From positions 1 to 47,364 of the forward strand of contig CANRJA010000014.1 of NCBI GenBank assembly GCA_947630825.1: 47,364 bases of DNA, written 5' to 3'. This DNA is from an uncultured Clostridia bacterium. Its GTDB lineage: Bacteria; Bacillota; Clostridia; Oscillospirales; Ruminococcaceae. This document shows, piece by piece, positions 1-47,364 of this stretch (position 1 is the stretch's first letter; each line of letters starts with the position of its first letter). The notes beneath the pieces are model-generated. The model ran no database searches. It saw only the letters and a program-made list of their open reading frames with translations, and was not told the DNA's origin. A program made the position numbers and the translations under genes.

Positions 1-23
1 CCCTTTAGTGATACACTTGCCAT
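1..23 (-). CDS. 5' end of a gene running off the window; possible MalK/MsmX-type ABC ATPase
   Basis: The minus strand has GGGAGGTC followed 8 nt later by an ATG at 23, opening a frame that reads MASVSLKG up to the window edge. MASVSLK is a common beginning of UgpC/MalK/MsmX-type sugar ABC transporter ATPases, so that is the best guess. Eight codons cannot establish it. The ribosome binding site makes a real gene start likely. The sequence from 24 to 178, between this gene and rsuA, is AT-rich and shows no other gene. Confidence 0.45.
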
Positions 24-178
24 TTATGTATGACCTCCCGTTAATATATTTTAAAAAGTAAATTTGCCTAATAATATAATAACAAATTCAAAAGGGTAAT
101 TTCAACGGTTTTTTCACTAAAGTTTAAACACAGAAATTATTTATAATTACTAAATCTGTATAAATTTACTTCCAAGTC

Positions 179-898
179 TCACAAAATGTTTTCAACATCT
201 TTGTGCAAAAGTTCCAAACACTTACCGAGTGCAAGATTTGGATTCATTTCAAGATTTCCAATCTTAACGCGCTTCAAAAAAACGACCTTATTTGACAATT
301 TTTGAAACATTCTTTTTATCTGATGGTACATACCCTCACTAATATACACATAGCAAGCTTTTTGATTTTCTGGAACAAATTCTATCCTCGCAGGAAGGCA
401 AACGTCGCCGCCGTCGATTTCCATACCTTTTTCAAACTCACTGATATAAAATTGTTCAACGGGTTTTTCGAGTTCAACGTAATACTTTTTCTCGACATGG
501 CTTTTAGGTGAGAGCATTTTATGGGCGAGCTCGCCGTCGTCGGTTAAAAGAACAAACCCCTCAGTATCCTTATCGAGCCGACCTGCAGAAAAAAGCCCCT
601 CACGAAAAAGCTCAGGCGGAACAAGCTCCAGCACAGTCGGAGAATTTCCGTCATATGTGGAGCAAACGTACCCCTGAGGCTTATTCAACATAATATACAC
701 ATACTTCTTATAAGCTATTTCCTTACCTTGAACGGTGACAGTATCTTTTCCGGCAGTTATCTTTACTTCGCTATTTTTCACAACATTACCATTGACTACT
801 ACCTCGCCTTTTCTGCAAAGGGCTTTAGCATCTTTACGGGAAACGCCGTTCAACTGACTTGAAACATACTTATCAACACGCATTATTTCCGAATTCAT
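179..898 (-). CDS. rsuA: 16S rRNA pseudouridine synthase, RsuA/RluB/E/F family
   Basis: The 239-residue protein has an N-terminal S4 RNA-binding domain (about 7-50) and a pseudouridine synthase domain. It shows the family motif NKPQG (72-76) and the catalytic block GRLDKDTEG (106-114), in which Asp109 is the expected nucleophile. Length and architecture fit the RsuA group, which isomerises a uridine of 16S rRNA; the exact target cannot be told from sequence. An alternative start is the in-frame Met6 (MRVDKY), which is where many homologues begin. It lies 30 bp downstream of the DUF4830-like gene on the same strand, so the two may be co-transcribed. Confidence 0.88.
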   Translation of the reverse strand: MNSEIMRVDKYVSSQLNGVSRKDAKALCRKGEVVVNGNVVKNSEVKITAGKDTVTVQGKEIAYKKYVYIMLNKPQGYVCSTYDGNSPTVLELVPPELFREGLFSAGRLDKDTEGFVLLTDDGELAHKMLSPKSHVEKKYYVELEKPVEQFYISEFEKGMEIDGGDVCLPARIEFVPENQKACYVYISEGMYHQIKRMFQKLSNKVVFLKRVKIGNLEMNPNLALGKCLELLHKDVENIL

Positions 899-928
899 TT
901 TTAATTCCTTTATTTAAACTCTTTTAAT

Positions 929-1714
929 TTACCACTGCTGAGAACTGCTTTCTGCTGAAATATTTTGAGAAGATTGCTCGGTACTGCTTTCTACCATATC
1001 ACTGTTATCGGTCACATTTGCAGTTTCTGTTTCTACTTCTGCTTCGCCGTCCAAATCCGACTCTGTGCTGTCCGCGCTACTGTCGAAGGCGTTCTTGGCT
1101 TGTTTTTTATCAGATTTAGAATTCACATCTGAACTGCTGCTATTAGCGTTTTCCTTATCCTTTTTAGATTTCGCTGCAGAACTCTCGGAATTCTCCGTTT
1201 CTTCTTCAACGATTTCCTCTTCTTCAGCTTCCTTTTCATCTAACGACGCATTAGAGTCAGGATCGGGGTTTTTAAGTCCCTGCATAAAGCCGTCAAGCTC
1301 GTTACATGAAACATCTCCGCCTATCAAATTGCCGTCAAAAACCATCAAATTAATAACAACATTCTCAGAGTTTCCGGGATAATTATACACCGCATATGTA
1401 TAAATTTCAACCATTTCGCCTTTATACTTTTTAAGATTAAAGCCCTGCTCCTTCTGAAGCTCGTTATAGCTTTCGTATGTTTCGTTAAACTCCTCAGGTA
1501 TTGAAACTACCTTACAGCTTGTATATTCCTCAGAGACCTCCCAGCCCATTTCGCTCATAAACGCCTGTCTTTCGCTCTCTGTTTTCATAGGATATGTTTT
1601 CGCCGTAGCTTTATGCACGATTCCGCAAACAATAAGTATCACCAAAAGTGCAATAAGTATTCCGCCGCATATGACTAACCCTTTTTTTCTTACTTTAAAT
1701 GTTTTTACTATCAT
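929..1714 (-). CDS. membrane-anchored DUF4830-like protein with Ser/Glu-rich tail
   Basis: The 261-residue protein begins with a basic stretch and one hydrophobic helix (about 12-33), consistent with a signal anchor. A compact domain follows (about 40-150: YPMKTESERQAFMSEMGWEV and onward) that resembles the DUF4830 domain of uncharacterised clostridial membrane proteins. Residues from about 155 to the end are a low-complexity tail of Ser, Glu, Asp, Lys and Thr with no predicted fold, probably extracellular and disordered. It sits just upstream of rsuA on the same strand. The DUF assignment is from memory of the family pattern, and no function is known. Ser-rich tails or inserts recur in other envelope proteins here (GerKC). 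Confidence 0.6.
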   Translation of the reverse strand: MIVKTFKVRKKGLVICGGILIALLVILIVCGIVHKATAKTYPMKTESERQAFMSEMGWEVSEEYTSCKVVSIPEEFNETYESYNELQKEQGFNLKKYKGEMVEIYTYAVYNYPGNSENVVINLMVFDGNLIGGDVSCNELDGFMQGLKNPDPDSNASLDEKEAEEEEIVEEETENSESSAAKSKKDKENANSSSSDVNSKSDKKQAKNAFDSSADSTESDLDGEAEVETETANVTDNSDMVESSTEQSSQNISAESSSQQW

Positions 1715-1784
1715 AAATTATGCCCCGCTTTCTATACAGTATTTCATTTATGTATATGAAAGTACGGGCATAAATATGTCCTAT

Positions 1785-1890
1785 TAGAAGCTAGAGGCAT
1801 GAAGCAAGAAGTAAGAAGTAAGAAGTAAGAAGCAAGAAGCAAGAAGCAAGAGGCAAGACCGGCAATCCGGCAGGGGTGGCTCTGTTGCCT
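1785..1890. repeat. heptad repeat array (AAGAAGC/AAGAAGT) plus GC-rich module, copy 1
   Basis: About ten consecutive 7-bp units of the form AAGAAGC, with variants AAGAAGT, AAGAGGC and TAGAGGC, run from 1785 to 1858. They lead into a GC-rich stretch beginning GACCGGC. The same combination occurs at 22291-22460 and 46375-46460. No coding frame or RNA gene was recognised in it. It lies in the gap between the DUF4830-like gene and the mobile element. Confidence 0.75.
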
Positions 1891-1914
1891 ATCATATATT
1901 AAATTTAATAATCA

Positions 1915-1977
1915 TGTTCTCTTTTTATAATTTGGTCGTAAATTGGTCGTAAATTTTGTCCTGAACACCCTCAAAAG
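1915..1977. mobile_element. probable remnant right end of an earlier related element
   Basis: This stretch lies outside the current element yet aligns with the element's own right-end sequence (about 10175-10238) with only scattered mismatches. It contains two tandem 11-bp repeats TTGGTCGTAAA (1932-1942 and 1943-1953), which match the element's TTGGGCGTAAA repeats with one change each. Being next to the att core suggests that a related element once occupied the same site, or that a tandem pair lost one member. Confidence 0.45.
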
Positions 1978-2023
1978 CCCAATTCTACGGGGTCTACTTC
2001 CCCAACGGCTTCATTGTCGGGAA
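1978..2023. repeat. att core, int-proximal copy (46 bp direct repeat)
   Basis: The 46 bp here are identical to 10239-10284. The repeat corresponds to the last codons of lysS, its TAG stop and the start of the downstream terminator. This copy encodes only the detached last residues FPTMKPLGK and is a duplicated gene end, not a gene. The pair marks the two junctions of the integrated element. Together with the int gene beginning 151 bp away it fixes the boundaries. Confidence 0.9.
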
Positions 2024-2137
2024 TTTCCATGTCAATTTATCATTATTACTCATTGTCGCTCAAACATTGATATTTACTGCATTTTCAATATATCACATTT
2101 ACGAAATGTTACATAAATTCTTATAGTTTTTCGATAT

Positions 2138-2170
2138 TTGGGCGTAAATTGGGCGTAAATCAGGCGTAGA
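2138..2170. repeat. three tandem 11-bp repeats, putative integrase arm sites
   Basis: TTGGGCGTAAA occurs at 2138-2148 and 2149-2159, with a degenerate third unit TCAGGCGTAGA at 2160-2170, just beyond the int stop codon. The same 11-mer is repeated twice at the other end of the element (10193-10214). Tn916-family integrases carry an N-terminal arm-binding domain that recognises short direct repeats near the element ends, which makes this the likely role. That role is inferred. Confidence 0.6.
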
Positions 2171-2174
2171 TAAA

Positions 2175-3404
2175 TTACATCTTATTTTTAATGAAATCAT
2201 TAAATGTCTGCATTTCATTCTTCTTTAAATCTTTTGTTACATCTGCATATATATCTAATGTTGTGCTTATATCTGAGTGACCTAGAACCGATTGAATGAC
2301 TTTAACATTTATACCTGATTCACAAAGACGTGTTGTAAAAGTATGTCTAAGAGTATGGCAACTAAATCGTGGTAAAAACACTAATTCCTTTTTTTCATCT
2401 GACTTGTCAAGAATTTCTTGATTGCAGTCACGCATTATTCTACGAAGTGCTTTATTCAATGTCCCTTGATTTTGTACATTACCAAAACGATTAACAAACA
2501 CAAAATTAGAAAATCCATCAATGATAGAATTACATTTTATTCCGCATAAGATTTGGTTTTCTTTTTCTTGGAGCAATGCTGTTCTAACACTTTCTATCAT
2601 TGGTATTATTCTTTCGCCAGCTCTTGTTTTTGGTGTATTAATTCCAAAATAACAGTTACCATCACTGTGATTATAATAAACCAAAGTATGGTTTACAGTA
2701 ATTGTGTTATTATCAAAATCAATATCATCCCAACGTAAACCTGTTACTTCGCCTACTCGCAAGCCAGTTCCCAACATCACTGAAAAAATTGGATACCAAT
2801 GTTGATATTGAGGATTACTCTTTAAGAACTCAACAAAAATTTCTTGTTCCTTAATCGTTAATGCCTTTTTCTTTTTTGTAAAAAGATTTCTGGACTGCTT
2901 CAATTCCTTTAATGCATTATCACTAATGTTATATCGTAGATATCCGTCTTCCACAGCTAAACTAAGCACTTGATGAAGCACATTATGAATACCATCTACG
3001 GTAGAAATCTTTAAGTTTCTTTCATCTATTAAATAATTATAAAACCTTCTTATATCTGACCGTTTCAATGTGGTAATTTTATGTTGCCCTAAATCGTTAC
3101 TTACAAACAACTCATACATATACTTGTAATTCTGAAATGTATTGTCTTTTAAACCTTTCTTTATCTGAACCCATAAATCATATAAGTCATTTACTGTAAC
3201 TCTTTGAGCATCTGTACGAATGCCATCACTCTTGTCTTTCTGTATAGACCTTTCTTTTTCTCGAAGTTTGTCTAACGTCTTTGCATAAATAGAATGTCGC
3301 CTTCCATCAGATGTACGCCATCTGTAGTCATATGTACCGTCTTTACGTTGTGACTCGTTTTCTTTTAAAACTCGTCCTCTATTGTCTTTTCGTCTTTCTG
3401 TCAT
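2175..3404 (-). CDS. int: tyrosine recombinase (Tn916-type integrase)
   Basis: This site-specific recombinase drives integration and excision at lysS. Read from the ATG at 3404, which has AAAGGAG 8 nt upstream, it is 409 residues; an upstream in-frame GTG at 3422 is less likely. The N-terminus (DNRGRVLKENESQRKDG) matches the arm-binding domain of Tn916 Int. A SAM-like core-binding domain spans about 66-160 and the catalytic domain about 180-390. The catalytic residues are visible: Arg216 (GLRVGEV), His350 and Arg353 (HTLRH), His376 (LGHSD) and Tyr386 (DIYADV). The protein looks intact and active. xis lies 73 bp upstream on the same strand. Confidence 0.95.
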   Translation of the reverse strand: MTERRKDNRGRVLKENESQRKDGTYDYRWRTSDGRRHSIYAKTLDKLREKERSIQKDKSDGIRTDAQRVTVNDLYDLWVQIKKGLKDNTFQNYKYMYELFVSNDLGQHKITTLKRSDIRRFYNYLIDERNLKISTVDGIHNVLHQVLSLAVEDGYLRYNISDNALKELKQSRNLFTKKKKALTIKEQEIFVEFLKSNPQYQHWYPIFSVMLGTGLRVGEVTGLRWDDIDFDNNTITVNHTLVYYNHSDGNCYFGINTPKTRAGERIIPMIESVRTALLQEKENQILCGIKCNSIIDGFSNFVFVNRFGNVQNQGTLNKALRRIMRDCNQEILDKSDEKKELVFLPRFSCHTLRHTFTTRLCESGINVKVIQSVLGHSDISTTLDIYADVTKDLKKNEMQTFNDFIKNKM

Positions 3405-3477
3405 TTTTAAAACTCCTTTCACATGACAGAAAGCTGACCTTGTTACTATTATAATAGATCAGTTTTCAAATTTCAAC

Positions 3478-3675
3478 TCAAATTGAAAAAGATTTTGCTA
3501 TATAATCTTCAAATTGCTTTCTTTTTATTAATCTTTTGCGTCCTACATATAGTACAAAAGTGCAATCATCTAAATTAGTAAGTTCACGCAGCTTATGTTC
3601 TCCTATTCCGTATAGTGCTGCGGTTTCTTCAATATTCAACAGTGGTTTATCTGTTATTTTAATATTATATTTCAT
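3478..3675 (-). CDS. xis: excisionase, Tn916 Xis family
   Basis: A 65-residue basic protein with the pattern LNIEETAALYGIGEHKLREL and, near the end, RLIKRKQFEDYI. Both closely parallel Tn916 Xis, which has IGENKLRRL and IKRKQFE in the same places. It is a winged-helix DNA-bending protein that directs the integrase towards excision. The start chosen is the ATG at 3675, which has AGGAGA upstream; a longer reading from 3714 adds 13 residues that homologues lack. It is encoded directly upstream of int on the same strand, as in Tn916-type elements. Confidence 0.88.
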   Translation of the reverse strand: MKYNIKITDKPLLNIEETAALYGIGEHKLRELTNLDDCTFVLYVGRKRLIKRKQFEDYIAKSFSI

Positions 3676-3771
3676 ATTGTCTTTTCTCCTATCTATCAAT
3701 AAAATTAGTATCACAAAATAGTATTAAGAAAAAATTTTAATATTAGTTGCATTAATTATGATAGATACTTT

Positions 3772-4926
3772 TTATAATTTAGTTGATAGATTCTGTTTTA
3801 AAAAAGTATCAAAATCAGGATAATTTTGTTTGTAGTCTTTTTCGTTATGCATTAGCCAATAACGACAATCGTCATTTGGTTTCCACTCTTTTAGATATTC
3901 ATTAATAAAATTAAATACTCCTGAAATAGCACCGTCTCCCCAAATTGCTTTAATTTTGTATAGTACAGATATTAGTCCACTTCCATAAAATAAGTATTCA
4001 AAACTTTTTGCAATGTCATAATTTCTTGAAGATGGTGATTTTAAAGTAAAATAGTTATTTGTAATACAATCAATTAGCATTTGAGAATATATTGTATCAC
4101 AGTCTACTACTCCGTTGACTATATGCATAAATCTAAACTTCTGTATTAGAGTACATGCTATTAAATTAGCAAACTCATCATCTGTTTTTATTTTTAAAAG
4201 TTCATTTGATAGCTGATGTGCAAATTCTTTTCTAAAAACTGCTTCAAACCTAACCCAATCTTTACACTTTATTGCTTTATCAAATTTTGAACCTTTTCGT
4301 TCTATCTGTTCTCTTTTTTTATCATATATTCTAAGTGTTGAATTTGACTGTACACTTCCTATATATATCGTGGGAACATCACTTTCTTTTATAATACCAC
4401 GAAATTTCATTGGACATTTTTTATAAGATAATTCTTTAGTTTTCTTATTTACTTGTTCACGAAATATACCTATCTTTTTGTCCATTAAGCCTTGATATAT
4501 TTCAGTTGTATCTATATCCTCATCAATATAATCTGCTATTAAATCTATTCTTGAAAGTCTTGTAATGTAAAAGTCATCTGTTATTCTTTGTAATAACTCA
4601 TATACTTTTAATCCAGACTTTTCACAGTAGTAATCCAAAGATTGGGCACTAAATTTGACTATTACACCCATACTCATTTGATATTGGTGATAAGCAATTG
4701 CGAGATAAAAATTATGATTTCCGAATGTATAAGCAATTTCATACCCTTTTGGTGGAGCTCTTTCGAGTTCTTTTTCGCCGTAGATTGTTAGAAAGTTAGC
4801 TTTATCAACAAATACATGTATAATATTTTCTGCTACTGCTGACCAATCAAACGAATTGCATGAATTCTTAATTTCTGGTTTCAACTGTAGTACAATTGTT
4901 AATTCATCAACGCCTAATTCAATCAT
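3772..4926 (-). CDS. Rep_trans-family relaxase / replication initiator (MobT-type)
   Basis: This is the presumed nicking enzyme that starts conjugative transfer, and perhaps rolling-circle replication, of the element. The 384-residue protein shows Rep_trans family (PF02486-type) features: the opening GVDELTIVL (5-13), SRIDLIADY (125-133), and STLRIYDKKREQ with the candidate catalytic Tyr201, followed by WVRFEAVFRKE. Tn916 Orf20 and ICEBs1 NicK are relaxases of this family. The gene lies directly downstream of the FtsK-like gene, the same order as coupling protein and relaxase in Tn916 and ICEBs1. The ribosome binding site is weak, which may mean translational coupling or low expression. Confidence 0.85.
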   Translation of the reverse strand: MIELGVDELTIVLQLKPEIKNSCNSFDWSAVAENIIHVFVDKANFLTIYGEKELERAPPKGYEIAYTFGNHNFYLAIAYHQYQMSMGVIVKFSAQSLDYYCEKSGLKVYELLQRITDDFYITRLSRIDLIADYIDEDIDTTEIYQGLMDKKIGIFREQVNKKTKELSYKKCPMKFRGIIKESDVPTIYIGSVQSNSTLRIYDKKREQIERKGSKFDKAIKCKDWVRFEAVFRKEFAHQLSNELLKIKTDDEFANLIACTLIQKFRFMHIVNGVVDCDTIYSQMLIDCITNNYFTLKSPSSRNYDIAKSFEYLFYGSGLISVLYKIKAIWGDGAISGVFNFINEYLKEWKPNDDCRYWLMHNEKDYKQNYPDFDTFLKQNLSTKL

Positions 4927-4969
4927 ATACTTTCACATCTTTAATGTTTTTTGTCAAAATTAAGTTTTA

Positions 4970-6292
4970 TTACAATTGTTTTGTTTCTGGAGCCCGGGTG
5001 GTTACACCACCCGGGCTTGATGATTTACAAGCCTGTAATATATTGAAATTTAGATAAGGACACTGAACAAGTTTCGGCTCTTGAGCTAATACAGGTTCAG
5101 TAAAAATTCCTTCTCCCAACTTATAATTTCTATTGGGTATTTCAACACCAGCACCAAATGTTGTTACATAAGTCTGTTGTTCTGAATTGCCTAACACAAT
5201 TTTAAGCGGTATATTATCACGAAGTGCAGTATCAATCAAAGTAGCATCTGATTTCTGCATAACGAGAAATAAGAAGAATCCTAACTGTCTACCTTGCAAT
5301 ATAACCTCATAAAGTAAAGATTTAACTTTATCTCTTGTTTTCTTTTCACAAGACGCTATTACACTTGCTAAACTTGCGTATTCATCACAAATAAATATAT
5401 AAGGTTTCAAGCCGAATGTTGAATAATCTGAATCAATCTTATTTTCGAGTAATTTCTTTAGTTCGCCTTTTCTTTGACGCATTAATTGTACAAAATTTTC
5501 TAATAGTACAATAATACTATCAACATCAACAGCAGTCCTGTCTTTAGCTATTGATGAACCAATAACAGCAAGACTAGAACCTTTGGGGTCTGCATAATAA
5601 AGTTCATACTTTACATTCTTATTTAACATCTGCAATATAAGATTATATAAAGCATAAGTCTTCCCTGAGCCAGTCATGCCTACTAATAAACAGTGTTGTA
5701 GTTTAACTACATATCGTTTATCCAAAAACAATTTGTACGTAGGAATATTCTTGTTATATTCAAGAAATTCATTAAATGTTTTGAATTCAATTTTAAATGA
5801 TAAGGAACCATCTACAAACTCATAAATGTAATAGTTGCCGTCGTCAGTTAGATAATGGCGTTCTACTATATATTTACCAAGTGCAGAAGACATTACAACT
5901 TTGTCAAGTTTTACATCGAATTTCAATGTATTTCTTAACATAAGTCTCCCTTTTGATAAATCTTTGTTAAAGGTAAGGCGTATTCTCGGAAGCTCTAAAT
6001 AATAGCTTCGTTTAATTGCGAAACCTGCGTCTATCATTTGTTTTTCAAGGCGGTTTCTTACCTTTCTATAATTAAAGAAGTAGTATACCCCTTTATATAT
6101 TTTATTGCTTATCAAATAGTCAATAATTGTTATAAGCACAATTACAAGAGCAGAAATAAATGAACCTATATTGATTTTGTTAAAAATATCAATCTGGAAA
6201 TATTGGTATGTAGCCCTTGCCCCCAATGAGAGAGCAAAGGCTATCATAGCCGATAATATTAATATAAAATACTCCATATTTTTCTTACGCAT
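4970..6292 (-). CDS. FtsK/SpoIIIE-type coupling ATPase (TcpA-like)
   Basis: A membrane DNA-pumping ATPase expected to deliver the relaxase-DNA complex to a conjugation pore. The 440-residue protein has two N-terminal membrane helices (about 8-25 and 43-62), then an FtsK-type motor domain with Walker A GMTGSGKT (205-212), a YADPKGSS motif and Walker B YIFICDEY. The C-terminal end (PGGVTTRAPETKQL) is encoded partly by a GC-rich hairpin at 4991-5017. It starts inside the end of the 129-residue gene (8-bp overlap) with GGGAGGT as its ribosome binding site, so the two are translationally coupled. The next gene downstream is the relaxase. Confidence 0.88.
   Translation of the reverse strand: MRKKNMEYFILILSAMIAFALSLGARATYQYFQIDIFNKINIGSFISALVIVLITIIDYLISNKIYKGVYYFFNYRKVRNRLEKQMIDAGFAIKRSYYLELPRIRLTFNKDLSKGRLMLRNTLKFDVKLDKVVMSSALGKYIVERHYLTDDGNYYIYEFVDGSLSFKIEFKTFNEFLEYNKNIPTYKLFLDKRYVVKLQHCLLVGMTGSGKTYALYNLILQMLNKNVKYELYYADPKGSSLAVIGSSIAKDRTAVDVDSIIVLLENFVQLMRQRKGELKKLLENKIDSDYSTFGLKPYIFICDEYASLASVIASCEKKTRDKVKSLLYEVILQGRQLGFFLFLVMQKSDATLIDTALRDNIPLKIVLGNSEQQTYVTTFGAGVEIPNRNYKLGEGIFTEPVLAQEPKLVQCPYLNFNILQACKSSSPGGVTTRAPETKQL
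4991..5017. other. GC-rich perfect hairpin, candidate oriT/nick site
   Basis: Two perfectly complementary 11-base arms (AGCCCGGGTGG and its reverse complement) flank the 5-base loop TTACA. It lies inside the last codons of the coupling ATPase gene and 65 bp before the relaxase start, within otherwise AT-rich DNA. No T-run follows on either strand, which argues against a terminator. In Tn916 and ICEBs1 the oriT lies between the coupling-protein and relaxase genes, and the ICEBs1 nick site is in the loop of a GC-rich inverted repeat. The oriT role is inferred. Confidence 0.5.
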
Positions 6293-6674
6293 TGGATTTA
6301 CCTCCCTGACTTTGAATAATTTCGCAATCTTTAAAACGCAAAATCATGTTAAAGTTAATTGCGAATGAATTTTCCGAATCAAATTCAAGAAGACGTATAA
6401 TGTCTCCTTTTATGATATCATGATTACGATTTAATACAGTAACATCAAAATTTTGATAGAGATTATTCTCTCTCGGATTACCGTTTTTGTCTATGCCATA
6501 ATCATAATCGTCCTTGAGAACCATAAGCGTAAGCGAATAGCCATCTGGTAACTTACCTTTTTTATCTTCATACGGTCTTACAGAGACCACTCTATATTGA
6601 TTGTGGGTTGCCTTTTCAATAGCACTCCAATCAATTACTGTTTTGGTGAAACACCAAGTATTAATTAAGGACAT
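6285..6674 (-). CDS. small accessory protein of the transfer module, function unknown
   Basis: A 129-residue protein with no signal peptide or membrane segment, rich in beta-type alternation (YRVVSVRPYEDKKGK, SLTLMVLKDDYDYG, FDVTVLNRNHDIIKGD). The pattern could be an OB-like or other small beta fold. I do not recognise the family. In position it corresponds to the DUF961-type genes that precede the coupling protein in Tn916-like elements, but sequence similarity to those is not evident. Its ribosome binding site AAAGGAGG and start lie inside an inverted copy of the 28-bp iteron motif (GAGGATATAAATATGT). Its translation or transcription may therefore be subject to iteron-binding control. It overlaps the coupling ATPase gene by 8 bp. 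Confidence 0.6.
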   Translation of the reverse strand: MSLINTWCFTKTVIDWSAIEKATHNQYRVVSVRPYEDKKGKLPDGYSLTLMVLKDDYDYGIDKNGNPRENNLYQNFDVTVLNRNHDIIKGDIIRLLEFDSENSFAINFNMILRFKDCEIIQSQGGKSNA

Positions 6675-6700
6675 ATTTATATCCTCCTTTCATAAAAAAT

Positions 6701-6726
6701 AATGTCCTTCAACGAGGACATTTTTT
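6701..6726 (+). other. hairpin with T-run: terminator or origin structure
   Basis: Arms AATGTCCT (6701-6708) and AGGACATT (6715-6722) enclose TCAACG and are followed by Ts on the plus strand. It lies between the start of the 129-residue gene and the iterons. It could terminate plus-strand transcripts, form a replication hairpin or be an operator. Its core (GTCC/GGAC) recurs in the nested inverted repeat at 6869-6914. Confidence 0.45.
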
Positions 6727-6735
6727 AGTTGGCGT

Positions 6736-6819
6736 ATTTTTGTTTGAGGATATAAGTATGTGATTTTTTGTTTGAGGATATAAATATGTGATTTTTTGTT
6801 TGAGGATATAAATATGCGA
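6736..6819 (+). repeat. three tandem 28-bp iterons
   Basis: Units at 6736-6763, 6764-6791 and 6792-6819 share TTTGAGGATATAAATATG with only one or two differences (the first has AAG for AAA, the last GCGA for GTGA). The motif GAGGATATAAATATGT is found inverted at the start of the 129-residue gene (about 6670-6685). Iterons beside a Rep/relaxase operon commonly bind an initiator or a repressor. Each unit also contains a Shine-Dalgarno-like GAGG 7 nt before an ATG that is closed at once by TGA in the first two units, so they encode nothing. Confidence 0.75.
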
Positions 6820-6868
6820 TATTTAGTTTAAAATTTTAGAGTTATACACACCTTCTTTATTATAATGT

Positions 6869-6914
6869 AGTAGTTTTTAGCGTCCCTCTCCAAGGACGTA
6901 TATCAAATACTACT
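6869..6914. promoter_or_regulatory. nested inverted repeat beside a minus-strand TATAAT; probable operator
   Basis: Outer arms AGTAGT (6869-6874) and ACTACT (6909-6914) surround inner arms CGTCC (6881-6885) and GGACG (6894-6898). On the minus strand a TATAAT -10 box lies at 6859-6864, directed towards the transfer genes. Its -35 position (about 6882-6887) falls within the inverted repeat and does not match TTGACA. A regulated promoter for the transfer operon is a fair inference. The rest of 6820-7188 is very AT-rich, and I see no gene in it. Confidence 0.4.
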
Positions 6915-7188
6915 TTATACAATATTGTAAGCAAGTAGTTTAATCTAATAATTGATATATACATTCTAAAGCCCCTTAATTTAAAATTTTGTAAAGCCGC
7001 ACCTATTCAATTAACAAAAAAATAAATTTAACTTTAATCTACTTTATTTCATTTTATCACATATTACGTTAATTGTCAATACTAAATATATTAATTTTTT
7101 GTAAATATTTATGATATGATTTTTTTACTTTACTTTTCTTATTAATTATTATATAATAAATATAATTATATTAACAAGGAGAAATACT

Positions 7189-8073
7189 ATGTACGAAAAT
7201 TCTTGTGAAATAATGTATAAAATGATAAGCAAGAGATTTGCTCTTAAACGATTACTTCTCAATAAGGAAAACAGCGAAATCTATAAAGGTGAAGAAAACT
7301 TAATGAGTGCAATCGCAAACAACCGCCGTCATCCGAAAAAGAACAGATATCTCATTCCTGCTGACATTACTAATGCTCATGAGCCTAAAGACTACGTAGT
7401 AAAAATAGCAAAAGCATTAGAATTTGAGAAACCTAGAGATTTTTTATGGGGCGAACGCAAAGAAATAGAATTATATGCAGGCTATCTCTTTGCTAATTTA
7501 ATAAAAGACGCTATAAACGACGAAAAACCAGATACAGTCAATCAGATTTATGATGTTCTAGCAGATTATATACCATATGCAAAGTCAAAATTCTATTGTG
7601 ACCTTGTAAATGAGTTTGGTGCTGATGTTGTAAGAAGAGTTGAGATTGAGTTTGATAATTCAGATGATTACCCTAATATGCTAGATAAAGCAATTGCAAG
7701 AATTTACTCGAAGGTTAAACCAACATATATTGAGACTCTAAAAGATTTTCTGTACTGTAAACAAAGCACTCATAAATTAGATAGAGCATTTTCATATTTT
7801 GTCAAAAAATTATTATTGCCTATATTACAAAAAGCAATAACCGATCCGTCAATCAGTAACTATGCTAAAATAATGTTAAAAGAATGTTACTCTTTCATCA
7901 AAAAAGATTTAACCAGTATTGGTTTTGCTAAACATATAACTTATCAGGTAGTAACATTAAGTATGACAACTATTAAAAAGTTTATTGACATTCAAAAAAA
8001 TGATGAAAGACCTTTTAATTTGGATTGTATAAAAAATAAATGGTTAACAACTATACTTGTAGAAGATTTTTGA
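7189..8073 (+). CDS. putative regulator of the element (HTH-like N-terminus), unrecognised family
   Basis: A 294-residue soluble protein with a good ribosome binding site (AAGGAG 6 nt before ATG). The N-terminal part (about 20-95) has the pattern KGEENLMSAIANNRRHPKKN, then LIPADITN, AKALEF and DFLWGERKEIELYAGYLF. I associate this pattern with phage- or element-borne HTH proteins of Firmicutes that sit opposite transfer genes. The rest is helical with no recognised motif. It is the only plus-strand gene of the element and diverges from the transfer operon across about 500 bp of iterons and inverted repeats, which suits a regulator. That function is inferred. Its 3' end overlaps convergently with a small minus-strand gene (7992-8165). 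Confidence 0.6.
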   Translation: MYENSCEIMYKMISKRFALKRLLLNKENSEIYKGEENLMSAIANNRRHPKKNRYLIPADITNAHEPKDYVVKIAKALEFEKPRDFLWGERKEIELYAGYLFANLIKDAINDEKPDTVNQIYDVLADYIPYAKSKFYCDLVNEFGADVVRRVEIEFDNSDDYPNMLDKAIARIYSKVKPTYIETLKDFLYCKQSTHKLDRAFSYFVKKLLLPILQKAITDPSISNYAKIMLKECYSFIKKDLTSIGFAKHITYQVVTLSMTTIKKFIDIQKNDERPFNLDCIKNKWLTTILVEDF

Positions 8074-8165
8074 TAATAGCCGTTACTCCATTCACGATAA
8101 ATCGTTATGCCGTTCTCGTCTTTAGTTTCTTTGATTACACGTACAGGGTTCATATCAGGTCGCAT
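7992..8165 (-). CDS. 57-residue truncated paralogue of the downstream YD-like small protein
   Basis: A short minus-strand frame begins at an ATG (8165) preceded by GAAAGGAC. It reads MRPDMNPVRVIKETKDENG and continues TIYREWSNGYYQ. This matches residues 9-33 of the 98-residue protein encoded just upstream (HVRLIREKKDEKDRVIYREYS). After about residue 32 the similarity stops and the frame runs into the antisense of the 294-residue gene's 3' end, ending at 7992. It looks like a duplicated gene whose 3' part was lost when the neighbouring segment was joined on. It may still be translated. It starts 23 bp after the stop of the full-length copy. Confidence 0.6.
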   Translation of the reverse strand: MRPDMNPVRVIKETKDENGITIYREWSNGYYQKSSTSIVVNHLFFIQSKLKGLSSFF

Positions 8166-8188
8166 AGTGTTGTCCTTTCTAATTTTAT

Positions 8189-8485
8189 TTATAAAAGTAT
8201 ATTTGCATTGTTATCTTCGATACTTAACAGATTATTGTGTTCATCGTATTTAAGCCTTACTCCTGTTCCTGAGTTGTCTGCGTAGTATGTTAGATTGTTG
8301 TTCTTATCGAACTCACGTATTTCAGATTTACCATAGCTGTCTCTGTAGTAAGTCCTGTTGCCACGTTCATCGTATTGATAGCACTCCCAGTAACCGTCGC
8401 TGTACTCACGGTAGATTACTCGGTCTTTTTCATCTTTCTTCTCTCTGATTAAGCGTACGTGTTGTATCTCTATTTTGTTATCCAT
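8189..8485 (-). CDS. small YD-repeat-like protein
   Basis: A 98-residue hydrophilic protein made of short repeated strands: YREYSDGYWECYQYDERGN, TYYRDSYGKSEIREFDKNNN, TYYADNSGTGVRLKYDEHNN. These resemble the YD/RHS-type repeats (YDxxGN) found in surface and toxin proteins, here with only about three units and no signal peptide or toxin domain. It has a strong ribosome binding site (AAAGGAGAT). A truncated paralogue follows downstream. The role is unknown; it counts as cargo of the mobile element. Confidence 0.65.
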   Translation of the reverse strand: MDNKIEIQHVRLIREKKDEKDRVIYREYSDGYWECYQYDERGNRTYYRDSYGKSEIREFDKNNNLTYYADNSGTGVRLKYDEHNNLLSIEDNNANILL

Positions 8486-8676
8486 ATTGGTTTATCTCCT
8501 TTTGGAATGTAGTAAGTGATTGTTCATATCATTAATAGCCGTTCTTGGGTCGTTTTAAAGACTACTGAAGGATTAAGAGTATTTGCGGTTAGTTTTTTTC
8601 ATTATTCGAGATTATAAGTAGGCTGAGTGAGACTTTTAAAGTCTTTAAAATTTTAATGTTAGCTATGTATTAAAAA

Positions 8677-8705
8677 TTAACCCGTGAAGTTCGTTCACGG
8701 GTTAA
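8677..8705 (-). terminator. intrinsic terminator of the secreted-protein gene
   Basis: Arms TTAACCCGTGAA and its complement, separated by a 5-base loop, lie 5 bp past the stop codon at 8710. They are followed on the minus strand by TTTTTAATA. The remaining gap 8486-8676 shows no gene. Confidence 0.75.
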
Positions 8706-8709
8706 GTTG

Positions 8710-10137
8710 TTAGAAGTCAAGCATAGCATCGAAATGTTCTTTGACTTCTGCGTCGATTTTAGGGTCTCCTGTTGAAGGTCTTACGTTCATATCAGGATAC
8801 ATTCTGGTGACGCTTGTCCGATGTTCTTTGTTATCGAAGATAGCCTTACCGTCTGCATCTGTAATTCTGAGACCCATATAATCGTAGTAGAATACGTCGT
8901 TGTTATTGGGGTCAGGCTGTGCATCTTCGTTGTAGTTGACGTTAGTTACTTTAGCGTAGAGAATTTTGTTACAATCTTGGCAACGGATTACGCTGATGTT
9001 AGCATAATATGCCGGTATTTGACCAGTATATTCGTTGATGCCTACATAACCACAGTTGCAATAGTATTCACGTAAAAAACCACCGAATCCGTTGTAATCA
9101 GTATTTTTATCTGTTCTTGTTTTACCGATTACGTAGTTTTCCCAGGCAACGTCATAACAGATTGAGCGTGCAGGTGCAGGATTATCTGTTACCCAAGTGT
9201 GTTCATAGTTTAGTGTTGCATCGGTAGCTTGCTGACCTGTAGCTGTATACACCAACGGAATAGCTTCAGTCCATTTAGTGTGTTCACATTTAGTAGGTTT
9301 GGTATCTGAAGGCTCAGTGCTAGGCTCTGACGGGTCAGTAGGTTTAGGTGGGTCAGTTGGGTCTGTAGGACTGGTAGGTGTTTCAACGTGGTTAGTTTTC
9401 TTAGTATAACCACAGCCGTTTTGACAGTAATAGAAGTCATACAAGCCGTTAGGACTTGTGTAGTCAGGTGTATCGTTGAACACGTGCTGACAAGTATCTT
9501 GGTCGATAATGACTCTTTCGTTCTTTACTTGCCAATCGCCACAGATAGAGCATTGGTATTTGCATTCGCATCTATACTGCCATGCAAGTTGGTTATCCCA
9601 GTATTTCACAGGGTCACCTTTGGATTTGAGTACCCAGTTATGAGTATGCTGTGCAGTAGTAGGTTGTGCTGTAGTAGGTTGCGTAGGCTGCTGCGTAGCC
9701 TTAGTAGTTGCTTTAGTCGTAGCTTTAGTGGTTGTAGCAGAGTTTTTCTTAGTTGTAACAGTTTTGATTTTGCTCCAAGCACCGTAGACTTTAGTAGAGC
9801 CGTTCTTGACGTATGCTCTTACTTTTACATAATACTTAGTGCCTGCTTTTAGCTTTTTAACGGTCTTAGTTTTCTTAGAACCGCCTTTGACTGTTACGGT
9901 CTTTTTGACTTTCTTAAAGCCGTTATCGGTGGCTATTTTGATTTGATAGCCTTTAGCTTTAGAGACTTTCTTCCATTTGATTTTGATAGCTGTTTTGGAA
10001 GTGGCTTTTACTAATTTTATTTTAACCTTTGACGGTTTAGCTTTACTATGTAAAGCGGAAACAGGTGCAGAAACAGCAGTAAAAGAAATTACCGCCGTCA
10101 GAATTATGCTTAATATTGCTGATAATTTTCTTACCAT
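8710..10137 (-). CDS. secreted protein with Fn3-like domain, Thr-rich linkers and CxxC pairs
   Basis: A 475-residue exported protein carried as cargo. Residues 1-29 form a clear signal peptide (basic start, hydrophobic core, VSAPVSA). A fibronectin type III-like domain (about 34-128) has the typical SKTAIKIKWKKVSKAKGYQI and GTKYYVKVRAY strands. A TTTKATTKATTKATQQPTQ linker follows, then His/Cys-rich segments with several CxxC or CxC pairs (CECKYQCSIC, CQNGCGY, CNCGY, CQDC). These are split by a Pro/Thr/Asp linker (TDPTDPPKPTDPSEPS). The Cys pairs could bind metal or form disulfides. I see no sortase motif, dockerin or S-layer domain, so it may be released or loosely bound. It has an AAGGAAG ribosome binding site. 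Ligand and function are unknown. Confidence 0.7.
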   Translation of the reverse strand: MVRKLSAILSIILTAVISFTAVSAPVSALHSKAKPSKVKIKLVKATSKTAIKIKWKKVSKAKGYQIKIATDNGFKKVKKTVTVKGGSKKTKTVKKLKAGTKYYVKVRAYVKNGSTKVYGAWSKIKTVTTKKNSATTTKATTKATTKATQQPTQPTTAQPTTAQHTHNWVLKSKGDPVKYWDNQLAWQYRCECKYQCSICGDWQVKNERVIIDQDTCQHVFNDTPDYTSPNGLYDFYYCQNGCGYTKKTNHVETPTSPTDPTDPPKPTDPSEPSTEPSDTKPTKCEHTKWTEAIPLVYTATGQQATDATLNYEHTWVTDNPAPARSICYDVAWENYVIGKTRTDKNTDYNGFGGFLREYYCNCGYVGINEYTGQIPAYYANISVIRCQDCNKILYAKVTNVNYNEDAQPDPNNNDVFYYDYMGLRITDADGKAIFDNKEHRTSVTRMYPDMNVRPSTGDPKIDAEVKEHFDAMLDF

Positions 10138-10192
10138 AAAAACACTTCCTTGTTATGTTTAATTAAATCAGCTTTCTGTCATTTTTATAAAT

Positions 10193-10214
10193 TTGGGCGT
10201 AAATTGGGCGTAAA
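10193..10214. repeat. two tandem 11-bp repeats, putative integrase arm sites at the lysS end
   Basis: TTGGGCGTAAA at 10193-10203 and 10204-10214 is identical to the units at 2138-2159 near int. The copies lie about 25 bp inside the right att core, as expected for arm sites of a Tn916-type integrase. Confidence 0.6.
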
Positions 10215-10238
10215 TTTTGCCCTGAACACCCTCAAAAC

Positions 10239-10284
10239 CCCAATTCTACGGGGTCTACTTCCCCAACGGCTTCATTGTCGGGAA
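10239..10284. repeat. att core, lysS-proximal copy
   Basis: These 46 bp are identical to 1978-2023. This copy is the functional 3' end of lysS. The sequence includes the lysS stop codon and the inverted pair ACCCC/GGGGT that, with the following TTTT on the minus strand (about 10234-10254), looks like the lysS terminator. Integration therefore keeps both the reading frame and the termination signal. Confidence 0.9.
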
Positions 10285-11838
10285 CAATAATACGTCTCTT
10301 ATTGAACCCGAATCGGTAAGCAGCATAACCAGTCTGTCAAGACCAAAGCCAAGTCCGCCTGTAGGCGGCATACCGTATTCAAGCGCTGTTATGAAGTCTT
10401 CGTCGACTTCGGCGTTTGCACCCTGAGCGCGCTTTGCCTCAACCTGACGGACAAATCTCTCCTTTTGGTCAATCGGATCGTTAAGCTCAGAGAACGCATT
10501 ACCCATTTCTCTGCAATAAATGAAATATTCAAATCTCTCTGTGAAAGCAGGGTCTGTAGGCTTTCTCTTAGCAAGAGGTGAGTTCTCAACAGGATAGTCG
10601 TAAATTATCGTCGGCTGTATCAGCTTGTCCTCAACAAAAGCGTCAAAGAAAGCAATTAGAACGTGACCTTTCGTAGCTTTGTCGCCCTCGTCAACTTCTA
10701 CGCCCTTTTCTTTAGCGCAAGCCCTTGCGTCCTCGTCGGTCGCCCAGTCGTTGTAATCAACTCCCGCGTATTTCTTAACAGCCTCGACCATAGTCAGGCG
10801 CTCCCACGGAGCAGCCATATTGATTTCCGTTCCCTGATAGGTTATAACATCGCTTCCGCAGACCTTCTTTGTGATGGTGACGTACATATCCTCTATTAAA
10901 TCCATCATACCGTGATAGTCTGTGTAAGCCTGATACATCTCTATTGTGGTGAATTCAGGGTTGTGAGAGGTGTCCATACCCTCGTTTCTGAATATTCTGC
11001 CGACCTCATATACCTTGTCAAATCCGCCGACAATAAGCCTTTTTAAATAAAGCTCAGTCTCGATACGAAGATACATATCTAGGTTGAGAGCGTTGTGGTG
11101 AGTGACAAACGGACGTGCCGCCGCACCTATTTCAAGAGTGTGGAGAACAGGCGTGTCGACTTCAAGATAACCGCGCTCGTCAAGATAGTTTCTTATTTCC
11201 TTTAGGATCAGACTTCTCTTTATAAAGGTGTCCTTAACGTCAGGGTTGCAGATAAGGTCAACGTATCTCTGACGGTATCTCTGGTCTCTGTCTTTAAGAC
11301 CGTGCCATTTTTCAGGCAGAGGGAGCAGAGATTTTGATAAAAGCTTGATTTCTTTGGCGTGGATTGAAACTTCGCCCCGCCTTGTTCTGAAAACAAAGCC
11401 TTCTATGCCGACAATGTCTCCTATATCCCATTTCTTGAACTCGGCAAAAGTGTCCTCGCCGATGTCGTTCATTCTTATATAAACCTGTATTCTGTCGCTC
11501 CCGTCACGAACGTCTATGAAGTTTGCCTTACCCATATCACGCCAGCTTACTATTCTTCCTGCTATACGAACAGTCTTTTCCTTGAGCTTTTCAAGTGCGG
11601 CGTTTTTAGCGTCTTCATTGTCGCCTGATTCTGCTATGATTTTTTCTTCTGTCTTTTCGTATTCAGCTTTAGCGTCGGCATTTTTTATGGTTACGTCGTA
11701 GCTCGTTATTTCATATGGGTTTTCGCCTCTTGACTTTAATTCGTTCAGCTTGTCTATTCTGATTTGCTTTAGCCCATTTATTTCCTCCTGAGAAATTTCT
11801 TCTTCAAGAGCAGCTTCAGTCTTAATTTCGTCACTCAT
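10255..11838 (-). CDS. lysS: lysyl-tRNA synthetase, class II
   Basis: Charges tRNA-Lys with lysine in the cytoplasm. The 527 residues include an N-terminal helical extension, an OB-fold anticodon-binding domain (about 85-195, [20 protein letters not shown]) and a class II catalytic core. Motif 2 is FRNEGMD, followed by HNPEFTTIE, and motif 3 is [10 protein letters not shown] (about 494-503). It lies 39 bp after greA on the same strand, the common greA-lysS pair. The mobile element uses the last codons as its attachment site, but the encoded C-terminus (PTMKPLGK) is complete, so the enzyme should be functional. Confidence 0.97.
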
Positions 11839-11877
11839 TTGTATTTATGCTCCTTTTTAATTGTTGTCTTCTAATGA

Positions 11878-12354
11878 TTATTTGCTTATCTCTAAAATCT
11901 TAAATTTCAGAAGTCCTACAGGGGCTTCTACATCAAAGGTTTCTCCAACCTTTTTCTTGAGAGCTGCTTTGCCTATAGGCGAATCATCAGAGATTTTTCC
12001 GTTGTCAGGGTCGGATTCTGTTGAACCTACAATTTGCAGAGTTTCTGTTGTACCAAGCTCTAGATCCTCGATTTTGATTTTAGAGCCAATGGATACTTCC
12101 TCTAACGATATATTGTCGTCATCAACGATAACTGCATTGGCGATCATCTGCTCAAGCTCTGTGATTCTGGCCTCTAAGATACCCTGTTCGTTTTTTGCCT
12201 CGTCATACTCAGCGTTTTCCGATAGGTCGCCAAATGAACGAGCTTCTTTTAGTTTTGCGGCAACCTCGCTTCTTCTTACTGTTACAAGGTATTCCAAATC
12301 CTTTTCCAGCTTTTCATATCCTTCTTTTGATACAGATAAATTTTTAACTGCCAT
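11878..12354 (-). CDS. greA: transcription elongation factor GreA
   Basis: Binds the RNA polymerase secondary channel and stimulates cleavage of backtracked transcripts. The 158-residue protein has the usual length. It has an N-terminal coiled-coil (about 1-75, with ARSFGDLSENAEYDEAKNEQ, the conserved acidic tip) and a C-terminal FKBP-like domain ending in VGLLKFKILEI. It is first gene of the greA-lysS operon, driven by a clear sigma-A promoter on the minus strand at 12420-12448. Confidence 0.96.
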   Translation of the reverse strand: MAVKNLSVSKEGYEKLEKDLEYLVTVRRSEVAAKLKEARSFGDLSENAEYDEAKNEQGILEARITELEQMIANAVIVDDDNISLEEVSIGSKIKIEDLELGTTETLQIVGSTESDPDNGKISDDSPIGKAALKKKVGETFDVEAPVGLLKFKILEISK

Positions 12355-12419
12355 AGTTATATCTCCTCACGTTTAAAATACAAGTAATAAATTAAGCTTT
12401 TTATACAGCTTTTCAAATT

Positions 12420-12448
12420 ATTATATAGTATATAACCTCAAAAGTCAA
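12420..12448 (-). promoter_or_regulatory. sigma-A promoter of greA-lysS
   Basis: On the minus strand TTGACT (12443-12448) and TATAAT (12420-12425) are separated by 17 bp, about 65 bp upstream of the greA start. It diverges from the plus-strand promoter region with Spo0A-like boxes. Confidence 0.8.
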
Positions 12449-12469
12449 GAACTGCCTTATACACCTGTT

Positions 12470-12509
12470 TGTCGAATTATGTCGAAAAGTTTTTAATTAA
12501 TTTGTCGAT
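12470..12509 (+). promoter_or_regulatory. tandem Spo0A boxes upstream of the DUF6514-like gene
   Basis: TGTCGAA occurs at 12470-12476 and again at 12480-12486, exactly 10 bp apart on the same strand. A near match TGTCGAT follows at 12503-12509. TGTCGAA is the core of the Spo0A box, and 10-bp spacing is typical of Spo0A dimer sites. A TATAAT at 12518-12523 follows without a good -35 hexamer, as in activator-dependent promoters. Confidence 0.65.
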
Positions 12510-12607
12510 TTATGTAGTATAATGAAGAAAAGAAGTTTGATATTGTAATTTAACGGTTTTAATTGTTCTATTTATAATGCAAATAAATTTAGAAGGAGCG
12601 TTCATAA

Positions 12608-12874
12608 ATGGAAAAGGTATTAAAAACACAAAATTCAAAGGATAACTCTATCCGGTACAGTTTTATTCAAAGCGAGGTTCAGTTTGACGGCGAAAAAGCG
12701 CTGACCTACGGTATCAGAATTGAAGGCTTGATATCGGGAAAGGAAGAAAAATCAGAAATTTTAGACATCACAACCAGTTGTGAAAAAGCTGAAATTTTGT
12801 TCAGACTTATTGTCCATGCGGAAATCTCTCCTGTGACATTAAAGGATGTAGCTGAGGACTTTATTAATTCTTAA
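12608..12874 (+). CDS. DUF6514-like small protein, putative Spo0A target
   Basis: An 88-residue soluble protein: MEKVLKTQNSKDNSIRYSFI, then YGIRIEGLISGKEEKSEILD, and a helical C-terminus ending SPVTLKDVAEDFINS. The pattern fits small clostridial proteins annotated as DUF6514, which have no known function. It has a strong ribosome binding site (AGAAGGAG). Two perfect Spo0A-type boxes lie about 120-140 bp upstream, suggesting a role at or after the onset of sporulation. That role is inferred from the boxes alone. Confidence 0.65.
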   Translation: MEKVLKTQNSKDNSIRYSFIQSEVQFDGEKALTYGIRIEGLISGKEEKSEILDITTSCEKAEILFRLIVHAEISPVTLKDVAEDFINS

Positions 12875-13021
12875 GCCATGGTGCTATAGAATTGTTTGGG
12901 AAGCATTATAAAGCAGTATATTAGCTTCATTAAAGCCGTTGAAATTACAGGTTCTTCTTAATCAATATAACTCAAGACACAAATTAGCACAACAATATTT
13001 TGACATATTTGGTATTAATGC

Positions 13022-13050
13022 TTGCAATGAAACACAATATATGATATAAT
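13022..13050 (+). promoter_or_regulatory. sigma-A promoter of nrdR, with a possible NrdR box
   Basis: TTGCAA (13022-13027), a 17-bp spacer and TATAAT (13045-13050) lie 32 bp upstream of the nrdR ATG. The spacer contains ACACAATATATG, which resembles the NrdR-box consensus, so autoregulation is possible. Confidence 0.7.
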
Positions 13051-13081
13051 AATTGCAAAATGAAAATAAGGAGAGCTAATT

Positions 13082-13522
13082 ATGAGATGTCCGTTTTGCA
13101 ATTATGAGGACACGAAGGTAATAGATTCACGTCCCAGTGATGAAAAAAAGAGACGCCGCCGTGAATGTACAAATTGCGGCAAGAGATTCACCACTTACGA
13201 GGTTGTTGAAAAACCTACTCTTATGGTTTATAAAAAAGACGGAAGCTTTGAGCCGTTCGAGAGGGAGAAGATCATTAAGGCTATCGGTAATGCAATAAAG
13301 AAACGTCCGGTAAGCGTTGAAGATGTAAATGCTTTGGTTGAGGAAATAGAAAACGCTTACGCAAACGCAATGCAGACGGAAACGACAACAAGCGAGATAG
13401 GAGATAAGGTTTTAGCAGGTCTTAAAAAGCTTGACCACGTTGCTTATGTCAGATTTGCGTCTGTTTACAAAGACTTTAATGATTTGGACAGCTTTATTAA
13501 GATAATTGCTGAGATAAGTTAG
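13082..13522 (+). CDS. nrdR: transcriptional repressor NrdR
   Basis: An ATP/dATP-sensing repressor of ribonucleotide reductase genes. The 146-residue protein has a zinc ribbon with Cys3, Cys6, Cys29 and Cys32 (CPFC and CTNC) followed by the Arg-rich KKRRRR segment. An ATP-cone domain spans about 47-137 (LMVYKKDGSFEPFEREKI). Length and motifs are canonical. It has an AAGGAGAG ribosome binding site and its own promoter. No ribonucleotide reductase gene is adjacent. Confidence 0.97.
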   Translation: MRCPFCNYEDTKVIDSRPSDEKKRRRRECTNCGKRFTTYEVVEKPTLMVYKKDGSFEPFEREKIIKAIGNAIKKRPVSVEDVNALVEEIENAYANAMQTETTTSEIGDKVLAGLKKLDHVAYVRFASVYKDFNDLDSFIKIIAEIS

Positions 13523-13539
13523 CTTGAATTATTTAAACG

Positions 13540-13917
13540 TCAGAAAATACTGTGAAGATATGGGAACTCATTGTTATATATGAGGGTAATTCCGTATTTT
13601 ATGGTTTCACATTCAGAATACAACTCTTCACTGTCTTTCAACAAAAGCGCTTTAAGCTTTGCGCAGGATGCTGAAACATCCTCTAAGCAAGAGCTTTCTA
13701 CAAGAAACGAAACACAAATATAATATTTTTTCCATAACCGGCTAAACTCTTCGATTTTTTCGAGAGCTTGGTCGGTTTTTTTATCCTCAGCATACTCTGT
13801 TACATAGTCGAGAGTTTCGATAAGCTGCTGATTTTTGTCTTTTATCAAAAACAGGGATAAGGTCGAGCCTATTACTATTACAACAAGTATAGCTGCACAA
13901 AGGATAATTCTTTTCAA
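13540..13917 (-). CDS. DUF4363-like membrane-anchored protein
   Basis: A 125-residue protein with an N-terminal membrane helix (about 5-25) and an extracytoplasmic helical domain (KNQQLIETLDYVTEYAEDKK, then SRLWKKYYICVSFLVE). It fits the small DUF4363 proteins encoded directly after DUF421 genes in many clostridia. Its start overlaps the DUF421 stop by 4 bp (ATGA), so the two are translationally coupled and probably form a complex. Function unknown; an envelope role is likely. Confidence 0.75.
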   Translation of the reverse strand: MKRIILCAAILVVIVIGSTLSLFLIKDKNQQLIETLDYVTEYAEDKKTDQALEKIEEFSRLWKKYYICVSFLVESSCLEDVSASCAKLKALLLKDSEELYSECETIKYGITLIYNNEFPYLHSIF

Positions 13918-14591
13918 TTTGAGTCCTCCTTTTTAATTAGCTTATAGTTTTTATCTTCATCGCACGACATAAGGAATACGTCGGAAACATCTACCTTGTT
14001 TTTCTTTAGTATCTCGTTTAGAAATTTCATATCCAGACCTAAAAACTTAATAGCGCCGCGCATAACAACTCCGTCGTCTATCAAAATCTGCGGCGGATTT
14101 TTTGATTCGCCGTAAAGCTCTATATCCGACGGCGTTAGCGAACGGTAGTCATTTTTTTGCATAACGCTGATTTTTCCGGTTGTTTCAACAATGGCATACT
14201 GAACCTCGCTTATGTCGAAAATGTTATAGTCGTGAAGGCTTTCCATAAGATCGTCGACCGAAAATCTTAGTTTTTTCATCTGAGCCTGGTCTATTTCTCC
14301 GTTTGAGATTATGACCTTCGGGCTTCCCGATACTATCTGTCTCAACTTTCTTGAACGCAGAGTTAGAGCAGACATAATAACGTCCAGGCTTACAAGCGTG
14401 AGTATAGGTATGATCCCTGTAGTCATAGGGATGGTAGTGTCCTCAATAGGAAGCGTGGCGATATTTGATACAAGGATAGTTATTACAAGCTCTGATGGCT
14501 GAAGCTCTCCTATCTGACGTTTTCCCATAAGGCGGATAGAAAATATAACAAGTGCATAAAGAATTATGGCTCTGAAAAAAACTATAAGCAA
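13914..14591 (-). CDS. DUF421 family membrane protein (YetF/YdfS-like)
   Basis: A membrane protein with an N-terminal three-helix region and a C-terminal DUF421 cytoplasmic domain. It shows the family hallmark LMGKRQIGELQPSELVITIL and later the GSPKVIISNGEI and IDDGVVMRGA strands. I start it at a TTG (14591), giving 225 residues beginning with LLIVFFRAII. This matches the usual family start and has AAAAAGGA 11 nt upstream. An upstream ATG at 14714 adds 41 residues that homologues lack, and it has no ribosome binding site. Bacillus relatives are spore or envelope proteins. It is coupled to DUF4363 downstream and diverges from gerKA. Confidence 0.85.
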   Translation of the reverse strand: MLIVFFRAIILYALVIFSIRLMGKRQIGELQPSELVITILVSNIATLPIEDTTIPMTTGIIPILTLVSLDVIMSALTLRSRKLRQIVSGSPKVIISNGEIDQAQMKKLRFSVDDLMESLHDYNIFDISEVQYAIVETTGKISVMQKNDYRSLTPSDIELYGESKNPPQILIDDGVVMRGAIKFLGLDMKFLNEILKKNKVDVSDVFLMSCDEDKNYKLIKKEDSN

Positions 14592-14772
14592 ATTAAAGCA
14601 CGTCCTTTTTAAAAATATAATACATACAAATAACTTTTCCAAAACTGCAAAGTAATAAACATAAGTTTTTATATTTATCAAAAACAAAAGTGCGTATAAA
14701 TTTTGAAAATTCACTAATATTAACTAATGAATATCAAAAATAGCAAATTCAAGTTTTAAAGGAGGAAAGTTT

Positions 14773-16272
14773 GTGGAAAAGAAAACAGTTGTTAAGGTAA
14801 ATGAAAACAATTATGAAACGGCTTTGATTTCAAAAAGCTTAAAGCAGGCTGTTTTGGATTTGAAAATAATATCAGGAAAGACAATGGACTTGAACATTAT
14901 GGAGGTTGAGATATCCGAACATAAATGCGCGGTTGTCTCTATAGAGGGTATGGCGTCTACTTCTTCGATGGCGGAGCTTGTTTTCAGGCCTCTTATGGAG
15001 TTTGACGTTGAAGGCTATGCCACAGAAGACGATGTGTTTAATTTCTTGACTAAACAAAGTCTGCTATCGGCTGAGAGAAAAATCCTTACAACTTACGGGG
15101 AGGTTTTTCTCACACTTTTTTCGGGCTTTGCGGTCGTATTTATAGACGGCTGCGACAAATGCGTTGCATTCGGCATACAGGGCTTTGATAAGCGTTCTAT
15201 AGAGGAGCCTACAAGCGATGGAAATTTAAACGGCTCCCACGAAGGTTTCATTGAAACAATAAGAACAAACATATCGCTTATCAGAAGAAGGCTTAAAACT
15301 CCCAAGCTGAGATTTGATATGCAGCAGATAGGAAGCGACAGCAAAACGGACGTATGCGTTGCGTATATTACCGACAAAGCACCTCAGGGCGTTATAGATA
15401 AGGTCAAGGAAAACCTGAACAAAATAAACCTTGACACTATAATAACGACCGGATATGTCGAGCCGTTTTTGCAGGGAAAGCACAAGAGCTTGTTTTCCAA
15501 TGTTCTTTCGACTGATAGACCCGACGCATTCTGCGCCAAGCTAAACGAGGGCAGAGTGGGTGTTCTGGTCGACGGAGTACCGCTTGCGCTTATATGTCCC
15601 TCGCTGTTTATTGAAAACTTCCAGACTATTGACGATTATGTAAACAAGCCTTTTTATACGACCTATATCAGATGGATAAAGTATCTGGCATTTTTTCTGG
15701 CTATCGCGCTTCCCGGAATATGCGTTGCGATAGCAACCAACCACCCTGAGATATTAACTCACAAATTTTTGATAAACCTTTCGGCAAGCGAGGAGGTAAC
15801 ACCCTACTCATTTTTCTTTGAAGCCTTTATTATAACCATAATGTACGAGCTTATGAGAGAAGCCGGTATCAGACTGCCAAAAGCCATCGGAGGAGCGGTT
15901 TCGATAGTGGGCGCTCTGATTATCGGAGACGCGGCTGTCTCCAGCAGTTTGGTATCCGCACCTCTTCTCATTATAATAGGACTCACCGCAACTGCATCGT
16001 TTGTTATTCCGAATCTCAATCCCCAGACCTCGGTTTTCAGAATGCTTTTTATCATAGCAGGCGGATTTGGAGGGCTTTTCGGAGTAACTCTATGCTTTGC
16101 GTTTATGCTTATCAACATTTCAGCGCTTGAAAACTATGGAGTACCTTATAACGCTCCGCTGTCGCCGTTTACGTTTAAGGCTATGCGTGACGTTGTTACA
16201 AGACCAAGCTTTTTAAAGCTGGGCAGAACCAAAACTATCGTTGAAGATTTAAACGGCGCTAAAAAAATTTAA
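14773..16272 (+). CDS. gerKA: spore germination receptor subunit A (GerA family)
   Basis: The A subunit of a nutrient germinant receptor in the spore inner membrane. The 499-residue protein has a soluble N-terminal half, the family-specific segment GSHEGFIETIRTNISLIRRR (about 155-175), and a membrane half with several helices from about 305 to 465 (YLAFFLAIALPGICVAIAT, VSIVGALIIGDAAV). Translation starts at GTG with AAAGGAGG 7 nt upstream. It heads an A-B-C operon with the next two genes. Forespore-specific expression (sigma-G) is expected from the family, but I could not identify a confident sigma-G promoter. Confidence 0.93.
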   Translation: MEKKTVVKVNENNYETALISKSLKQAVLDLKIISGKTMDLNIMEVEISEHKCAVVSIEGMASTSSMAELVFRPLMEFDVEGYATEDDVFNFLTKQSLLSAERKILTTYGEVFLTLFSGFAVVFIDGCDKCVAFGIQGFDKRSIEEPTSDGNLNGSHEGFIETIRTNISLIRRRLKTPKLRFDMQQIGSDSKTDVCVAYITDKAPQGVIDKVKENLNKINLDTIITTGYVEPFLQGKHKSLFSNVLSTDRPDAFCAKLNEGRVGVLVDGVPLALICPSLFIENFQTIDDYVNKPFYTTYIRWIKYLAFFLAIALPGICVAIATNHPEILTHKFLINLSASEEVTPYSFFFEAFIITIMYELMREAGIRLPKAIGGAVSIVGALIIGDAAVSSSLVSAPLLIIIGLTATASFVIPNLNPQTSVFRMLFIIAGGFGGLFGVTLCFAFMLINISALENYGVPYNAPLSPFTFKAMRDVVTRPSFLKLGRTKTIVEDLNGAKKI

Positions 16273-16317
16273 GCGGTGTCGTTTAAACTTTTCAAATTTA
16301 AAGGAGCATATTTATAA

Positions 16318-17376
16318 ATGAGAAAAATATCTTTCGGTCAAATGACGGTAATTCTTTTTATATCGAGAATTTTTTACAGTCTTACTTTTGTGCCGTTTAT
16401 GTACAGCGATGTAACCTGTCAGGTGATAGGCTTTGCCGTAAGCACTGCGATCGAGTGTCTGGCGGTTATACCGGTAATTATATTGTATAAAAAGCATCCA
16501 GACAAAAATCTATGTCAGATAGCATATGAAAAATCAAAGCTTTGCGGAATACTGATCTCGGTTGCCTTTGCGTTTGCCGCTGTTTTGATCATCAACCGCC
16601 TGCTTAGGTTTTTCGGGTATTTTATGTACGTCACCTTCCCTGATTTCCTGCCGTCGTGGGTTGTGATAAGCGCAATAGCTGTAATATCCTTTTACGCGGC
16701 GTTTCAGGGAATTGAGGCTATATCAAGAAGCGCAGGTCTGACGTTTGCTTTCTTTATAGTTTCGTTTGTTATAGTTATAGCGGCTCTTTCAACTAAAATG
16801 TCTTACAGCAATGTAATGTTTGATTATCCGGAAATATCCGATATATCTCACGAGGTGTTTAATGAGCTTTCTAAATTCAGCGAGCTTTTGCTGTTCCCGA
16901 TTTTATACCCTTACGTCAAAGAAAAGGCAGGTAAAAGTATTTACGGCGCAATAGCGCTGAAGCTTATCTTCGTTTATATAATAACTGCTGTGTGCGTGCT
17001 GACGCTGGGAAGCTATTTGAATATAAGCAAGTTTCCGTTCTTTGATTTGGGAACCTATGCCGAAACCTTTATCATAGAAAGATTAGACGCATTTTTGCTT
17101 CCCGCGTGGATATTGGTAGCTTTTATAAAGGCGGCTCTGTTTATGTTCATCGGAAAAATTGCGCTCTCTACAGGTTTTAAAAGAACAAAGAAAAATGTCT
17201 ATTTGCTTATACTGTCAGTAGCCGCTATTGCCGCTTCGCTTGCCGCGGTTTTGCAGGAAAAGTGGAATTTCCCCGTGTGGGACAAGGTAGTCGTTACAAT
17301 ATTGATACTCGTTTTAGGAGTGCTGCTGCCTCTTGTTTACTGCTTTGGAAAGGGTGATGAAAGTGAAACGGAATAG
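16318..17376 (+). CDS. gerKB: spore germination receptor subunit B (GerAB/GerKB permease-like)
   Basis: The B subunit is a 352-residue integral membrane protein of the amino acid-polyamine-organocation fold, with about ten hydrophobic helices, and probably binds the germinant. It opens with KISFGQMTVILFISRIFYS and contains YVTFPDFLPSWVV. It has an AAAGGAG ribosome binding site and lies 45 bp after gerKA. The GerC reading frame begins inside its last codons, so B and C are translationally coupled. Confidence 0.92.
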   Translation: MRKISFGQMTVILFISRIFYSLTFVPFMYSDVTCQVIGFAVSTAIECLAVIPVIILYKKHPDKNLCQIAYEKSKLCGILISVAFAFAAVLIINRLLRFFGYFMYVTFPDFLPSWVVISAIAVISFYAAFQGIEAISRSAGLTFAFFIVSFVIVIAALSTKMSYSNVMFDYPEISDISHEVFNELSKFSELLLFPILYPYVKEKAGKSIYGAIALKLIFVYIITAVCVLTLGSYLNISKFPFFDLGTYAETFIIERLDAFLLPAWILVAFIKAALFMFIGKIALSTGFKRTKKNVYLLILSVAAIAASLAAVLQEKWNFPVWDKVVVTILILVLGVLLPLVYCFGKGDESETE

Positions 17377-18757
17377 AATCGGTTTAAAAAGGATTTTTGT
17401 AATTGCCATTTGCATATCTTTCATTTTCAGTCTCTGTTCCTGCAATTCAACGGGAAGGTATGCAAAAAGAGACATTGATGAAAAAATTATAGTTCACGCA
17501 TTGGGAATTGACATTACAAAAGACGGAAAATTCGAGGTCACATTGCAGATGCTTTCACAGCAGGGCGCAGGCTCAAATACGCCTATAGACCCCTCAAAGC
17601 CGAACAGTGCGGCAGTATCTCAGGTTGCGGATACTATTCCTGCCGCTATCGAGAGATGTGAGACTGACTTGGGTAAAAAAGCCTTTTTGGGACATTCGGA
17701 GCTTATTTTGTTAGGCAAAAGCGTGGTGGACTTAGAACCTGTTTTGGACTATGTTACTAACGCTCAGGGTATTTCTTTAGGCACTTTTATGGCTTATACG
17801 GATATAACGGCTAAGGAGATACTCAATATAAAAATAACAAGCGGAGCATATTCGGCAGAGGTGCTGAAAGAAATTTTTGAAGAGTCGCAGAAAAACGGAA
17901 CAAGTACCGAGTGCGAACTTATAAGGCATATAGATAATTTGGAAAATACAAACGGTACGACCATAATGCCCATAATCAAAAAGATCAAGGACGATAAGAA
18001 GTCTTCGGAAGAAAAAGAAAATTCAAGCTCAGAGGTAAACTTCGGGGAAAGCAAAAGCGACAGCAGCGGCACTGAGGCGGAAAATGAAAAGGTGAAAAGC
18101 GAAAGCGGCGAGGAGTCGGGCTCGGACAGTAGTTCTAAGTCGGATAGCAGCTCGAAATCAGAAAGCAGTTCAAAGGAGGAAAGCAGTTCTAAATCACAAA
18201 GCGAATCGGGAGGCGGAGAAGAATCGGGTTCAGGCGGCGGAGAATCGGGCGGAGGAAGCTCAGAGGAAGCCGAAGCTACCGCATTTTATATCGACGGAGC
18301 GGTAATAGTTAAGAACAAAAAGCCTTACAGCGTTATGACCAGAGACGAGATCATAGGGTTATCATTTTTAAACGACGGCGTTGCCGAGCAGGTAATTGAC
18401 GTTAAGCTCGGAGACATTCTTACAGGTGTTACAGCAGGAAGCGTTGATAAAAACACTAAAGTAAGCGTAAAAAACAACAGAATTGTTGTAGATATAAGGC
18501 TTGTAATTTCCTACGAATTTTATAAAAGCTATTCAAAAAAAGAACAAAAGACTGCCGGAGAAGAAGCTGATAAACGTATTTACAATTTTTGCGATAAGGC
18601 AATAAAAAAGGCGTTAAAGGAGGATAATGCAGATCTATTTGAAATTCATTCGCTTTTGAACCACAATGATTATAAGTTATATCAGGCGTATAAGAAAAAC
18701 CCAGAGGAAATATTGAAAAAGATTGATATAAATGTTAGCATAGATTCTCAAATTTAG
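17357..18757 (+). CDS. gerKC: spore germination lipoprotein, Ger(x)C family, with a Ser/Gly-rich insert
   Basis: The C subunit of the germinant receptor. I start it at the ATG 17357 (MKVKRNR), which follows GGAAAGGG, giving 466 residues; 17333 is also in frame. A hydrophobic signal ends in SLCSC, an atypical but plausible lipobox with Cys as lipid site. The core shows Ger(x)C features (ALGIDITKDGKFEVTLQMLS, LGHSELILLGKS, and the C-terminal LKEDNADLFEIHSLL). Between the two conserved parts lies a low-complexity insert of about 90 residues (about 212-304) of Ser, Glu, Lys and Gly (SSSKSDSSSKSESSSKEESS and so on). Such an insert is not part of the usual 370-400 residue family fold. Confidence 0.92.
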   Translation: MKVKRNRIGLKRIFVIAICISFIFSLCSCNSTGRYAKRDIDEKIIVHALGIDITKDGKFEVTLQMLSQQGAGSNTPIDPSKPNSAAVSQVADTIPAAIERCETDLGKKAFLGHSELILLGKSVVDLEPVLDYVTNAQGISLGTFMAYTDITAKEILNIKITSGAYSAEVLKEIFEESQKNGTSTECELIRHIDNLENTNGTTIMPIIKKIKDDKKSSEEKENSSSEVNFGESKSDSSGTEAENEKVKSESGEESGSDSSSKSDSSSKSESSSKEESSSKSQSESGGGEESGSGGGESGGGSSEEAEATAFYIDGAVIVKNKKPYSVMTRDEIIGLSFLNDGVAEQVIDVKLGDILTGVTAGSVDKNTKVSVKNNRIVVDIRLVISYEFYKSYSKKEQKTAGEEADKRIYNFCDKAIKKALKEDNADLFEIHSLLNHNDYKLYQAYKKNPEEILKKIDINVSIDSQI

Positions 18758-18758
18758 T

Positions 18759-18787
18759 TTGCAATTTAATGCGGAATATGGTATACT
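18759..18787 (+). promoter_or_regulatory. sigma-A promoter of the Asp23-fakA operon
   Basis: TTGCAA (18759-18764), a 17-bp spacer and TATACT (18782-18787) lie 36 bp upstream of the GTG start of the Asp23 gene and right after the gerKC stop. Confidence 0.75.
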
Positions 18788-18822
18788 TTTTTTATCTGTA
18801 ATGGTAAAGGGAGCTGTGCTGA

Positions 18823-19176
18823 GTGATAAAGTTTGAAAATCATATAGGCGAAATTAAAATTTCAAATAAATATTTGATTTCTCTAATCGGTAATACTGCG
18901 ACAAATTGCTTTGGCGTTGTGGGAATGAACACATTCGGACCGAGACAGCGGATAGGCTCTCTTTTGAAAAAAGGAGAATCCCTGGAAAACGGCGTTATTA
19001 TTCACCAAACTAAGGATAACGAACTGATTATTGATTTGCACATAACTGTTTCTTACGGGGTAAATGTTTCGACAGTTGTAGAAAGCATTATGGAAAAGGT
19101 GCAGTATACCGTAGAAACTGAGGCTGCGGTCAAGGTTGCTAAGATTAATGTTTTTGTCGATGAGATGCAGTCTTAG
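18823..19176 (+). CDS. Asp23/Gls24 family envelope-stress protein (YloU-like)
   Basis: A 117-residue Asp23-family protein: EIKISNKYLISLIGNTATNC, then GVNVSTVVESIMEKVQYTVE and KINVFVDEMQ. Translation starts at GTG with AAAGGGAG upstream. YloU-type proteins are typically encoded just before the DAK2-domain protein FakA/YloV, as here (17 bp). They are thought to be small membrane-associated or fatty-acid-metabolism accessory proteins; the exact role is not established. Confidence 0.88.
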   Translation: MIKFENHIGEIKISNKYLISLIGNTATNCFGVVGMNTFGPRQRIGSLLKKGESLENGVIIHQTKDNELIIDLHITVSYGVNVSTVVESIMEKVQYTVETEAAVKVAKINVFVDEMQS

Positions 19177-19193
19177 CAAAGGGGGACAGTTTA

Positions 19194-20831
19194 GTGATTA
19201 ACGGTAAAACACTTCGGGACGCTTTTATCAGCGGTGCTAACAGTATCGCAAATCAAAAAACGGCGGTTGACGAGCTTAATGTATTCCCTGTTCCGGACGG
19301 AGATACGGGAACGAATATGTCTATGACAATGGGGAACGCCCTTATTGCTCTTGAGAGAATGCACGACGATGTTACAGTGAGCGAGGTCGCAGAGCAGACA
19401 GCGTCCGCTTTGTTAAGGGGCGCAAGGGGAAATTCAGGAGTAATTCTTTCTTTGATTTTCAGAGGCTTTTCAAAGGGCTTCAGCGGCAAAAAGGAAGCAT
19501 CGGTAAGCGATTTCGTATCAGCCCTTGAACAAGGCGTTTCGGGCGCTTATAAATCTATAATGAAGCCTACTGAGGGTACAATCTTAACAGTTGTAAGACT
19601 AGCAAGTGAAAGAGCCACCGCTGTTTCTGTTTCTGTAAAGGACGAGATAACTCTATGGGAAGAGGTATGCGGCTCGGCGAGAAAGGCGTTAGAGGACACG
19701 CCAAATTTACTTCCTGCGCTTAAAAAGGCAGGAGTTGTCGACGCAGGCGGTAAAGGTCTTTTGATAATTTTTGAGGCTATGCTCAATGTTTTCAAGGGCG
19801 GAGAGGTCATAAAAACCGATTCGCCTTCTGAGAAAAAGGCTGTAACGATCGACACGTTTTCCTCAACGGTAGGAGATTATGACGAGGTAATTAATTTTAC
19901 CTATTGCACTGAAATGCTTATTACAAAGTCGAGCGGTTGTGCGGACAGTTCAAAGCTGAGAGCGTATCTTGAAACTATAGGAGACTGCGTTGTTGTGGTC
20001 GATGATGACGATATTATAAAGGTACACGTTCACACCAATAATCCGGGAAAGGCTATTGAAAGAGCTCTTAAATTCGGAACTATAAATCTGCCGAAGATCG
20101 AGAATATGAAAATGCAGCACGAACAGCGTATTATTGACGCGAAAGCTCCCGACATCAAGCCTGTCAAGCCGGAGAAGGAGTTCGGGTTTGTGGCTGTTGC
20201 TGCAGGTCACGGCGTTGAGGCTCTTTTTGAGGACGTCGGCGTTGACTGTATTGTAAGAGGCGGACAGACTATGAACCCGTCGACACAGGATATTTTAGCG
20301 GCTATAAACAAATGTCCGGCAGAGACAGTTTTTGTGCTTCCCAACAACAAGAATATAATTATGTCGGCTGAACAGGCAGGCAAACTTGCAGACAGAAAGG
20401 TGTGCGTTCTTCAGACGAGGACCATTCCGCAGGGTATGAGCGCAATGCTTGCGTTCGACGACGTGGCTGACTTTGAAACAAACAGACTGGAAATGACACA
20501 CGCTCTTGAGAGGGTATCCACAGGTCAGATAACATTTGCCGCCCGTGACAGCGACTATGAGGGACATAAGATAAAGAAAAACGAGATACTGGCTTTGGAA
20601 AATGGAAAGCTCTCTTTTGTTGACAAGGATGTTTCAAAGGCGGCATTTAAGCTAATGAAAAAGCTTGTCAAGGGCGACACCTCATACATCACTATCATTC
20701 AGGGCAGCGACGTTTCAGACGAGGACGCAGAGGCACTGAGAGAGCAGGTTCAGAGCAAATATCAAAACGCAGAGGTCTTGTTGATAAACGGCGGACAGCC
20801 TGTTTATTACTACATTTTGTCTGCGGAATAG
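19194..20831 (+). CDS. fakA: DAK2-domain fatty acid kinase subunit FakA (YloV)
   Basis: The ATP-binding subunit of fatty acid kinase, which phosphorylates fatty acids presented by a FakB (DegV) partner. The 545-residue protein has an N-terminal DAK2/DhaL domain (1-200) with the nucleotide-metal motif FPVPDGDTGTNMSMTMGNAL (about 29-48) and LRGARGNSGVILS, then a middle domain and a C-terminal DegV-like FakA domain (GAP-type segment around QTRTIPQGMSA). Translation starts at GTG. No fakB gene is in the window. It forms an operon with the Asp23-family gene. Confidence 0.9.
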   Translation: MINGKTLRDAFISGANSIANQKTAVDELNVFPVPDGDTGTNMSMTMGNALIALERMHDDVTVSEVAEQTASALLRGARGNSGVILSLIFRGFSKGFSGKKEASVSDFVSALEQGVSGAYKSIMKPTEGTILTVVRLASERATAVSVSVKDEITLWEEVCGSARKALEDTPNLLPALKKAGVVDAGGKGLLIIFEAMLNVFKGGEVIKTDSPSEKKAVTIDTFSSTVGDYDEVINFTYCTEMLITKSSGCADSSKLRAYLETIGDCVVVVDDDDIIKVHVHTNNPGKAIERALKFGTINLPKIENMKMQHEQRIIDAKAPDIKPVKPEKEFGFVAVAAGHGVEALFEDVGVDCIVRGGQTMNPSTQDILAAINKCPAETVFVLPNNKNIIMSAEQAGKLADRKVCVLQTRTIPQGMSAMLAFDDVADFETNRLEMTHALERVSTGQITFAARDSDYEGHKIKKNEILALENGKLSFVDKDVSKAAFKLMKKLVKGDTSYITIIQGSDVSDEDAEALREQVQSKYQNAEVLLINGGQPVYYYILSAE

Positions 20832-20864
20832 AGAAACTTATAAAAACAGAGAGGTTAAAATAAA

Positions 20865-22292
20865 ATGACAAACAGCTATGAAAGTCCTTTTTGCACAAGG
20901 TATGCAAGCAAGGAAATGCAGTATATTTTTTCTGCTGATAAGAAGTTTACGACATGGAGAAAGCTATGGGTAGCTCTTGCAAGAGCGGAGATGAAACTTG
21001 GACTGCCTGTAACTCAGGAGCAGGTCGACGAGCTTGAAGCTAATATAGACAATATAGATTATGAGTGTGCGGCAGAGCGTGAGAAGCTGGTTCGCCACGA
21101 CGTTATGGCTCACGTTTATACATACGGACAGGCTTGTCCTAACGCAAAGGGAATAATCCATCTGGGCGCGACCTCCTGCTATGTCGGAGATAATACAGAT
21201 ATAATCGTTATGCGTGACGCTCTTAATGTTGTTAAGAGAAAGCTTGTAGGGGTTATAGGTCAGCTTTCTGAATTTGCTGAAAAGTATAAAGGTCTGCCTT
21301 GTTTGGCTTACACTCATCTTCAGCCTGCACAGCTTACAACTGTGGGCAAAAGGGCGAGTCTTTGGTGTAACGAGCTTTTGATGGACCTTCAGGAAATTGA
21401 TTTCAGACTGTCAAATTTAAAGCTGTTAGGCTCAAAGGGAACGACAGGCACTCAGGCTTCGTTTATGGAGCTTTTTGAGGGCGACACCGAAAAGGTGAAG
21501 AAGCTGGAGGATATGATAGCGGAGGAAATGGGGTTTGACGGCGTTGTTCCCGTATCGGGGCAGACGTATTCGAGGAAGGTCGATTCTGCTATTGTTTCAA
21601 CTCTTTCGGGAATTGCCCAGAGCTGTATGAAGTTTTCAAACGACATACGGATTTTACAGAGCTTTAAAGAGATCGAGGAGCCGTTTGAAAAGAACCAGAT
21701 AGGCTCGTCGGCAATGGCTTATAAGAGGAACCCAATGAGGTGCGAGAGAATAACGTCTCTATCGAGATATATAATTTCAGATATGCTCAACCCTGCGTTT
21801 ACAGCAGGTACACAGTGGTTTGAAAGAACGCTTGACGACTCGGCTAACAAGAGAATTTCAGTTGCAGAGGCTTTTTTGGGCGTTGACGCTGTGCTTAACA
21901 TTATGCTTAATGTAACAGACGGGCTTGTAGTACACGAGAAAATTATTGAAAAGCGTGTTATGGCGGAGCTTCCCTTTATGGCGACTGAAAATATTATGAT
22001 GGACGCTGTTAAAAAGGGCGGTGACCGTCAGGAGCTTCACGAGAGGATACGTGAATACTCAATGAAGGCAGGGTCGAGGGTCAAAGACGAGGGATTAGAC
22101 AACAATCTGTGCGAGCTTATATTAAACGACCCGATGTTTATGATTTCCAAAGAGGAAATGGACAGCATTATGAAGCCTGAAAACTTTATCGGAAGAAGCG
22201 TCTCTCAGGTTGAGGAGTTTATTGAAAACTGCGTTAAGCCTGTTTTGGAGAAAAACAACTTCAAGCGTGAAAGCGTAGAGATAAACGTATAG
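20865..22292 (+). CDS. purB: adenylosuccinate lyase
   Basis: Catalyses two fumarate-releasing steps of purine synthesis: SAICAR to AICAR, and adenylosuccinate to AMP. The 475-residue protein of the fumarase/aspartase superfamily shows the signature SSAMAYKRNPMRCE (about 281-294), which holds the catalytic Ser loop. It also shows TSCYVGDNTD and THLQPAQLTTVGKR with the conserved His. Length is typical of the eukaryote-like PurB branch. It follows fakA by 33 bp; no other pur gene is nearby. Confidence 0.95.
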   Translation: MTNSYESPFCTRYASKEMQYIFSADKKFTTWRKLWVALARAEMKLGLPVTQEQVDELEANIDNIDYECAAEREKLVRHDVMAHVYTYGQACPNAKGIIHLGATSCYVGDNTDIIVMRDALNVVKRKLVGVIGQLSEFAEKYKGLPCLAYTHLQPAQLTTVGKRASLWCNELLMDLQEIDFRLSNLKLLGSKGTTGTQASFMELFEGDTEKVKKLEDMIAEEMGFDGVVPVSGQTYSRKVDSAIVSTLSGIAQSCMKFSNDIRILQSFKEIEEPFEKNQIGSSAMAYKRNPMRCERITSLSRYIISDMLNPAFTAGTQWFERTLDDSANKRISVAEAFLGVDAVLNIMLNVTDGLVVHEKIIEKRVMAELPFMATENIMMDAVKKGGDRQELHERIREYSMKAGSRVKDEGLDNNLCELILNDPMFMISKEEMDSIMKPENFIGRSVSQVEEFIENCVKPVLEKNNFKRESVEINV

Positions 22293-22500
22293 TTACTAGA
22301 GGCTAGAGGCAAGACCGGCGAGCCGCCGGAGGCACTCTGCCTTTGGGGAGTTAGCACAATGTGATAATTTGTGCAACGGCAGGCTGGTACCTAGAAGCAA
22401 GAATTTTAGAAGCAAGAGACTAGAGGCTAGAGACTAGAACCAAGAGAAAAGAAAAAACCATAAGTCAGAGGCAAGAAAGATACAAGAAGAAAGAAGCTGA
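22291..22500. repeat. heptad repeat and GC-rich module, copy 2
   Basis: Units such as TAGAGGC, AAGCAAG and AGACTAG occur on both sides of a GC-rich core (about 22315-22395). The core starts with GACCGGCGAGCCGCCGGAGGC, less its last base, and includes an inverted pair around GTTAGCACAATGTG. The arrangement is repeats, core, repeats. It fills the purB to 89-residue-gene gap. No RNA or protein gene recognised. Confidence 0.7.
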
Positions 22501-22506
22501 AATAAT

Positions 22507-22776
22507 ATGCCAAAGCAGAAGATAATATATATAATTGCCGGAGCAGTCTGCTCTGCGCTGACTATACTTATGATAATTTTGGTAGCGACCGGCTGGGGAA
22601 GCGTTGCGCTTGTTATCGGACCGTTTGCATTTGCGGTAGCATTTATAGCAAGTGCGGTATCTATAAAAACGCCGGAACAGAAGAGAAAAATCGAGGAGAA
22701 GAACAAAGAAAAGAAAAGGCTGGCAAAGAAAAAGCAGGCTGAAGAAGAATATGTTTCTCCATTTTTCAGAGATTAA
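22507..22776 (+). CDS. small two-helix membrane protein with Lys/Glu-rich tail
   Basis: An 89-residue protein with two hydrophobic helices (about 7-27 and 32-53) and a strongly charged C-terminal coiled-coil-like tail (KTPEQKRKIEEKNKEKKRLA). It ends YVSPFFRD. The ribosome binding site is poor (AAGAAGCTGAAATAAT). It lies 29 bp upstream of metY and may share its transcript. I do not recognise a family. Composition and codon use look like those of neighbouring genes. Confidence 0.55.
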   Translation: MPKQKIIYIIAGAVCSALTILMIILVATGWGSVALVIGPFAFAVAFIASAVSIKTPEQKRKIEEKNKEKKRLAKKKQAEEEYVSPFFRD

Positions 22777-22805
22777 GTTAATAAACAGAAAGGAAATGAT
22801 ACACT

Positions 22806-24074
22806 ATGAAAATTGAATCACAATGCTTGCACGAGGGGTATGCTCCTAAAAACGGAGAGCCTAGAGTTATGCCTATTTATCAAAGCACTACATATGTATA
22901 CGATTCAACAAAGGAAGTGGGAGACGTTTTTGACGACCCTACGCTGAGTATGATATATTCGAGGTTTGAAAACCCTACTACAGATGCAGTTGAAAAGAAG
23001 ATAGCCGCACTTGAGGGAGGCGTTGCCGCAATGTGTACGTCCAGCGGACAGGCGGCTTCATTGATTTCGATTTTGAACCTATGCTCGGCAGGAGACAGCT
23101 TTATTGCGGCTTCAACAATTTACGGAGGAACAATAAACCTCTTTGCCGTTACCCTTAAAAGACTGGGAATAGAGTGCATTTTTGTAAGTCCCGACGCGTC
23201 TGATGACGAGCTTCGCAAAGCGTTCAAGCCGAATACCAAATGCGTTTTCGGAGAAACTATCGCAAACCCTGCGCTTACTGTTCTTGACATTGAAAGATTT
23301 GCAAAGATCGCTCACGAAAAGGGCGTTCCGCTGATTATAGATAATACCTTTGCAACACCGATATTGTGCCGTCCTTTTGAGTGGGGAGCAGACATTATTA
23401 TACATTCAACGAGCAAATATATGGACGGTCACGCAGTACAGGTAGGCGGAGTTATTGTCGACAGCGGAAAGTTCGACTTCACAAACGGAAACTTCCCTGA
23501 TTTTACCGAGCCTGACGAGAGCTATCACGGAGTTGTTTATACGAGGGATTACACTTTTGCGCCGTTTATTGTAAAAGCGAGAATGCAGCTTATGAGAGAC
23601 TTTGGCTGTTACCCTGCTGCTAATTCATCTTTTCTTTTAAATCTCGGTCTTGAAACGCTTGCGTTAAGAATGAAACAGTATTGCGAAAATGCTCTAAAGG
23701 TTGCCAAGTTCTTTAAAGAGCAGGATAAAATCGAAGAGGTCATATATCCTGGACTTGAGGGAGATAAGTATTACGAGCTTGCGAAAAAGTATACTCCTAT
23801 GGGTGCAAGCGGAGTTATTTCTATCGTTGTAAAGGGCGGAAGAGATAACGCTGTCAAGTTTATGGACGCTCTTGAGCTTGCATCTAATGAAGTTCACGTT
23901 GCGGATATAAGAACCTGCGTTTTGCATCCTGCGTCGGCTACTCACAGACAGCTTACAGATGAACAGCTTACCGCAGCCGGAATAAACGGCGGAATGATAA
24001 GATTTTCCTGCGGTCTTGAGAATGTTGATGATATTATCGAGGACATTAAAAAGGGACTTAAAGCAATAGATTGA
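22806..24074 (+). CDS. metY: O-acetylhomoserine sulfhydrylase-type PLP enzyme (Cys/Met metabolism)
   Basis: A PLP enzyme of the gamma-family that makes homocysteine from O-acetylhomoserine and sulfide. The related methionine gamma-lyase activity cannot be excluded. The 422-residue protein has the PLP-binding Lys204 in HSTSKYMDGH, the AALEGGVAAMCTSSGQAA segment, and the insert FPDFTEPDESYHGVVY that is characteristic of MetY-type rather than MetB/MetC-type enzymes. It has an AAAGGAAATG ribosome binding site and is followed by a very strong bidirectional terminator. No S-box or T-box leader was found in the 29 bp upstream. Confidence 0.88.
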   Translation: MKIESQCLHEGYAPKNGEPRVMPIYQSTTYVYDSTKEVGDVFDDPTLSMIYSRFENPTTDAVEKKIAALEGGVAAMCTSSGQAASLISILNLCSAGDSFIAASTIYGGTINLFAVTLKRLGIECIFVSPDASDDELRKAFKPNTKCVFGETIANPALTVLDIERFAKIAHEKGVPLIIDNTFATPILCRPFEWGADIIIHSTSKYMDGHAVQVGGVIVDSGKFDFTNGNFPDFTEPDESYHGVVYTRDYTFAPFIVKARMQLMRDFGCYPAANSSFLLNLGLETLALRMKQYCENALKVAKFFKEQDKIEEVIYPGLEGDKYYELAKKYTPMGASGVISIVVKGGRDNAVKFMDALELASNEVHVADIRTCVLHPASATHRQLTDEQLTAAGINGGMIRFSCGLENVDDIIEDIKKGLKAID

Positions 24075-24076
24075 TT

Positions 24077-24120
24077 TATAAAATAAAGGGCTCAGGAAAA
24101 CCTGAGCCCTTTATTTTATA
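24077..24120. terminator. bidirectional terminator between metY and sigF
   Basis: Two perfectly complementary 20-base arms (24077-24096 and 24101-24120) flank an AAAA loop. A-rich and T-rich ends give a T-run on both strands. It serves the convergent metY (plus) and spoIIA (minus) operons. Confidence 0.92.
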
Positions 24121-24132
24121 AGATGCCGCATT

Positions 24133-24801
24133 TTAAATCATTTTTTCTCGCATAGATAAGAGAAGTTTTTTCTCTCTTCTTGAAACTTGCACCTGCGTCA
24201 TATCAAGCAGCTTAGCTGTTTCGGTCTGGGTTTTATTTTTAAAATATCTGAGATAAAGAAGCTTAGCGTCCTTTCTGTCAAGAGAGGATATGATTTGTTT
24301 AAGCGTCAGACTGTTTGTGATTTCCTCGTCAGGTGAGGATATAGGAATATCTATCTCAACAGACGAATCGTCATCATACCCTCCGGAAGCAAGACTTAGC
24401 GGGGGGAGGGAAACATTGAGAGCCTCAACAACGTCCTCCTCCGGGATATCGGCAAGTTTAGCAAGCTCTTCAATAGTAGGTTCTCTGCCTTTTGTGCGTA
24501 TAAAGCGTTCTCTTATCTGGGTGATTTTTAGCGATAATTCTTTAAGGCTTCTTGACACCTTTATAGTTCCGCCGTCTCTGAAAAGTCTTTTTATCTCACC
24601 CAAAATAACAGGAACCGCGTAGGTAGAAAATTTTACACCCCTTGTGTCGTCGAAGCCCTTGGCAGCTTTTAACAGCCCTATACAGCCTGCGCCGTAAAGG
24701 TCGTCGTAGTCTATACCTTTTGAACGAAATTTGTTCGCACACAGATGAACAAGTCCCAAGTTGTCCTCTATGAATTTTTTATTGCTCTCAAGTCCAATCA
24801 T
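24133..24801 (-). CDS. sigF: RNA polymerase sigma-F factor, forespore-specific
   Basis: Directs the first forespore-specific gene expression after asymmetric division. The 222-residue sigma-70 family protein has region 2 (YDDLYGAGCIGLLKAAKGFD, VKFSTYAVPVILGEIKRLF), region 3 (GREPTIEELA) and region 4 with a helix-turn-helix (KTQTETAKLLDMTQVQVSRR). It is the last gene of the spoIIAA-spoIIAB-sigF operon, 54 bp after spoIIAB, which with the domain match distinguishes SigF from SigG. Confidence 0.95.
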   Translation of the reverse strand: MIGLESNKKFIEDNLGLVHLCANKFRSKGIDYDDLYGAGCIGLLKAAKGFDDTRGVKFSTYAVPVILGEIKRLFRDGGTIKVSRSLKELSLKITQIRERFIRTKGREPTIEELAKLADIPEEDVVEALNVSLPPLSLASGGYDDDSSVEIDIPISSPDEEITNSLTLKQIISSLDRKDAKLLYLRYFKNKTQTETAKLLDMTQVQVSRREKKLLLSMREKMI

Positions 24802-24855
24802 ATTTTTACCATTCCTGAGTAGATTTTACTTATCCGTATGTATGCGATAAAGCGG

Positions 24856-25305
24856 TTATTGCTCCAGCTTAGTCTTGAGCTTTTTGGTTAGGATAACAGA
24901 AGTTCCCTTTCCCTCCTTGCTGAGAACCTTCAGCTTGTCCATAAAGCTTTCCATAACTGCAAATCCAAGACCGGCGCGTTCCTCCTCGGGAGAGGTTGTA
25001 AAGAGAGGCTCCATTGCCTTTTTTATATCGGGAATTCCGCAGCCGTGATCCTTTATTTTTATGTAAATCACGTTATCCTCGTAAATTCTGGCGACAAGCT
25101 CTATTTTTCCTATTTCGTTTTTGTAGGCGTGAACTATTGAGTTTGTAACCGCCTCGGAGACTGCGGTTTTAATGTCTGAAATCTCATCGACCTGCGGATC
25201 GAGCTGCGATGCAAAGCCCGATACCACAAGCCGTGAAAACCTTTCGTTTTCCGAAAGGCTGGGAAAGCTCAGCTTTATTTCGTTAAGAATTTTTTTCTTC
25301 GGCAT
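24856..25305 (-). CDS. spoIIAB: anti-sigma-F factor / serine kinase SpoIIAB
   Basis: A GHKL-fold protein that holds sigma-F inactive and phosphorylates SpoIIAA. From the ATG at 25305 (MPKKKILNEIKLSF), preceded by GGAGG, it is 149 residues. It has the N-box AVSEAVTNSIVHAYKN (about 48-63), KDHGCGI (86-91) and the ATP-lid segment EEERAGLGFAV (about 108-117). A longer reading to 25452 would add 49 residues unlike any SpoIIAB and lies wholly within spoIIAA. The start overlaps the spoIIAA end by 23 bp, indicating translational coupling. Confidence 0.95.
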   Translation of the reverse strand: MPKKKILNEIKLSFPSLSENERFSRLVVSGFASQLDPQVDEISDIKTAVSEAVTNSIVHAYKNEIGKIELVARIYEDNVIYIKIKDHGCGIPDIKKAMEPLFTTSPEEERAGLGFAVMESFMDKLKVLSKEGKGTSVILTKKLKTKLEQ

Positions 25306-25768
25306 TTCCGTCAACCTCCTCTGATGTCTTTTTATTATTTTTATCATTGTCGTTTTTGTGAATATCAATATCTGCCTGCACCTGAATTGACGGCTTATCA
25401 GAACTTTCAGCAGACTCTTTCGCCTTTTGCATTTCAGAAAGCGGAACGTCAATGCTAACTATTTTGGCAAGCTTGTTTATCCCTGCGACAAGCATAACCT
25501 TTTTTATCAGCGGAGGAGGATTTTGAATGTAAACCTTTCCGCCCCTTTCACTTTGCAGTTTGTATCTTCCCATAACAAGACCTATCCCCGAGCTGTCCAT
25601 AAAGTCTACCTTTGAAAAGTCGAGATACAGATCGGTTGGGTTGAGCTTTTGAACATTTATGTCGATTTCCTTTCTTATCTCTTTTGCACTGTGATGGTCT
25701 ATCTCTCCGCTTATATACGCAGTTAGCTTAGATTTCTCTTCTACCTCGTCGTATATTTTAAGTCCCAA
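25283..25768 (-). CDS. spoIIAA: anti-anti-sigma factor SpoIIAA with extended acidic tail
   Basis: A STAS-domain protein that releases sigma-F by binding SpoIIAB when unphosphorylated. The STAS domain (1-110) contains MDSSGIGLVMGRYK, with Ser60 as the expected phosphorylation site. At 161 residues it is about 45 longer than the usual 116; the extra C-terminus is charged and low-complexity (HKNDNDKNNKKTSEEVDGN). It begins with AGGAAG as ribosome binding site. Upstream, TTGACA (25862-25867) and TGTTAT (25838-25843), 18 bp apart on the minus strand, are a possible promoter. The sigma-H promoter known for this operon in other species was not clearly seen. Confidence 0.93.
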   Translation of the reverse strand: MGLKIYDEVEEKSKLTAYISGEIDHHSAKEIRKEIDINVQKLNPTDLYLDFSKVDFMDSSGIGLVMGRYKLQSERGGKVYIQNPPPLIKKVMLVAGINKLAKIVSIDVPLSEMQKAKESAESSDKPSIQVQADIDIHKNDNDKNNKKTSEEVDGNAEEKNS

Positions 25769-25945
25769 GGTTTTTCATCTTCCTTTCTAATTACTAAAGG
25801 CTCTAATGCCTGTCCGAGTTTATGTTCTGATAAAATAATAACAGCCCCAGACTAAAAAATATGTCAAAAGCTGTTTTTATAAATAATTATAATTTTCTAT
25901 GTAATTATTAACAAAAATCCCCGACGTATTATGAAGCAGCATTAA

Positions 25946-25974
25946 TTGACTTATCTACTTCTGTATGGTAAAAT
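25946..25974 (+). promoter_or_regulatory. sigma-A promoter of the hybrid-kinase operon
   Basis: TTGACT (25946-25951), a 17-bp spacer and TAAAAT (25969-25974) lie 38 bp upstream of the preferred ATG at 26013. Confidence 0.8.
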
Positions 25975-26012
25975 AATATAAATAAATCATCTGCAAAAGA
26001 AGGTGTTTGTTG

Positions 26013-28982
26013 ATGTTAAAAAGCGCGGGATTATTTTTTAAAAAATGGTTCAGAAAATTATTACTGCCTATTTTGATGTGTTTAGTTGTTATCGCTGTCA
26101 TCATAATAGGGATTGTATATTTTAATTTTATTTCTCAGCGGATTTATAAGGATAGTACAGATCATCTGGGAGAGATTTATGGACAAGTAAACCGCTCATT
26201 CGGAGCATTTGTCGAGAGAAACTGGGGTCTATTGGAAGGCTGGAGCGATTATTATACAATGTCTAAAAACAAAAAGAGCGAAGTTTCCGATTTTATTTCT
26301 GGGGAGCAGGATTACTGGGGTTTTTCTGAGTTTTACTTCATCTCCAAAGACAAAACTTGTATGACGCTGAACGGAGTAAAGGTAAATATGACCTTAGAGG
26401 GAGCGTGGGAGAACCTTATACAGCAAAGAAAGCCTGTAATGGCAGGAGAAACCTTGTCCGCCGGTCAGGAAATCACTGTTTTTGCAGTTCCGGTACAGCA
26501 TGGAAAATATAACGGTTTTGACTTTGACGCTATCGCTATAAGTTATACGAACAAAGATATGGCAAATTCACTGAATGTTGACGCCTTTGCCGGTGAAGCT
26601 AAATGTTTCGTAATCAGCAACGATGGAAATGTGCTTCTTTCTACACAGGAAGGCGGCAGTATATTTGGCAATTATCTTACCTATCTTAGAGCGGCTTCCG
26701 ATTTAGATGAAGAAAGTATGTCAAAGCTCAAAAACGACTGGAACAAAGGAAACTCAGGCTTGTTACAGTGTGAGATAGGCGGCGTAAGACACTGTATTTT
26801 GTATCAGCCTGTAGGCTTTCAGGATTATTTTTTGCTTAGCGCAGTACCGCAGAGCGCAGTCAGCGGCGGTTTTCTTTCGGTTCAAAAAACAACTATGAAT
26901 GTTTTGGTCATAATTTTCCTATTGGTGGGCGCAACGGTAATTGCCTTGATAGCGTTGCGAAACCACAAACAGTCACGCAAAAGCAAGATAGAGCTTCAGT
27001 ACAGAGAGCAAATGTTTGACGTACTTTCAAACAGTGTTGACGACATATTTATAATGCTTGATTCTAAGAACAAAAGCGTTGATTATATAAGCCCTAATTT
27101 AGAGAGACTTCTGGGTATTAAAGTAAAAGACGCGCGTGAAAATATCAGAGTGATGGAAAAATGTGCGATAAACTTTGACGTTGTTATTCCCGCAAAGGAG
27201 CTCAACGCGATTCCTCTAAACGGCAACCGTTATTGGGAATGTGAGTATATGCACCAAAAAACTGGCGAACGCCGGTGGTACAGAATGACTATATATCATA
27301 TGAGCATTCAAGACATTAAGAAATATATAATTGTAATGTCTGACCGCACGCAGGAACAGCAAATGAATCAAAAGCTTCAGGATGCGTTGACGGCGGCTAA
27401 AGACGCTAACGACGCAAAGAGTAATTTCCTTTCTAATATGTCACATGATATCCGAACACCTATGAATGCTATTGTTGGATTTTCAGTGCTTCTTGAAAAG
27501 GATGCGGACAACACAGATAAGGTAAGAGAATACACACGCAAAATAATGGCATCCAGCCATCATCTGCTAAGTCTTATAAACGACGTACTGGATATGAGCA
27601 AAATAGAAAGCGGCAAAACGTCTATGAATGTAGATCGTTTCAGTCTGCCCGAACTTCTGGAAGAACTGAACATCATACTTATGCCCCAGGCAAAAGCTAA
27701 AAATCAGAGCTTCACTATTCAGGTTCAGGGAGCTCCGCCGGAGCAAATGCTAGGCGATAAGCTGCGTCTTAATCAAATACTTATCAATTTGCTTTCCAAT
27801 GCAATCAAATACACCCCTAACGGAGGTAAAATTGAATTTCTGGTTAGTGAAATCACAAAATCTGCACATCATAATCAGTATGTAAAGCTGAGGTTCACTG
27901 TTCGTGACAACGGCATTGGTATGAGCGAGGAATTTCAAAAGCAGATTTTTGCCCCGTTCAGCAGAGAAGTCAGTTCTCTTACCAACAAAATACAGGGAAC
28001 AGGGCTGGGTATGGCTATAACTAAAAACCTGGTAGACTTAATGGGCGGTATTATTCAAGTAGAGAGCCGTCTTGGAGAAGGCAGTACATTTACTGTAGAG
28101 CTGTCCTTTGCACTTCCTGAGAAAGAGGAAGCGGATTCATGGTATCATCAAAAGATCACCCGTATGCTGGTTGCAGACGATGAGGAAGACATTTGCCTGA
28201 ATATAAAGGAAATGATGCGTGATACCGGCGTAGAAGTATCCTTCGTAACAGAGGGCTCAGCCGCTGTAGAAGCCGCAATTAAAGCGCACCGCAGCGGAGA
28301 GGATTTCCACGTTATTTTGCTGGATTGGAAGATGCCGGAACTGGACGGTGTAGAAACTGCCCGAAAGATACGTGAACAGATTGGAACTGAAGTTCCTATA
28401 CTTGTGCTGACATCATACGATTGGAGCGAAATTGAAACAGAGGCTCGCCAAGCGGGGATAAACGCTTTTATGCCAAAGCCGTTTTTCGTTTCGACCTTAT
28501 GGCAAACTATAAAGCCGCTGTTTTTGGATCACCCGGAGCCGACGGATAACATAGACGACATAACAGAAGAAGGTGTTATGGAAGGACGTCTGTTCCTTGT
28601 GGCAGAGGACAACGAACTTAATGCAGAGATACTGACAGAGATGCTTTCAATGGAGGGCGCAAGCTGCGAATTGGCGGTGAACGGTCAGGAAGCTGTAGAG
28701 ATGTTCAAAAACTCTGAACCAGGTCATTATGACATAATACTGATGGACGTACAAATGCCTTTGTTAAACGGTTATGATGCAACGAGGCAGATAAGAGCGT
28801 CCGCTCACCCAGAAGCAGCGACTATACCCATTGTCGCTATGACAGCCAACACTTTTGCAGAAGATGTGAGGAACGCACTAGATGCCGGAATGGACGGTCA
28901 TCTTGCAAAGCCTATTAATATGGAGACTGTAAAAGAAGTGGTCGGTCAGCTTTTAAATAAAAGTAAAAATAAAGCAGAATAA
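26013..28982 (+). CDS. hybrid sensor histidine kinase with PAS and two receiver domains
   Basis: A membrane sensor that feeds a phosphorelay. From the ATG at 26013, which follows GAAGGTG (two in-frame TTGs lie just upstream), it is 989 residues. In order: membrane helix (about 12-38), extracellular sensor domain (about 40-285), second helix (about 290-312), PAS-like domain (about 335-450), and HisKA with phospho-acceptor His478 (SNMSHDIRTPMNAIVG). HATPase_c follows (about 580-705, LLSNAIKYTPNGG and GTGLGMAI). REC1 has Asp771 (LLDWKMPELDG) and REC2 has Asp912 (LMDVQMPLLNG). No output domain is present, so phosphate must pass to another protein; an Hpt protein is encoded at 33770. It is first in an operon with an orphan binding protein (26 bp) and a second hybrid kinase. 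Confidence 0.92.
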   Translation: MLKSAGLFFKKWFRKLLLPILMCLVVIAVIIIGIVYFNFISQRIYKDSTDHLGEIYGQVNRSFGAFVERNWGLLEGWSDYYTMSKNKKSEVSDFISGEQDYWGFSEFYFISKDKTCMTLNGVKVNMTLEGAWENLIQQRKPVMAGETLSAGQEITVFAVPVQHGKYNGFDFDAIAISYTNKDMANSLNVDAFAGEAKCFVISNDGNVLLSTQEGGSIFGNYLTYLRAASDLDEESMSKLKNDWNKGNSGLLQCEIGGVRHCILYQPVGFQDYFLLSAVPQSAVSGGFLSVQKTTMNVLVIIFLLVGATVIALIALRNHKQSRKSKIELQYREQMFDVLSNSVDDIFIMLDSKNKSVDYISPNLERLLGIKVKDARENIRVMEKCAINFDVVIPAKELNAIPLNGNRYWECEYMHQKTGERRWYRMTIYHMSIQDIKKYIIVMSDRTQEQQMNQKLQDALTAAKDANDAKSNFLSNMSHDIRTPMNAIVGFSVLLEKDADNTDKVREYTRKIMASSHHLLSLINDVLDMSKIESGKTSMNVDRFSLPELLEELNIILMPQAKAKNQSFTIQVQGAPPEQMLGDKLRLNQILINLLSNAIKYTPNGGKIEFLVSEITKSAHHNQYVKLRFTVRDNGIGMSEEFQKQIFAPFSREVSSLTNKIQGTGLGMAITKNLVDLMGGIIQVESRLGEGSTFTVELSFALPEKEEADSWYHQKITRMLVADDEEDICLNIKEMMRDTGVEVSFVTEGSAAVEAAIKAHRSGEDFHVILLDWKMPELDGVETARKIREQIGTEVPILVLTSYDWSEIETEARQAGINAFMPKPFFVSTLWQTIKPLFLDHPEPTDNIDDITEEGVMEGRLFLVAEDNELNAEILTEMLSMEGASCELAVNGQEAVEMFKNSEPGHYDIILMDVQMPLLNGYDATRQIRASAHPEAATIPIVAMTANTFAEDVRNALDAGMDGHLAKPINMETVKEVVGQLLNKSKNKAE

Positions 28983-29008
28983 ACAAAGAAAGAAGGAGTA
29001 GATAGTAA

Positions 29009-30289
29009 ATGATAAAAAGACGCTTTCCATTGCTGTTAATTTTTACCGCCGTGCTTTTTCTAACGTCCTGCAGCGGTAATCATAAGAGTAAATCGGACAA
29101 CAACACTCTTACAATAATGGGCAGAAAAAGCGATATGGAAAAAAGCTATATGACAAGCATTTTTGAACAGTACGAAAACGCTACCGGAAATAAGCTGGAT
29201 ATAATAGAATTTGACGATGCTGAATTTGAGGTGAATGCTGCTAAAAAATTTGCAGACGGAGACGCCCCGGATGTATTTATGCATTTTAACAATGCAGATT
29301 TAAACCGTTTTGACGTTGCAAACAATTTCTATTATCTCAATAATGAGAGCTGGGTCTCCGACCTTACGGACAGCTCCCGTGCTTACTGTCAGGACAAGGA
29401 AGAAAATCTTCTCGGACTGCCGTTTTGGGAAAGCTCTGTTTCGGGATGTTTTTACAATAAAACATTGCTGGACAGCCTTGGGCTGAAGCCTGCCACAACA
29501 CAGGCAGAGTTTGACGTCCTTTGTCAAGTGCTTGCCGATATTGGTCATACGCCTATATGCTGGCCTGCCGACGGCTGTACATGGATGTTTCAGTTCGGTA
29601 TGGATCCTATCTTTGCAGACGATCCATCATTGCTTGAAAAGCTTAATAAAAATGAAATATCATACTCAGACATTCCTGCCGTAGCAAATATGGTAAAGTG
29701 GGTATCGGACGCAGCTGACAAAGGTTGGTTCGGGTCTGAATATCTTGAAAACGGTTGGTCTGATATCAGTACGATTATGGGCTCAGGCAAAGCGGTTATG
29801 ACTTTTATCTGGGACACATGGTTTTATACTGATTTTGAACAGGGAAATAAATATACCGTTGACGATTTTGCCCTAATGCCTGCGTTTATGAATACCGCAG
29901 ATAGCGGCACTTATGAAGGCGGCAATTTGAATATGATGATGGTAAACAAAAACAGTAAAAAGCTGGATAAGGCATTGGGATTTCTGTCATTCTGCGCTGA
30001 TGCGAAGAATTATAATATAGCATTCGACGGAATTTCCACAGTAAGCTGTTTTAAAGGGCAGACTACTAACATTCAGTCTCCTATGGTAACAAATGCTAGC
30101 ACATCTATTGCCGCTAATGAGCGCGTTTCCACTGCCGCTTCTAAAATTATCGGCTACAGTGCTGACGATATGTCCGCGGCATTTGACCGTCTCTTTAACA
30201 AAAAGACAGATGTCGCAGGCTGTGTAAAACTTATGGACGATTATCGTATTAAGGAAGCTGAAAAGCAGGGAAAAGCAGTATTTCAGTAG
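29009..30289 (+). CDS. extracellular solute-binding lipoprotein, family 1, without transporter genes
   Basis: A 426-residue ABC-type substrate-binding protein anchored by a lipobox (FLTSC, Cys21). The fold pattern is that of family 1 sugar-binding proteins: FADGDAPDVFMHFNNADL, GLPFWESSVSGCFYNKTLLD, MVKWVSDAADKGWFG and a C-terminal Lys/Ala helix. It has an AGAAGGAG ribosome binding site and lies between two hybrid kinase genes. No permease or ATPase gene is present in the operon. A sensory role, presenting a ligand to the extracellular domain of one of the kinases, is therefore more likely than transport. That role and the ligand are inferred. Confidence 0.88.
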   Translation: MIKRRFPLLLIFTAVLFLTSCSGNHKSKSDNNTLTIMGRKSDMEKSYMTSIFEQYENATGNKLDIIEFDDAEFEVNAAKKFADGDAPDVFMHFNNADLNRFDVANNFYYLNNESWVSDLTDSSRAYCQDKEENLLGLPFWESSVSGCFYNKTLLDSLGLKPATTQAEFDVLCQVLADIGHTPICWPADGCTWMFQFGMDPIFADDPSLLEKLNKNEISYSDIPAVANMVKWVSDAADKGWFGSEYLENGWSDISTIMGSGKAVMTFIWDTWFYTDFEQGNKYTVDDFALMPAFMNTADSGTYEGGNLNMMMVNKNSKKLDKALGFLSFCADAKNYNIAFDGISTVSCFKGQTTNIQSPMVTNASTSIAANERVSTAASKIIGYSADDMSAAFDRLFNKKTDVAGCVKLMDDYRIKEAEKQGKAVFQ

Positions 30290-30337
30290 CAATAGTTTTT
30301 AACACAAATATATATTACCCCATAAGGAGGAGTGAAC

Positions 30338-32446
30338 ATGATACGCAGATTATTTTGGCGTCTGCCTGCTATAGCCGTTATTTTTATATTGCTGTTTTAT
30401 GCGGCGGTTCCGAAAGTTCAGGCAGAAAGTAGTAAGCAAAGCGCATTACAGCTTACTGCTGAAGAGGAGAGCTATATATCTTCTCACAAGTCGCTGAAGA
30501 TAGGCTTTGTTCAAGACCGCATACCGGTTTCTTTCTCAGATGAAAACGGAGAACTGGCGGGTATATCCCGTTACATATTCGACCATGTGAGCGAGTTGTG
30601 CGGAATAAAATTTGAGTATGTGCCTCTCCCAACAAACGACGTTACCTACGACTACCTTTTAAACGGTGGCTTCGACCTTGTTTCAAGCGTCGAATATAAC
30701 AAAGAAAATCAAAAGGCAAAGGGTATTCTCATAAGCAACCCTTACCTGTCCAGCCGTAAGGTCGTGGTAGCTCGTGACGGTCTGGAATTCAGATACGACG
30801 CCAACCTGTCTATAGCCGTATCCACAGGCTCACAAACTCTTAAAAAGGTTCTCAGCAAGTCCTACCCAAATTTCAAACTGGTCGACTATCCCTCTATAAC
30901 CGCCTGCTTTGACGCGATAAATTCAGGCAAGGCAGACCTTATGATACAGAATCAACATGTTGTTGAACACTGGATATCCAAACCGATTTATGAGAAGCTT
31001 AAAGTTATTCCTGTATTGGGTCTTGACGACCAGCTTTGCTTTTCCGCAGTAGTTGCTTTCGGAGAAAACAGCGAAGCATCACAAAAAGACGGAAAGGTTC
31101 TTATAAGTATTCTTAACAAAGCCATTGCAAGTATGACAGAAGACGAGATAGGAAGTTTCACAATACAGGGAATTATGGAAAACCAGTATAGTTTTACGCT
31201 GTCTGACTTTTTGTACCGTTACCGTTATGCTGTGATAACTCTTGCCATACTGATCTTGGTTATTCTGATACTTGCCGTTCTGTTTGTACGTCAGCATATA
31301 CGCTTAGCCGAAAACAAGGCTGACGCTAAAATCAAAAGTCAATTTTTATCCACTATGAGCCACGAAATACGTACTCCAATGAACGGTCTTATAGGACTTA
31401 ACTATCTTATGTCGCAAAAGCTTGAAGACAAAGAACAGTTAAGAGATTATCTGCGGCAGTCTACAGTTACAGCGAACTACCTTTTGTCGCTTATCAACGA
31501 TATGCTGGATATGTCAAGGCTCCAGACGCAGAATTTAGAGTTGGAACTCCACCCTGTAGACCTTGAGCTTTTGCTTAACACTGTAAGTTCAATAGCCCAA
31601 AACGCAATGGCAGACAAAAAGCTGATATATAATGTAAACTCAAAGCTGTCTTGGCCCTGCATTTTAGGAGACGAAGTCCGCATACAGCAGGTACTGCTTA
31701 ATTTGTTGGACAACGCCAAAAAATTCACGCCGAAGGGCGGAAGGGTAGATCTTTCTCTGAATCAGGAAATGACTGACAGCGGCAAAGTTCTAACGACCGC
31801 TACTGTCTCAGACACCGGACGCGGAATGAGCGAAGAGTTCCAAAAACACATCTTCGACACCTTCGCTCAAGAGCTTGACACCGTATCAAAGGGCAATCAA
31901 GGCACAGGGCTCGGACTTCCTATAAGCCGCCGTCTTGCGATGCTTATGGGCGGCGATCTTACCTTTGTCAGCCGAAAGGAAGAAGGAAGCTCATTCACAT
32001 TCACCTTTACCGCACAGCCTGCAGAGCTTCCTGAAAATGAATATTATCCAACGCCGACTGACGATTTAAAACAGCAGAACACTAAAATTCTCATAGCGGA
32101 GGACAACGAACTTAACGGCGAGATCATTCTCGAACTGCTGCAAAGCGTCGGCTTTGAAGCGGAGCTCGCAGAGAACGGAAAAATAGCTCTGCAAATGTTC
32201 TCCAATTCCGAACCAGGCACGTTCGGCGTTATACTTATGGATCTACTAATGCCTGAAATGGACGGCTTTGAAACTGCAAAAGCCATTCGTGCTTTAGACA
32301 GACCCGACGCTAAAACGGTTCACATCTTTGCCTGCACCGCAAACTCTTTAACAGAGAACAAGGATAAGGCACTTGCAAGCGGAATGGACGACTTTATTGA
32401 AAAACCCGTAGACGTTAGAGAACTGCTTAAAAAAATAAATGAATAA
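30338..32446 (+). CDS. hybrid histidine kinase with SBP_bac_3 sensor and one receiver
   Basis: Start taken at the ATG 30338, 7 nt after AAGGAGG (a GTG at 30332 is alternative), giving 702 residues. It has a signal peptide (about 1-28) and a periplasmic-binding-protein family 3 sensor domain (about 45-270: SLKIGFVQDRIPVSFSDENG and GGFDLVSSVEYN). A membrane helix follows (about 282-303). HisKA carries His342 (TMSHEIRTPMNGLIG), then come HATPase_c (LLDNAKKFTPKGG, GTGLGLPI) and a C-terminal REC with Asp635 (LMDLLMPEMDG). The layout resembles BvgS/EvgS-type sensors. Like the first kinase it lacks an output or Hpt domain. It is last in the operon and followed by a strong terminator. Confidence 0.92.
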   Translation: MIRRLFWRLPAIAVIFILLFYAAVPKVQAESSKQSALQLTAEEESYISSHKSLKIGFVQDRIPVSFSDENGELAGISRYIFDHVSELCGIKFEYVPLPTNDVTYDYLLNGGFDLVSSVEYNKENQKAKGILISNPYLSSRKVVVARDGLEFRYDANLSIAVSTGSQTLKKVLSKSYPNFKLVDYPSITACFDAINSGKADLMIQNQHVVEHWISKPIYEKLKVIPVLGLDDQLCFSAVVAFGENSEASQKDGKVLISILNKAIASMTEDEIGSFTIQGIMENQYSFTLSDFLYRYRYAVITLAILILVILILAVLFVRQHIRLAENKADAKIKSQFLSTMSHEIRTPMNGLIGLNYLMSQKLEDKEQLRDYLRQSTVTANYLLSLINDMLDMSRLQTQNLELELHPVDLELLLNTVSSIAQNAMADKKLIYNVNSKLSWPCILGDEVRIQQVLLNLLDNAKKFTPKGGRVDLSLNQEMTDSGKVLTTATVSDTGRGMSEEFQKHIFDTFAQELDTVSKGNQGTGLGLPISRRLAMLMGGDLTFVSRKEEGSSFTFTFTAQPAELPENEYYPTPTDDLKQQNTKILIAEDNELNGEIILELLQSVGFEAELAENGKIALQMFSNSEPGTFGVILMDLLMPEMDGFETAKAIRALDRPDAKTVHIFACTANSLTENKDKALASGMDDFIEKPVDVRELLKKINE

Positions 32447-32449
32447 TAC

Positions 32450-32493
32450 AAAGGCAATACCTGCGTGTGCTGTTAAACAGGTATTGCCTTTTT
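32450..32493 (+). terminator. terminator of the hybrid-kinase operon
   Basis: Arms AAAGGCAATACCTG (32450-32463) and its complement (32478-32491) are followed by Ts, 4 bp after the stop codon of the second kinase. Confidence 0.9.
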
Positions 32494-32504
32494 AAAAATG
32501 AATT

Positions 32505-32531
32505 AACCCTCTGTGCATTTACCAGAGGGTT
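32505..32531. terminator. hairpin ending the minus-strand c-di-GMP/matrix cluster
   Basis: AACCCTCTG (32505-32513) pairs with CAGAGGGTT (32523-32531), 12 bp past the stop of the GGDEF gene. T-rich sequence follows on both strands (TTAATTCATTTTT on the minus), so it may work in either direction. Confidence 0.65.
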
Positions 32532-32543
32532 TTATATATCAAC

Positions 32544-33689
32544 TTAATATGAACTTATTATCTTTCCTTTAACATCATTATAGTATCTAAGCGCTGATTT
32601 ATCTTTTCCGCTGCTTTTTGCTTCATACAGAGCATTGTCCGCCTGACGAAAAAGAGAATCAAAATCCGTTTTTTTATTTTCGACAATAACCGCTCCGATA
32701 CTGCAGCTTACCTTAACACCTATGCGCTCCTCCGATTTTTTTCTAAACCTTTCGCTTATATTAAGACACTTATTAGCCAAGTTTTTCTCATCGGTCATAC
32801 CCTTTACAAGAACTATAAACTCGTCGCCTCCAAAACGTCCGATTATATCGTTTGAACGGAAAACACTTTCCAGAACTTCTTCGATACAGCAGAGAACAAT
32901 ATCCCCGTTTTGATGTCCAAGGGTATCGTTTATTCTTTTGAAGTCGTCTAAATCAAGAAAAAGCATAGAACAGTATACTGAGGGATTATAAAACTCAATA
33001 TATTTCTGTATTTGCTTCTGACATCCCTGCTTATTATAGATACTTGGAAGTAAAACATCTCTTGTACTAAGCTCTTTAAACTTGATACGGGTTTGGTAAT
33101 CTCTTATTCTCAATCGAACAATTATAACAGCTACAACAAAGGAAAAGCCCAAACTAACTATTGTTTCAAACACATCGTACTGCCCGATAGCAGGATCCTT
33201 AAAGAGTATTATAGCTATTGCATATATAATTTCAAAAAAGCCAATCATTCCAAAAGAAAGCGAGAGAGGAAAAATAAACACGGCAGGCAAAGCCACGCAT
33301 AACATCGGCATAAAACAGCTGGGCTCCATCTTATCGCTGAATACGTCTATAAGGATTATAAACGTAAAAAGAATAATCTCAAAGAGAATACAAAGTGCAG
33401 TGACTATTTTGGGACTCGTTTGAACCTTTTTCTTGCATAGAAACACAACTATGCAAAACAGCATAGATATCGGTAAAAAAACTACGTGCTGCGGTGACGG
33501 GCTCCAACCCTTTATTATGAACGGTGTTAGAAAAAGAAAAATTAAAAGCAATATAACTGTTGCAAAACAAAGCTTCTCTAATATGCTCAAATTCAACTTT
33601 GCAATTTCAAATTTTTCCTTGCTAAAATACTGCCGTCTGTTTTCAAATTGCTTTTTTTCATTTATAATTAGTTTTTTTATAATAACCAA
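32544..33689 (-). CDS. membrane diguanylate cyclase (GGDEF)
   Basis: Makes c-di-GMP from GTP. The 381-residue protein begins at a TTG (AAAGGGAAGGGAG upstream). It has about six membrane helices between 37 and 205, with no recognised ligand-binding domain. A complete GGDEF domain follows: LDLDDFKRINDTLGHQNGD, the active-site GRFGGDEF (284-291, signature 287-291) and the product-inhibition I-site RxxD (Arg278-Asp281). It is likely active and feedback-inhibited. It is the last minus-strand gene of the cluster, 80 bp after the Hpt gene, and faces the kinase operon. It is the only intact cyclase in the window, so it is the probable source of ligand for the riboswitch at 45992. Confidence 0.93.
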   Translation of the reverse strand: MVIIKKLIINEKKQFENRRQYFSKEKFEIAKLNLSILEKLCFATVILLLIFLFLTPFIIKGWSPSPQHVVFLPISMLFCIVVFLCKKKVQTSPKIVTALCILFEIILFTFIILIDVFSDKMEPSCFMPMLCVALPAVFIFPLSLSFGMIGFFEIIYAIAIILFKDPAIGQYDVFETIVSLGFSFVVAVIIVRLRIRDYQTRIKFKELSTRDVLLPSIYNKQGCQKQIQKYIEFYNPSVYCSMLFLDLDDFKRINDTLGHQNGDIVLCCIEEVLESVFRSNDIIGRFGGDEFIVLVKGMTDEKNLANKCLNISERFRKKSEERIGVKVSCSIGAVIVENKKTDFDSLFRQADNALYEAKSSGKDKSALRYYNDVKGKIISSY

Positions 33690-33769
33690 CTCCCTTCCCT
33701 TTGGATTGGGTGTTAAAAAAATACATAATATTATGCTTAAATTTAAATGATTACACTATTTGAAGATGT

Positions 33770-34126
33770 TTAATTGTTGCCATTAATAGCCTTTATAATA
33801 TCGTCGTAAGCCTTAGTAATATCAGGCATCATATCAACTGCGCCCTGCCAGTTATCTGAACGAAAAGCCCCCACCTGACAGGTAAGCAGGTTAAATAGTT
33901 TAGTCATAGAAAGATTGCCGCTTACTCCTTTTAGTGTATGTGAAGCAGTAAGCGCTGCTTCCTTATCATTAGCGGCAATGGCTTCTGTCAGCTTTTTATA
34001 ATTTTCGTCTGCTAAAAATTTGTTTAAAAACTTTTCTAAAAGACCTTCATTTCCCATAAATCGTTCCAATGCAGCGTCCACGTTGATATTCGCATCACTT
34101 AATTGTTTTTTTCTTAAAGCGTCCAC
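33770..34126 (-). CDS. stand-alone histidine phosphotransfer (Hpt) protein
   Basis: A 118-residue helical Hpt domain with phospho-acceptor His63 in ASHTLKGVSGNLS. Hpt proteins shuttle phosphate between the receiver of a hybrid kinase and that of a response regulator. The gene follows the REC-HD-GYP gene by 12 bp and lies opposite two hybrid kinases that lack Hpt domains. It is therefore the natural link between them and the HD-GYP protein; the pairing is inferred from position. Confidence 0.9.
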   Translation of the reverse strand: MDALRKKQLSDANINVDAALERFMGNEGLLEKFLNKFLADENYKKLTEAIAANDKEAALTASHTLKGVSGNLSMTKLFNLLTCQVGAFRSDNWQGAVDMMPDITKAYDDIIKAINGNN

Positions 34127-34138
34127 AATAAAATCCTC

Positions 34139-35236
34139 CTACACGTTATTTTTAGTATATAGATGATGGAGCGTTTCTTCCGCAGAAAAGAAACAATCCA
34201 AAAGATGGGGATTAAACACTCCGCATTGACCGTCACGGATCATCTCTAAAACCGTCTCACGGGGAAAAGCGTCCTTATAAACACGCTTACAGCTAAGAGC
34301 GTCGTAAACATCAGCCAGAGAGACGATTTGGGCGCCAAGTGAGATCTCATCACCCTTAAGTCCGTCAGGGTAGCCTCGTCCGTCCCAGCGCTCATGGTGG
34401 TGACGTGCAATATCATAAGCGTAATAATATATGCCGTTTTCACGAAGCTGAGGTATCTTTTCCAATAATTGAGCGCCTTGTATCGTATGAGTTTTCATTA
34501 TCTCAAACTCCTCCGACGTCAGCTTGCCGGGCTTGTTAAGAATATAATCCGGAATAGCTATTTTTCCCACGTCGTGCATAATAGACGCTAAAGCAATGTT
34601 GTTGATATCATCTTCGCTCAGACCGTCGCCCATTTCCGTATTAGTCAGCAAAAACTCTGTTATATCGTGAATTCGTCTGACGTGCTCGCCCGATTCTCCG
34701 TCTCGGAACTCAATAGCCGTTGACAAGGCTTCTATCATACCCTGATTAAGCTCGATTATCTTCTGTGATTTTTCCAAAAGCTCCAAGCTCTGCCGTTCGA
34801 CCTGATTGCCCAAACGCTTACGAACCTGGAACAGCTCCACAATAGAATTTACCCGACGCAGTACCAAATACGGCACTACAGGTTTAAGTATTACGTCCAT
34901 TACCCCCAGTCGATAAGCTTCCTTTATCGTATTGTCGTTAGCCTCGGCAGTTATCATAAACACAGGTATTTTCTTTACAAGACCAGCCTCTTTTAAATGA
35001 TGAAGCACTTCCAGACCGTCCATTTCCGGCATCATTACATCTAAAAGAATCGCACAGTATTTCTCAGGATCATCAAGAATCTTGTTAAGACCAATTTTTC
35101 CGTTTTCCGCTTCCTCAGCAATATAATAATCACAAAAAATATTGTCTAAAATACCGCGGTTGATCTCATCATCGTCAACGATAAGTATATGATCGCCGGA
35201 TATATATTTGTTTTTCTTCAATATAGAAGATCCCAT
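34139..35236 (-). CDS. response regulator with HD-GYP c-di-GMP phosphodiesterase domain
   Basis: A RpfG-type enzyme that hydrolyses c-di-GMP under receiver control. I take the ATG at 35236, which has GAGGAG upstream, giving 365 residues; 35257 is in frame but lacks such a site. The REC domain (about 14-130) has phospho-acceptor Asp66 (ILLDVMMPEMDG) and the conserved Lys in VILKPVVP. A helical linker precedes the HD-GYP domain (about 160-360), with the metal-binding HD pair in ASIMHDVGKIAIP (221-222), HHHERWDGRGYPDGL with the GYP signature (288-290), and ADVYDAL. All key residues are present. It has its own promoter at 35281-35309 and is followed by Hpt. Confidence 0.94.
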   Translation of the reverse strand: MGSSILKKNKYISGDHILIVDDDEINRGILDNIFCDYYIAEEAENGKIGLNKILDDPEKYCAILLDVMMPEMDGLEVLHHLKEAGLVKKIPVFMITAEANDNTIKEAYRLGVMDVILKPVVPYLVLRRVNSIVELFQVRKRLGNQVERQSLELLEKSQKIIELNQGMIEALSTAIEFRDGESGEHVRRIHDITEFLLTNTEMGDGLSEDDINNIALASIMHDVGKIAIPDYILNKPGKLTSEEFEIMKTHTIQGAQLLEKIPQLRENGIYYYAYDIARHHHERWDGRGYPDGLKGDEISLGAQIVSLADVYDALSCKRVYKDAFPRETVLEMIRDGQCGVFNPHLLDCFFSAEETLHHLYTKNNV

Positions 35237-35280
35237 AATTATCTCCTCACAAACCACTGCTATTTATGTTTATACTTACT

Positions 35281-35309
35281 ATTCTACACTATATTTTTAT
35301 TTTTTTCAA
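35281..35309 (-). promoter_or_regulatory. internal sigma-A promoter for HD-GYP and Hpt
   Basis: On the minus strand TTGAAA (35304-35309) and TAGAAT (35281-35286) are separated by 17 bp, about 45 bp upstream of the HD-GYP start. The phosphodiesterase and Hpt could thus be made even when the riboswitch stops the main transcript. Confidence 0.65.
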
Positions 35310-35312
35310 ATG

Positions 35313-36242
35313 TTATAACATAAAATCCTTTGCACTTGCATCTTCCTCTGCTAGCAAATCCTTTAAAGGCTCATAGTAGTGATACGCAAAGCTGAGCTTT
35401 GAATACCCAAACTGCTCTTTAAGATTTTTCGCAGATTTCCACAACGGCTCCAATCCTTCGCCGGCATAGGTGTTTATGTCTTCCAAGTCGTGTTTTCCGG
35501 CTTCTTGAAGCTCGTATATGCAAATGATTTCTTTGTTTTGTTCTCTTGCCAGTTTAACTTCTGCCTCAATTTGACCGTATTCGTCGCTGCGGTTATAGTT
35601 CATAACAGCCAAACCGTCGCAAGCATTTTCAACCAAACTATCCAAAACGCCTTCACATGCTTCATCATAAAATGTCGGAACGCAAACAATAAATTCCAAA
35701 CCGTTTTGCTTAGCGTATCGATATGCGTTTTTGATACATTCCAGATAGTTCTCCATCAATTCGTCGCGAACATCGCCCTCCTCGCTCCATTCATCTAAAA
35801 GGTAAGGCTCAACATCTACCATAACCCCAACTATACGATATTTTTTGTTGTTTTTATTATAGTCCGCAACGCGCTTAATTTCTCCGATAAGAGTTTCAGC
35901 GTCAGTCTCATAAGCCCACTCAGCGTCGCCAAACAGAGCGTAAACCTGAATATTGTTTTCCTTCATACGTTCAAGAAAGCCTTTCGCTTCTTCGGATTCT
36001 AACACATCATCAGAAAAATGCTGATATATTTTTGTTACATCTGCCTGACCAATACATTTTTCCAAATTATCCGTTTCATCCTCAGAAATTGCAGCGTTAC
36101 CCCAACTGAACATTCCGAAACCCTGACTAGGCTGTGTTTGTTGAACTTTACTCGAATTTTTGTAATTGATTACAAAGACAACGGTAACTGCTATGCAAAT
36201 GATCAGTATAATGCAAATTGAAAACAAAATTCTCTTTTTCAT
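35313..36242 (-). CDS. membrane-anchored TIM-barrel-like protein, possible glycoside hydrolase
   Basis: From the ATG at 36242 (MKKRILF, preceded by GAGG), 309 residues: an N-terminal signal anchor (about 5-25) and an extracytoplasmic domain. The domain has strand-loop patterns of a TIM barrel: IQVYALFGDAEWAYE, IVGVMVDVEPYLLDEW, LEFIVCVPTFYDEA and CDGLAVMNYNRSDE. The last resembles glycosidase or deacetylase-like barrels found in exopolysaccharide operons. Acidic residues at strand ends (DVEPY) could be catalytic. I cannot assign a family. Its place in the matrix cluster suggests trimming or modifying the polymer outside the cell. Confidence 0.6.
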   Translation of the reverse strand: MKKRILFSICIILIICIAVTVVFVINYKNSSKVQQTQPSQGFGMFSWGNAAISEDETDNLEKCIGQADVTKIYQHFSDDVLESEEAKGFLERMKENNIQVYALFGDAEWAYETDAETLIGEIKRVADYNKNNKKYRIVGVMVDVEPYLLDEWSEEGDVRDELMENYLECIKNAYRYAKQNGLEFIVCVPTFYDEACEGVLDSLVENACDGLAVMNYNRSDEYGQIEAEVKLAREQNKEIICIYELQEAGKHDLEDINTYAGEGLEPLWKSAKNLKEQFGYSKLSFAYHYYEPLKDLLAEEDASAKDFML

Positions 36243-36275
36243 AAGTACCTCGATACCCAAAAGTTATTGTTATTG

Positions 36276-38087
36276 TTATTGTTTTTGTTTTAAAATTTCC
36301 GACTGAGCTTCCCATTCGGGAATAGGATAATGAAACCTAAAGCCCTGAATTATATCGCAGTCTATTTTTTGCAGTTCTGCAATTTGTTCGTCGCTTTCTA
36401 TTCCCTCTGCCATAATAGCAATGTTCAGCTCATGGCCGATCCTTGACATTGCTTTTAAAATAGCATTTCCCTTTTCGGTGTTAATGTTGTCAACAAGGTT
36501 TTTATCCAGTTTCAAGCCGTCGACAGGGTATTCATGCAAATCGAAAAATGAAGTAAATCCCTCGCCGAAATCATCAAGCAGAATACGTATTCCAAGCTCT
36601 TTCAAGGCGTTTGCGTTTTTATGGACCTGAGATATGTTTCTTACCGAAGTGCTTTCGGTTATCTCAAAAACAAGCATTTTTCTTGCAAATTTATGCTTTC
36701 CTATAATTTTCTTACAAACATCAATAAAATCAGCAGATGAAAAGGTTTTCCTTGAGAAATTACAAGAAATGAAAAAGTTTTCAATTCCCCTTTTATACAG
36801 TCTATCCAAAAAGGCGCACGCCTTTTCAAGAGAATAGTAATCCATTCTGCTTATCAGATCCTCACGCTCCATCAGAGGAACGAAACGCTCAGGAGTAAGA
36901 AATCCTTTTTCGGGGTGCTGCCATCTTGACAGCGCCTCGCCGCCTACTATCTTATAAGTATGGGCGTCCACATAGAATTGAATGTATAACAAAAACTCCT
37001 CATTCTCAAAACCTCTGTTGATATCAGCCTGAAGTCTTCTTTCTTCAATAAAGTGGTCTATCATTTCATCAGAGCAGATTTTATAATCCAGCTTTTCTCG
37101 ATAAGCCGACATAGCGCTTTGCCAAGAATTGAATATCATTTCATTCAAATCACGGTCGTCAGACTTCAAGGGATAAACACCTGCAGCAATATCGCACGAA
37201 TATGCCTTGCCGTTATTTTCCGAAAAGCTGCGTATCCTATTCAATGCAGGGATCACCCACTCGTCTATATCCTGCCCTTGCGACAATTTAAGGAATATAA
37301 ACCCGACGTCAGAAACTCTTGCCAGAACATCAGTTTCAGATGTATAGTCCTGAAGAACCACAGCAGTATACTTCAAAAACTCGTTTGTCTCCTGGTGACT
37401 GCTCATACGCTCCATTCTGTCTGTATCGACGTAGAAGCAGAACATACTATATAAAATCCTGTTTTTATCGTTTACAAGCGAATTATAGTACCTTACAAGA
37501 TGGTCGGTATTTCCTATTCCGGTTATCTCGTCAGTTTCCTTATTCTGCTCGTATTTTTTCAGCTTGCGGCGGTATTTTCTAACCAGCAGTATCACAGCGG
37601 TTAAAAGTATAAGCACCGCCAAAGATAAGCTGATAAGTGAAGTCTGAATAAACTGCCACGACTTTATCGGAGTATGTTCCTTAACGTCAACGAGTATTCC
37701 TGTTTTCATTTCCTCAGTAACGCCTGAAAAATAATTTTGCAGGTCTGACTTTAAAGACTCAGGCGCGGCGTCGGAAATAAACAGCCTATAAGATACCGGC
37801 TTACCGTTTTTGACAGTCTTAAAAACAACAATAGAATCATCTTCAGTATGTTCAAAAGACTCAGAATCAACACATCCGGAAATTATATCCACCTGTCTGT
37901 TAGCTGCCAGTTGAGCTCTTTCGTCCTTGCTGTTTTTATTATAGTATTTTATTTTATAATTGCTTTGTTCTGAAAACTGATTTAACAGCTTTGGAATCAC
38001 GCCCTGATAGTTCTCCGTATCAGCATCATAGTATTCTATAGGATACAGATCAGGATTTCCCGCTGTGTAGATAATTATTTCTTCCAT
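36276..38087 (-). CDS. membrane protein with partial SBP_bac_3, degenerate GGDEF and EAL domains
   Basis: A probable c-di-GMP phosphodiesterase of 603 residues. Residues 1-90 resemble one lobe of a family 3 solute-binding domain (ANRQVDIISGCVDSES), and a membrane helix lies at about 147-168. The GGDEF domain (about 185-330) is degenerate: RVSDVGF replaces the GGDEF loop, so no cyclase activity is expected. The EAL domain (about 345-595) keeps its key residues: GGEALSRW, the Asn in FFISCNFS, FEITES, LLDDFGEGF, LKLDKNL, MAEGIES and QGFRF. No signal peptide precedes the N-terminal domain, which starts almost at its first strand. It has an AGGAGA ribosome binding site and lies 68 bp after the GT2 gene. 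Confidence 0.88.
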   Translation of the reverse strand: MEEIIIYTAGNPDLYPIEYYDADTENYQGVIPKLLNQFSEQSNYKIKYYNKNSKDERAQLAANRQVDIISGCVDSESFEHTEDDSIVVFKTVKNGKPVSYRLFISDAAPESLKSDLQNYFSGVTEEMKTGILVDVKEHTPIKSWQFIQTSLISLSLAVLILLTAVILLVRKYRRKLKKYEQNKETDEITGIGNTDHLVRYYNSLVNDKNRILYSMFCFYVDTDRMERMSSHQETNEFLKYTAVVLQDYTSETDVLARVSDVGFIFLKLSQGQDIDEWVIPALNRIRSFSENNGKAYSCDIAAGVYPLKSDDRDLNEMIFNSWQSAMSAYREKLDYKICSDEMIDHFIEERRLQADINRGFENEEFLLYIQFYVDAHTYKIVGGEALSRWQHPEKGFLTPERFVPLMEREDLISRMDYYSLEKACAFLDRLYKRGIENFFISCNFSRKTFSSADFIDVCKKIIGKHKFARKMLVFEITESTSVRNISQVHKNANALKELGIRILLDDFGEGFTSFFDLHEYPVDGLKLDKNLVDNINTEKGNAILKAMSRIGHELNIAIMAEGIESDEQIAELQKIDCDIIQGFRFHYPIPEWEAQSEILKQKQ

Positions 38088-38155
38088 AAAACTTCTCCTG
38101 ATTTTCCTATCCGCACTTGAATAGAAAATATAAATATAATGTAATCAGAGTATTG

Positions 38156-39559
38156 CTATTTGAAATTAATTTTACTTCTTTCGATCTTTCCCCAGCTTTT
38201 CTTTTTCTTACGGTACCCTATAAGCGACGCCATACGAACCCACGCCAGTATAAACCTAAGACAGGAAACCTCAAGCATACAAAAGCCTATAGCCTTGAGA
38301 GTGTCTGTAAATACAAGTTTTAGGTCTATAGTATGAACTCGGGCAAAAAACGCCGTCAGCGACAGTATAGACGAATAAACAACATAGATAGCCAAATACA
38401 AAAGCATAAAAGGAACATTCAGAAAATCTACCAAGGAAGCAAAAATCATAGTAAGCACGCCAAACACTTCTATGTAAGGTGAAAGGAGCTCGTAAATAAG
38501 AAAGTAAAGGTAAGATATAAAGCTCACCAGACCGTATTTGATATTGCCTAAAATTTTTCTGTGAGTTATCATACTCTGAAACAGCCCGATATGCCATCTT
38601 CTCCGCTGTCTGCATAGATCCTTCAGCTTTTCCGGCACCTGCGTCCAGCAGATAGCGTCGTTAGCATATCGTATTTTGTAAGGGATTTCGTTCTCACGGC
38701 AGAAAACGTGCAGCTTTACGACAAGCTCCATATCCTCGCCTACGGTGTTCACGTCATAGCCGCCGGCATTTACAACAACGCTTTTCTTAAACAGCCCGAA
38801 CGCCCCCGAAATTATAATACTTCCGTTAAACTTATCAAAAAGAATACGCGTTGCCAAAAAGGTACGGTCGTATTCCATGACCTGCATACATGATAATACC
38901 TTATTAGGCATATGATACTGAACAACACGTCCGTTTTCAATAGAAGCTCCGTTGCAGGGACGCACCGAACCGCCTACCGCTACTACATCATTGTCCTCTA
39001 ATACCGGACGAACGATTTTTTCTAAAGAATCCTCCTGCAAAACAGAATCGGCGTCCATACAAAGAAAATACGGATATTTAGATGCGTTGATACCCATATT
39101 AAGAGCGTCCGCCTTGCCTCCGTTTTTCTTGCGTATAAGCGTTATAGGTACTTTGAAGCCTTTACTTTCATATACCGATTCCACCTGCTGACATGGAATC
39201 ATTCTTTGTATGGGGCGGTTGATATGGTGCATATTAAACGCTTCCCTGACCACCTTTGAGGTATCGTCTAAAGAGCCGTCATCAACCACTATGATCTCAT
39301 ACAATTTATAGTTCTGAGCCAGCAAAGATTTTATCGTAAATTCTATAGTTTTTTCCTCGTTATAAGCCGGTATGATAATGGAAACAGGAACGTAATAATC
39401 ATTAAGCAGTTCATTTTTAAGCGTATTGCGCCGTTTAAGGCTGTATAAAGACGACGAGCCGACTGCCACAGATAAAAACAAAAAGGTTGCATACCCTGCT
39501 AAATATAACACAAAGAAAATCCCGACAAAGTTAAAAAACATCTGAATTATATCTCTCAC
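38156..39559 (-). CDS. processive family 2 glycosyltransferase (polysaccharide synthase)
   Basis: A membrane synthase of the cellulose/hyaluronan/PNAG synthase type. The 467-residue protein has an N-terminal helix (about 10-33) and a GT-A domain with VPVSIIIPAYNEEKTIE, VVDDGS, the DxD motif in CMDADSVL, the general base in VGEDMEL, and the acceptor motif QRRRW. Several C-terminal helices (about 345-430) would form the export channel. No PilZ domain is attached, so c-di-GMP control would act through transcription or another protein. Its start overlaps the HEAT gene end by 4 bp (coupled). The polymer is unknown. Confidence 0.92.
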   Translation of the reverse strand: MRDIIQMFFNFVGIFFVLYLAGYATFLFLSVAVGSSSLYSLKRRNTLKNELLNDYYVPVSIIIPAYNEEKTIEFTIKSLLAQNYKLYEIIVVDDGSLDDTSKVVREAFNMHHINRPIQRMIPCQQVESVYESKGFKVPITLIRKKNGGKADALNMGINASKYPYFLCMDADSVLQEDSLEKIVRPVLEDNDVVAVGGSVRPCNGASIENGRVVQYHMPNKVLSCMQVMEYDRTFLATRILFDKFNGSIIISGAFGLFKKSVVVNAGGYDVNTVGEDMELVVKLHVFCRENEIPYKIRYANDAICWTQVPEKLKDLCRQRRRWHIGLFQSMITHRKILGNIKYGLVSFISYLYFLIYELLSPYIEVFGVLTMIFASLVDFLNVPFMLLYLAIYVVYSSILSLTAFFARVHTIDLKLVFTDTLKAIGFCMLEVSCLRFILAWVRMASLIGYRKKKKSWGKIERSKINFK

Positions 39560-40668
39560 GTCGCAGCCCCCTTATCCTCTTGCTCTAAGCGGCGTGAATC
39601 AAGACGGTACATTATCATTTCTCTAGCGTACCTATCCTTTCCGCCAACTACCTCTATCAAATCTCTGTAATTCAAGTGGTGATTTTCCAAACTTATCGAG
39701 GCATTGTATCTCACATACCAGTTAGAGCTGTGCATTGCCTCCATAAGTACATTCAATACATCTTCTCCCTCATACCTCGCAAGAGATGTCGCGCTTATAG
39801 CCGCATACTCCCAGTGGATTGGATTTTTGTCCGAGACAAAAGCTATCAATGGCTCTTTTGCCTTTTCATAAATGTACTTTCCAAAATAACGTATAGCGGA
39901 TAATCTTATCTCTTTATCCTTTGATTTATCTTGCATAATGGCAAACATTTCCTCGCAGTAGTCTCCCGACTTGAAACGAATGTAGTTAAGTATTGATAAT
40001 TGCACTCTTTCTGAAAAATCTTCTATTTTGCCCCAGAGCATATGGATAAGTTTATTATGATTTCCTTTAAACGAAAGAAGTCCGTCAGTCAGAATTTTCT
40101 CATGCATAAAAGAGTCGCTTCTGTCCAATATAGAAATAGCCTCTGTAACGCTTTTCTCGTCTCCGAAGGTGTAAAGCGCCTGCAGGGTGTTTATTCGGCA
40201 ATACAGACTGTCCTTGTTCATATACTCAATCATAACACTCTGTATGCCGTCCATATTCATATAGTTTTTAAGGTTGTGCTTTTCGATAAAATATGCAAAG
40301 TACGCACACTGTAAATTATCCCGCTTCTGATAAACTCCGGCAAGATACAGCATTACAGGCTGTAAAAGACCCATATATTTAGCAAATGCCTGTTCATCAT
40401 TAGGTGTGATATTCTCTAACGCCCTGTCAAATGCCATTAGATTATGTACATGGCAGAGCCTTTTCTCAAGGTAAGAAAAATGCTTCTTTTGAACCTCTTG
40501 CCCATCTTGAATTCTGTCAATTTGCTGTGTAACTTTCTTTCTGTATTTTTTGCTTCTTTTCTTTAACCTGCTATCGCTGCCTTTTAAAATCATATTGTAA
40601 ACGAAGTTAAAGATGATCATACCAACGCATACCGCTCCGTATCCGTAAAGCAATATTTCAATTCCCAA
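39556..40668 (-). CDS. membrane-anchored HEAT-repeat protein
   Basis: A 370-residue protein with an N-terminal membrane helix (about 5-28), a basic segment (KKRSKKYRKKVTQQIDR), and then paired helices typical of HEAT repeats to the end (DKEIRLSAIRYFGKYIYEKA, WEYAAISATSLARYEGEDVL, WYVRYNASISLENH). Such repeats are protein-interaction scaffolds. It is translationally coupled to the GT2 gene, so it probably partners the synthase on the cytoplasmic side. That partnership is inferred. Confidence 0.85.
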   Translation of the reverse strand: MGIEILLYGYGAVCVGMIIFNFVYNMILKGSDSRLKKRSKKYRKKVTQQIDRIQDGQEVQKKHFSYLEKRLCHVHNLMAFDRALENITPNDEQAFAKYMGLLQPVMLYLAGVYQKRDNLQCAYFAYFIEKHNLKNYMNMDGIQSVMIEYMNKDSLYCRINTLQALYTFGDEKSVTEAISILDRSDSFMHEKILTDGLLSFKGNHNKLIHMLWGKIEDFSERVQLSILNYIRFKSGDYCEEMFAIMQDKSKDKEIRLSAIRYFGKYIYEKAKEPLIAFVSDKNPIHWEYAAISATSLARYEGEDVLNVLMEAMHSSNWYVRYNASISLENHHLNYRDLIEVVGGKDRYAREMIMYRLDSRRLEQEDKGAAT

Positions 40669-40694
40669 AACACTTCACCCCGTTTTCAAAAGTC

Positions 40695-42971
40695 TTATTT
40701 ATTTTGTGATGTCCAGTAGTCTTTAAGCATATAGTATGATTTTTTAAGTCTCTCATGATAAGTTACTGTTTTGCCCCAGCCCTTTAAATCAAAGGACGGC
40801 ATCTTTAATCTGTATTCTGTGTTTTCCGACGAGCCGATACCTACATACATTTTGTCAATGTTCAAATTTTCAATGCCGTAACACTCGTAATAGTCGTCGT
40901 GAATCATCATCTCCGACGGATTGCTGAAATTCAAAAGCTGCCAGGGAATTCTTATTTCAACATAATCGCCCGAGAAGATAAAATCTGATAGAGAGTCAAA
41001 ATCCTCAGCGTCCGGATTGGCGTTTCCGTACCTCAGCTTGCCCGTATCGAATTTCTCACCAACTGGAACTTTTGGAACTATATCTTCTTGAGGTAAAACA
41101 TCTTCAACCCTCAAAGGCATATATATTTTTTTAAAAACCGGACTGTCCTTTTTCGGAGGATCTACATAAGGGTCAATGGCATAGTATTCATTAGCGTAAG
41201 TTGACCTCAGTGCCTCATACCGCTCCTGAACTTCAATTCTGCTGTTTTCTTTGCCGTTTATCACCATAAGAAAATCACTTGCACGTTCAAAAGAAACATC
41301 ATAGTTTTCACAGTATGTGCTTCCAATTTTCGGGTTGGTATCTATAGGCAGATACAGCGTGTCTTTTTTTGGGTCAAAGTTTTCTTTGTGAACTAAAAAA
41401 TATAAAAACTTCTCATCGTATTTCATTGACAGATCCATATCGCCCGACTTAACGACATTATCTTTCTCCGTCCATTCAGATATATCCCCGTCTACGTAGC
41501 AAACGCTTTTCTCCTCGCCCGGATCAAAGCTCAAAAGCCCGAAAAACTGCTCATTTGTTTGGTAGTCGCTCCAATATGGCGTATTATCTAAATCGACCGA
41601 ATACATAGTGTTCCATGTACGCTTGAACCATTCGTCCTGCCATGAAAATACACAGCTTCCGGCACAGCCTGCATCTTTAATGTCTTTATAGCAGTCAATA
41701 AGAGCCTGCCCTTGCTCCTGCTCATTCATATGACCCTGGTTACGATTGGTGTTTTTGTCCTGCTGCGCGATACCGCGACCAGTAGTTACTCCGTATTCGG
41801 AAATTACAACAGGTATATTATGAAATCTGTTCAGAGCTTTTAAATATGCTATATACGTATTTGTTCTTCCTAAAGAATCGACATAATCCTCATTCTTTAA
41901 ATAATCCTCAATTTTAGGTCCTTTCAACAAAGAGATTCGATACTTTAAATTATTATAATGTAAAATATCGAATTTTTTCTTTAAAAATTCTTCTGTGTAG
42001 TTTTTTGTTTCAAGTATTGTCTGCAAATAGTCAGGATAATAGGAATAAATATGATATGAGGCAAAATATCCTGAAATAAAAGAATCAGTGGTTTTTATAT
42101 GCTCTACATTTAAAACAGCGGTCTTCAAGCGGTACGAGGTCACAGTTATCGGATAAACAAAGGGGTCTGTCGTTGACCAGTTTGAAAAAGCCAGCAGTCT
42201 CTGCTGTTTATACCTTTTTGATTCATACTCGATCATTTTGTCGCCAGCCTCACACAGCATAGTCTCAAAAGGCGTAGCGTCTTCTGTAGTTTGAAGGTAC
42301 TTTCCTTTATACCCGGTTTTATCATAGCTGTTTTGATTGGTATATGTCACAATACTTGTTTCCCATTCAACGCCTATAATGTAACCTATAACCCATTGTG
42401 AAACGTCCTTGCGGTAGCTTCCCGAACCCTTATTGCCGTATGAAAGCGACAGACTTATTTTCCCGTGAAGAACGTCAACAAGCGTTCTGCAATCGTCTTT
42501 AAGCGTTTTAAAAAATTCATCATCATAGGCGTCGCAATGCGAGTTTAAGATGTAGTCATTAACCCAAACTCCGTGAAGCATATACAGCGGTTCTCTGCCC
42601 ATTTTTTCGCGCTCGGCATTATACTTGAAAAACGCATTGTAAAAATCGTCGTGCAAAATAGTGTAAACACGAATGGTGTTTGCGCCAAGCTCCTGAATCT
42701 GACTGAACCACCTAAGATATGTTTCCTCATCAATGGAAAAGTCGGTCGCCCACTCGCCTGGAATACCCACGCCCATATCAACGCCGCGTATCTCATATGG
42801 AGTATACTCGCCGTTTTGCTTCATATATATAGTATCTTCATCAGTTCTCATAAAAGTTGTAACAGGAGCGTTGGGAGCTAAATCAATATAAATTCCAAGA
42901 CGATAATATGCTATATTCCACACAAGCGCAGCCGCTACTATAACACATACCGCAACAATGAATTTTTTCAA
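40695..42971 (-). CDS. exported glycoside hydrolase-like protein with C-terminal carbohydrate-binding-like domain
   Basis: A 758-residue protein with an N-terminal signal anchor (about 3-24). A (beta/alpha)8-type domain (about 60-480) has clan GH-A-like features: IRGVDMGVGIPGEW, LGANTIRVYTI, IGYIIGVEWETS with a candidate acid/base Glu, and VVISEYGVTT with a candidate nucleophile Glu. A beta-rich C-terminal region opening with CYVDGDISEWTEKDN (about 500-740) is the usual start of CBM9/DOMON-like domains. Export-linked glycosidases are regular members of exopolysaccharide operons, where they trim or release the polymer. The exact GH family is not assigned. It lies 30 bp after the CotH gene and 26 bp before the HEAT gene. 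Confidence 0.75.
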   Translation of the reverse strand: MKKFIVAVCVIVAAALVWNIAYYRLGIYIDLAPNAPVTTFMRTDEDTIYMKQNGEYTPYEIRGVDMGVGIPGEWATDFSIDEETYLRWFSQIQELGANTIRVYTILHDDFYNAFFKYNAEREKMGREPLYMLHGVWVNDYILNSHCDAYDDEFFKTLKDDCRTLVDVLHGKISLSLSYGNKGSGSYRKDVSQWVIGYIIGVEWETSIVTYTNQNSYDKTGYKGKYLQTTEDATPFETMLCEAGDKMIEYESKRYKQQRLLAFSNWSTTDPFVYPITVTSYRLKTAVLNVEHIKTTDSFISGYFASYHIYSYYPDYLQTILETKNYTEEFLKKKFDILHYNNLKYRISLLKGPKIEDYLKNEDYVDSLGRTNTYIAYLKALNRFHNIPVVISEYGVTTGRGIAQQDKNTNRNQGHMNEQEQGQALIDCYKDIKDAGCAGSCVFSWQDEWFKRTWNTMYSVDLDNTPYWSDYQTNEQFFGLLSFDPGEEKSVCYVDGDISEWTEKDNVVKSGDMDLSMKYDEKFLYFLVHKENFDPKKDTLYLPIDTNPKIGSTYCENYDVSFERASDFLMVINGKENSRIEVQERYEALRSTYANEYYAIDPYVDPPKKDSPVFKKIYMPLRVEDVLPQEDIVPKVPVGEKFDTGKLRYGNANPDAEDFDSLSDFIFSGDYVEIRIPWQLLNFSNPSEMMIHDDYYECYGIENLNIDKMYVGIGSSENTEYRLKMPSFDLKGWGKTVTYHERLKKSYYMLKDYWTSQNK

Positions 42972-43001
42972 GGTCCGTCACCTCCTGATAAATGATTTAT
43001 A

Positions 43002-44492
43002 CTAGTGGTTATACTTCTTATTTCTAGATGGATGGCAATACTGTTTAAGAGTGTAAATATTTTCATCAAGCCATTCTCCGCGATTTTGAAGCCATGTTTT
43101 AAGCTGATCTACCGCTTCCTCGTGAGTTTTCAGATTACGTGATTTCGGAGTAAGCAGCTGCTCTTTAAAAGATCCAGCCCATCGCTTGTTATTTCGCTCA
43201 ACCGCAGGTCCAAGATAGTCAAGCGTATCATCTATATAATCAAACAAATAATCGTCGTTAAAATATGTACTGCGCAGTTCTTTATATCGTTTTAATATCT
43301 TATCGACAAATTCCTCATCTTTTATCAACATGAAAAACCATGCCTTGTAAATATTTGCAAACCCCTCCGTTGTTCTTATGTCATTCTGATCATTATCACA
43401 ACAATTGTTAAAATCCCAAACACACAATTTGTACTTCTCATCTATTTCCCTATAAACATATGTAGAATATCTTCCCGCATCGACATTCTCGGTAAATTCA
43501 TTAATAAGCAGATAATCAACAAAATTATCCGTATCTATCCAATTCCAGTATCCATAGTCTTCCGTATCATAGTCATAGGAAAACAGCGCTTTTTCAAATT
43601 TGGCATATTCAAGCTCAATGTTTTTTCTTCGCTCCTCTGTTAGATTAGGCTTTTTGGGATAACGTATACTTACATCATTATGAAGCGAATCGGTACGCTC
43701 CATATAAGAATAGATATCCCTAATTGATTCTAATTCAGCTTCAGTCGGTCTGTCCAGTCTGAGCAAAAAGCCGTTAATTTCATTATCCTTAACATTTTCA
43801 CTAAGATTAAGCCGGCAGTTCTCCCCATCTGTTATTGCCTCCACCATAATGTAAAGTCCTCGATAATCGCCGTTTATAAAAACCTCGCAGAAGCGCACAT
43901 TTGGCGCATAATCCATTATTTCGCCTGATATATTATACCACATATAATTGCGGACCATTGACTTATCAAGATAGGGTCCGTTTAAAACCCATTCGTGATG
44001 AGCGTCCATACCCATTACTGAAATATCCCTATTTTCACCATTGCTATCCACAAAATCAAGCAAATACGGTGCTTTTTCAAAGTGTCTTGAGGAATGGCCT
44101 CTCATGCGAAACAAACTGCGTGTTGTAAAATCCGGCTTATCGGTAAGATGGTTATTGCCTTTGCTTTCTATGTCGTTGTCAATTACAGAAACCTTTACAT
44201 TGATATAGTCGTTACCGTCCAAGGCTGTAGTGTAAATAGGCTCGCCGAATTGGTCAACCTCTCCGTTAGGAACACCCGGTATTTCCTGATTTTCAGTATC
44301 AATAACGACCAGCGGAAGATGCGAACAGAACACATCATCATTATGGTCGGTACACGGAGTGTATGCCGCTGCTTCCTTATGCTGGTGGTAGCGCTGGTTA
44401 TTTTCATCAGTATTCAAAGGAGAATACGAAAATGAAAAACACACTAACAGCATAACCGCCGTCATAACTAAGCCAAAAATCTTGAATTTCAT
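43002..44492 (-). CDS. exported CotH-family (kinase-like) protein
   Basis: A 496-residue protein with a signal peptide (1-23) and a CotH domain: FRMRGHSSRHFEKAPYLLDF, WVLNGPYLDKSMVRNYMWYN, FCEVFINGDYRGLYIMVEAI and CVWDFNNCCDND. CotH proteins are secreted or spore-coat atypical protein kinases. In the usual metal-binding WDxD motif the second Asp is Asn here, so activity is uncertain. CotH, VTC and DUF4956 genes often occur together in bacteria, as here. The substrate in this setting is unknown. It has an AGGAG ribosome binding site. Confidence 0.88.
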   Translation of the reverse strand: MKFKIFGLVMTAVMLLVCFSFSYSPLNTDENNQRYHQHKEAAAYTPCTDHNDDVFCSHLPLVVIDTENQEIPGVPNGEVDQFGEPIYTTALDGNDYINVKVSVIDNDIESKGNNHLTDKPDFTTRSLFRMRGHSSRHFEKAPYLLDFVDSNGENRDISVMGMDAHHEWVLNGPYLDKSMVRNYMWYNISGEIMDYAPNVRFCEVFINGDYRGLYIMVEAITDGENCRLNLSENVKDNEINGFLLRLDRPTEAELESIRDIYSYMERTDSLHNDVSIRYPKKPNLTEERRKNIELEYAKFEKALFSYDYDTEDYGYWNWIDTDNFVDYLLINEFTENVDAGRYSTYVYREIDEKYKLCVWDFNNCCDNDQNDIRTTEGFANIYKAWFFMLIKDEEFVDKILKRYKELRSTYFNDDYLFDYIDDTLDYLGPAVERNNKRWAGSFKEQLLTPKSRNLKTHEEAVDQLKTWLQNRGEWLDENIYTLKQYCHPSRNKKYNH

Positions 44493-44535
44493 TCACTCAT
44501 CTCCTCTAAATGTATTCTATATATATTGCTGTTCT

Positions 44536-45213
44536 TTAACTGCTGATGTCGTCATTTTGCATAACCATATTAAAATACTCTATATTCCCAATGGCGTAAA
44601 CAGCGTCTGTAATACTCTTTCCTGCTTTCTTTTCCCTGTCAATAAGTCTTTTGTTTATCTCAAAGATAAATTCCACGCCGGTTTCGGTAGTATTTTTAAC
44701 ACGAAGGTTTGCTTTTCTTGAATAACGCTGGAATATCAAGGCTTCGACCTTATCCTCGTTGACCCTCGCCGTTCTAATTATAAGAAGCATTCTTCCGTCA
44801 TTTCGCAGTCTGCCGAAAAGCAGCAGAAGTACAAACGCAAAGGCGCTTCCTACTGCCGCAACAAGATAATCTCCCGAACCGCAGCATATACCCACAACTA
44901 TAGTCCAGAAAATATAAACCGTATCTCTCGAATCCTTTATAGCCGTTCTGAAACGCACAATGGAAAGCGCACCCACCATACCGAGTGAAAGCGCGATATT
45001 GTTTCCGATAACTATCATAACCGTTGTGGTTATCAGCGTAAGAGCAACTAAAGATACGTTAAACTTTTTACTGTAGATACTTCCGTCATGAGAAAGCCTG
45101 TAGGATAAAAATATGAAACAGGCTATAACAGCGGCAGCCGCCAGACGTATAATTATAATTTGTGTTGTAAGATCTCCGCTTGAATCAAAAAGATTTAAAA
45201 GTTGTTCTCTCAT
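44536..45213 (-). CDS. DUF4956 membrane protein
   Basis: A 225-residue protein with four hydrophobic helices in the first 130 residues (LVALTLITTTVMIVIGNNIA, SLGMVGALSIVRFRTAIKDS, FWTIVVGICCGSG). A soluble C-terminal domain follows (LLIIRTARVNEDKVEALIFQ). The GMVGALSIVRFRTA motif is the mark of the DUF4956 family, whose genes accompany VTC and CotH genes. No function is established. Starts 19 bp after the VTC gene, same transcript. Confidence 0.88.
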   Translation of the reverse strand: MREQLLNLFDSSGDLTTQIIIIRLAAAAVIACFIFLSYRLSHDGSIYSKKFNVSLVALTLITTTVMIVIGNNIALSLGMVGALSIVRFRTAIKDSRDTVYIFWTIVVGICCGSGDYLVAAVGSAFAFVLLLLFGRLRNDGRMLLIIRTARVNEDKVEALIFQRYSRKANLRVKNTTETGVEFIFEINKRLIDREKKAGKSITDAVYAIGNIEYFNMVMQNDDISS

Positions 45214-45232
45214 ATTTATTATTCTCCTGTCA

Positions 45233-45928
45233 TTAATATTGATATTTAAGCACGGCGCTTCGCGCCAGACAATACTTGCTCACAGACAACTCTGAGCGAT
45301 CCGCCGTGTTTACCAAACTCTTTATGTGGCTGAGTAAAAAGCCGTTATACTTAACCTCGAGAACCGCATTAAACGGGTCAAGTACAGGGTACAAGTTCAA
45401 ACTTGGTGAAAATATATCAAAGCCTGCCTCTGTTGCTGTTATATGATGATCCAGTGTTATGCGGATATGGTTTTCCTTAGCGATAAAGGCACGCCTCTGA
45501 TATTCAACCGCCGCTTTGGGACGATAACATCTGCTGTGCATAAGTCCATACATTTCGTGAGCAAAAGGATCATCGTATTTCAATAGAACAGAATAGTCGC
45601 ACTGTATAAGCTGTTCGGCATCCGTTCGGCTTACTCTTAAAGACCGTTTTCTTTGGTATGCTCCTTCTTTTTTCTTTTCCTCCAGCATTGCGAAGTCCGC
45701 GTTCGGGTCATATATCCTCAGACGTATTTTACGCCTAAGCTCCAATCCGTTGATTTTATCATTGTAATCGCTATCTTCGGGCGTATCATAATATAATGAC
45801 CGAATACGATAGCCCAGAGCGCCGTTGTGTTCGTCCTCCTGCATAACGCTGCTTAAAAGACCGCACAGCTTTTGACCGTCTGCTATTGTCATCAAGTATT
45901 TCTTTTCCTGTCTCAAAACCTCATTCAT
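45233..45928 (-). CDS. VTC-domain protein (polyphosphate polymerase-like)
   Basis: A 231-residue VTC domain, the fold that makes polyphosphate from ATP in yeast VTC4. The basic tunnel and metal residues are visible: RQEKKYLM near the start, RIRSLYYDTP, ELRRKIRLRIYD, LEEKKKEGAYQRKR, AVEYQRRAF, RITLDHHIT, AVLEVKYNG and SKYCLARS. It is the first gene behind the c-di-GMP riboswitch, with GGGGTGAT as ribosome binding site. Bacterial stand-alone VTC proteins have no settled role; linkage to CotH suggests phosphate supply or phosphorylation in the envelope. That is inference. Confidence 0.88.
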   Translation of the reverse strand: MNEVLRQEKKYLMTIADGQKLCGLLSSVMQEDEHNGALGYRIRSLYYDTPEDSDYNDKINGLELRRKIRLRIYDPNADFAMLEEKKKEGAYQRKRSLRVSRTDAEQLIQCDYSVLLKYDDPFAHEMYGLMHSRCYRPKAAVEYQRRAFIAKENHIRITLDHHITATEAGFDIFSPSLNLYPVLDPFNAVLEVKYNGFLLSHIKSLVNTADRSELSVSKYCLARSAVLKYQY

Positions 45929-45950
45929 ATTTCATCACCCCAATCACAAC

Positions 45951-45996
45951 AAAAGCTGCAAAACTTACACCATAAGAATGGTTGATGTTTTGCAGC
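45951..45996 (-). terminator. riboswitch-controlled intrinsic terminator
   Basis: On the minus strand GCTGCAAAAC (45987-45996) pairs with GTTTTGCAGC (45955-45964). An additional ACCAT/ATGGT pair lies above it, and TTTTGTTG follows. The 5' arm includes the last bases of the aptamer (GGCTGC), so aptamer closure and terminator formation are mutually exclusive. It lies 23 bp before the VTC start. Confidence 0.85.
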
Positions 45997-46070
45997 CTGA
46001 CAATCATAGCGGTTTAAATTACCGCCGTAGACTCATAGCTTTGCGCCGCCTCTTTTCAAAGGCTTTGCCC
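45992..46070 (-). ncRNA. c-di-GMP-I (GEMM-I) riboswitch aptamer
   Basis: Read on the minus strand, the segment has the GEMM-I conserved blocks in order: GGGCAAAGCC, TTTGAAAAGAGGC (GNRA-type tetraloop arm), GCGCAAAGCT, GAGTCTACGGCGGTAA, and CCGCTATGATTGTCAGGCTGC without its last base. The GCA of the first block can pair with UGC at the 3' end to close the outer helix. That 3' strand is also the 5' arm of the following terminator. Stabilising the aptamer should therefore block termination (an ON switch), which is inference from the overlap. It lies upstream of VTC and the whole matrix cluster. Confidence 0.88.
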
Positions 46071-46092
46071 TTTTTTCCAAATTATCCAGCGT

Positions 46093-46122
46093 ATAGTATT
46101 TAAAAATTTATTCTAATATCAA
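46093..46122 (-). promoter_or_regulatory. proximal promoter of the riboswitch transcript
   Basis: On the minus strand TTGATA (46117-46122) and TACTAT (46093-46098) are 18 bp apart. Transcription would begin about 15-20 nt before the aptamer. Confidence 0.5.
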
Positions 46123-46170
46123 AGTAGTTATAAGCTTCATATTTAATTAATATTCAATCGCTACAAAAAC

Positions 46171-46206
46171 ACTAAAAGACGCAATACACCTTTGTATAAT
46201 ACGTCT
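46171..46206 (-). terminator. upstream hairpin with T-run in the cluster leader
   Basis: On the minus strand AGACG and ATACA arms pair with TGTAT and CGTCT around AAGG, followed by TTTTAGTGTTTTT. It would stop transcripts from the distal promoter before they reach the riboswitch, or attenuate them. Confidence 0.55.
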
Positions 46207-46227
46207 CAGTCCCATAAAATGTTTATT

Positions 46228-46302
46228 TTAAAAATGTGTATAACAAACAGTGAAGAACTCTAAAGCCCCTTGTACATATTTTTTGAAATGTTTTTCACGC
46301 AT
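46228..46302 (-). CDS. possible 24-codon leader peptide
   Basis: A short minus-strand frame, MREKHFKKYVQGALEFFTVC and four more residues, starts 24 nt after the predicted start of the distal promoter transcript, with a weak GAGAAG ahead of it. It ends 22 bp before a terminator-like hairpin. Promoter, short frame and terminator form a tidy unit, but translation is unproven; it may be a small RNA instead. The rest of 46071-46380 holds no other gene that I can see. Confidence 0.3.
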   Translation of the reverse strand: MREKHFKKYVQGALEFFTVCYTHF

Positions 46303-46332
46303 ATTTTTAACTTCTCTTAACAACGTGCAAAC

Positions 46333-46361
46333 ATAATATCATATTTCGATTATATTGTCAA
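46333..46361 (-). promoter_or_regulatory. strong distal sigma-A promoter
   Basis: On the minus strand TTGACA (46356-46361) and TATTAT (46333-46338) are separated by 17 bp. It drives the leader with the 24-codon frame and, if readthrough occurs, the riboswitch and matrix cluster. Confidence 0.75.
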
Positions 46362-46374
46362 GCATTTATAAGCA

Positions 46375-46460
46375 AGAGCAACGGTGACGTTGCACTGGCG
46401 TGACGCCGGAGGCTTTGCTGCCAGAAGCAAGAAGCAAGAGGCAAGAGACAAGAGCATGTG
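46375..46460. repeat. heptad repeat and GC-rich module, copy 3
   Basis: Two short GC-rich hairpins (CAACG/CGTTG and GGCGT/ACGCC) run into GGAGGCTTTGCTGCC and then AAGAAGC-type heptads (46422-46453). The order of core and repeats is the reverse of copy 1. No gene recognised. Confidence 0.65.
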
Positions 46461-46494
46461 TAAACCCCTGCACGCAGTCCACCGTTGTATAGTT

Positions 46495-46674
46495 CTATTT
46501 TTCATCATTTATAGTATCATCTAAATTATTTATTGCATAATTTAAACATTGTATAACTAATTGGTTAGAAGATATATTATTCTTAAATGCAAGATTATCA
46601 ATTTTATTAGCTAGTTCTTCAGGCAAACGAAAAGATTTGCTTACCGAATCATAACCTTTTTTTATTTTCCACAT
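46495..46674 (-). CDS. 59-residue ribbon-helix-helix (CopG/Arc-like) protein
   Basis: A small DNA-binding protein candidate: MWKIKKGYDSVSKSFRLPEE, then LANKIDNLAFKNNISSNQLV and a helical end. The pattern of a short strand (SKSFRLP) followed by two helices is that of ribbon-helix-helix repressors such as CopG or Arc. It has a good ribosome binding site (TGGAGG 11 nt upstream) and a clear sigma-A promoter at 46730-46758. It diverges from the XRE gene. It could be a regulator or the antitoxin-like half of a lost pair; no toxin is adjacent on its strand. Confidence 0.7.
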   Translation of the reverse strand: MWKIKKGYDSVSKSFRLPEELANKIDNLAFKNNISSNQLVIQCLNYAINNLDDTINDEK

Positions 46675-46729
46675 AAGATTTTTCCTCCACTATTCATTTT
46701 TTTTATACGAATATTTTTATTACAGATAA

Positions 46730-46770
46730 ATTATAGTATTCAAACGAATACATTTCAAGCGTATTCGTTT
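46730..46770 (-). promoter_or_regulatory. RHH promoter with palindromic operator
   Basis: On the minus strand TTGAAA (46753-46758) and TATAAT (46730-46735) are 17 bp apart. A palindrome with arms AAACGAATAC (46742-46751) and GTATTCGTTT (46761-46770) covers the -35 box. The hexamer ACGAAT also recurs at about 46708, 46774 and 46798 in either orientation. The XRE protein encoded on the other side is the likely ligand. Confidence 0.65.
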
Positions 46771-46818
46771 AAATTCGTAATATAATCTATATATACCACG
46801 AATTTTAGGAGGATTTTT

Positions 46819-47025
46819 ATGTATTTTTATCAAAGAATCAGGGATATAAGAGAAGATAATGATATGACACAGCAGCAAGTTGCTGATGTTCTTAAAATAT
46901 CCAGACCTCAATATAGCTTATATGAAACCGGAACACGTGAAATACCTGTACATTTACTTAAGAAGTTGGCGGAATACTATAAAGTGTCAACAGATTATTT
47001 AATAGGTATAAAAAAACATAAATAG
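46819..47025 (+). CDS. XRE-family HTH regulator
   Basis: A 68-residue Cro/C1-type HTH protein that is all DNA-binding domain: FYQRIRDIREDNDMTQQQVA, DVLKISRPQYSLYETGTREI, then LLKKLAEYYKVSTDYLIGI. It starts 7 nt after TAGGAGG. Facing the RHH gene across a palindrome-bearing promoter region, it probably represses both genes. Such short XRE proteins are common in phage remnants and small mobile elements. Confidence 0.9.
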   Translation: MYFYQRIRDIREDNDMTQQQVADVLKISRPQYSLYETGTREIPVHLLKKLAEYYKVSTDYLIGIKKHK

Positions 47026-47083
47026 AAACAGCAATATATATTGTATAAATAGAGACACAATAAGTATTATAATTCTTCATAAT

Positions 47084-47112
47084 TTGACAAATTATTTATT
47101 TTATTTTATAAT
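47084..47112 (+). promoter_or_regulatory. sigma-A promoter of the holin-like peptide gene
   Basis: TTGACA (47084-47089), a 17-bp spacer and TATAAT (47107-47112) form a near-consensus promoter. The transcript would start about 57 nt before the peptide's ATG. Confidence 0.8.
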
Positions 47113-47175
47113 GTGTATAAGAGAGTGCTGTACATGAACGGTAGAGCGGTTTTATCCCCGAAAGGGGGTGGTAAT

Positions 47176-47265
47176 ATGGTATCATATTATGAATTATTTT
47201 CATTCATTAGCATGATAACTGAAATTATCACTCTAGCTTTTCTTATATTCAATAAGAAAAAATAG
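47176..47265 (+). CDS. 29-residue holin-like peptide, putative type I toxin
   Basis: The frame MVSYYELFSFISMITEIITL continues to a Lys-rich end (IFNKKK). It is a single hydrophobic helix with a short basic tail, the profile of Firmicute putative holin-like toxins (TxpA/BsrG/Hol_Tox group). The leader carries TCCCCGAAAGGGGGTGGTAA directly before the ATG, so the ribosome binding site GGGGG can pair with CCCC and be masked. This arrangement is typical of such toxin mRNAs. A consensus promoter precedes it and a strong hairpin follows. An antisense antitoxin RNA would be expected from the opposite strand but was not identified with confidence. Confidence 0.7.
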   Translation: MVSYYELFSFISMITEIITLAFLIFNKKK

Positions 47266-47282
47266 AATCTTTTTTAATAAAT

Positions 47283-47311
47283 AAATACCCCCGGCGTAGC
47301 CGGGGGTATTT
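47283..47311. terminator. bidirectional terminator after the holin-like peptide gene
   Basis: AAATACCCCCGGC and its complement flank the loop GTAG, with A-rich and T-rich edges on the two sides. It could end the toxin mRNA as well as a transcript arriving from the right. The final 50 bp to the window edge show a GGCACCTT/AAGGTGCC pair but no recognised gene. Confidence 0.85.
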
Positions 47312-47364
47312 CATATGCGGGCAAAGCCCTCTCTTATTAGCAGCACCTTGAAGGTGCCTGTCAG

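Follow-up and report, generated by a model that had tools for sequence, protein, structure and literature searches.

A c-di-GMP riboswitch leads into a ten-gene run

We found that a class I c-di-GMP (GEMM-I) riboswitch precedes ten tightly packed genes on the same strand, which bring together a processive-type polysaccharide synthase, a VTC-domain protein, a DUF4956 membrane protein and a CotH-like kinase. We are somewhat inclined to read this locus as an exopolysaccharide system that c-di-GMP activates, that is distinct from Pel and that includes a portable phosphate module; we infer the polymer, its phosphorylation and the ON direction of the switch. The window, that is, the whole stretch of 47,364 nt that was analyzed, comes from a gut bacterium, an uncultured member of the Clostridia, and c-di-GMP is a 'settle down' signal.

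The aptamer (45988..46079, minus strand) matches Rfam RF01051 over the whole model at 73.9 bits (gathering score 35; E 9.2e-13) in a covariance-model search, the very check proposed for it in an earlier note on this DNA, and no other match in the window passes the gathering score. Just upstream lies a promoter-like site (46093..46122, minus strand; TTGATA-18-TACTAT) that agrees with the consensus at only 9 of 12 positions. Behind the aptamer follow, in this order, the genes for VTC, DUF4956, CotH, a membrane-anchored glycosidase-like protein, a HEAT-repeat protein, a GT2 glycosyltransferase, a GGDEF-EAL protein, a small exported protein, a response regulator with an HD-GYP domain and a weakly matched Hpt protein. 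With mechanically set ORF starts, the intergenic gaps measure 12 to 68 nt, and the HEAT and GT2 genes overlap by 4 nt. The earlier note had described same-strand genes with short gaps and had named the VTC, DUF4956, CotH, HEAT and GT2 domains; the layout agrees with this, and Pfam recovers all five (the HEAT repeats as HEAT_2). The ten genes may form one transcript, a putative operon. This unit may even extend to the next gene on the same strand, a GGDEF diguanylate cyclase (32544..33689, minus strand; PF00990, E 4.6e-35) that begins after an 80-nt gap behind the Hpt gene. Elsewhere in the window, at 24133-25768, translations read without a family search suggest a sigma-F/anti-sigma-like gene run.

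The cluster is common among relatives, the riboswitch less so

A scan for the cluster matched at least 595 stretches, of which at least 555 are relatives, and clusters are present in Eggerthellaceae as well. Carriers in culture include Flavonifractor sp. An10 (L165, with a class II riboswitch), Blautia parvula NBRC 113351 (L191), where searches with R1 and RF01786 gave no c-di-GMP riboswitch, and Planococcus maritimus XJ11, whose cluster sits on a plasmid. We examined the best 80 of the at least 555 relatives, ranked by similarity to the window family with one query, so that counts over these 80 loci describe near relatives. The earlier note had made its proposal dependent on the gene order recurring elsewhere; indeed, the six-gene core VTC-DUF4956-CotH-GH-like-HEAT-GT2 is found whole and in this order at 66 of these best 80 loci. 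Of the other 14, 13 are cut off by a contig end, and in one the CotH gene is split. Distances within loci again rest on mechanical ORF starts.

VTC is present in 69 of the loci, and in 31 of these a c-di-GMP riboswitch lies immediately ahead of it. Twenty-eight of these are class I, including a weak one at L185 (38.6 bits), and three are class II (L165, L219 and L169, the last in the genome of G020); the class I riboswitches of L168, on the opposite strand, and L177, 1.6 kb upstream, are outside this count. The majority of VTC-holding loci (38/69) have no riboswitch directly before VTC in searches of unequal depth, these absences being soft, as Rfam covered 13 of the 80 loci and the class II search 40 of the 80 genomes. 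Rfam searches of nine further cluster loci gave zero riboswitch matches. Since most loci lack a riboswitch before VTC, c-di-GMP control at this step appears not to be essential. A quickly built GT2 tree (74 rows, 64 scored, 31 with the switch; 23 of 71 inner branches open) requires, under parsimony, at least 10 gains or losses of the riboswitch.

Under stricter filters, the sole c-di-GMP-I match of the genome precedes the cluster in eight cluster genomes (G075, G207, G340, G351, G383, G473, G479 and G605). G360, G418 and G528 have their single match at a distance from the cluster, whereas the contigs of G354 and G492 do not reach the cluster start. The riboswitch model used here, R1, was built from 16 riboswitches of this same analysis, among them those of L151, L161, L186, L213 and L224. 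The locus and genome sets are not independent, because several genomes are common to both (L151 is from G014, L161 from G075, L169 from G020, L186 from G351, L213 from G605 and L224 from G473).

VTC, DUF4956 and CotH: a candidate phosphate module

The first gene (45233..45928, minus strand; PF09359, E 3e-39) encodes a predicted cytosolic polyphosphate polymerase. Its family profile matches the Vtc4 structure 3g3q (E 1.5e-4); the window protein alone, in a single-sequence search of the PDB, gave only a chance-like match (E 0.49). Nine charged residues (K67, R69, R71, E83, K85, K94, R145, E191 and K193) are invariant in 19 aligned VTC proteins, and we take them to line the Vtc4 tunnel. The adjoining gene (44536..45213, minus strand; PF16316, E 2.8e-13) encodes a DUF4956/MgtC-like membrane protein, in which an R-F-R motif is conserved at the border of a hydrophobic segment. 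DUF4956 follows VTC in 26 of 26 VTC loci taken from relatives, and a VTC-DUF4956 fusion was not found when eight profiles were compared pairwise over the ORFs of the fetched loci. In yeast, the VTC complex consists of Vtc4 with membrane subunits. The likeness lies in the Vtc4-related catalytic domain and the constant neighborhood of a membrane-protein gene, whereas an SPX domain is absent from the Pfam hits of the window protein, and DUF4956 is at most a hypothetical relative of Vtc1.

The third gene (43002..44492, minus strand) encodes a CotH-like kinase (PF08757, E 1.3e-55) whose domain scores 189.6 bits, well over the cut-off of 23.8. An N-terminal hydrophobic segment, serving as signal or anchor, suggests that the protein is located outside the cell. 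The family profile matches the BcCotH structure 5jd9 (E 2.3e-5), and K140, D176, E218, D338 and D360 are invariant in 14 sequences and are candidate active-site residues. Kinase activity is not assured, because this subfamily carries Ser in place of the BcCotH Asn, five positions past the catalytic-type Asp, in an alignment stretch that scores -1.2 bits.

It is possible, if unlikely, that the trio does not modify a polymer at all, and that VTC, MgtC-like DUF4956 and CotH instead tune phosphate, ATP or synthase activity around a plain polysaccharide product. The DUF4956 protein does match MgtC, albeit weakly and below the cut-off (E 8.9e-5). Moreover, the VTC-DUF4956 pair also occurs without the GT2-HEAT synthase and with other partners; ten neighbors tested beside the pair comprised four Cthe_2159 proteins, four CotH proteins and two ordinary genes, for an ABC transporter and a tRNA synthetase. 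Deletion of the DUF4956 or CotH homologue in Streptococcus intermedius alters Pel level and aggregation; according to the available text of that report, Pel goes up on loss of the former and down on loss of the latter, which resembles control of amount, and no effect is given there for deletion of the VTC homologue (PMC12345266). Against such tuning, the N-terminal hydrophobic segment of CotH would place this protein outside, away from cytosolic control.

A processive-type synthase with a predicted HEAT partner and an anchored glycosidase-like protein

The GT2 protein (38156..39559, minus strand; E 1.3e-32) carries the motifs DAD169, GED274 and QRRRW318 and hydrophobic segments at both ends, as expected of a processive enzyme, and is a predicted polysaccharide synthase, in keeping with what the earlier note had claimed. 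Its family profile matches structures of chondroitin, cellulose and chitin synthases, among others. We consider it quite unlikely that the product is a known polymer such as poly-N-acetylglucosamine: the best NCBIfam match is indeed PgaC_IcaA (TIGR03937), which shares the processive GT2 motifs, but its 153.2 bits fall far below the equivalog cut-off of 422.3, which ruled out membership in the PNAG synthases. The partner genes differ too, and the ten proteins gave no deacetylase or PgaD/IcaD-like Pfam match at E<=0.1.

The HEAT-repeat protein (39556..40668, minus strand; PF13646, E 5.6e-11) has one N-terminal hydrophobic segment and is a predicted cytosolic partner of the synthase, since HEAT and GT2 are fused in L147, as seen with Pfam though below the thresholds of our fusion script. 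The sole fusion returned by the script itself, from eight profiles taken pairwise over the ORFs of the fetched loci, joins GT2 to EAL in L177.

The 758-aa protein encoded at 40695..42971 (minus strand) has an N-terminal hydrophobic anchor, consistent with the export proposed in the earlier note, whereas its glycosidase identity found less backing. It belongs to no Pfam family of its own and gave zero Pfam matches at E<=0.1; weak GH72 matches appear in 6 of 21 family members (best E 1.9e-5; in L130, 16.4 bits against a cut-off of 25.9) and GH113 in 1 of 21, so that 'glycosidase-like' is a weakly based label. The window protein itself had no GH match, and hence no score over a Pfam cut-off for GH72, GH113 or another glycoside hydrolase family. 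One of the two expected carboxylates is strictly kept (Glu392, 21/21 aligned sequences); the other candidate, E202, is Glu or Asp in 19 of 21 and Asn in 2. Searches for relatives of solved structure returned none at E<=1, and Pfam likewise recognized nothing in the long GH-like proteins encoded by second-type clusters.

Downstream genes with a predicted part in c-di-GMP turnover

Behind GT2 lies a gene for a membrane protein with a degenerate GGDEF domain and an intact EAL motif, a predicted c-di-GMP phosphodiesterase (36276..38087, minus strand; PF00563, E 1.8e-59). An EAL gene follows GT2 in 49 of the 63 loci that have at least 2500 nt past GT2. Next come a 315-aa exported protein with an N-terminal hydrophobic segment (35313..36260, minus strand), for which domain searches found no convincing domain, and a response regulator with an HD-GYP phosphodiesterase domain (34139..35257, minus strand; HD_5, E 1e-29) bearing the motifs HDVGK and HHERWDGRGYP. 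The last gene encodes a weak candidate Hpt phosphotransfer protein (33770..34126, minus strand; PF01627, E 3.9e-5) whose 24.3 bits fall slightly below the cut-off of 24.6.

Relation to described loci

The earlier note had called the cluster apparently undescribed, which holds in part. Six genes listed in Table 4 of a 2010 study of Clostridium perfringens, in the locus NELoc-2, follow the same order when compared by names and sizes: VTC, a DUF4956-sized protein labeled tubulin/FtsZ, CotH, a 685-aa hypothetical protein, HEAT and a GT2 labeled chitin synthase (PMC2879425). NELoc-2 differs in having a resolvase gene between two VTC/tubulin pairs and a sigma factor gene in front. The available parts of that paper present it as a disease-associated locus, offer a plasmid-segregation idea and give no polysaccharide-system reading; the word 'riboswitch' appears there once, within the reference list (PMC2879425).

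Gram-positive pel loci, in turn, hold cotH, PPP, DUF4956 and DUF4832 genes (PMC7112168 and PMC12345266; 2020 and 2025). As far as the accessible portions of these papers show, they resemble our cluster in that the trio neighbors a polysaccharide synthase as well as a TIM-barrel glycosidase with an anchor, but the synthase there is PelDEADAFG, whereas it is GT2-HEAT here. A search for PelG (PF16933) in 25 genomes that carry the cluster, or as much of it as their contigs show, gave no match in any of the 25, although several of these assemblies are incomplete; a control gave a match in 1 of 14. Pel membership was rejected on the basis of this search. Our literature search found no paper combining DUF4956 with CotH and the VTC domain, or the VTC domain with DUF4956, and none linking the gene set to a c-di-GMP riboswitch. 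What stands of the earlier claim is the riboswitch link, and what does not is the novelty of the six genes and of the trio's tie to a polysaccharide locus. The proposed tie of the trio to both polysaccharide synthesis and c-di-GMP is borne out in the window, where it adjoins a processive-type GT2 behind a genuine riboswitch.

That the product belongs to the cell wall or the spore surface, as a glycopolymer, and not to a biofilm matrix strikes us as very unlikely, even though the CotH family takes its name from the spore coat and the sigma-F/anti-sigma-like run at 24133-25768, judged from translations without a family search, looks sporulation-like. Riboswitches of both c-di-GMP classes precede the cluster, Eggerthellaceae carry it as well, and in the available text of the 2020 study the same domain trio lies beside pel in non-sporing streptococci (PMC7112168).

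The leader is a predicted ON switch

An intrinsic terminator hairpin (about 45953..45998, minus strand) follows the aptamer in the window leader, its 5' arm beginning within the aptamer's 3' end, which matches the overlapping terminator described in the earlier note and makes it the predicted expression platform. We ran a script, without a shuffled control, on 37 class I leaders, one of which (L168) belongs to another cluster; in 35 of them it placed the terminator 5' arm within the end of the aptamer; the overlap was seen by eye in the remaining two, and likewise in the three class II leaders. Because the terminator thus shares its 5' arm with the 3' end of the aptamer, the folded aptamer and the terminator should compete, so that c-di-GMP should turn transcription ON. 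c-di-GMP-I riboswitches of either direction exist, yet we give little credence to an OFF switch, in which ligand binding would favor the terminator, given the shared arm that the script detected in 35 of the 37 leaders and the same geometry by eye in class II.

A model for the cluster and its meaning

Under the reading that we favor, a c-di-GMP-activated exopolysaccharide system, high c-di-GMP would let the aptamer fold and sequester the sequence that starts the terminator, and RNA polymerase would read into the genes. GT2, partnered on the cytosolic side by the membrane-anchored HEAT protein, would polymerize sugar and pass the chain across the membrane, and the anchored glycosidase-like protein may trim, transfer or bind the chain outside. 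VTC and DUF4956 would act as a functional pair of cytosolic polyphosphate polymerase and membrane partner, while CotH, outside, might either regulate the synthase or act as a kinase on the polymer or on some matrix protein. The S. intermedius deletions of the DUF4956 and CotH homologues count in favor of this reading, and the lack of a given effect for the VTC homologue counts against it (PMC12345266). The EAL and HD-GYP proteins would degrade c-di-GMP and should therefore limit the riboswitch response in time. A surface polysaccharide is thus probably built and then decorated or controlled by phosphate chemistry; that the product is a phosphate-modified exopolysaccharide is our working hypothesis.

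In a bolder version, which we regard as speculative and rather unlikely, VTC and DUF4956 would form a two-part polyphosphate synthase-exporter: VTC would make polyphosphate from ATP inside and thread the chain through DUF4956, whose R-F-R motif would guide the polyanion out. Outside, where ATP is scarce, CotH would instead use the exported polyphosphate as phosphoryl donor on polysaccharide or matrix proteins, and the portable module would serve at least two unrelated synthases, Pel and the GT2-HEAT type, under either riboswitch class.

The trio occurs outside the pel locus, contrary to the statement in the available text of the 2025 paper that it is found only beside pel (PMC12345266). By name and size, the same genes make up NELoc-2 of C. 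perfringens (PMC2879425, as far as the available parts go). The role of a secreted kinase-like protein beside a polyphosphate polymerase becomes testable, and with this widespread cluster, which has at least 555 relatives, one can cleanly test how a c-di-GMP switch may be connected to a surface polymer in Clostridia of the gut.

Riboswitch and predicted transcription control

The earlier note had proposed a GEMM-I aptamer in front of the cluster, and this was borne out: a c-di-GMP-I (class I) aptamer lies at 45988-46079 on the minus strand, scoring 73.9 bits against a cut-off of 35. Following it, the leader contains a hairpin with a T-rich tail, the 5′ arm of which begins 11 nt inside the aptamer end. 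A script recovered this overlap of terminator and aptamer in 35 of 37 class I leaders, a set that takes in L168, whose leader is from another cluster; in the two leaders missed by the script, L224 and L170, the overlap is visible by eye, albeit imperfect in L224. It was likewise seen by eye in all three leaders with a c-di-GMP-II (class II) aptamer. Because the terminator arm reaches into the aptamer, the ligand-bound aptamer and the terminator should compete, so that the leader geometry predicts transcription of the cluster to be turned ON by c-di-GMP.

The same genome has a second c-di-GMP-I aptamer (G000:C1:179970-180045; approximately 5971-6046 of locus L003, plus strand), preceding a protein that is rich in Thr and has an LRR_5 region of BspA type (E 9.4e-13). 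This protein is a likely second c-di-GMP target and perhaps an adhesin. Upstream of the cluster's own aptamer, the window shows a strong promoter-like site, TTGACA-17-TATTAT, with a hairpin and T tail recognized by eye ∼130 to 155 nt past it. This arrangement, similar in four of five aligned same-genus loci (L034 being the exception), makes 46361-46178 (minus strand) a possible small RNA gene.

Gene content of the cluster

Ten closely spaced minus-strand genes follow the aptamer, encoding VTC, DUF4956 and CotH proteins (the trio), a 758-aa GH-like protein, a HEAT protein and a GT2 synthase (the triad), and then a GGDEF-EAL protein, a 315-aa protein that has a hydrophobic segment at its N-terminus, a response regulator bearing HD-GYP, and an Hpt protein whose match scores just below the cut-off. 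Directly after the cluster, 80 nt past the tenth gene, a GGDEF diguanylate cyclase gene (32544-33689, minus strand) had been left outside by the earlier note; an equal-sized frame occupies the corresponding place in loci L038 and L039. Elsewhere in the window, translations of 2175-8073 read as integrase-like, replication-like and FtsK-like genes, and this region looks like an integrated mobile element.

Conservation and modular organization

An alignment of the GH-like protein matched 14 of 297 genomes in a family search and 29 of 391 in a class search (window's genome included in both), a distribution that is wide but sporadic. Scanning named genomes gave at least 595 matching stretches, at least 555 of them relatives, and the best 80 of these relatives form our set of named loci. 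The gene-neighborhood survey suggested by the earlier note found the order kept elsewhere: VTC-DUF4956-CotH-GHlike-HEAT-GT2 is whole in 66 of these best 80, while 13 of the other 14 end at a contig edge and L227 has a split CotH. Pairwise identity among the 80 GH-like proteins never exceeds 95%. Carriers among the matches listed include Flavonifractor sp. An10, Blautia parvula, Eisenbergiella porci, Faecalicatena faecalis, a Holdemania sp., Neglectibacter timonensis and Gordonibacter MAGs; by annotated names, a Planococcus maritimus plasmid also carries the six-gene set.

In the portion shown of a Deinococcus plasmid, and within the stretches fetched of L121-L123, L142 and L144-L148, the triad occurs with no trio beside it, so the two look like separable modules. 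Second-type clusters in L121, L122 and L123 comprise an HD protein, a 1013- to 1015-aa GH-like protein, HEAT, GT2 and two further GH-like proteins; VTC, DUF4956 and CotH were not found within the stretches fetched, and in L122 a c-di-GMP-I aptamer lies upstream of the first gene. L168 (1-7052) has two clusters arranged back to back: on the minus strand, one of the second type, which encodes GH-like and HD proteins and has a c-di-GMP-I aptamer, and on the plus strand, the six-gene cluster.

Distribution of the riboswitch

Sixty-nine of the best 80 of at least 555 relatives hold VTC. Directly 5′ of this gene, 28 have a class I aptamer (weak in L185) and three a class II aptamer (L165, L219 and L169). 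Without selection for control by c-di-GMP, it would be difficult to account for such a change of riboswitch class ahead of an unchanged first gene. Counting against such selection, the searches run found no switch directly before VTC in the remaining 38, nor did Rfam find one in nine of nine further loci (L115, L119, L127, L129, L133, L137, L140, L141 and L150). A quick tree built from 74 GT2 rows, of which 64 were scored (31 with a switch), requires at least 10 changes between presence and absence of the switch. Under stricter filters, eight cluster genomes have a single c-di-GMP-I match, located at the cluster; in G360, G418 and G528, the single match lies away from the cluster.

Predicted functions of the proteins

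The cluster's VTC family aligns to the Vtc4 polyphosphate polymerase (E 1.5e-4), with charged residues kept over 19 diverse sequences. Each of the 26 VTC loci retrieved from relatives has DUF4956 directly after VTC. DUF4956 has R89 in 19 of 19 sequences and R87 in at least 90%, both at the border of a hydrophobic segment; we read VTC and DUF4956 as a putative functional pair. Among 10 neighbors tested, the third partner is CotH in L045, L049, L051 and L056, ordinary genes in L043 and L052, and the carbohydrate-binding Cthe_2159 family in L035, L041, L042 and L048. With Cthe_2159 standing in CotH's place, the pair swaps its partner. An N-terminal hydrophobic segment suggests that CotH is exported; a more speculative hypothesis is that it takes polyphosphate as donor.

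GT2 has the motifs DAD169, GED274 and QRRRW318 and hydrophobic segments at either end. PgaC/IcaA is its top NCBIfam match, yet at 153 bits falls far below the cut-off of 422, and this assignment was rejected. The HEAT protein, which has a single, N-terminal hydrophobic segment, is fused to GT2 in L147, and L177 (8332-11661) joins GT2 to a degenerate GGDEF-EAL protein in a single natural 1109-aa frame; these fusions argue that the HEAT, GT2 and EAL proteins act jointly. All 13 EAL proteins aligned have lost the GGDEF signature and retain an EAL-type motif, which makes a phosphodiesterase giving negative feedback likely, although the protein may instead serve as a receptor. The GH-like protein, with a hydrophobic segment at its N-terminus, strictly keeps Glu392 (in 'ISEYG') in 21 of 21 aligned sequences and Glu202 less strictly, and six of the 21 weakly match GH72. 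It may trim, transfer or bind the polymer.

Relation to known loci

Matched by name and size, the same six genes are included in NELoc-2 of Clostridium perfringens (PMC2879425, Table 4), reported in 23 of 41 isolates (PMC11677781) and with its first VTC and DUF4956-sized genes lower in vivo (PMC4983038), according to the passages available. Table 4 of PMC2879425 calls two NELoc-2 proteins tubulin/FtsZ GTPases; as their position and size resemble DUF4956, the plasmid-segregation idea put forward in the paper may rest on misannotation. In available passages on other systems, pel is adjoined by cotH, PPP, DUF4956 and DUF4832 (PMC7112168), and in Streptococcus intermedius, deletion of either the DUF4956-like or the CotH homologue cut aggregation in 10% sputum medium to less than half, with Pel raised in the former and lowered in the latter (PMC12345266). 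The same passages report the trio absent outside the Pel locus, leaving out the breadth of that survey. Whereas pel loci place the trio beside the Pel synthase, the cluster here has it beside a different synthase; the Pel membrane protein PelG was not found in any of 25 genomes searched, some of them incomplete. In a literature search that took in only a minority of subscription papers and preprints, no paper was found to tie a c-di-GMP riboswitch to this cluster.

The riboswitch match, gene order, conservation and module pattern are firm. The cluster is real and conserved, and is probably a polysaccharide locus activated by c-di-GMP. It would belong with the known synthase-dependent exopolysaccharide systems controlled by c-di-GMP, to which the putative phosphate module is an unusual addition.
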